DNA of 25,186 bases from a virus (IMGVR_UViG_3300027857_000057:1-25186), one strand, 5' to 3'. Shown: positions 1 to 25,186, counted from the stretch's first letter. Numbers and translations: made by a program. Notes: a model not told the origin generated them from the letters alone.

Positions 1-1
1 C

Positions 2-286
2 GAGACCAAGCGCATGGCAGCCCTGGCCAAAACCCTGCCGATGGACCAGCAGGGCCTTGCCACCATTATCCACCAGCTCGTGGGCGACTCCCTCCAGACC
101 CACTTGGCGAGTATTCAGCGAGAAAATGCTCCAGACGAAGCTCAGAACTCCTCAGGCGGGGCGCCTTCGGCCCCGCCTGGCTTGACACTCACCCCCACGG
201 CTCCTCCAGGTGCCACCACTCAGCAGCACTTGGGTGTTGCCCCGCCTCCGGGGATCGGGCCGGATGGTAAACTTGGGGGTATGTGA
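2..286 (+). CDS. C-terminal end of a probable portal protein (5' partial)
   Basis: The frame is open from base 2 and ends at TGA 284-286. An ATG lies at base 14, but coding continues upstream of it with no ribosome site, so this is the tail of a larger gene. The visible 94 residues hold a helical stretch (ETKRMAALAKTLP, then GLATIIHQLVGDSLQTHL) followed by a proline-, glycine- and alanine-rich disordered tail. In P22-type gene order the portal protein lies just upstream of the scaffold and coat genes, and a low-complexity tail is common on such portals, which is the only basis for the call. It could also be another small head protein. The stop codon overlaps the next start as TGATG, indicating translational coupling. 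Confidence 0.4.
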   Translation, partial: ETKRMAALAKTLPMDQQGLATIIHQLVGDSLQTHLASIQRENAPDEAQNSSGGAPSAPPGLTLTPTAPPGATTQQHLGVAPPPGIGPDGKLGGM

Positions 287-1539
287 TGGCGGATGACAAC
301 GAGTTGCTGGCTGCAGCCACACCACAAGCCCCGCAGGATGACTTTATCAACTCGCTGAGAGGGGTGTTGGCACCCACCCCAGGGTACACCTATGGCTCGG
401 TTTTGCCTATTCGGGGTCAAGCTGGCCCCAATGGCACCATGACCAACGTCGGGCCTGGGATACCGGACTGGGCACGCTCGATTGGGAGTGGGGTAGTGGA
501 CCTGTTGGACGGTCCGAGAACCGGACAGGTCACTCCCGACGCCACCAATGCGCTGATTGCACTGGGAGCGGGTGGTGCTGCAGGGCCGGCAGATGCCGCT
601 ACCGCACGGGTTTTTGGTGGCTGGGGCTCCGGGACTGCCGATCGCGCTGCGCTCAAAACCGCGCAAAAGATGGAGGCAGGGGCTGGCGCGTCGCCAGAGG
701 AGATCTGGCAGCAAACTGGGTGGTATCGCGGCACTGATAATATGTGGAAAAACGAGATCCCAGACACTGGGGCGAAGTGGACCGATGCTGCGCCGATGAA
801 AACCAAGGTCATGAGCGTTGCGGAGGCCAGAGAGGCCCCTGAGGGGGCTAGTACGACCTCGCAGGAGTTCCACATCCCGTTCACACAAACCCGGACTCTG
901 GGTGATATTCTGGACCATCCGGAGCTTTTCAAGGCGTACCCGGGGCTCAAGGACACGGTAGTACGAAATACTGGGCCATTTTCTCGTTTCGACGGGCTAA
1001 ACGGGGCGGTTTACACTGACGGCAGCATCGGGCTGACTTCTGGACCTCCGGATGAGGTCATGTCGACGCTGATGCACGAAATCCAGCACAAAATCCAGGG
1101 CGCTGAGGGCTTTGCAGCGGGTGGAAACCCCTCGATGTTCCTCCCCACGGACTTCCAGCAGCAGCAAACTGCCGCTCGGCAGGCCTGGAAGACGGTCACG
1201 GACAAACTCGGCCCGGTCAACCCTTTCACACTGCAAAATGCTCTAGACAAGCAGGCCATGGGGGTGCAGCTATACCCACATGAGGAGATGGCCTATAAGC
1301 AAGCTGCTAAAACCCCTGGACTGCTGCAGGATTTCCAGACCCTCCAGGCCGAGACTCAACGGCTGAATGAGCTTGCAGGTGGCGCTAGCCGGAACTACCG
1401 GCAGCTGAGCGGCGAGGTGGAGTCCCGGAACGTCCAGGCTCGCCTCCGCACCGGCGACACCTCCTCCCTGCCGACCGAAGGCCAGAGCGGCAACCAGATT
1501 TTCCACTATCCCCCTCGTAAACCCATAGGAGGCCAATGA
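286..1539 (+). CDS. Polyvalent-protein-type zinc metallopeptidase-like protein (LPD23-like)
   Basis: This 417-residue protein has a GWYRG motif at residues 145-149 and the phrase ILDHPELFKAYPGLKD further on; both are typical of large polyvalent-protein-associated domains of the LPD23 type. A zincin motif HEIQH lies at residues 264-268 and is followed by EGFAAGGNP. GEVESR at 376-381 carries acidic residues that could supply the third zinc ligand. In phages such proteins are thought to enter the host with the DNA or act during head assembly; the substrate is unknown. The ATG at 286 is preferred over the in-frame GTG at 283 because the GGGGG run at 275-279 is 6 bases from it. The first 100 residues are low complexity. 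A head-maturation protease role is possible but unproven. Confidence 0.75.
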   Translation: MADDNELLAAATPQAPQDDFINSLRGVLAPTPGYTYGSVLPIRGQAGPNGTMTNVGPGIPDWARSIGSGVVDLLDGPRTGQVTPDATNALIALGAGGAAGPADAATARVFGGWGSGTADRAALKTAQKMEAGAGASPEEIWQQTGWYRGTDNMWKNEIPDTGAKWTDAAPMKTKVMSVAEAREAPEGASTTSQEFHIPFTQTRTLGDILDHPELFKAYPGLKDTVVRNTGPFSRFDGLNGAVYTDGSIGLTSGPPDEVMSTLMHEIQHKIQGAEGFAAGGNPSMFLPTDFQQQQTAARQAWKTVTDKLGPVNPFTLQNALDKQAMGVQLYPHEEMAYKQAAKTPGLLQDFQTLQAETQRLNELAGGASRNYRQLSGEVESRNVQARLRTGDTSSLPTEGQSGNQIFHYPPRKPIGGQ

Positions 1540-1841
1540 TGGGAACAGTCTGCCATCCCATGCTCAAGGAGGTCGCTATCGCGATGGCCCATGAGATCTA
1601 TGATAATCTGGCCATGGACGACCACTGGTATAGGGCCAACCGGAACGTTGGCAGGTTTGTGGCCAACACTTGGCCTAGGCTGATCGAGGAGGCCCGGATG
1701 GCCCTGGCCAAGTCGCTGGGCGAAGGCTCGCTCCTCCCGGAGGGTGAAAAGCAAAAGGTGGCCGAGGCCCTCATCAAGGACAACGAGCTACGATACAACC
1801 GCAAGCGCATTAAACTAAACGTACCTCAGACCGTGAACTAG
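1536..1841 (+). CDS. Small conserved phage protein of unknown function
   Basis: This is a 101-residue, mostly helical, charged protein with no signal peptide or membrane segment. It begins with MMGTVCHPMLKEVAIAMA and contains the stretch LPEGEKQKVAEALIKDNELR. I recognise it only as the type of small protein found next to scaffold genes in podoviruses with P22-like coats, and assign no function. The ribosome site AGGAGG at 1527-1532 serves either ATG 1536 or ATG 1539; the second has the better spacing (6 bases) and overlaps the stop codon of the previous gene (1537-1539). Position and coupling suggest a head-assembly or packaging accessory role, which is inference. Confidence 0.7.
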   Translation: MMGTVCHPMLKEVAIAMAHEIYDNLAMDDHWYRANRNVGRFVANTWPRLIEEARMALAKSLGEGSLLPEGEKQKVAEALIKDNELRYNRKRIKLNVPQTVN

Positions 1842-1869
1842 ACCCACAAACCACCCGAGTCGGGCGCAA

Positions 1870-1884
1870 GTGGGCTGGACCCAC
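1870..1884 (+). promoter_or_regulatory. Hairpin in the scaffold-gene leader
   Basis: GTGGG (1870-1874) and CCCAC (1880-1884) form a 5 bp stem with a 5-base loop. A second CCCAC at 1843-1847 could compete for the same GTGGG. It lies in the 93-base gap between the small gene ending at 1841 and the GTG start of the scaffold gene at 1935. There is no T run after it, so it is not a standard terminator. A structural role in the leader is a weak inference. Confidence 0.25.
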
Positions 1885-1934
1885 CTCGCCGTCGGTTGTA
1901 CCCTTCCCCTCAAGCGCCCTCGTGGAGATCCAAC

Positions 1935-2738
1935 GTGGCAGACACCAGTCTTTCAACCAGCCTTGCACCGGAAGCCGAGGGCACCCCCACGCCCCAGAGC
2001 CAGACCGAGGATGGTGGAACACCAACCCCAGAAGAGCCGAGTGTCGAGACCCCCGCGGTTGAGGCACAAGTCGAGACCCCTGCGGTTGAGACTAAGGCGG
2101 TGGAGCCCGAGCCCAAGAAGCCTGCACAGGTGCCTTGGTTTCAGAAGCGGATCGACGAACTCACTCGCGAAAAGCATGAGGCACGCCGCGCAGCGGCGGC
2201 GCTTGAGCAGCAGGTGAAGGAGCACAAGGAGGCGCTTGAGGCGATCGCCAAGGGTGAGGCTCCGAAGGCCCCGGGCACGGCGAAGCCGGTTGAGGACCTG
2301 ACGGTTGAGCAGCGCGCTGCTGCGCTGGCCTCCCAGCGGGAATTCGACAAGAACTGCAACGACATCTACGACAAGGGCAAAGCGCAGTATGCGGACTTCG
2401 ATGTCGCGCTGCGCTCCTACCAGAACCTGGGCGGACTGACGCCCCAGTTCATCGAGGCCGCGATTGAGGCCGGCAACCCCCACCAGATCCTCTACGAACT
2501 GACCCAGGACATGGACGAGGCGAGCCGGATCTTGGGCCTTTCCCCTACCCGGCAGGCAGTGGCCCTGGCGAAGCTGAGCGCGAAGCTCACCGCCACCCCG
2601 AAGACCTCTGCCGCGCCTGCGCCGATCAAGCCCCTCACCTCCAGCGGGAGTGTGGTGGAGAAGACTCCGGAACAGATGACTGTGAAGGAGTGGATGGCTT
2701 GGCGGGAACAGGAACTTGAGAAGAGGCAGCGGGCCTAG
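1935..2738 (+). CDS. Scaffold protein
   Basis: This is a 267-residue, strongly charged and helical protein with the look of a podovirus scaffold. The N-terminal third is rich in Pro, Glu, Thr and Val with repeated VETPAVE-like units (disordered). A long heptad-like helix starts near IDELTREKHEARRAAAALEQ. A second helical part ends in a basic and acidic C-terminus (EKTPEQMTVKEWMAWREQEL), where scaffolds usually bind coat protein. It lies directly before the coat gene, as scaffolds do. The start chosen is GTG 1935, which has GGAG at 1924-1927 and 7-base spacing; an ATG at 1896 in the same frame has no ribosome site. The function rests on composition and position, not on catalytic motifs. Confidence 0.8.
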   Translation: MADTSLSTSLAPEAEGTPTPQSQTEDGGTPTPEEPSVETPAVEAQVETPAVETKAVEPEPKKPAQVPWFQKRIDELTREKHEARRAAAALEQQVKEHKEALEAIAKGEAPKAPGTAKPVEDLTVEQRAAALASQREFDKNCNDIYDKGKAQYADFDVALRSYQNLGGLTPQFIEAAIEAGNPHQILYELTQDMDEASRILGLSPTRQAVALAKLSAKLTATPKTSAAPAPIKPLTSSGSVVEKTPEQMTVKEWMAWREQELEKRQRA

Positions 2739-2746
2739 CGCCCGCT
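2728..2746 (+). other. Hairpin spanning the scaffold stop codon
   Basis: AGCGGGC (2728-2734) pairs with GCCCGCT (2740-2746) in a perfect 7 bp GC-rich stem with a 5-base loop that contains the TAG stop at 2736-2738. No T tract follows, so it is not a convincing intrinsic terminator. It could slow RNA decay from the 3' side or modulate read-through between scaffold and coat genes. The rest of the gap from 2747 to about 2832 shows nothing I can identify. Confidence 0.3.
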
Positions 2747-2832
2747 CCGCGTGCCTACAGGGTCCGAGCCCCTTAAGCTCGTGTTGGCCTGCCGGGTGGC
2801 CTAAACCCAGTGCCTAGGACGCCAAGAGTACC

Positions 2833-2888
2833 GAGTCCCGTCCGACTCAAACCACCGAGCGCCACTGAGCGCCTATTGGGAGTCGGAC
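2833..2888 (+). promoter_or_regulatory. Alternative hairpins over the coat-gene ribosome site
   Basis: GTCCGACTC at 2840-2848 is perfectly complementary (9 bp) to GAGTCGGAC at 2880-2888, which ends two bases before the coat ATG at 2890. The likely ribosome site GGGAG (2878-2882) lies partly inside the right arm. A third element, GAGTC at 2833-2837, can pair with GACTC at 2844-2848 as a 5 bp stem with a 6-base loop. The left arm can therefore either cap the ribosome site or be held by the upstream element. The 31-base loop also carries GAGCGC twice. This has the layout of an RNA switch or an autoregulatory protein site; function is inferred from complementarity only. Confidence 0.5.
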
Positions 2889-2889
2889 T

Positions 2890-4095
2890 ATGGCCAACAC
2901 CATACTCACTATCAACATGATTACTCGAGAGGCGATCCGCCTCTGGAAGAACTCCAACGCCTTCATGATGAGCATCGACCGTCAGTATGACGACTCGTTT
3001 GCTCGGAGCGGCGCGAAGATCGGCACGGCACTGCGCATCCGCCTGCCGAACGACTTCACGGTCCGTACGGGTGCGACCGCCTCGCCGCAGGACACCACGG
3101 AAAAGAACACCACGCTGACCCTGGCTACCCAGAAGGGCGTGGACGTGCAGTTCAGCTCGCTTGAGCGAGCGATGCAACTCGACGACTACTCGAAGCGCAT
3201 CCTGCGGCCGGCGGTCAACAACCTCGCGGGCAACGTCGCGGCCGACATCATGAGCGGCTGTGAGGGCGGCGTCAGCAACATGGCGGGCAACATCACCTCG
3301 CAGACGGTGGGCGTGCCCAACGCGACCACCTACCTGACGGCTGGTGCGGTGCTGACCAACATGTCGGCTCCGATGACCGAGCGCAAGGTCGTCAACTCGC
3401 CGTTCACCGAGGCGAAGGTGATCGCGAGCCTGTCGGGCTTGTTCAATCCGGCGCCTGCGATCAGCAAGCAGTACGAAACCGGCATCATGAAGACCGCGCT
3501 TGGGTTGGAGTGGATGACGGATCAGACGGCGCTGGTGCATGTCAGCGGCACGTTCTCGGCCGGCACGGTCAATGGTGCGAACCAGACTGGCCTGACGCTG
3601 ACCACGAACGCCATCACTGGCACGCTGGTCGTGGGTGACATCATCACGATTGCTGGTGTCAACGCGGTGAACCGCATCACCAAGACCGACACTGGCGCCC
3701 TGGCCCAGTTCGTGGTCACGGCGGCTGCGGCGAATGCGGCGACGAGCGTCTCGCTCTACCCCGCGATCATCGGGCCGAGCGCCGGCAATCCGGTGCAGTA
3801 CCAGACGGTGGCGGCCCTGCCTGCGAACAGCGCGGCTATCTCCCTGGTGGCGACCGGCACCTACCGTAAGAACTTCGCGTTTGTCCCCGAGGCCATCACG
3901 ATGGCGACGGCGGACCTGGAGCTGCCTCGTGGGGTGCATGAGGCCGCGCGTGAGGCGTTCGACGGGCTGTCGATGCGTATGGTCACTGCGTACGCGGTGC
4001 TGACGGACGAGTTCATCACTCGTATGGATATCCTCTACGGCTACCTCTATGTCCGTCCGGAGTGGGCGGTGGTGGTTCCCGACACGGTTCCGTAA
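2890..4095 (+). CDS. Major capsid protein, P22 coat (gp5) family
   Basis: This 401-residue protein forms the icosahedral head shell. The N-terminus MANTILTINMITREAIRLWK, then QYDDSFARSGAKIGTALRIR and FTVRTGATASPQDTTEKNTT, is the signature opening of the P22 coat family. The C-terminal part (ELPRGVHEAAREAFDGLSMR, then TRMDILYGYLYVRPEWAVVV) is equally typical. A beta-rich segment near residues 225-320 (repeated GT, TLTT and VTAAAANA stretches) sits where P22 coat carries its insertion domain. Length is close to the P22 protein (430). GGGAG at 2878-2882 gives 7-base spacing to ATG 2890. It follows the scaffold gene and is closed by a strong hairpin terminator, which would set capsid message apart from the tail genes. 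Confidence 0.95.
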   Translation: MANTILTINMITREAIRLWKNSNAFMMSIDRQYDDSFARSGAKIGTALRIRLPNDFTVRTGATASPQDTTEKNTTLTLATQKGVDVQFSSLERAMQLDDYSKRILRPAVNNLAGNVAADIMSGCEGGVSNMAGNITSQTVGVPNATTYLTAGAVLTNMSAPMTERKVVNSPFTEAKVIASLSGLFNPAPAISKQYETGIMKTALGLEWMTDQTALVHVSGTFSAGTVNGANQTGLTLTTNAITGTLVVGDIITIAGVNAVNRITKTDTGALAQFVVTAAAANAATSVSLYPAIIGPSAGNPVQYQTVAALPANSAAISLVATGTYRKNFAFVPEAITMATADLELPRGVHEAAREAFDGLSMRMVTAYAVLTDEFITRMDILYGYLYVRPEWAVVVPDTVP

Positions 4096-4103
4096 GGCTG
4101 AGA

Positions 4104-4132
4104 CCAGGGGGCAAATGCCCCCTGGCGCTTTT
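4104..4132 (+). terminator. Intrinsic terminator after the capsid gene
   Basis: CCAGGGGGC (4104-4112) pairs perfectly with GCCCCCTGG (4117-4125) around an AAAT loop, followed by CGCTTTT. The stem is 9 bp and very GC-rich; the T run is short, so termination is probably partial. It lies 8 bases after the coat stop codon. Partial termination here would give much more coat than tail message. Confidence 0.8.
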
Positions 4133-4161
4133 GCGTTGCGCCAATCAGAGGAGATTTCAAA

Positions 4162-4524
4162 ATGCCCGGTCCCTCGATCCCCGGATATCGCTTGATGCAG
4201 GCGTCCGATCTTGCGCCGGTTGTGCAGGACGGTATGACGGCGCTTGCGGGTGGTGGCCAAGCTGGCGCCACTCCCATCACCAAGGACATCAGCAGGTTTA
4301 CCACGGTTGGTACGGCTGCGGATAGTGCGGTGCTCCCGGCGTCCGCTGGGAGTTTCATTGGGAGCACATTGAGGGTGGCGAATGCTTCCGCTGCCTCCAT
4401 GAACGTTTTCCCTGCCACTGGCGACAAGATCAACGCCCTCAGCGCGAATGCTGCCTTTGCTGTGGCAGCTGGAACGATGGTGGCTTTCGTGTGTACCGGC
4501 CCTGGCAATTGGTACACTCACTAA
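4162..4524 (+). CDS. Small beta-rich structural protein (possible head decoration)
   Basis: This is a 120-residue protein. After about 45 residues with PGYRLMQASDL and TPITKDISRFTTV, the rest is a repeat-like beta pattern: AADSAVLPASAGSFIGSTLR, then NASAASMNVFPATGDKINAL, then FAVAAGTMVAFVCTGPGNWY. This pattern (lost-and-found asparagines, a phrase on pixel-like constants such as PATGDKIN, and a terminal GNWY) recurs in small phage proteins encoded next to coat genes. A head decoration or fibre role fits the position, but I know of no defined activity. AGAGGAG near 4147 gives a good ribosome site, and the gene lies directly after the capsid terminator, so it is expected at lower message level than coat. 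Confidence 0.65.
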   Translation: MPGPSIPGYRLMQASDLAPVVQDGMTALAGGGQAGATPITKDISRFTTVGTAADSAVLPASAGSFIGSTLRVANASAASMNVFPATGDKINALSANAAFAVAAGTMVAFVCTGPGNWYTH

Positions 4525-4538
4525 CCCCGGAGTGAAAG

Positions 4539-4808
4539 ATGGCTTCCGAGTCCAGAGTCAAGTCCAACAACATTTACTCGCACATGGAGTTCCCGGACTA
4601 CGAGTATCGGGAATATCCGAAGATGGTGACTGCGGGTGGAGAGTCTGCCATCGTGCAAAACCTGGACGAGGAGACCGCGTGGCTGGCAGCCCATACCGTG
4701 CTGGAAGAGCCGGCAGCGGCGGCAGTGGCTACGGTGGCTGCAGAACTCGGCAAGGTCTCGGCTGGGGGTGGGGTTCCGCCTGCGGTCGCAGTTGCTCGCA
4801 AGGGGTAA
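4539..4808 (+). CDS. Small conserved phage protein of unknown function
   Basis: This 89-residue protein opens with a hydrophilic part (MEFPDYEYREYPKMV) and the stretch KMVTAGGESAIVQNLDEETA, a pattern I know from small proteins between coat and head-completion genes in many phages (YPKM, then G-E-S/A-V-x-N/Q-x-x-E-E). The C-terminus is Ala, Val and Gly rich. GGAG at 4527-4530 precedes the ATG at a good distance. No membrane segment or catalytic motif is visible. A head-tail interface or decoration role is a guess based on location. Confidence 0.65.
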   Translation: MASESRVKSNNIYSHMEFPDYEYREYPKMVTAGGESAIVQNLDEETAWLAAHTVLEEPAAAAVATVAAELGKVSAGGGVPPAVAVARKG

Positions 4809-4814
4809 TGACAA

Positions 4815-5891
4815 ATGCCAGTGGCCGGCGATATCATCACAATGGCGCTCAAGACGGCTGGTGTGCTGGGCGTCGGCCAAACGGCACTCCCGGATGACAC
4901 CAACGATGCGCTGACGCAGCTGAACTGGATGCTCTCCCAGTGGCGGCGTAAGCGGTGGTTGGTGTATCATCTGGTGGACCTTGCGCTTACGGCAAATGGC
5001 AATACCTCGTACACGATCGGGCCGGGAGGGGATTTCAACATCCCCTTTCGTCCTGACCGGCTGGAAAGTGCCTTTGTGCGACAGCTGGTTACGAGCATTC
5101 AACTCCGGGCGGACTATGGGCTGGAGATTATTGATGCTCGCGAGACCTATAATAACATCGTGCTCAAGCAGTATAACTCCTTCCCACAGACGGTGTTTTA
5201 CGATCCGGGCTACCCCCTGGGGACCTTGTGGTTCACCCCTACGCCGGGGTCTGGGCAGTTCGAGATCCACCTTGCGGTGAAGGATGCGCTGCAGCAGTTC
5301 GCCACGGCCAACGATGTGATTTCGCTGCCGGAGGAATACTACGCTGCGCTCTACTTCAACCTCGCACGGAGGTTGCGAGTCAGCTATCAGCTTCCCCCAG
5401 ACCCGGAACTGAACGCGCTCTGTACGGACGCCCTGAACGTGATCCGAGGCGCGGACCTGCAGTTGGCACGCCTCCAGATGCCCCCCGGTCTGCCGGGTGT
5501 GGGCAAGGGCTCTTTCGGTCAGGGCCTCTTCGGAGGTGGCACGAGCCCTGCGGGAGTGGCCATTACGGAGAACTGGGCCGGTGGTGCGCTGGTTACGTCG
5601 GGGACCTACACGCTGCTGGGCAGTGCCCCATACCAGTTCACCGTCACGGGTGCTGAGATCTATGGGGGTGACGCGGGCGGTAGCTTCAACGCCAGCATCC
5701 TCATCAACGGGCAGTTGGTGGGTGGGCTGTCCTCGGTCCCGATCACCGGCAACGCTGCAGCCCAGCTCTATCCCAGTGCTGGACCCTTCACGAACGTTAG
5801 CACTGGGGCGGTTATCACCCTGGTAATCGACACCGTGGTCGGCGCTCCGACTAACGCTTACGTGACCTTGCTCGGGTTGCGTACTTCCTAA
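4815..5891 (+). CDS. P22 gp4-like head-completion / tail accessory protein with extra C-terminal domain
   Basis: Residues 1-225 match the gp4 family that binds below the portal and starts tail assembly: GDIITMALKTAGVLGVGQ, then DALTQLNWMLSQWRRKRWLV, and later NDVISLPEEYYAALYFNLAR. P22 gp4 is about 166 residues, whereas this protein has 358. After a Gly-rich linker (GVGKGSFGQGLFGGG, about 229-243) comes a separate beta-rich domain at about 245-358 with the phrase GGSFNASILINGQLVGGLSS. That resembles the small beta-sandwich add-ons seen on phage surface proteins. AAGGGG near 4799 is the ribosome site, 6 bases after the previous stop codon. The fusion could place a decoration or binding domain at the neck. 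Confidence 0.85.
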   Translation: MPVAGDIITMALKTAGVLGVGQTALPDDTNDALTQLNWMLSQWRRKRWLVYHLVDLALTANGNTSYTIGPGGDFNIPFRPDRLESAFVRQLVTSIQLRADYGLEIIDARETYNNIVLKQYNSFPQTVFYDPGYPLGTLWFTPTPGSGQFEIHLAVKDALQQFATANDVISLPEEYYAALYFNLARRLRVSYQLPPDPELNALCTDALNVIRGADLQLARLQMPPGLPGVGKGSFGQGLFGGGTSPAGVAITENWAGGALVTSGTYTLLGSAPYQFTVTGAEIYGGDAGGSFNASILINGQLVGGLSSVPITGNAAAQLYPSAGPFTNVSTGAVITLVIDTVVGAPTNAYVTLLGLRTS

Positions 5892-5902
5892 GGGAGTTAA
5901 CT

Positions 5903-6292
5903 ATGGCTGGGACTTTCACTGCGACTGCGGAAAACCGGGTGCTGAACTGGATTTTCACCACTTCCAGCCCGACGCGCCCGACCACTTGGTATGTGGCTCT
6001 GCACACCGGCGCGAACGGTGGTGCGGGTGCCTCGAATGAGATCAGCGGCAACGGGTATGCTCGGCAGGCGGTCACGTTCACCGTCAGCGGTAATGTGGCG
6101 AGCAACTCCGGTGCGCTGTCGTTCGGTCCGGATACCACCAGCAACTGGGGCACGGTCACGGACATCACGATCTGGGACAGCCTCACCACCGGCACGTGTC
6201 TGGCTCAGGGCACGGTTGCCAGCAGCGTGGCGTATTCGGTCGGTGACACTGCCACGATCGCCATCGGCGCTCTCACCATCACGCTGACCTAA
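5903..6292 (+). CDS. Beta-sandwich-type virion structural protein of a widespread phage family
   Basis: This 129-residue all-beta protein has a pattern found in very many phage genomes: TWYVALHTG near the start, GNGYARQAVTFTV in the middle, NWGTVTDITIWDS, then a VGDTATIAIGALTITL ending. Members are encoded among tail and head genes and are usually annotated only as structural. A beta-sandwich fold is my inference from the strand pattern. AGGGAG at 5891-5896 is the ribosome site. Nothing suggests an enzyme. Confidence 0.75.
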   Translation: MAGTFTATAENRVLNWIFTTSSPTRPTTWYVALHTGANGGAGASNEISGNGYARQAVTFTVSGNVASNSGALSFGPDTTSNWGTVTDITIWDSLTTGTCLAQGTVASSVAYSVGDTATIAIGALTITLT

Positions 6293-6317
6293 TAGGTGGT
6301 GGGGAGGGAGACTGGCC

Positions 6318-6800
6318 ATGACTGGGATCATAGTCTCCTCCACCATCGCTGATGTGGGCGGCACGCAGGTTGACGGCCGGAAATACGTGACTGAACATCA
6401 CACTGACTTGGTTGGGGTGGTGCATTCGGTCACGTATTTGGCTGACAGCGGGGCGGACTACAACGCGATATTGGCAGCAAATGCTGCAGCGCTGGAGCAG
6501 AGCCTTCCGGCTGCGGAACTCCAGGCAAACATCGGGCAGATCTCCACGGTTTATCCTCCAGTGGTGACGCTGCAGTACACGACCCAGGCGGCGGTGAACG
6601 CGGAGGTTCGCACAACGTATGCTGGGGCGACGGCACTGACGGCGGTCTTGCTGGGCGAGTATCTGTCGGCACTTGCGGATGCGGACTTGGCCCTGGCGTT
6701 CGGCTATGCCTCGCCTTCGAGCGAGCTGACTGCCCTCCGCAACACCCTCAACGCTCAATCCACACTCCTTCTCAGCGGCCTAACTCAGCGAGGCCAGTAA
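6318..6800 (+). CDS. Conserved virion-associated protein of unknown function
   Basis: This is a 160-residue protein. The first part carries DGRKYVTEHHTDLVGVVHSV, a conserved beta motif of a family common in phage tail modules; the middle is Ala-rich and helical (NAILAANAAALEQSLPAAEL); the end is helical again. It has no membrane segment. Its stop codon TAA directly abuts the next ATG, so the two are probably translated together. A minor structural role fits the context. I cannot assign a defined function. Confidence 0.65.
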   Translation: MTGIIVSSTIADVGGTQVDGRKYVTEHHTDLVGVVHSVTYLADSGADYNAILAANAAALEQSLPAAELQANIGQISTVYPPVVTLQYTTQAAVNAEVRTTYAGATALTAVLLGEYLSALADADLALAFGYASPSSELTALRNTLNAQSTLLLSGLTQRGQ

Positions 6801-8339
6801 ATGGCGGACTGGTACTGCTCAAGTGTTGCGTATACGGCGGTTGCGCAATGGGCGGCGAGCCATACCTATGCGGTTGGTGCGATCGTGCGCCAGCTGGCTA
6901 CGCCCACTGTTGGGAACGAGCGGTGCTTTCGTGTAAGCGCGATTACGACTGGAGTTAGTGGGGGCACCGAGCCGACCTGGACGCTGACCAAAGCTGGGAC
7001 GACCACGGACTCGGGCGTGACCTGGACTGAGTGCACGGGTAACTCCGGGCAGCAGCAGAATGGGGGCGTGACCAACACTTGGACCGCTCCTCACGCGCTC
7101 ATCCAAAACATGTGCTCGTGGATGGCGAACGGAGACCGAGGCTTTGTCTCCAGCGACCACACGCAGACCACCACTGGTAGCCTCACGCTCACGAGCCCTG
7201 GGGTGCTTTCCAGCTTCTTCTCGGTCAACCGAACCACCGGGAGCATCCCGCCTGCTGCGGGAGACATCACCAATGGTGCGGCTGCGAATGTTACGAGCAG
7301 CGGCATCGTGGCGCTTGGGGTTGCTGGTGGAGGGTTTTGGCAAGGGTTTACGTTTACGAGAGGAACCGGATCGGACGCAAATGGGAACTTGAACGTTGGG
7401 TCTGGCTCTGCCAACTCGTACTACATGAAAAACTGCTCCTTCGTCCTGGGTGGGACTGGAGCTATGAGTATTGTCTTTGGCCAGACGAATGTCTCGAAAA
7501 TTGTCCTGGACAATCCGACGTTTCAGTTCGCTGCAGTTGGTCACTTTATCCAGATCCTGGATGCGTATGTAACTCTGGTTGGGGGCTCGGTTAGCGGTGC
7601 AACGATCCCAACAACGCTGATTACCAGCACTAATATGCTGGGGGCGCTTGATGCTAGAGGGTTTGACTTCAGTTCTCTGACCTCGGGTAAGACGATACTG
7701 GGTGCGGGTATTTCGAGCATCTTTATGGCCACGCTCTCGAATTGTAAGCTGTCGGCGACCCTGAGCATCATCGGGGGTTCGCCCACGGCTCCAGATGACT
7801 TTAAGCTGGATGTGGTTAACTGTGATAGCGCAGCCACGGGCTATCGGAATGAGCGCCATCGCTACCAGGGCGACCTGACGACTGAGACCACCATCACCAG
7901 GACTGGTGGCGCCAGCGACGGCGTGCAAAAGGTCTCGCACAAGGTCGTGACGACCGCTAACGCCAGTATCAACAACCCGTTTGAGTGCTTCCCACTGTTT
8001 ATCTGGAACCCCACCACTGGGAGTTCCAAGACCCTCACGATTGAGTTTATTAGCAGCGGCACGCTGAATAATGATGATATCTGGGTGGAAGTGGACTATC
8101 TGGGGAGTTCGAGTACTCCCATCGCTTCGTTTGTGAACAACACTATCACCACTCGTTTGACCACGCACGCAGCCCAGACAAGCTCGGCGGCTGGTTGGGA
8201 TAGTTCGCCCGCGACGCCGGTCACACAGAAACTGACGGTGAGTTTCACCGCACAGCTTGCTGGGTTGGTGCGGGCGCAGGTGAAAGTAGCCAAGGCCTCG
8301 ACCACAGTTTACGTGGATCCCCTCATCACGCTGACCTAG
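6801..8339 (+). CDS. Large virion protein with N-terminal carbohydrate-binding-like module
   Basis: This 512-residue protein opens with MADWYCSSVAYTAVAQWAAS and continues with YAVGAIVRQLATPTVGNERC, then GGTEPTWTLTKAGTTTDSGV and TWTECTG. This W...Y..G..V / EP.W / GTTTDxGVTWTE pattern resembles carbohydrate-binding modules of the CBM5/12 type found on phage structural proteins. The rest is beta-rich with single-strand turns (MKNCSFVLGG, ILDNPTF-like phrases) that suggest a beta-helix or stacked-sheet body, and the last 130 residues form another beta domain. Related phage proteins begin with almost the same words. It is probably a tail or head appendage that touches the cell surface. Ribosome site GCGAGG near 6789; no signal peptide. 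Confidence 0.7.
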   Translation: MADWYCSSVAYTAVAQWAASHTYAVGAIVRQLATPTVGNERCFRVSAITTGVSGGTEPTWTLTKAGTTTDSGVTWTECTGNSGQQQNGGVTNTWTAPHALIQNMCSWMANGDRGFVSSDHTQTTTGSLTLTSPGVLSSFFSVNRTTGSIPPAAGDITNGAAANVTSSGIVALGVAGGGFWQGFTFTRGTGSDANGNLNVGSGSANSYYMKNCSFVLGGTGAMSIVFGQTNVSKIVLDNPTFQFAAVGHFIQILDAYVTLVGGSVSGATIPTTLITSTNMLGALDARGFDFSSLTSGKTILGAGISSIFMATLSNCKLSATLSIIGGSPTAPDDFKLDVVNCDSAATGYRNERHRYQGDLTTETTITRTGGASDGVQKVSHKVVTTANASINNPFECFPLFIWNPTTGSSKTLTIEFISSGTLNNDDIWVEVDYLGSSSTPIASFVNNTITTRLTTHAAQTSSAAGWDSSPATPVTQKLTVSFTAQLAGLVRAQVKVAKASTTVYVDPLITLT

Positions 8340-8348
8340 GAGGGGGAC

Positions 8349-9161
8349 ATGGGGAATAAGCAATATGCCATTCCCACTCCAGGTGGTGTGGCGTACGTTA
8401 CTGAGAACAACGAAGACCAGCAGTATTTGCTGCCAAACGCTGCGTATTTGGCGGACACTGGCGGGGTAGCGAGGGCACTCACGGCGACGCTGGCACCGAG
8501 CAGTGTGCTGGCGCTTGCGCTGCATGGGGCAAGAGCGGTCAGCGGGGCGATTGCGCCGACCAGTGTGGTTGCGGCGAGTATCGCTCGGGGACGGGCGCTT
8601 CAAGAGTCCATTGTCCCGTCGAGTGCACTGGCCGCTACGCTCAAAGGCACGCATGTTCTTGCTGAGGCAATTGCGCCGACGAGCGTACTAGCCGCTGCAC
8701 TAACAAGGTCCCGAGCACTTGCACCGGCGTTTAACCCAACGAGTTTGCTGGTAGGGGGTCTCTCCAGGAACATTCCACTGACCGCTGCATTGGCCTCGCA
8801 CATTGCGCTTGTGGATGGGATTACCAAGGGCCGGACGATTATCTGGACTCCCACTCCCACCAGCGTCCTGGCGGTGACGGTGCAGAGATACCGAGCCCTT
8901 AGTGTGGCGATGACCCCAACCTCGCTCCTGGGGGCAGGCCAACACAAAGGCCTCTACATCAACATTGGACCGAATACCAGTATACTTTCCGCGCAGCTGC
9001 GCAATCGGACCTTGGTGTGTGCGATCGCTCCGCGTTCGGTTTTGGCTGTGGCTCAAGTTCGACTCAAGGGCCTTAGCGCGAACATCACCCCCACCTCGAC
9101 AGTGGGCTCGCCAGTTGTCATGGGTTCTCGCAGGCGCCCTTCGCTTACAATGGTGGACTGA
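8349..9161 (+). CDS. 20-residue-repeat protein, probable fibre component
   Basis: This is a 270-residue protein. Residues 1-40 contain PGGVAYVTEN and QQYLLPNAAYLADTG, a paired Y/E-T motif I know from phage appendage proteins. Residues 42-259 are eleven tandem units of 20 residues (one of 18) with consensus RALxxAIAPTSxLAAALxRG; a short basic tail SRRRPSLTMVD follows. The alternating hydrophobic pattern and invariant P-T-S turn suggest a beta-solenoid or stacked-strand rod. AGGAGGGGG just upstream is a very strong ribosome site. The same unit continues in the next gene (twelve copies) and once in the one after, so the three are likely one adsorption structure. A structural role is inferred; no enzyme motif is seen. 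Confidence 0.75.
   Translation: MGNKQYAIPTPGGVAYVTENNEDQQYLLPNAAYLADTGGVARALTATLAPSSVLALALHGARAVSGAIAPTSVVAASIARGRALQESIVPSSALAATLKGTHVLAEAIAPTSVLAAALTRSRALAPAFNPTSLLVGGLSRNIPLTAALASHIALVDGITKGRTIIWTPTPTSVLAVTVQRYRALSVAMTPTSLLGAGQHKGLYINIGPNTSILSAQLRNRTLVCAIAPRSVLAVAQVRLKGLSANITPTSTVGSPVVMGSRRRPSLTMVD
8472..9125 (+). repeat. Eleven coding repeats of about 60 bases (20 residues)
   Basis: Units align on the A/T-P-T/S-S turn (residues 42-259 of the gene at 8349). Codons differ between units, so the repeats are old at the DNA level although the protein pattern is well kept, which argues for selection on structure. One unit (near residues 142-161) has lost the PTS turn, and one is 18 residues long. 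Confidence 0.85.
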
Positions 9162-11195
9162 ATGAAGATCAATCTGCTAGGAGGCACGTATCAAGCACGG
9201 AGCGTCATTGCGAGCGCTCAGCGGTGCTTGAACCTGTTTCTCCAGCGGACGCCACTGGAGCAAGGGGAACCGAGTCCGGCGATACATTTGCCTGCACCGG
9301 GACTGGTGCCGCTGAGCACCCCGTTTCAGGCCATGTCGATGGGGTTCAAGCCTACGTCGCAGGTGAACGCGGCGTTGGTGCGCTGGAGGCCTGCGGCCCT
9401 TTCCATCTCGTGGGCACCCAAAAGTACTCTGGTCGCGACGCTACGGCGCTTGCGTCCACTTGTCATCAACTACAACATGACGAGTGTTTGGAGCCCTGCG
9501 CTCGGAAAAAACCTACTGGAGAACATCAACCCGGTGAGTGCGCTCAGTGGCACTCTTGCGCGCTCCCGCCCACTGAGCGAGGACATCAGCCCGAGTTCGT
9601 TCCAAGTTGGGGCGATTGGTGACATCCTGGCAGCTGGGCACATTGCAGAAGGACTCCTTCCAATGTCTCACCTAGTTGCTATTATGCACAAGAAGGGAGC
9701 CCTCACGTGGGCGATTGCTCCGACCAGTGCACAAGCGGCCACCTCCCACCGGGCACGGCCGCTGGCGGAAGCGGTGGCATCGACGAGTGCCCTGGCGGCA
9801 ACAGCCCTTAACTCGCACCTGAATGGTGGGGCCATTGTCCCGACGAGTGCGGTTGCGGGTACTCTCGGGCGGAAGCGTCCGGCCAGTGCTGCGCTTGTGC
9901 CGAGGAGTGCTCAGGCGGTGGCTGTGGGGAGGAAACGGCAGCTCAGTGCCGCTGTGGTTCCGAAGAGCGCCCAAGCCGGTACGCTGCACTCGCTGGGAAG
10001 GATGGCAGCGACGATCTCGCCGACCTCGAAGCTTGGCGCTACGCTTACCCCCAATGGGGCCGGGACTGGGTATTATACCGCTGTGCGGAACTGGTACGTT
10101 GCCACCAACGGCAGCGATACAAGCGGGACTGGGACCCAGACTCTGCCGTGGGCTACGATCCAGGGCGCCAATAATAGTGGAAAGCTCCAGGCCGGCGACG
10201 TGGTCAACGTGGCGCCAGGGGTGTACTTTACCACCGGCTACGGGCTCACAGCGGGCGGCAACACCAACAGCCTCACGGGGTATGTGGTCTACCGGAGCAC
10301 GACGCCCTTCGGTGCTGTCATCCGGGTGAACACCGGCGCGCAGTCCATCATTGTGGTCACTGGCAATTACATTATGCTGGATGGGTTTGAGGTCGACGGA
10401 GGTAACGCCGGTCGGACTTCTCCCCTTACCACTGAGAACGGGATCTATTTCCAGGGCCACCACAACAACGCCCTCAATAACAAGTGCCATGACTGCGGCG
10501 GCAATGGGATCGGCGCGCTCTTCAAGGACTGGTACACGCTGGATGGGAATATCTGCTACAACAACGCAGTTTACAACACCTTCCAGACCTCGGGTATCAG
10601 CATCTACGAGCCTGGTGCGACTGCGTATACTCCATCCGCGGCGGACCTCGCTGCCACCTACCACATCATCGTCCAGAACAATATCTGCTACAACAACGGG
10701 GAGTATGGAGTTCCGGGCTCGGGGCATACTGATGGCAACGGCATCATTATGGATGACTGGCTGGGGTCGCAGGGCAACAACCCCTATCAGAAGGGAGTTG
10801 CGTACCCTTACCAGGGCCTCATCCACAACAATACCTGCTACACCAACGGCGGCCGAGGAGTGCATATTTTTCAATCTCGGAACTGCACTGTCACCAATAA
10901 CACTGCATACAACAACATGCAGGACCAGAACCTCACCGGAACGGAGCGTGGGGACATCTGCTGTGTGGACAGCAACAACTGCACCTTCACCAACAATAAG
11001 TCCACCAGCACCAGCGGCACCACGAACTGGCTCCAGTACAACACGGCGGTACTCCACGCGAGGTGCACGAGCATCACTTGGACCGGCAACGCTACTTACG
11101 ATCCGAGGACTGGGCAGCGCAGCTACAACATCGATGATGCGACTGTGCGCGCTAACTTCCCCACCAATAACCCACTGGGAGGCTTGCTGCCGTGA
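9162..11195 (+). CDS. Tailspike-like protein: gp10-type N-arm, 20-residue repeats, right-handed beta-helix
   Basis: This 677-residue protein has three parts. Residues 1-51 are the arm normally found at the start of gp10-family tail proteins (GGTYQARSVIASAQRCLNLF, then APGLVPL at 45-51). Residues 56-298 hold twelve repeats of the kind that fill the gene before. From W311 a DUF1565/pectate-lyase-like start (WYVATNGSDTSGTGTQ, PWATIQ, AGDVVNVAPGVY) leads into a right-handed parallel beta-helix rich in N-x-C-Y-N-N and GNGI rungs to the end. Such beta-helices on phages usually bind or cut capsule or O-antigen polysaccharide. Asp/Glu residues on the face (for example around GHTDGNGIIMDD) are candidates for catalysis. 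The ATG directly follows the previous stop codon and has only a weak ribosome site, so translation is probably coupled. Its stop overlaps the next start (GTGA). Confidence 0.85.
   Translation: MKINLLGGTYQARSVIASAQRCLNLFLQRTPLEQGEPSPAIHLPAPGLVPLSTPFQAMSMGFKPTSQVNAALVRWRPAALSISWAPKSTLVATLRRLRPLVINYNMTSVWSPALGKNLLENINPVSALSGTLARSRPLSEDISPSSFQVGAIGDILAAGHIAEGLLPMSHLVAIMHKKGALTWAIAPTSAQAATSHRARPLAEAVASTSALAATALNSHLNGGAIVPTSAVAGTLGRKRPASAALVPRSAQAVAVGRKRQLSAAVVPKSAQAGTLHSLGRMAATISPTSKLGATLTPNGAGTGYYTAVRNWYVATNGSDTSGTGTQTLPWATIQGANNSGKLQAGDVVNVAPGVYFTTGYGLTAGGNTNSLTGYVVYRSTTPFGAVIRVNTGAQSIIVVTGNYIMLDGFEVDGGNAGRTSPLTTENGIYFQGHHNNALNNKCHDCGGNGIGALFKDWYTLDGNICYNNAVYNTFQTSGISIYEPGATAYTPSAADLAATYHIIVQNNICYNNGEYGVPGSGHTDGNGIIMDDWLGSQGNNPYQKGVAYPYQGLIHNNTCYTNGGRGVHIFQSRNCTVTNNTAYNNMQDQNLTGTERGDICCVDSNNCTFTNNKSTSTSGTTNWLQYNTAVLHARCTSITWTGNATYDPRTGQRSYNIDDATVRANFPTNNPLGGLLP
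9327..10055 (+). repeat. Twelve coding repeats of about 60 bases (20 residues)
   Basis: Residues 56-298 of the tailspike gene. The consensus matches the previous gene but with RPLxxAIxPTSAxAxTLxRx; spacing varies slightly (18 to 20 residues, with two short insertions). The last five units (199-298) are the most regular. The first unit starts five residues after the gp10-type PGLVPL motif. Confidence 0.8.
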
Positions 11196-12862
11196 GTAAG
11201 GTTTATCTCCGAGGTGGGAGTTATCAGGCCCAGAGCCTTATTGCTGGGGTGCAGAGGTGTCTCAACCTCTACGCTGAGGCGATGCCACGGATGCAGGGGG
11301 AGCAGCAGGACCAGCAGAGTGCGAATGTCATCACTGGGTTCTTGCCCAAGGAGAGCTATACGTATTATCCGACTCCGGGGTTGGTTAACCTTGGCGGTAC
11401 GATCAAGCCCCTCCATGCGAAGTTCTTCCCGACCTCGGATGTGGAGCTTTCGCGTGGGGTTTCGCTTGGTGCGTGCATCAGCCAGTTCAAGTGGAAGAAC
11501 ACCTATCTGACTGGGAACTACCCAGATGCCCATGCGTCTGAGCCTGATATGTATGGAAACTTGGTGCTGAACTCATTCCCAGGCTATCAGGCATATGGGT
11601 TCAGGCCGAGTGATGGGGCGCTGCTGTGGAATATCCAGATCTCGGATCTGGTCACGATGATTAACTCGTGGTTGGCTTCGGAATGGAGTGCTCCGCCCAT
11701 TTACGCCGCTAACTATGGGAACGTGCTCTACGTCGCGCCGATCTGCGGCGGACAGTACTTGTTGGCACATTTCCAGCCAGAGGGGAGTTCTTCCTCCTTC
11801 AACTACTGGTGGTGCTTGCTGCGACCCAATCCCACTGGACGCCCGACATTTGTTGCGGGAGTGTATTTCAGCGGACTGCTCAACAGCCCGTATCTCGGGC
11901 GCTTGAACAAGGTCACGGTGGCCGGTGGGCAGTCCACTAGCGATCCGATACTCTACATCGGGGCGTTTGCTGTTGCTGGGACTCATTCCGAGATCACGGT
12001 CCTCCCATCGGTGGACCAGATCATCGGCAAGACCTATAACCTGGACTCATTCGGGGCAATCCAGCCGATTACTACTCCTGGACTCATCAACAACCAGACA
12101 TACTATCCGATTGGTACGCTCAATCTCTCCACCAACTTCTTCTTGCAGACTGGTGGGCAGTCCGAAGGCAACCCCAACACGCAGGGGGGCTTTTGCCTGC
12201 CAGGGCCGAACAACCACACCAATCTCTATATCTATCTCAATCGGCTGGAGATGGATTGGGCACAGCAGGGGCTTAGCAATAGCAACCCAGAGGCAGCGAT
12301 CCTCCAGCCCACTTACCCGCTGGGGGCGATGCTGAAAATCCAACTGGGCTTGGTGCAGTGGACCAACATCGCTGGGGCGACTGCAACCCCGATGTATACT
12401 GTGGATAATGCGAACTGGGTGGATGGTACTGGTGCCTCGGTGCTTCCTTTTACCGATGAGTACAGCAACATCCGCACCCACACTGCAGGCGCCACTTACG
12501 ACGCATATATGCCCAAGCCTGGGCTGCTCAAGAATGTCGGGGATGGGACTTGGGTAGTGGGAATGACTATGAATGGGATGGAGTCCATCACCGGGCTTTC
12601 CCTGACAACCGCGAAGTATCAGGCTCTTCGTCCGTTTGTGTATTATCCGGGACTTGAGAAGTTCGTCCAGGGTGTGGCTGGGGGTTGCTGGGTCTACCAA
12701 TACAAGGACCTCGATCCCACCGCTCTACACTTCTACGATGACAACGAGCAGATTTTCTGGATTGACCCTGTGACGGGGTACTTGAATATGTATGGTGTAG
12801 CTGTGGGTGGAACGTACACCTATGTCTACATGAGCACCTACAGCACCATTACTCTCCCGTGA
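11192..12862 (+). CDS. gp10-type N-arm fused to a large beta-rich body of unknown function
   Basis: This is a 556-residue protein. Residues 1-68 repeat the arm of the previous gene (GGSYQAQSLIAGVQRCLNLY at 8-27, then YYPTPGLVNLGG at 58-69). One copy of the 20-residue unit (KPLHAKFFPTSDVELSRGV) follows at 72-90, exactly where the repeats begin in the previous gene. The remaining 465 residues are beta-rich and do not match gp10; phrases such as DMYGNLVLN, PSDGALLWNI and QIFWIDPVTGYLNMYG recall PQQ-type propeller blades, but this is weak. The GTG start overlaps the previous stop codon; GGGAGG at 11177-11182 is 9 bases away. I propose an alternative receptor-binding protein or a chaperone for one. 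I do not recognise the body. Confidence 0.7.
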   Translation: MSKVYLRGGSYQAQSLIAGVQRCLNLYAEAMPRMQGEQQDQQSANVITGFLPKESYTYYPTPGLVNLGGTIKPLHAKFFPTSDVELSRGVSLGACISQFKWKNTYLTGNYPDAHASEPDMYGNLVLNSFPGYQAYGFRPSDGALLWNIQISDLVTMINSWLASEWSAPPIYAANYGNVLYVAPICGGQYLLAHFQPEGSSSSFNYWWCLLRPNPTGRPTFVAGVYFSGLLNSPYLGRLNKVTVAGGQSTSDPILYIGAFAVAGTHSEITVLPSVDQIIGKTYNLDSFGAIQPITTPGLINNQTYYPIGTLNLSTNFFLQTGGQSEGNPNTQGGFCLPGPNNHTNLYIYLNRLEMDWAQQGLSNSNPEAAILQPTYPLGAMLKIQLGLVQWTNIAGATATPMYTVDNANWVDGTGASVLPFTDEYSNIRTHTAGATYDAYMPKPGLLKNVGDGTWVVGMTMNGMESITGLSLTTAKYQALRPFVYYPGLEKFVQGVAGGCWVYQYKDLDPTALHFYDDNEQIFWIDPVTGYLNMYGVAVGGTYTYVYMSTYSTITLP

Positions 12863-12869
12863 GGATGAA

Positions 12870-14159
12870 ATGCCCAGAAATGGCCCCATGCGCGGACTCT
12901 ACACAGCCTCTACGGGCGTGCTCTATGCTGTGGACACCAACACCCTCTATTGGGTGGATGCGACTTGGACGTTCACCGCGCTGGGGAGCATTCCTGGAGG
13001 CACCACCCCGGTAAGCATGGCCGACAACGGGGTGACGCTCATTCTGGTGGATGGGAGTGCCAACGGGTGGTTGGTGGACCTCAACACCAACACCATGACT
13101 CAGATCGATCCCACCAGTGCAAACCCGGATGAAACTGGGTTTTACGGGGCGGACAAGGCTGATTTCATGGATACCTTTCTCATCCTGAACAAGCCCAATA
13201 CCCCATTGTTTTACTGCTCTGGGAGCGAGGCCACCACATTCGGGGCGTTGGACTTCGCCGGCAAGGAGACCTACGCGGACAGCATTGTAACGCTCTCGGT
13301 CATCCATTCGTTCATCTGGCTCTTCGGCAGATACACCACGGAGTTCTTCTTTAACTCGGGTGGGCAGTCGGGTGGCACGTTCCCGTTCGAGCGGGTGCAA
13401 GGGAACTTCCTGAACCATGGGTGTGCAGCGAAATACTCGGTGGCCAAGGGTGGTGAGTCGGTTTTCTGGCTCAGCCAGAACCTCAATGGCACTGCTATGG
13501 TGCTGGAAGGCACCGGAGCGAACTTCACTGCCTCCCGCATCAGCACCCACGCCATCGAAACCGCTATCAGCGGGTACTCCACCATCTCCGATGCGATTGG
13601 GATGTTTTACCAGCAGGAAGGCCATGGGTTCTATGTGTTGACCTTCCCGACTGCGGACAAGACCTGGGTTTACGACGCGACCACTGGGTTTTGGCACGAG
13701 CGATGCTGGTTGGATGGCAACGGGGTGGAGCATCGGCATCGGATGAACTGCTGCGCGTTCGCTTACGGCAAGGTCGTGGTGGGGGACTGGGAGAACGCGA
13801 ACCTCTACGCGCTTGACCCTACGGTGCAGACGGACTTCGGCGGGCCGATGAAGTTCCTCCGCTCGTTTCCTCATCTGCTCGACGAGGCCCACCGCCTTGT
13901 CCACAACCGCTTTGTGGCGGACTTGCAGGTTGGCGATGCTCCAAGCGGTCAGAATGTGCAATTGCGCTGGAGTGACACCAGAGGTGCTACCTGGGGTCCG
14001 TACGTTCCACAGACGATGGGGGACAACGGCAACTACTACACATCGATCCAGTGGCGTCGCCTGGGTATGGCCAGGGATCGGGTGTATGAGCTGAGTTGGA
14101 ATGCAGGTCCTACCGCTCTCCAGGGGGCCTGGATCGATATCACACCCTCGAAGACCTAG
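12870..14159 (+). CDS. gp10-like packaged-DNA stabilisation / tail protein lacking its N-terminal arm
   Basis: This 429-residue protein is the body of the P22 gp10 family, which joins the portal/gp4 neck to the rest of the tail and helps hold packaged DNA. The phrases GPMRGLYTASTGVLYAVDTN, PVSMADNGVTLILVDGSANG, FYGADKADFMDTFLILNKPN and VTLSVIHSFIWLFGRYTTEF occur in the family's usual order, and the C-terminus (LRWSDTRGATWGP, RDRVYELSWNAGP) is typical. Family members of this subtype normally begin with the GGxYQARS arm and PTPGL before the GPxRGLY phrase. Here the protein starts at MPRNGPMRG, so about 50-65 residues are absent. GAGG at 12861-12864 with 5-base spacing supports the ATG at 12870. 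The arm is found on the two preceding genes. Confidence 0.85.
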   Translation: MPRNGPMRGLYTASTGVLYAVDTNTLYWVDATWTFTALGSIPGGTTPVSMADNGVTLILVDGSANGWLVDLNTNTMTQIDPTSANPDETGFYGADKADFMDTFLILNKPNTPLFYCSGSEATTFGALDFAGKETYADSIVTLSVIHSFIWLFGRYTTEFFFNSGGQSGGTFPFERVQGNFLNHGCAAKYSVAKGGESVFWLSQNLNGTAMVLEGTGANFTASRISTHAIETAISGYSTISDAIGMFYQQEGHGFYVLTFPTADKTWVYDATTGFWHERCWLDGNGVEHRHRMNCCAFAYGKVVVGDWENANLYALDPTVQTDFGGPMKFLRSFPHLLDEAHRLVHNRFVADLQVGDAPSGQNVQLRWSDTRGATWGPYVPQTMGDNGNYYTSIQWRRLGMARDRVYELSWNAGPTALQGAWIDITPSKT

Positions 14160-14168
14160 GAGTCCCCC

Positions 14169-14771
14169 ATGGCCAATCCAGTTTCCAGTGCTGCCCTCCA
14201 GGGGCTTCCCAGTGCGGACTCGCCGCTTGTTGCTCTCAGCGACGGTAAAATCACCAGCGGGTGGTATGCTCTCATGCGGGCGCTGTGGATACGCACTGGG
14301 CAGTCGCTGGGGGTGGTTACGCAAAGCGCGGTTGACTCGGCGGCAGCGGCAAAGGCTGCGGCAGCGGCAGCCCAGGCCAGTGCGGATGCGGCCCTCGCGG
14401 CAAGTTCCCTCGCGTTGCTGCGGGCGAAGAACCTGGACGACATCCCGAGCCCCAGCACGGCTCGGGCGAACCTGGGTCTGGGCAGCGCAGCCCTCAACAA
14501 CACGGGGGATTTCCTCCAGCCCAGCACTGCCATCCTCGTAACCGAGGTAGATGTGGGTGCGAACAAGGTGGTGGGAGCACGGCAGACCGGTTGGACCGCT
14601 CCCACCGGCAGCCCTTCTCGTGGCACCTTCAACGCCTCGTGGACTCAGTCCATCTCCAACCCTCCTACCCAGGCTGAAGTCCAGGCCCTTGTCACCCAGA
14701 TCCAAGTGCTGAGCACGCGCTTGGCGGCGTTGGAGGTTGACCTCACCACTCACGGGCTGATTGGCGCTTAA
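14169..14771 (+). CDS. Fibre-like or tail-needle-like structural protein
   Basis: This is a 200-residue protein. The start (ALSDGKITSGWYALMRALW, then IRTGQSLG) is a known opening of small proteins encoded after gp10-type genes. Next come an Ala-rich helix (SAAAAKAAAAAAQASADAAL), a LDDIPSPSTARANLGLGSAA phrase as in fibre linkers, and a beta segment with RQTGWTAPTGSPSRGTF. It ends in a heptad-like helix (VQALVTQIQVLSTRLAALEV) and LTTHGLIGA. Coiled coil plus the fibre phrase suggests a trimeric shaft or needle. GGAG at 14159-14162 overlaps the previous stop codon. In P22 the needle gp26 also follows gp10, but sequence similarity is not evident to me. Confidence 0.7.
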   Translation: MANPVSSAALQGLPSADSPLVALSDGKITSGWYALMRALWIRTGQSLGVVTQSAVDSAAAAKAAAAAAQASADAALAASSLALLRAKNLDDIPSPSTARANLGLGSAALNNTGDFLQPSTAILVTEVDVGANKVVGARQTGWTAPTGSPSRGTFNASWTQSISNPPTQAEVQALVTQIQVLSTRLAALEVDLTTHGLIGA

Positions 14772-14865
14772 GGGGATCTGGGACCACAGCTTGGGTGGGG
14801 CGTGTGTCGTGGTGGGTTGATTGCTGGCGGGACGGTGTTACCCTTCCGCTGAGGAGAACTCGGTA

Positions 14866-15402
14866 ATGCGTAACTTCCATCAGTTGCTTTCAGGCATTAA
14901 CGTGGAGCCCCTGCGGTTCCAGCTGATGTTGAACCCACAACTCTGGAACGCCCACCGTGCGCGTAAGGATGCGGAGGGCTCTCCCCACAGCGCCATGGAT
15001 GATATCTGGGTGAGGTGGAAAGAGGGTGAGCGTGGAGCGCAGCCATTTTTCCCCGGGTGGCTGGAAGCGTGGCATATTCTGCCGGCGTTGCGCCCGCTGG
15101 TGTTTGGGTTGATGCAGCATGTGGGAGCGACGTTCCTGGGTGGGGTGCTCATCACTCGGATACCGCCAGGGGGTGAAATTCTCCCCCATGACGATAAGGG
15201 GACTTGGCACGCCGAGAACCTCAACGTCAAGGTCTATGTGCCGATCCAGAGCAATGAGCATTGTGTGAACTGCTGCGAAGACGAGCAGGTGAACATGCGG
15301 GCTGGTGAGGCTTGGTACTTTGACAACCTTAAGGTTCACTCAGTGCACAACGCTGGGGCTGTCGACCGGATCACCCTGATCGTTTGTATGCGAGTGGAAT
15401 GA
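14866..15402 (+). CDS. 2-oxoglutarate/Fe(II) oxygenase, aspartyl/asparaginyl beta-hydroxylase-like
   Basis: This 178-residue protein has a complete facial triad: H108-D-D110 in PHDDKG and a distal His in KVHSVHN (H158, or H161), with R168 (DRITLIVCM) placed to bind 2-oxoglutarate. The phrases SPHSAMDDIWVRWKEG, GGVLITRIPPGGEILPHDDK and GEAWYFDN are those of the phage branch of the Asp/Asn hydroxylase family. The known reaction of the family is hydroxylation of Asp, Asn or other side chains; the substrate here is unknown and could be a virion protein. The start is ATG 14866 with GAGGAG at 14851-14856. The 94 bases before it (14772-14865) show no clear promoter or terminator. It overlaps the cupin gene, so the two are co-translated. 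Confidence 0.8.
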   Translation: MRNFHQLLSGINVEPLRFQLMLNPQLWNAHRARKDAEGSPHSAMDDIWVRWKEGERGAQPFFPGWLEAWHILPALRPLVFGLMQHVGATFLGGVLITRIPPGGEILPHDDKGTWHAENLNVKVYVPIQSNEHCVNCCEDEQVNMRAGEAWYFDNLKVHSVHNAGAVDRITLIVCMRVE

Positions 15403-15752
15403 TGATAGAGTACGTGAAACTTCCCTCTGACGCCACGGTTGAGGTGGACTTCCGGACTGCTGATGAGGTCTTCATCAAGCAGATGTCGGTCAAGTACGCT
15501 GGGACGTTGCTACCGCAGCACTCCCATAAGTACGACCACACCACGCTGGTAGCGGCTGGGAGTGTCGAGATCTGGGTGGATGGAGAGTCCATCGGAACGT
15601 TCGCAGCCCCGCACCCGGTGCTCATCGCCAAAGGCACCAAGCACCTGTTCAAGACCCTCGAAGACAACACTGTGCTTTATTGCATCCATAACCTGACTCA
15701 CGGGCCTGTCGTTGAGGTCCTGGAAGAACACCAGATCATAGGAGACGTGTGA
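15399..15752 (+). CDS. Cupin-fold metal-binding protein
   Basis: This 117-residue single-domain cupin has motif 1 PQHSHKYDHTTLVAAGSVEI (H41, H43, H47) and motif 2 around KGTKHLFKTLE (H82), spaced as in small cupins. G54, W59 and D61 fit the first beta hairpin. Activity of single cupins ranges from isomerases to dioxygenases to sugar or ligand binding; nothing here picks one. It overlaps the oxygenase stop codon (ATGATGA) and is followed by the ejection gene with a 1-base overlap, so it belongs to the same late transcript. Start could be ATG 15399 or 15402. A partner role in a virion modification is inference. Confidence 0.75.
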   Translation: MMIEYVKLPSDATVEVDFRTADEVFIKQMSVKYAGTLLPQHSHKYDHTTLVAAGSVEIWVDGESIGTFAAPHPVLIAKGTKHLFKTLEDNTVLYCIHNLTHGPVVEVLEEHQIIGDV

Positions 15753-16543
15753 TGCCCTGGGGTGCAGCAATCGGCGCTGTTGGCAGCATCGTTGGCGGAG
15801 CGCTTGCGGGCGGAGGCTCTAGCGGTTCGCAGGGCATCGCCAACAACGCGGTCGGGACTTGGACGAAGGAGCTGCAGAGCCAACTCGACCTAGCGAACTC
15901 GAACACCAACCCGTATATCGGCACCTTCAACAAGGCTCTGGCGCCGCTCGCCCAGAACCTCCAGAGTTACATCAAGCCCTTCACACCGGGGGACTTGACC
16001 CAGACACCCGGCTACCAGTTCACTCTCAACCAGGGTCTCAAGGCCACGCAGAATAGCCAGACGGCCAGGGGACTGGGGGTGAGCGGTGCGGCGATCCAGG
16101 CCGGGGACCAGTACGCCACTGGGCTTGCTGACCAGACCTACAACCAGCAGCTCCAGAACTACATGGCCCAGAACCTCCAGGGCTACAACATGCTCACCGG
16201 TATGGCCACGACGGGACTCCAGGGCGCGCTGCAGCAGGGCAACCAGGAAGTCGGCGCAGGGTCCACGATGGGCGGCTGGGGTATGCAGGGCGCGGGGCTG
16301 AGCGGTGCGTATAATGCGATGGGAGCAAACTCCTTCGCAGGTGGCGTTACGGGAGCGGCGGGGCTGATGGGCGCGGCTATGAGCCCGAATGGGGCGGGTA
16401 GCTCGCTCTCCGGCGGCGGGTTCCTCGGCAACGCGATTAGCTCCGGTTACAACGCACTCTTCGGTCCGGCCACCGCGCCTTCCAGTGGTGGCTCCGCGAT
16501 CGACGCTTTGGCTGGAATTGGCATGGGTGCTAACCCGTATTAA
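15752..16543 (+). CDS. DNA ejection protein, P22 gp7-like
   Basis: This 263-residue protein begins with a glycine-rich hydrophobic stretch (AAIGAVGSIVGGALAGGG, residues 4-21) like a membrane-active helix. It then shows the family phrases DLTQTPGYQFTLNQGLKATQ, GLGVSGAAIQAGDQYATGLA and YNQQLQNYMAQNLQGYNMLT, typical of gp7/gp14-like ejectosome proteins. The C-terminal third is Gly, Ala and Ser rich and probably disordered. Such proteins leave the head before the DNA and form part of the channel across the envelope. GGAG at 15741-15744 gives 7-base spacing to ATG 15752, preferred over GTG 15749. Confidence 0.85.
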   Translation: MPWGAAIGAVGSIVGGALAGGGSSGSQGIANNAVGTWTKELQSQLDLANSNTNPYIGTFNKALAPLAQNLQSYIKPFTPGDLTQTPGYQFTLNQGLKATQNSQTARGLGVSGAAIQAGDQYATGLADQTYNQQLQNYMAQNLQGYNMLTGMATTGLQGALQQGNQEVGAGSTMGGWGMQGAGLSGAYNAMGANSFAGGVTGAAGLMGAAMSPNGAGSSLSGGGFLGNAISSGYNALFGPATAPSSGGSAIDALAGIGMGANPY

Positions 16544-16555
16544 TGGAGATTTGAT

Positions 16556-18517
16556 ATGTCGGTGAGTCTCCCTCTTGCTCCTCAGTATATCCCCGATGTG
16601 ATGAAGCAGGCGCTTGAGGCGACTGAGATCCAGCGGGGGCAGGCATCCATCGCTGCGACCAACCTGCAAATGCAGCAGGACAAGGCGAACTTCCTCCGGA
16701 ACGCGCTGGCTTCGACGATTATGAAGTCGGACTCGACGCCGGATGATGCGCGAGCGGCTTTGACGCAGGCGGCGGGATTGCTGGGCGATCCTGTCACCAA
16801 CCGCATGGCCTTGGCCATGGCTGGAAACCTGCCGCAGCCCACCGGGGATGCCACGAAGGATGCCAAGGCTTGGAATGGCGTCAAGGCCATGACCAATGCG
16901 GCTATGATGGACCCCAACACTCGGGCGAAGTATGGGACGCCTCAGGCCGTTGATATCAACACCGGAGCAAATCAGCTTTACGGTGCGACTCGCGATCCGC
17001 TGAGTGGGCAGCTGCTTTCCGGTCCCTCCAGTTATGTTCCCAACCAGGCCTCGCCGGAGGCCCAACTCCAGCGTGGTCCTGGTGCCCCGAACTCGGTGGG
17101 TGCTCCTACCACTCTGCCGTTGGCACAACAGCCCGGTGTGCCCTCGACGCTGGTTGGGTCGCCTGGGATGGTTTACACGGGCAACGGCGCACCGCCTCCG
17201 GGCATGACCACGGAAGCTCCCGGAGGGGCAGGCACCGCACCCACGGCCACTCCGAACACGGTCTCCAGCAAGGACTGGGCCAACGCTCAGGGGGATATTG
17301 AGAGTGGGATGCAGGCCCACGCCAAGAACCCCAACTCCACCGCCGCTGGTGTGCATCAGTTCAACGAGTCGACTTTTGTCGATAGGATGAAAAAGGACTA
17401 CCCCACCAATGTCCAGGGGATGAGTGATACGCAGATCGCCAGTCTGCGCTACGATCCGAAGTGGTCTTCCGAGGTGGCTCAGGACTACGCCTCGAAGAAC
17501 GCTGCGACGCTGGCGCAGGCGGGATTTCGGCCCACTGCAGACGTGGTCTCGCTTGCCCACCTCGCGGGTCCGACGGGGGCGGAGAGCATTCTTAGGAACC
17601 CCAACTTGCCGGTGAGCGAGTTCTTGAGCAGCGAGGCGGTTAAGGCCAACGGGCTCCAGGGCGTGACCGGGGCGCAGTTGTTGACCAAGATCCAGTCGAA
17701 TTTGAACGGCCGCTTGGCACCGGGATGGCAGGGGAAGCCGCTGGACTTCAGCGCATGGCAGGGTTCGCCGGGAGCGCCTCCGGCGGCGCAAGGTGGGGCT
17801 CCGGTTGCACAAGCGGCGCCAGCGGCCCCGGCTGCAGCGGTCAGGCCCGGTGGGAACTCGCAGGTCATTGGTCTGCCTCCTGGCGCTGAGCAGGCCATCA
17901 ACGCGTCCACCACTGCGTACAACAGTGCGCTCCAGGACACGCGCACTTACAAGCAGAATGTCTTCCCGATGGAGCAGGCTTACAAGGCCCTCTCCAGCGA
18001 CACCCCCAGTACCGGCCGTGGGTCTGAGCCCCTCTATCGGGCTTCGGCAGTTATCCGCAGCCTGACGCCTCCGATGATTGCGGACCTGATCCCCTTTATC
18101 ATGACCGAGCCCCAGATCACCAATCGTGAAGAGGCGAACAAGTACCTCCAGGGCCTCATCATCCAGAACAAGAACAAGAGCGTGGAGGAGTTGAACACTC
18201 GCGAAGCGGCCAATCCGACTGTGGATATCAGCCCGGCGGCGGCAAAGACTGTGCTCGGGGCGCAGATCGCGATGGCGAGAATGAACCAGGCGCTCACGCA
18301 GCAGTTTATGCGGGAGAACCCGGATCAGAACACGGCTGGGGCGCAGTACAACGCTTGGATGGCGCAACATGCTCCCAAGGTCGATCCTCATGCGTTCGCG
18401 ACTGACTTGGACAACAAGAACGCGCATGAGTACTACAAGGGGCTCTCCCCGACGCAGAAGAGTCAGTTCCAGGCCAGTCATGAGCTGGGGGTCACTACCG
18501 GCGTGATTGGGGAGTAA
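16556..18517 (+). CDS. Ejection protein with lytic transglycosylase-like domain
   Basis: This is a 653-residue protein. Residues 1-110 are helical; a Pro/Gly/Ala-rich linker (about 150-240) follows. A transglycosylase-like domain runs from about 245 to 385: E249 in DIESGMQAHAKN is the likely catalytic Glu, with NSTAAGVHQFNESTF as the G-x-x-Q-F motif and DVVSLAHLAGPTGAESILRN as the typical second half. After another linker rich in Ala-Pro comes a helical C-terminal part (about 450-653). The domain would cut peptidoglycan locally during DNA entry. Its neighbours are both ejection-type genes, matching the three-gene ejection sets of P22 and T7. GGAG 16545-16548 supports ATG 16556. Confidence 0.8.
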   Translation: MSVSLPLAPQYIPDVMKQALEATEIQRGQASIAATNLQMQQDKANFLRNALASTIMKSDSTPDDARAALTQAAGLLGDPVTNRMALAMAGNLPQPTGDATKDAKAWNGVKAMTNAAMMDPNTRAKYGTPQAVDINTGANQLYGATRDPLSGQLLSGPSSYVPNQASPEAQLQRGPGAPNSVGAPTTLPLAQQPGVPSTLVGSPGMVYTGNGAPPPGMTTEAPGGAGTAPTATPNTVSSKDWANAQGDIESGMQAHAKNPNSTAAGVHQFNESTFVDRMKKDYPTNVQGMSDTQIASLRYDPKWSSEVAQDYASKNAATLAQAGFRPTADVVSLAHLAGPTGAESILRNPNLPVSEFLSSEAVKANGLQGVTGAQLLTKIQSNLNGRLAPGWQGKPLDFSAWQGSPGAPPAAQGGAPVAQAAPAAPAAAVRPGGNSQVIGLPPGAEQAINASTTAYNSALQDTRTYKQNVFPMEQAYKALSSDTPSTGRGSEPLYRASAVIRSLTPPMIADLIPFIMTEPQITNREEANKYLQGLIIQNKNKSVEELNTREAANPTVDISPAAAKTVLGAQIAMARMNQALTQQFMRENPDQNTAGAQYNAWMAQHAPKVDPHAFATDLDNKNAHEYYKGLSPTQKSQFQASHELGVTTGVIGE

Positions 18518-18522
18518 CGGCA

Positions 18523-20208
18523 ATGGCTGATGCTTTCGAGGACAGGGTGTTTGGAAGTGGGAACGGAGGGGATACCTCTTCCGCTGCCGCTACGCCTGCA
18601 CCTGTGCCTGATCCGTTTGAGTCCAAGGTGTTTGCTCCCTCGATCCCCGCTCCGATGGGGGCACCTGCGCAAGCGGCGGCACCAACCATGCTGGGGTCTC
18701 TGTGGGCTGGTGGCAAGCAGGGCATCAGGGACGTCGGCAACACGCTCACGAAGTTCTCCGACTGGGTGGACAATAAGGTGCCTGCGCTCAAGGCCCTGGA
18801 CGTTGCCGACGGTCTGGACCCCACTCCCCAGGTGGCTCGGGACAAAGCTGCGACCGCGGCGTTCGAAGTCTCGCCTGAGGGGAAGAGTGACTCCGGGCAG
18901 TGGGGTCGGTTTGGCGGGCAGGTACTGGCAACAGCGCCGTTTCTTGGGGCAGTTCCCAAGGTCGGTTCAGGCGTGTTGGGAGCTGGTGTAACGGGTGCAA
19001 TCCAGGGTGCCGGCGCTGCGGCGTTGACCTCCTCCACCTCGGACGAGCCCGTGTGGAAGCAGGCCGCGATGGGGGCTGGGCTTGGTGGTGCGGTGGGCGC
19101 TGGCGCAGGGGCACTGAGCAACTACCTGTTGCCTGTGGTTGACCCGGCTGTCGCGAACATGGCCCAGTACGCCAAGAACAAGTTCGGCATCCAACTCTTG
19201 CCCTCGCAACTATCCACCGAGGGTGCGACAGGCGGGAGTGTGGAACAGATCAAGGACTTCACCAAGAAGGTGACTGACGCGGTGGGGATGAAGGACAACG
19301 TTATTACCCCTGATACGGTCAGCGCTCATCTCAATCGGGTGGGGCAGGACATGGACACGCTCATGGGGCAGCATAGCCTCGTGGCCGATCCACCGTTTGT
19401 GCAGAAACTCGGAGGGATTTACTCCGATGCGATGAATGACTTCCAGCCCAGCGTCACGCTCGGGCCGGGTGGGAAGGTGGTTTCGACGACGGACACCGCT
19501 GAGCGGTCTCGCATCAAGTCTCTCTTCCAGCGGATCAACGGAGCAATCGACCCCGCCACTGGGGAGATCGACGGTCCCACGCTGCAGGCCCTGGCAGACT
19601 CCCGATCGGCCCTGGCGAAGGACGCACGGAGTAAGGTCTCCGGCACGTCGTATGTCTCGTCCCAGATCCTTGATGCGTTGCGGGAGCAGTTCGAAGCGAA
19701 TGCGGGTGCGGACGCTGGGAAGTGGTCGCAACTCCGGCAGCAGTACCAAGCGGGACTTGCGTTGCAGAAGCCTGCGGTGGCGGCTGGTCCGACCGGAGTC
19801 ATCAACCCACAGGGGTTGCAAGCGGCGCTCAAGCCCGGCAGGAACTATGGGGATCTCAGCGATTTGGCGCAGATCGGGCGGTATTTGCCTGCGCCCAACG
19901 CCAGCGGGGGGATGAAGTCCTCCTCCCTGATGGATCACATACGGCCGCCGTTGGTGGCTGGTGGGTTGGACTTCCTGGCCCACAGCGATCCCCATGAGGC
20001 GATACTGACGTCGCTGGGTGTGCAGACGGCACAAAGCGTGGGGAACGTGGTCCGGCGGGAGCTGCAAAGCAGCCCCTGGGTGGCGAACCAGCTTATTCAA
20101 AAGTCCTTGGGCCGGGGCAATGCTATCGATGCCCTCGGTGCGGTAGCTCCTGGAGCCGCTGCTGAACTTTACGACGAGCCGAAAGTTCGTAGCACTTTCC
20201 AACCATAA
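18523..20208 (+). CDS. Large ejection/internal virion protein
   Basis: This is a 561-residue protein. The N-terminus (MADAFEDRVFG) is echoed near residue 31 by DPFESKVFAPS, a short repeated motif. A Gly/Ala-rich hydrophobic region at about 125-205 (SGVLGAGVTGAIQGAGAAAL and AAMGAGLGGAVGAGAGALSN) looks able to insert in a membrane. The remaining two thirds are helical and charged, with no recognised enzyme motif. Position as the third ejection gene and Gly-zipper-like segments suggest a P22 gp16/gp20-type role. GGGGAG lies just upstream of ATG 18523. The last 86 bases overlap the end of the minus-strand gene at 20123-20395. Confidence 0.75.
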   Translation: MADAFEDRVFGSGNGGDTSSAAATPAPVPDPFESKVFAPSIPAPMGAPAQAAAPTMLGSLWAGGKQGIRDVGNTLTKFSDWVDNKVPALKALDVADGLDPTPQVARDKAATAAFEVSPEGKSDSGQWGRFGGQVLATAPFLGAVPKVGSGVLGAGVTGAIQGAGAAALTSSTSDEPVWKQAAMGAGLGGAVGAGAGALSNYLLPVVDPAVANMAQYAKNKFGIQLLPSQLSTEGATGGSVEQIKDFTKKVTDAVGMKDNVITPDTVSAHLNRVGQDMDTLMGQHSLVADPPFVQKLGGIYSDAMNDFQPSVTLGPGGKVVSTTDTAERSRIKSLFQRINGAIDPATGEIDGPTLQALADSRSALAKDARSKVSGTSYVSSQILDALREQFEANAGADAGKWSQLRQQYQAGLALQKPAVAAGPTGVINPQGLQAALKPGRNYGDLSDLAQIGRYLPAPNASGGMKSSSLMDHIRPPLVAGGLDFLAHSDPHEAILTSLGVQTAQSVGNVVRRELQSSPWVANQLIQKSLGRGNAIDALGAVAPGAAAELYDEPKVRSTFQP

Positions 20209-20395
20209 GGTAAAGGCCGATGGTGCCGAGGAGCAAAAGGTCTTTGGCATCATCGGAAAGCGGAGCTATCCAAAGCCCCGCGATTACGAGTAGCAGCGCA
20301 GCCATAAAGGCCACGAAGCGGATGAGGGTGCCGAGGCAATGGCAGCCCCATGCTCCAAACACAACGACAAGGACGATGGGCAGGGCGAGACTCAT
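20123..20395 (-). CDS. Small membrane protein in antisense orientation (moron candidate)
   Basis: This 90-residue minus-strand protein starts at ATG 20395. It shows three hydrophobic spans: about 3-24 (LALPIVLVVVFGAWGCHCLG), 25-44 (RFVAFMAALLLVIAGLW) and 53-66 (LLLLGTIGLYLMVG), with an acidic loop PLSDDAKD and a basic tail (ELSARRKVQQRL), as expected for a real inner-membrane protein. Third codon positions are mostly G or C, as in neighbouring genes. A promoter lies at 20433-20461 on the same strand. The ribosome site is weak. It ends inside the 3' end of the ejection gene on the other strand. Being alone, reversed and with its own promoter fits a moron that alters the host envelope or blocks other phages; a holin-like role is possible because the lysis genes start 100 bases away. 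Confidence 0.6.
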   Translation of the reverse strand: MSLALPIVLVVVFGAWGCHCLGTLIRFVAFMAALLLVIAGLWIAPLSDDAKDLLLLGTIGLYLMVGKCYELSARRKVQQRLQELPHRGHR

Positions 20396-20432
20396 GGTGG
20401 GGGGACCTGGGAAGAGTTGAACTCGGGGAATG

Positions 20433-20461
20433 ATGATCGCACAATTGGACTCAAATGTCAA
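20433..20461 (-). promoter_or_regulatory. Sigma70-type promoter for the minus-strand membrane gene
   Basis: Read on the minus strand: -35 box TTGACA (20461-20456), a perfect match; a 17-base spacer; -10 box GATCAT (20438-20433), 4 of 6 to TATAAT. Transcription would start near 20426, about 30 bases before the ATG at 20395. A much weaker plus-strand pair (TTGAAC 20417-20422 and CACAAT 20440-20445, 17-base spacer) overlaps it and could serve the lysis genes. Confidence 0.6.
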
Positions 20462-20462
20462 T

Positions 20463-20476
20463 CCGTAATTTTACGG
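20463..20476. promoter_or_regulatory. Inverted repeat between divergent genes (operator-like)
   Basis: CCGTAA (20463-20468) and TTACGG (20471-20476) are perfect inverted arms separated by TT, AT-rich in a GC-rich setting. The repeat begins one base upstream of the -35 box of the minus-strand promoter and ends 7 bases before the ribosome site (GGGAG 20483-20487) of the lysis gene. It could be a protein site or a short hairpin in the lysis mRNA leader. Confidence 0.35.
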
Positions 20477-20494
20477 CGGTTTGGGAGAGTTGCT

Positions 20495-20929
20495 ATGGAT
20501 CTACCTCGTGGAATACGAAACGATAACCCAGGGAATATCCGACCGGGAGCACCGTGGCAGGGAGCCACTGGCGACGATGGAGGCCAGAACGGATATCTGG
20601 TGTTCAGCGATCCGGTGTACGGCCTGCGGGCGATTGTCCGCATTCTCAACACCTACTACACCCGCTACCACCTCCACTCCGTCAGCGCCCTCATTGGACG
20701 CTGGGCACCTCCCAGTGACGACAACCCAACGGACGAGTACGTAGGGTTTATCTGCAAGGCGCTTGGGGTGGGGCCTGATGTGGAGATCACCCTGGACAGC
20801 TCCACGGTCAAGCCGTTTGTGGACGCTATCGTCCGGTTCGAGAACGGTGATCCGACCAAGTACGGACGGACGGAGTGGTACTCGGACGAACTTGTGAATT
20901 CAGCCATTGCCATGGCGTATGGAGCGTGA
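20495..20929 (+). CDS. RGIRNNNPGNI-family protein, putative endolysin
   Basis: This 144-residue protein opens with PRGIRNDNPGNIRPGAPWQG, the signature of a phage protein family usually annotated as structural protein or lysin. It continues with YLVFSDPVYGLRAIVRILNT, then VSALIGRWAPPSDDNPTDEY and FVDAIVRFENG. D/E residues in the first part (for example D10, or D40 in FSDP) could be catalytic, but the mechanism is not established to my knowledge. There is no signal peptide, so release would need the holin encoded next. GGGAG 20483-20487 with 7-base spacing fixes ATG 20495; an upstream in-frame ATG at 20339 lacks a site and would cover the divergent promoter. Position before a holin is the main support for endolysin. 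Confidence 0.65.
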   Translation: MDLPRGIRNDNPGNIRPGAPWQGATGDDGGQNGYLVFSDPVYGLRAIVRILNTYYTRYHLHSVSALIGRWAPPSDDNPTDEYVGFICKALGVGPDVEITLDSSTVKPFVDAIVRFENGDPTKYGRTEWYSDELVNSAIAMAYGA

Positions 20930-20930
20930 G

Positions 20931-21356
20931 ATGGGCATTCTAGCGTTGATCCCAATGATTGCTCCCGTTGTGGAAAAGGTTCTGGACTACATCCCCGATC
21001 CAGTGGAGAAGGCCAAGGCCCAGGCGGCGGCAGCCCAAGCGCAACTCGATGCGATGGTGCAAGCGGCGGCGGCGCAGACCGACATCAATAAGGTGGAGGC
21101 TGCAAGCAACAGCGTGTTTGTGGCTGGGTGGCGGCCCTTCGTTGGGTGGTGCTGTGGGGGTGCTTTCGCATACCAGTTTGTTTTCCAGCCCTTCCTTGGG
21201 TGGATTGCGAACTTGGTTGTGGTGAACCTTGGGGGGACGGTGCCGCAGCTGCCGACACTGGATACCAGTCAACTCACCACGGTATTGCTTGGGTTGCTGG
21301 GACTAGGAGCAATGCGATCATACGATAAGGTTCAGGGGACTACGAAAGGACACTGA
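20931..21356 (+). CDS. Holin of the three-segment, gene-transfer-agent type
   Basis: This is a 141-residue protein. An N-terminal helix (MGILALIPMIAPVVEKVLDY) is followed by an Ala/Gln-rich charged helix (EKAKAQAAAAQAQLDAMVQA). Then comes the family signature: DINKVEAASNSVFVAGWRPF, VGWCCGGAFAYQFVFQPFLG and TTVLLGLLGLGAMRSYDKVQ, with two clear membrane spans in this part. This matches the GTA_holin_3TM family, first noted in gene transfer agents of alphaproteobacteria and common in phages of proteobacteria. It would permeabilise the inner membrane to let the lysin out. GGAG 20921-20924 lies in the end of the preceding gene; ATG 20931 starts one base after that gene's stop codon. Confidence 0.85.
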   Translation: MGILALIPMIAPVVEKVLDYIPDPVEKAKAQAAAAQAQLDAMVQAAAAQTDINKVEAASNSVFVAGWRPFVGWCCGGAFAYQFVFQPFLGWIANLVVVNLGGTVPQLPTLDTSQLTTVLLGLLGLGAMRSYDKVQGTTKGH

Positions 21357-21375
21357 TTATCCGAGGGAGCGGGCA

Positions 21376-21720
21376 ATGGCTGAAATGGAAGAAGTAACAA
21401 GCTGGCTGGAAAGCCGAAGACTCATCAGTGCTCAACTCGCCTCTTTGGATATGAGCATCAAGGAGTTGAGCGTGCGTATTGACAAATACAACGACGCCGC
21501 GAGGGAGAAGACAAACAGCATGTCGCTGGAGACTAGGGAGGCAATCAACGAGATGAAGATCCGCATCTCGATGATTGAAGTCCAGGCGAAAATCTGGAGC
21601 AGCGTTATCGGGGTCCTGGCAGGCGGCGTGGGGTCGGTGCTGGTGCTGGTGCTGGCGAATGGGGTGCACTTGAAGTTGATGGGTGCGCTGCACTTGCCGG
21701 TGTTCAATGTGCCTATGTAG
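21376..21720 (+). CDS. Coiled-coil protein with C-terminal membrane anchor (XhlA-like)
   Basis: This is a 114-residue protein. Residues 1-70 form a charged heptad-like helix (ESRRLISAQLASLDMSIKEL and later REAINEMKIRISMIEVQAKI); residues 75-95 are one hydrophobic span (SSVIGVLAGGVGSVLVLVLA), followed by a short tail. This cytoplasmic-coil-plus-anchor layout is that of XhlA-type holin partners. It follows the holin and has GGGAG at 21365-21369. It could regulate holin timing or act as a second holin. A spanin is less likely, since no lipobox or outer-membrane partner is seen. Confidence 0.65.
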   Translation: MAEMEEVTSWLESRRLISAQLASLDMSIKELSVRIDKYNDAAREKTNSMSLETREAINEMKIRISMIEVQAKIWSSVIGVLAGGVGSVLVLVLANGVHLKLMGALHLPVFNVPM

Positions 21721-21731
21721 GAGGTGCGGAT

Positions 21732-22043
21732 GTGGAACTGATCTTGGGTGAAGCTCATCGGCTTGATCGGGTGATTGAGCTACTGGAAGAGATTTTATCG
21801 ACGGAGAAGCAGATCATGGCGACAGTTCAGGACGTGGCGAATGCGGTGGCGGCTGCGGCAACGGTGCAGCAGGAGGCAATTACGCTGTTGGGGACGCTGA
21901 CGGCGGCGGTGAAGGCGGCTGAGGCGGCTCCTGATCCGACCGCACTCCAGGCGGCGATCGATGCGATCACTCAGCAGACGGCGGCTCTGCAGGCAGCGGT
22001 GACGGCCAACACCCCGGTTCCACCGGTTGCGCCTGCGGCGTAA
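21732..22043 (+). CDS. Small coiled-coil protein at the end of the lysis cassette
   Basis: This 103-residue protein starts at GTG 21732, fixed by AGGAGGT at 21719-21725 with 6-base spacing; the site overlaps the previous stop codon. An amphipathic helix (RLDRVIELLEEILSTEKQIM) leads into ATVQDVANAVAAAATVQQEA and a long Ala/Thr/Gln-rich coiled coil, ending in a Pro/Val/Ala tail (TPVPPVAPAA). Similar small proteins appear in many phages without a known role. An internal ATG at 21816 with GGAG 21803-21806 could give a shorter form of 75 residues, recalling dual-start regulation in lysis genes; this is only a possibility. Confidence 0.6.
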   Translation: MELILGEAHRLDRVIELLEEILSTEKQIMATVQDVANAVAAAATVQQEAITLLGTLTAAVKAAEAAPDPTALQAAIDAITQQTAALQAAVTANTPVPPVAPAA

Positions 22044-22084
22044 CACTGGGGCCACCTACCACAATCATAAGCCCACAAACACCT

Positions 22085-22118
22085 GGGGGCAGAGCCATCA
22101 AACGCTCTGCCCCCTTTT
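22085..22118 (+). terminator. Intrinsic terminator of the late operon
   Basis: GGGGGCAGAGC (22085-22095) pairs perfectly with GCTCTGCCCCC (22104-22114), 11 bp with an 8-base loop, followed by TTTT. It lies 42 bases after the last plus-strand gene and its T run overlaps the stop codon region of the convergent ATPase gene (stop at 22117). On the minus strand no T run follows, so it acts mainly on late transcripts, though the hairpin also forms in minus-strand RNA. Confidence 0.9.
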
Positions 22119-23301
22119 AGTCTCTCCAGCTCCGGTCCATTGCCCGAGGCATGTAAAGGTCAGTGCCGGGCTGCTGGACGATCCATTGGGCGCGGGTGGC
22201 TTGCTCGATGATGCGGGGGATGACCATGGACGGGGCTTTGTCCTGGAGGAATGCCCCCAGTTTGAAGCCGGGGACCAGGGACTTGGTGCGGTTCCACTCT
22301 GCCATAGCGTAGATGTGGAGTTCCCGGATGAGTTCGTCGTCGGACTTGCGCTTCATGTCCTGGAAGATAATGGGCATGGTCATCTCGGCCGAGAGGAGCC
22401 AAGTTCGGGCGCGGTTGAGGTCTTCCAGGGTGATGACGAACGGGCCGACTCCGGAGACCCGACTCACCGAGGCGATGATGCAGAGCTTGATGAGATTGAC
22501 GAGCCTCCGGACGCAGTAGTTGGTGAGCTTCGGGTGGATAGGAATGGGTTCCAGCCCCCCTTCGTACCACCTCACCAGTTCGTCCTGGGTTTCCAGCTCC
22601 CACTCCACAATCCCATGAGCATCGACCATGGCTTTGAGCCCGACCAGTAGATGGTCGAGCGATCGCTCCTTGACCTCGGCGAAGAGATCCATGTGGGGCT
22701 TCACTGCGGAGTACACCATGATGACCCTGGACATGAAACCCTGGGTCCAGGCCTCTTCGGGTATCCAGGTGGAAAGGAAGCCGGGCTGAGTGCCTGCGAT
22801 GATGTTGAGTTGCGGCCGGACGATCTCCACGCTTTTGCTGGTGCGCCGGCGTTCCGCGAAGATATCTGGGCAGTCATAGATATCGGTCAGGACTGACAGG
22901 AACTCCAAATCATGCGAGGGGATGAGAACCCCGAGTTCGCTCGACGCCACACTCAGCGCGTTGTACTCGATAATCTCGGTCTCGCTGATGTGGGAGATGA
23001 AGTGGGACTCTTCCAGCACGTCGAGGAGTGCGGCCTTGGTGACGCTGTTGGGCGCGACCTTGACGTGCTTTGTGCCAACCCACAGGCGGCGCAGGGGTTC
23101 CATCGCCTTGGACTTCCCCACGCCCGGAGGCGCCACCAGCATCAAATAGAGGTTCGGAAAGATCTCCCCTTGGGTAGTACGGGCTCGTACCCTATGCTCA
23201 AGCGCTCCCGCCACGGCCGAGATCCCACACCAAAGGCGGAAGACCTCGGGACTTGGTAGGTTGTCGGTGGAGTGCATCCACTCTGAAATCCAGTCACCCA
23301 T
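22117..23301 (-). CDS. P-loop ATPase, DUF3987-like (putative replicative helicase)
   Basis: This 394-residue protein has a Walker A motif at residues 57-64 (APPGVGKS) after a beta strand (NLYLMLV), and an opening typical of the DUF3987 family (SPEVFRLWCGISAVAGALEH). Downstream, SSELGVLIP and DIYDCPDIFAERRRT, then LNIIAGTQPGFLSTWIPEEA and GFMSRVIMVY follow the family's order, with the final R in GFMSRV as a possible finger. The rest is helical. Such proteins accompany phage replication genes and are thought to be helicase or primase-helicase components. GGGAGG six bases before the ATG at 23301 is a good site, and the polymerase gene ends 35 bases upstream, so the two are one operon. Confidence 0.75.
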   Translation of the reverse strand: MGDWISEWMHSTDNLPSPEVFRLWCGISAVAGALEHRVRARTTQGEIFPNLYLMLVAPPGVGKSKAMEPLRRLWVGTKHVKVAPNSVTKAALLDVLEESHFISHISETEIIEYNALSVASSELGVLIPSHDLEFLSVLTDIYDCPDIFAERRRTSKSVEIVRPQLNIIAGTQPGFLSTWIPEEAWTQGFMSRVIMVYSAVKPHMDLFAEVKERSLDHLLVGLKAMVDAHGIVEWELETQDELVRWYEGGLEPIPIHPKLTNYCVRRLVNLIKLCIIASVSRVSGVGPFVITLEDLNRARTWLLSAEMTMPIIFQDMKRKSDDELIRELHIYAMAEWNRTKSLVPGFKLGAFLQDKAPSMVIPRIIEQATRAQWIVQQPGTDLYMPRAMDRSWRD

Positions 23302-23313
23302 GCGGGTCCTCCC

Positions 23314-23335
23314 AGCGCAGTTGCAGCGCAGTTGC
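23314..23335. repeat. Perfect 11 bp tandem duplication
   Basis: AGCGCAGTTGC occurs twice head to tail (23314-23324 and 23325-23335) in the 35-base gap between the polymerase stop codon and the ribosome site of the ATPase gene. It looks like a slippage or duplication event; a binding role is possible but unsupported. Confidence 0.7.
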
Positions 23336-23336
23336 G

Positions 23337-24812
23337 TCAGAACACCCGATCAAGGCCCTCAAGTCGGGGGCGCAGAGCAGTACCCTTTTTCAGTCCATTT
23401 GGGTTGGTCTTTGGGTCATAGCTGGCCCAGTTGTACCCAGTCTTGCACTCGCCGGGGACGATCAGCTGATGGCCCTGGTACTCGTGCCGGATGTCGATCA
23501 GTCCCAGGGTGGTCTTGCAGACCTCGGGGAGGTCGGCGGTGACGGGGACCTGGAAGTAGATCGCATCATGGACTTGGGCCAGGAGCTGGATCGCGTTCCC
23601 GAAGTGCTTCCACACCTTGTACAGCCCCAGGTTCATTCGCATGGCGGTTGAACTCTGGGGGGAAAATGCAATAGCTTCGCGGAGGGTCGTGTCGTCATTG
23701 GGACGACCGAAGAAGGTCCTGGTGACGTCCCAGGGAGTGGTGAGTTGGTGGGTGGTTTGGATTTGGGTTGCAACCCACTGGTGCCACTTGGGAATTGCAG
23801 GATACGCGCCGAAGTACGCGCGCTGGAAGTTCTCCATGATACGGAGGACGACCTTGAGGTGCCGTGCCATGGTCCAAGGAGTGCCCATGTAATTACTACC
23901 ATGGCCACCACGCTTAGCCAGATCCCGGTAAGAAAACTCTCGGTAGAACTTCTCGTCGGCAATCGCACGATCGAGCTTGGGGTCTCCGGTCCAGGGGAGT
24001 TCGGGCCAGATGAGTTTGGTGGTCGTGACATGAAGGTCCCCCGAATAGCAGGCGTCCAGATATGTCCAGTCCCCAAAGATCGTGCCGCAGAGCCAACCAA
24101 CCTCGCGGCTTTCCGCCTGCTCCAGGTCAATGCCGACCAGGACGTAGCCCGGGTCCGCTACGAACATTTTCCGGAGTTCGGGGGCAATGTTCTGGATGTT
24201 ACGGCCTGTGCCGGTGCTGCTCCCGCTGGAGGACCAACGCCAGGTTTCAGTTCCAGCGATGTTGAAGGAGGTTCGGAAGCGGCCGTCCCCGTCTATCTCG
24301 GTTTCCAACACCTCCAGCTGCTTGGCGTAGTCCCGGATGGCGAGGATGGTGTTGATGATCGGGAGGGCGTGGAAGTAGATGGAGAGCTTTTCCAAGGTCT
24401 CCCGATCGGTGGAGAGGCGGCGGATGCCCTTCTTGCTGCTCCAGTGCTCCGGCAGCTTCATCTCCCCGTAGAAGAAGTCGATTAGCTGCTTGGGACTGCG
24501 AGGGTTCAGTCCTTTCCCCCAGACCGCAAAGGCCAAGCGATCGAGCACCATCGTAAGGTGCTTGAGCTTGGTGCGGAGGGCCTGGGCTCCGATTTGCCTC
24601 TCGGTCTCGTCAATGCGGAAGCCGCGCATGGACATTTCCAGGGCAGGTCCCTGGAGTGCACGTTCGAACCCATAGACCTCGGGCTCTTGGTTGAAGAGCG
24701 TTTGCAGGGCATAGAAGACCTCGAGAGTTACCATGCAGTCCAGGCCGTTGTAGACTTGGTCGTTCTGCGGTAGGCGGTCGTCGGGCTTCAGCTCGTGGGT
24801 TTTAATGAGCAT
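23337..24812 (-). CDS. Family A DNA polymerase with reduced exonuclease region
   Basis: This is a 491-residue replicative polymerase. Motif A is GIDLEQAESREVGW with catalytic D229 and E234; just before it TGTGRNIQNIAPELRKMF is the standard T-G-R...N-I-Q phrase. Motif B has R296, K300, H304 and Y308 in the R-x3-K-x3-F-x3-Y pattern, with His where Pol I has Phe762. Motif C is QVHDAI (H415, D416), Ala replacing the usual Glu. The first 35 residues carry only exonuclease motif III (YNGLDCMVTLEV, Y21 and D25); motifs I and II are absent from this frame and may be encoded upstream, beyond the window. AGGAG at 24827-24823 is 10 bases from ATG 24812, and the preceding gene ends 4 bases before the start, so translation is coupled. 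Confidence 0.9.
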   Translation of the reverse strand: MLIKTHELKPDDRLPQNDQVYNGLDCMVTLEVFYALQTLFNQEPEVYGFERALQGPALEMSMRGFRIDETERQIGAQALRTKLKHLTMVLDRLAFAVWGKGLNPRSPKQLIDFFYGEMKLPEHWSSKKGIRRLSTDRETLEKLSIYFHALPIINTILAIRDYAKQLEVLETEIDGDGRFRTSFNIAGTETWRWSSSGSSTGTGRNIQNIAPELRKMFVADPGYVLVGIDLEQAESREVGWLCGTIFGDWTYLDACYSGDLHVTTTKLIWPELPWTGDPKLDRAIADEKFYREFSYRDLAKRGGHGSNYMGTPWTMARHLKVVLRIMENFQRAYFGAYPAIPKWHQWVATQIQTTHQLTTPWDVTRTFFGRPNDDTTLREAIAFSPQSSTAMRMNLGLYKVWKHFGNAIQLLAQVHDAIYFQVPVTADLPEVCKTTLGLIDIRHEYQGHQLIVPGECKTGYNWASYDPKTNPNGLKKGTALRPRLEGLDRVF

Positions 24813-24815
24813 CTG

Positions 24816-25178
24816 TTAGATGCTCCTGTGGTCGATAACCACGCCGAGGAGGGTGGCGAGTTCAATCTCTGCCTTCATGCCCGGGGAGATCCCGAGGTTG
24901 GCGTAGACTGCTAGCAAATCCGCCTTGACCATCCAGGCCGAGGCCGCGGCGATCGCTAGGTTCCGGTCCACCTCATCCATGTCATCGAGGACCTGCGGGT
25001 ACAAGAGGTGCGACACCAGCGGGGCCTCACCCCTGGCAAAGCTATCCTCCATCGCGTTCTTTGCGTACTCGACGTTCCGCCTGCGGATCGAGATGTTGGG
25101 ACCGGCGAAAGGGCTGGCAACGATGACGCAGAGCATGAGCGGAGCCTCCGGGGTGGGGAACGGTATCAGGATACGCAT
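24816..25178 (-). CDS. Nucleoside 2-deoxyribosyltransferase-like protein (DUF4406/DUF7768 type)
   Basis: This 120-residue protein matches a phage family related to nucleoside deoxyribosyltransferases: VIVASPFAGPNISIRRRNVE, then AKNAMEDSFARGEAPLVSHL, LYPQVLDD, and a last part with KADLLAVYANLGISPGMKAE and IELATLLGVVIDHRSI. The SHLLYPQVLDD and YANLGISPGM motifs are the most diagnostic. Family members may act on nucleotides or nucleotide-derived ligands; the reaction is not known for this branch. The start ATG 25178 is 9 bases from the window edge, so the ribosome site cannot be judged; ATG 25136 is an alternative that would keep the whole domain. It sits directly upstream of the polymerase in the same operon. 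Confidence 0.7.
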   Translation of the reverse strand: MRILIPFPTPEAPLMLCVIVASPFAGPNISIRRRNVEYAKNAMEDSFARGEAPLVSHLLYPQVLDDMDEVDRNLAIAAASAWMVKADLLAVYANLGISPGMKAEIELATLLGVVIDHRSI

Positions 25179-25186
25179 CGACGGAA

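Follow-up and report, generated by a model that had tools for sequence, protein, structure and literature searches.

A gp10-type tail hub in pieces: copies of its N-terminal arm on a beta-helix spike and on an exchangeable cargo protein in a viral genome

Arm-bearing proteins and hub body in the tail module

The window, i.e. the whole stretch of 25,186 nucleotides analysed here (IMGVR_UViG_3300027857_000057:1-25186), belongs to a group of uncultured short-tailed phages and encodes a tail module in which three neighbouring ORFs hold the pieces of a gp10-type hub (Table 1). The first ORF (9162-11195, 677 aa) opens in translation with MKINLLGGTYQARSVIASAQRCLNLF...LPAPGLVPL, the second (11192-12862, 556 aa), which has a GTG start, with MSKVYLRGGSYQAQSLIAGVQRCLNLY...YYPTPGLVNL, and the third (12870-14159, 429 aa) with MPRNGPMRGLYTAS. 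The original prediction held that the first two share one gp10 N-terminal arm, and a profile built from 163 intact gp10 arms, none of them from the window, agrees: it recovers these two ORFs as its sole matches in the window (E 9.9e-23 for 9162 and 1.5e-15 for 11192; next best 0.15), so that the arm does resemble the gp10 N-terminus in a profile search. A 62-kb record which is 100% identical to the window over 19 kb, and is counted as the same phage rather than as an independent case, contains no further arms besides those of 9162 and 11192.

The 9162 protein, a spike of the sugar-degrading type, carries the right-handed beta-helix domain of beta-helix tailspikes behind its arm and a stalk of repeats. 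Its arm is nearer to the family consensus, and better conserved among the window and the two related genomes G004 and L301, than the second arm, on the 11192 protein, which is most likely the original gp10 arm. A single-sequence structure model of the 11192 protein reached a pLDDT of only 31, too low to be informative. The protein encoded just upstream of the spike (8349-9161) has repeats of the same type as the spike gene, and its G004 counterpart shares 34.7% identity over 239 aa, with a weak SPRY match ahead of the repeats in the latter. An ORF of L134 (4770-5993) groups with it as an upstream repeat protein.

The 12870 protein had been predicted to start at GPMRGLYTAS and to continue as a gp10-like body, which is what the profile searches returned. 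It matches phrog_578 ('head closure Hc3') with an E-value of 9.8e-93 across the propeller and the C-terminal part (profile positions 58-471 of 486), as expected of a gp10/Hc3 family member, and PF11134 with an E-value of 2.7e-5 at 23.4 bits, slightly under the cut-off of 25. As the phrog_578 match begins at position 58, the first 57 positions are absent from this chain, and with the arms located on 9162 and 11192 the protein is a gp10 body and not a complete gp10, the N-terminal arm of the family being missing from the same chain. The gene order of adaptor, gp10 and needle is that of the family, with several genes separating the body from the adaptor, the ring that gp10 assembles onto. An aspartyl/asparaginyl beta-hydroxylase-type gene (14821-15402) and a weak cupin-type gene (15384-15752) are located directly after the needle gene, within the tail module, and similar ORFs occur at the same place in G004. 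Their products may modify a tail protein.

Table 1. Tail-module features of the window, with coordinates counted from its first nucleotide
Feature	Coordinates	Strand	Evidence
Tail adaptor (gp4 / SU10-adaptor type)	4815..5891	+	PF24175 SU10_adaptor E 3.5e-7; phrog_637 head-tail adaptor Ad3 E 5e-11
20-aa PTS..L..L.R.R.L repeat protein without arm, conserved upstream gene	8349..9161	+	Translation; counterparts in G004 and L301 (7512-8267)
gp10 arm copy 1, on spike (residues 1-53)	9162..9320	+	Intact-arm profile E 9.9e-23; 74% / 66% aa identity to G004 / L301, dS saturated
PTS-type repeat stalk of spike	9321..10070	+	Translation; 37-40% identity to relatives, dN 0.76-0.80
Right-handed beta-helix of spike	10071..11195	+	PF13229 E 2.5e-7; 57% identity to C-terminus of siphophage tail protein L302
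gp10 arm copy 2 (residues 1-73, long loop)	11192..11410	+	Intact-arm profile E 1.5e-15; loop resembles that of intact gp10 L188
Cargo 2, exchangeable module between arm and body	11411..12862	+	31% identity over 489 aa, E 6e-48, to L302 residues 229-706
Chain break: stop TGA, GAGG Shine-Dalgarno and body ATG within 13 bases	12860..12872	+	Sequence
gp10 / Hc3 tail-hub body without arm (propeller and C-terminal platform part)	12870..14159	+	phrog_578, PF11134
gp10 C-terminal segment (platform part by homology; approximate start)	13890..14156	+	C-terminal profile matches in other lineages; couplings of model positions 331-340 with 383-411
Tail needle gene, 3' of gp10	14169..14771	+	phrog_1219 tail needle E 2.1e-20

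Intact relatives, the closest genomes and the cargo

In the named phages, including Acetobacter phage phiAX1, Pseudomonas phage PAE2 and DSL-LC05, as well as in L003, the arm, the PGL motif and G-x-x-R-G-x-Y lie in this order in one ORF, which confirms that arm, PTPGL and GPxRGLY normally belong to one protein. Each named-phage record contains one arm, located on gp10, and a search of these phages and of plasmids for arms or spikes outside gp10 gave none that were convincing. Clustering at 90% propeller identity yielded 177 clusters, and in 161 of them a single ORF contains both the arm and the full body. A true absence of the arm is confined to the bodies of the window and L233, the remaining arm-less bodies being cut by contig ends or too divergent for detection, and the survey thus rules out that gp10 bodies commonly start at GPxRGLY without an arm. 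In record-wide scans a convincing arm was single in 50 of 50 records and the C-terminal segment in all 49 other records. Duplication of hub pieces is rare and, where present, falls on cargo proteins.

The two closest genomes differ in their layout. In G004 (IMGVR_UViG_3300020021_000008; 63,215 bases, with ends overlapping by 137) the arm, a different cargo of ~430 aa and the body form a single frame of 933 aa, with a body 70% identical to that of the window and an arm 47% identical to arm 2, while a separate upstream spike gene carries an arm 74% identical to arm 1. L301 (IMGVR_UViG_3300012359_000003) contains the same three genes as the window, i.e. arm-spike, arm-cargo and body, and its body is 71% identical to the window body. 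Between G004 and L301 the bodies are 91% and the spike arms 93% identical, yet the cargos at the arm-body joint are without similarity, showing that the cargo has been swapped between arm and body as a cassette. The 11192 cargo of the window is in turn unrelated to the cargo at this place in both genomes. The fused arm-cargo-body frame of G004, beside its arm-spike, shows that cargo was put between arm and body and that the arm was duplicated, as predicted, and the three-gene layout of the window recurs in L301.

The body starts at the same residue in the window, L301 and G004, and a Shine-Dalgarno (SD) sequence precedes each start (-6.0, -6.9 and -9.2 kcal/mol among the three genomes). A GAGG SD overlaps the stop in the window, L301 has an AAGGAG SD with the stop/start overlap TGATG, and in G004 CAGGAG precedes an in-frame ATG inside the ORF, with no stop. 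This G004 codon has the second-best SD among 20 in-frame ATGs, suggesting that an arm-less hub chain may be made in this genome too. The comparison is suggestive only, with 3 of 91 internal ATGs in the window structural genes scoring -7.0 or better.

A sequencing error or frameshift as the cause of the split was rejected on the basis of L301, L233 and the SD at the junction. An intein or intron in gp10 was also rejected, as the cargo appears by homology to be a siphophage tail-hub domain and the body has a stop, SD and start of its own.

L302, an unrelated siphophage, encodes a 1710-aa tail-hub protein with Phage-tail_3 and Rcc01698_C domains, residues 229-706 of which match the 11192 cargo (E 6e-48, 31%), while the C-terminal end of the same protein matches the 9162 beta-helix (57% over 383 aa). 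A related beta-helix is found behind a poly-Pro linker on another protein in the siphophage L303. The presence of both window modules within one siphophage hub protein supports, at the level of homology, the prediction that the cargo is a receptor-binding module. The same modules are found on different tail proteins across phages, the carrier in the window lineage being the gp10 arm. A segment of the L303 tail-hub protein (11385-14345), CFLGRVTVATPQGPRPIGEMAEGDEIY...HNYFADGVLVHN, looks like an intein.

Cut sites in the gp10 family and their structural context

The window is one case within a wider pattern of split gp10 proteins. Mapping of inserts on the body profile gave the internal sites 68, 110 and 345, in addition to the arm-body joint. 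At site 345, inserts of 50-408 aa within an unsplit chain are present in many relatives, and others have inserts at 68 and 110. The chain is broken at 345 in L129, L147, L156, L200, L202, L224 and L225. In several of these the stop and start overlap or adjoin, and the final ~70 gp10 residues end the second ORF, behind a cargo of their own except in L129. At the arm-body joint, L233 has its arm, a poly-Pro stretch and a cargo split from the body (junction TAAATG), and is placed elsewhere than the window lineage in the propeller tree. G005, the record of L198, adjoins the window lineage in this tree (support 0.95) and represents a mirror case: the gp10 C-terminal segment, the counterpart of that at 13890..14156 in the window, ends two different cargo ORFs with other genes between them, one ORF being glycosidase-like (by eye) and the other having a weak SPRY match.

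Several further observations concern the surroundings of split hubs. On G005 contig 1-16500 (L297), gp10 is spread across about 12.7 kb. Its N-terminal chain is separated from the last of the two C-terminal segments by approximately seven cargo ORFs, among them GH16-like, collagen-like and SPRY ones. The family phrog_19101, of unknown function, which is matched by the window 12870 protein and by L147 8237-9745, contains the gp10 C-terminal segment at its end (~521-589 of 595), suggesting that it is probably a cargo family carrying a split-off hub end. HNH-like genes occur directly before gp10 in L172 (948-1731), L003 (5084-5758), L050 (6505-7032) and L147 (5333-5998), those of L172 and L147 with a weak AP2-domain match. 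Flanking the L172 gene, 19 codons of the gp10 5' end are present in duplicate, an arrangement that offers a possible route to arm duplication.

The intact relative L188 was used as the structural model; an alignment headed by the G004 fusion misplaced the arm across the cargo. The AF2 model of L188 (pTM 0.90) shows three strands in the region of the arm (residues 23-27, 53-57 and 60-66) and a further seven from residue 385 onwards, and aligns over nearly the whole chain with the hubs of P22, Sf6, Pan3 and Pam1 (TM-scores 0.76-0.86). The window body belongs to the same family as these hubs (P22 gp10 / PF11134 Phage_stabilise / phrog_578), but while arm, propeller and C-terminal part form one chain in P22, Sf6, Pam1 and Pan3, the arm occurs on other proteins, and twice, in the window. 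Mean-field covariation (214 sequences, Neff 121) gave strong couplings between model positions 331-340 and 383-411, suggesting that a chain broken at 345 is interrupted within a single folded unit. Pairs between the arm and the C-terminal part were not enriched at this Neff, accounting for three of the top 20 arm-body pairs.

The nozzle of T7 consists of a single chain and the T7 fibre is a separate protein not known to carry nozzle pieces, unlike the situation in the window. As in the window family, T7 gp12 combines a propeller with a platform from N- and C-terminal parts. The 45 residues of its N-terminus supply three strands to the platform barrel, the part in contact with the adaptor (PMC6702177). 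The T7 fibre dock lies between the propeller and the C-terminal platform, the position at which many relatives of the window hub carry inserts (PMC6702177). In SU10 the chain enters blade 1 from the platform and leaves it to the platform (PMC9509320). By homology with these systems, both gp10 cut sites would be propeller-platform links and the detached pieces parts of the platform. The nozzles of SU10 and crAss001 also have extra (Ig-like) domains inserted in the propeller (PMC9509320, PMC10172136), but these inserts lie in cis, in or between blades, with no split chain and no copied platform piece. The N-terminal anchors of tailspikes and other receptor-binding proteins similarly consist of a short conserved N-terminus followed by swappable cargo (e.g. 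PMC12692247). Such anchors are usually dedicated domains, whereas the putative anchor of the window is a piece of the hub's own fold. A description of a split gp10 hub was not found in searches of open-licence papers, and we know of none in which a hub is split and reused in this manner.

Proposed docking in trans and the alternative explanations

The spike arms of the window and of G004/L301 share 66-74% identity, with a dN of 0.18-0.26 and a saturated dS. Identity is 69-71% for the body and 61% for the beta-helix, against 37-40% (dN 0.76-0.80) for the spike repeats. The spike arm is under strong protein-level constraint, roughly equal to that on the body and far above that on the adjoining repeats, and an arm on a non-hub protein is thus conserved beyond its neighbours, as would be expected of a docking tag. 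The evolutionary half of the original interpretation is supported, while the docking role of the arm, which we infer, is consistent with this conservation pattern and with the G005 mirror case.

It appears fairly probable that each arm supplies in trans the strands missing from a hub platform, which would attach the spike and the cargo to the tail. The hub would be made as pieces. Its first ~55 residues, which by homology correspond to three strands of the platform, the domain that attaches to the adaptor ring, are situated on the beta-helix spike (9162) and on the exchangeable cargo protein (11192), and the hub chain (12870) begins just past the arm. During assembly an arm would take its place in trans in the platform of a hub subunit that lacks one, folding next to the platform strands contributed by the C-terminal part, and would thereby fix the spike and cargo at the groove between adaptor and nozzle, where short-tailed phages carry fibres. 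The likely events behind this arrangement are the insertion of receptor cargo between arm and body, the gain of a separate translation start for the body and the copying of the arm to the neighbouring spike gene. The place of the arm in the platform is taken from T7 and SU10, which are distant relatives, and the presence of two arm-bearing proteins for what are presumably six hub subunits counts against the mechanism.

The main rival, which we regard as unlikely, places the extra arm on the adaptor ring instead of in the hub platform, the twelve adaptor copies offering sites not taken up by the six hub subunits. The spike would then rely on adaptor sites for its attachment, and arm 2 alone would stand in for the arm of the hub. 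Each platform domain of the T7 nozzle contacts two adaptor subunits, with a drop in symmetry from 12 to 6 (PMC6702177), indicating that non-equivalent adaptor sites exist, and the G004 hub can retain an arm in cis although an arm is present on the spike as well. The internal SD and ATG of G004 could, however, supply arm-less hub chains, and by homology the arm strands belong inside the platform barrel rather than to a surface peptide.

It is improbable that gene rearrangement at a hot spot of recombination or homing left the arms behind on 9162 and 11192, so that they play no part in docking and the body functions without one. The HNH-like/AP2 genes directly before gp10 in several relatives, and the duplicated gp10 5' end around that of L172, would fit such a hot spot. 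Leftovers would not account for a spike arm at 66-74% identity with saturated dS next to a domain at 37-40%, for the retention of both arm and body in nearly all relatives with enough sequence, or for the two C-terminal segments kept in G005.

A still less probable explanation is that it makes no difference whether the chain is split. Arm, cargo and body would then behave as a single hub into which a receptor domain has been inserted, its parts staying together locally after their coupled translation, and the arm on the spike would be a minor duplicate. The occurrence of one fused and one split form with 91% identical bodies (G004 and L301), and the unsplit inserts at 345 in many relatives and at 68 and 110 in others, agree with this, but it leaves unexplained why the spike arm exceeds arm 2 in likeness to the consensus and in conservation. 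It is scarcely credible that the split arose through faulty sequencing or assembly, or that it marks the decay of a gp10 gene whose frame is in reality continuous, as it is in G004: although the closest unsplit form exists and the identical 62-kb record is not independent, the same split occurs in the separate record L301 (body 71% identical, AAGGAG and TGATG overlap), L233 splits at the same place with TAAATG, and the stop, GAGG SD and ATG of the window junction stand in tight register.

The anatomy of the locus, comprising arm homology, duplication, split, recurrent cutting, cargo exchange and constraint, is established with near certainty. A broader proposal has about an even chance of being correct: that short-tailed phages have repeatedly cut their hubs at the two propeller-platform links and placed the detached pieces on several receptor-binding proteins, where these act as plugs by strand complementation and allow a single hub to carry interchangeable or mixed receptor modules. 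The pieces would be the N-terminal arm in the case of the window lineage and the C-terminal segment in that of G005. Changes or gains of receptor-binding proteins in short-tailed phages are usually put down to exchange of the distal end of a spike, with a dedicated domain retained as the anchor. In the window lineage the putative anchor belongs to the fold of the hub itself, the hub is cut to free it, and unrelated cargos have been exchanged behind it in phages whose hubs are 91% identical. If docking in trans does take place, it would constitute a natural split-protein attachment system in the virion and would explain the broken-looking hub genes in a number of uncultured phages. Profiles of the arm and the C-terminal segment would also pick up receptor modules that are routinely annotated as hypothetical proteins.
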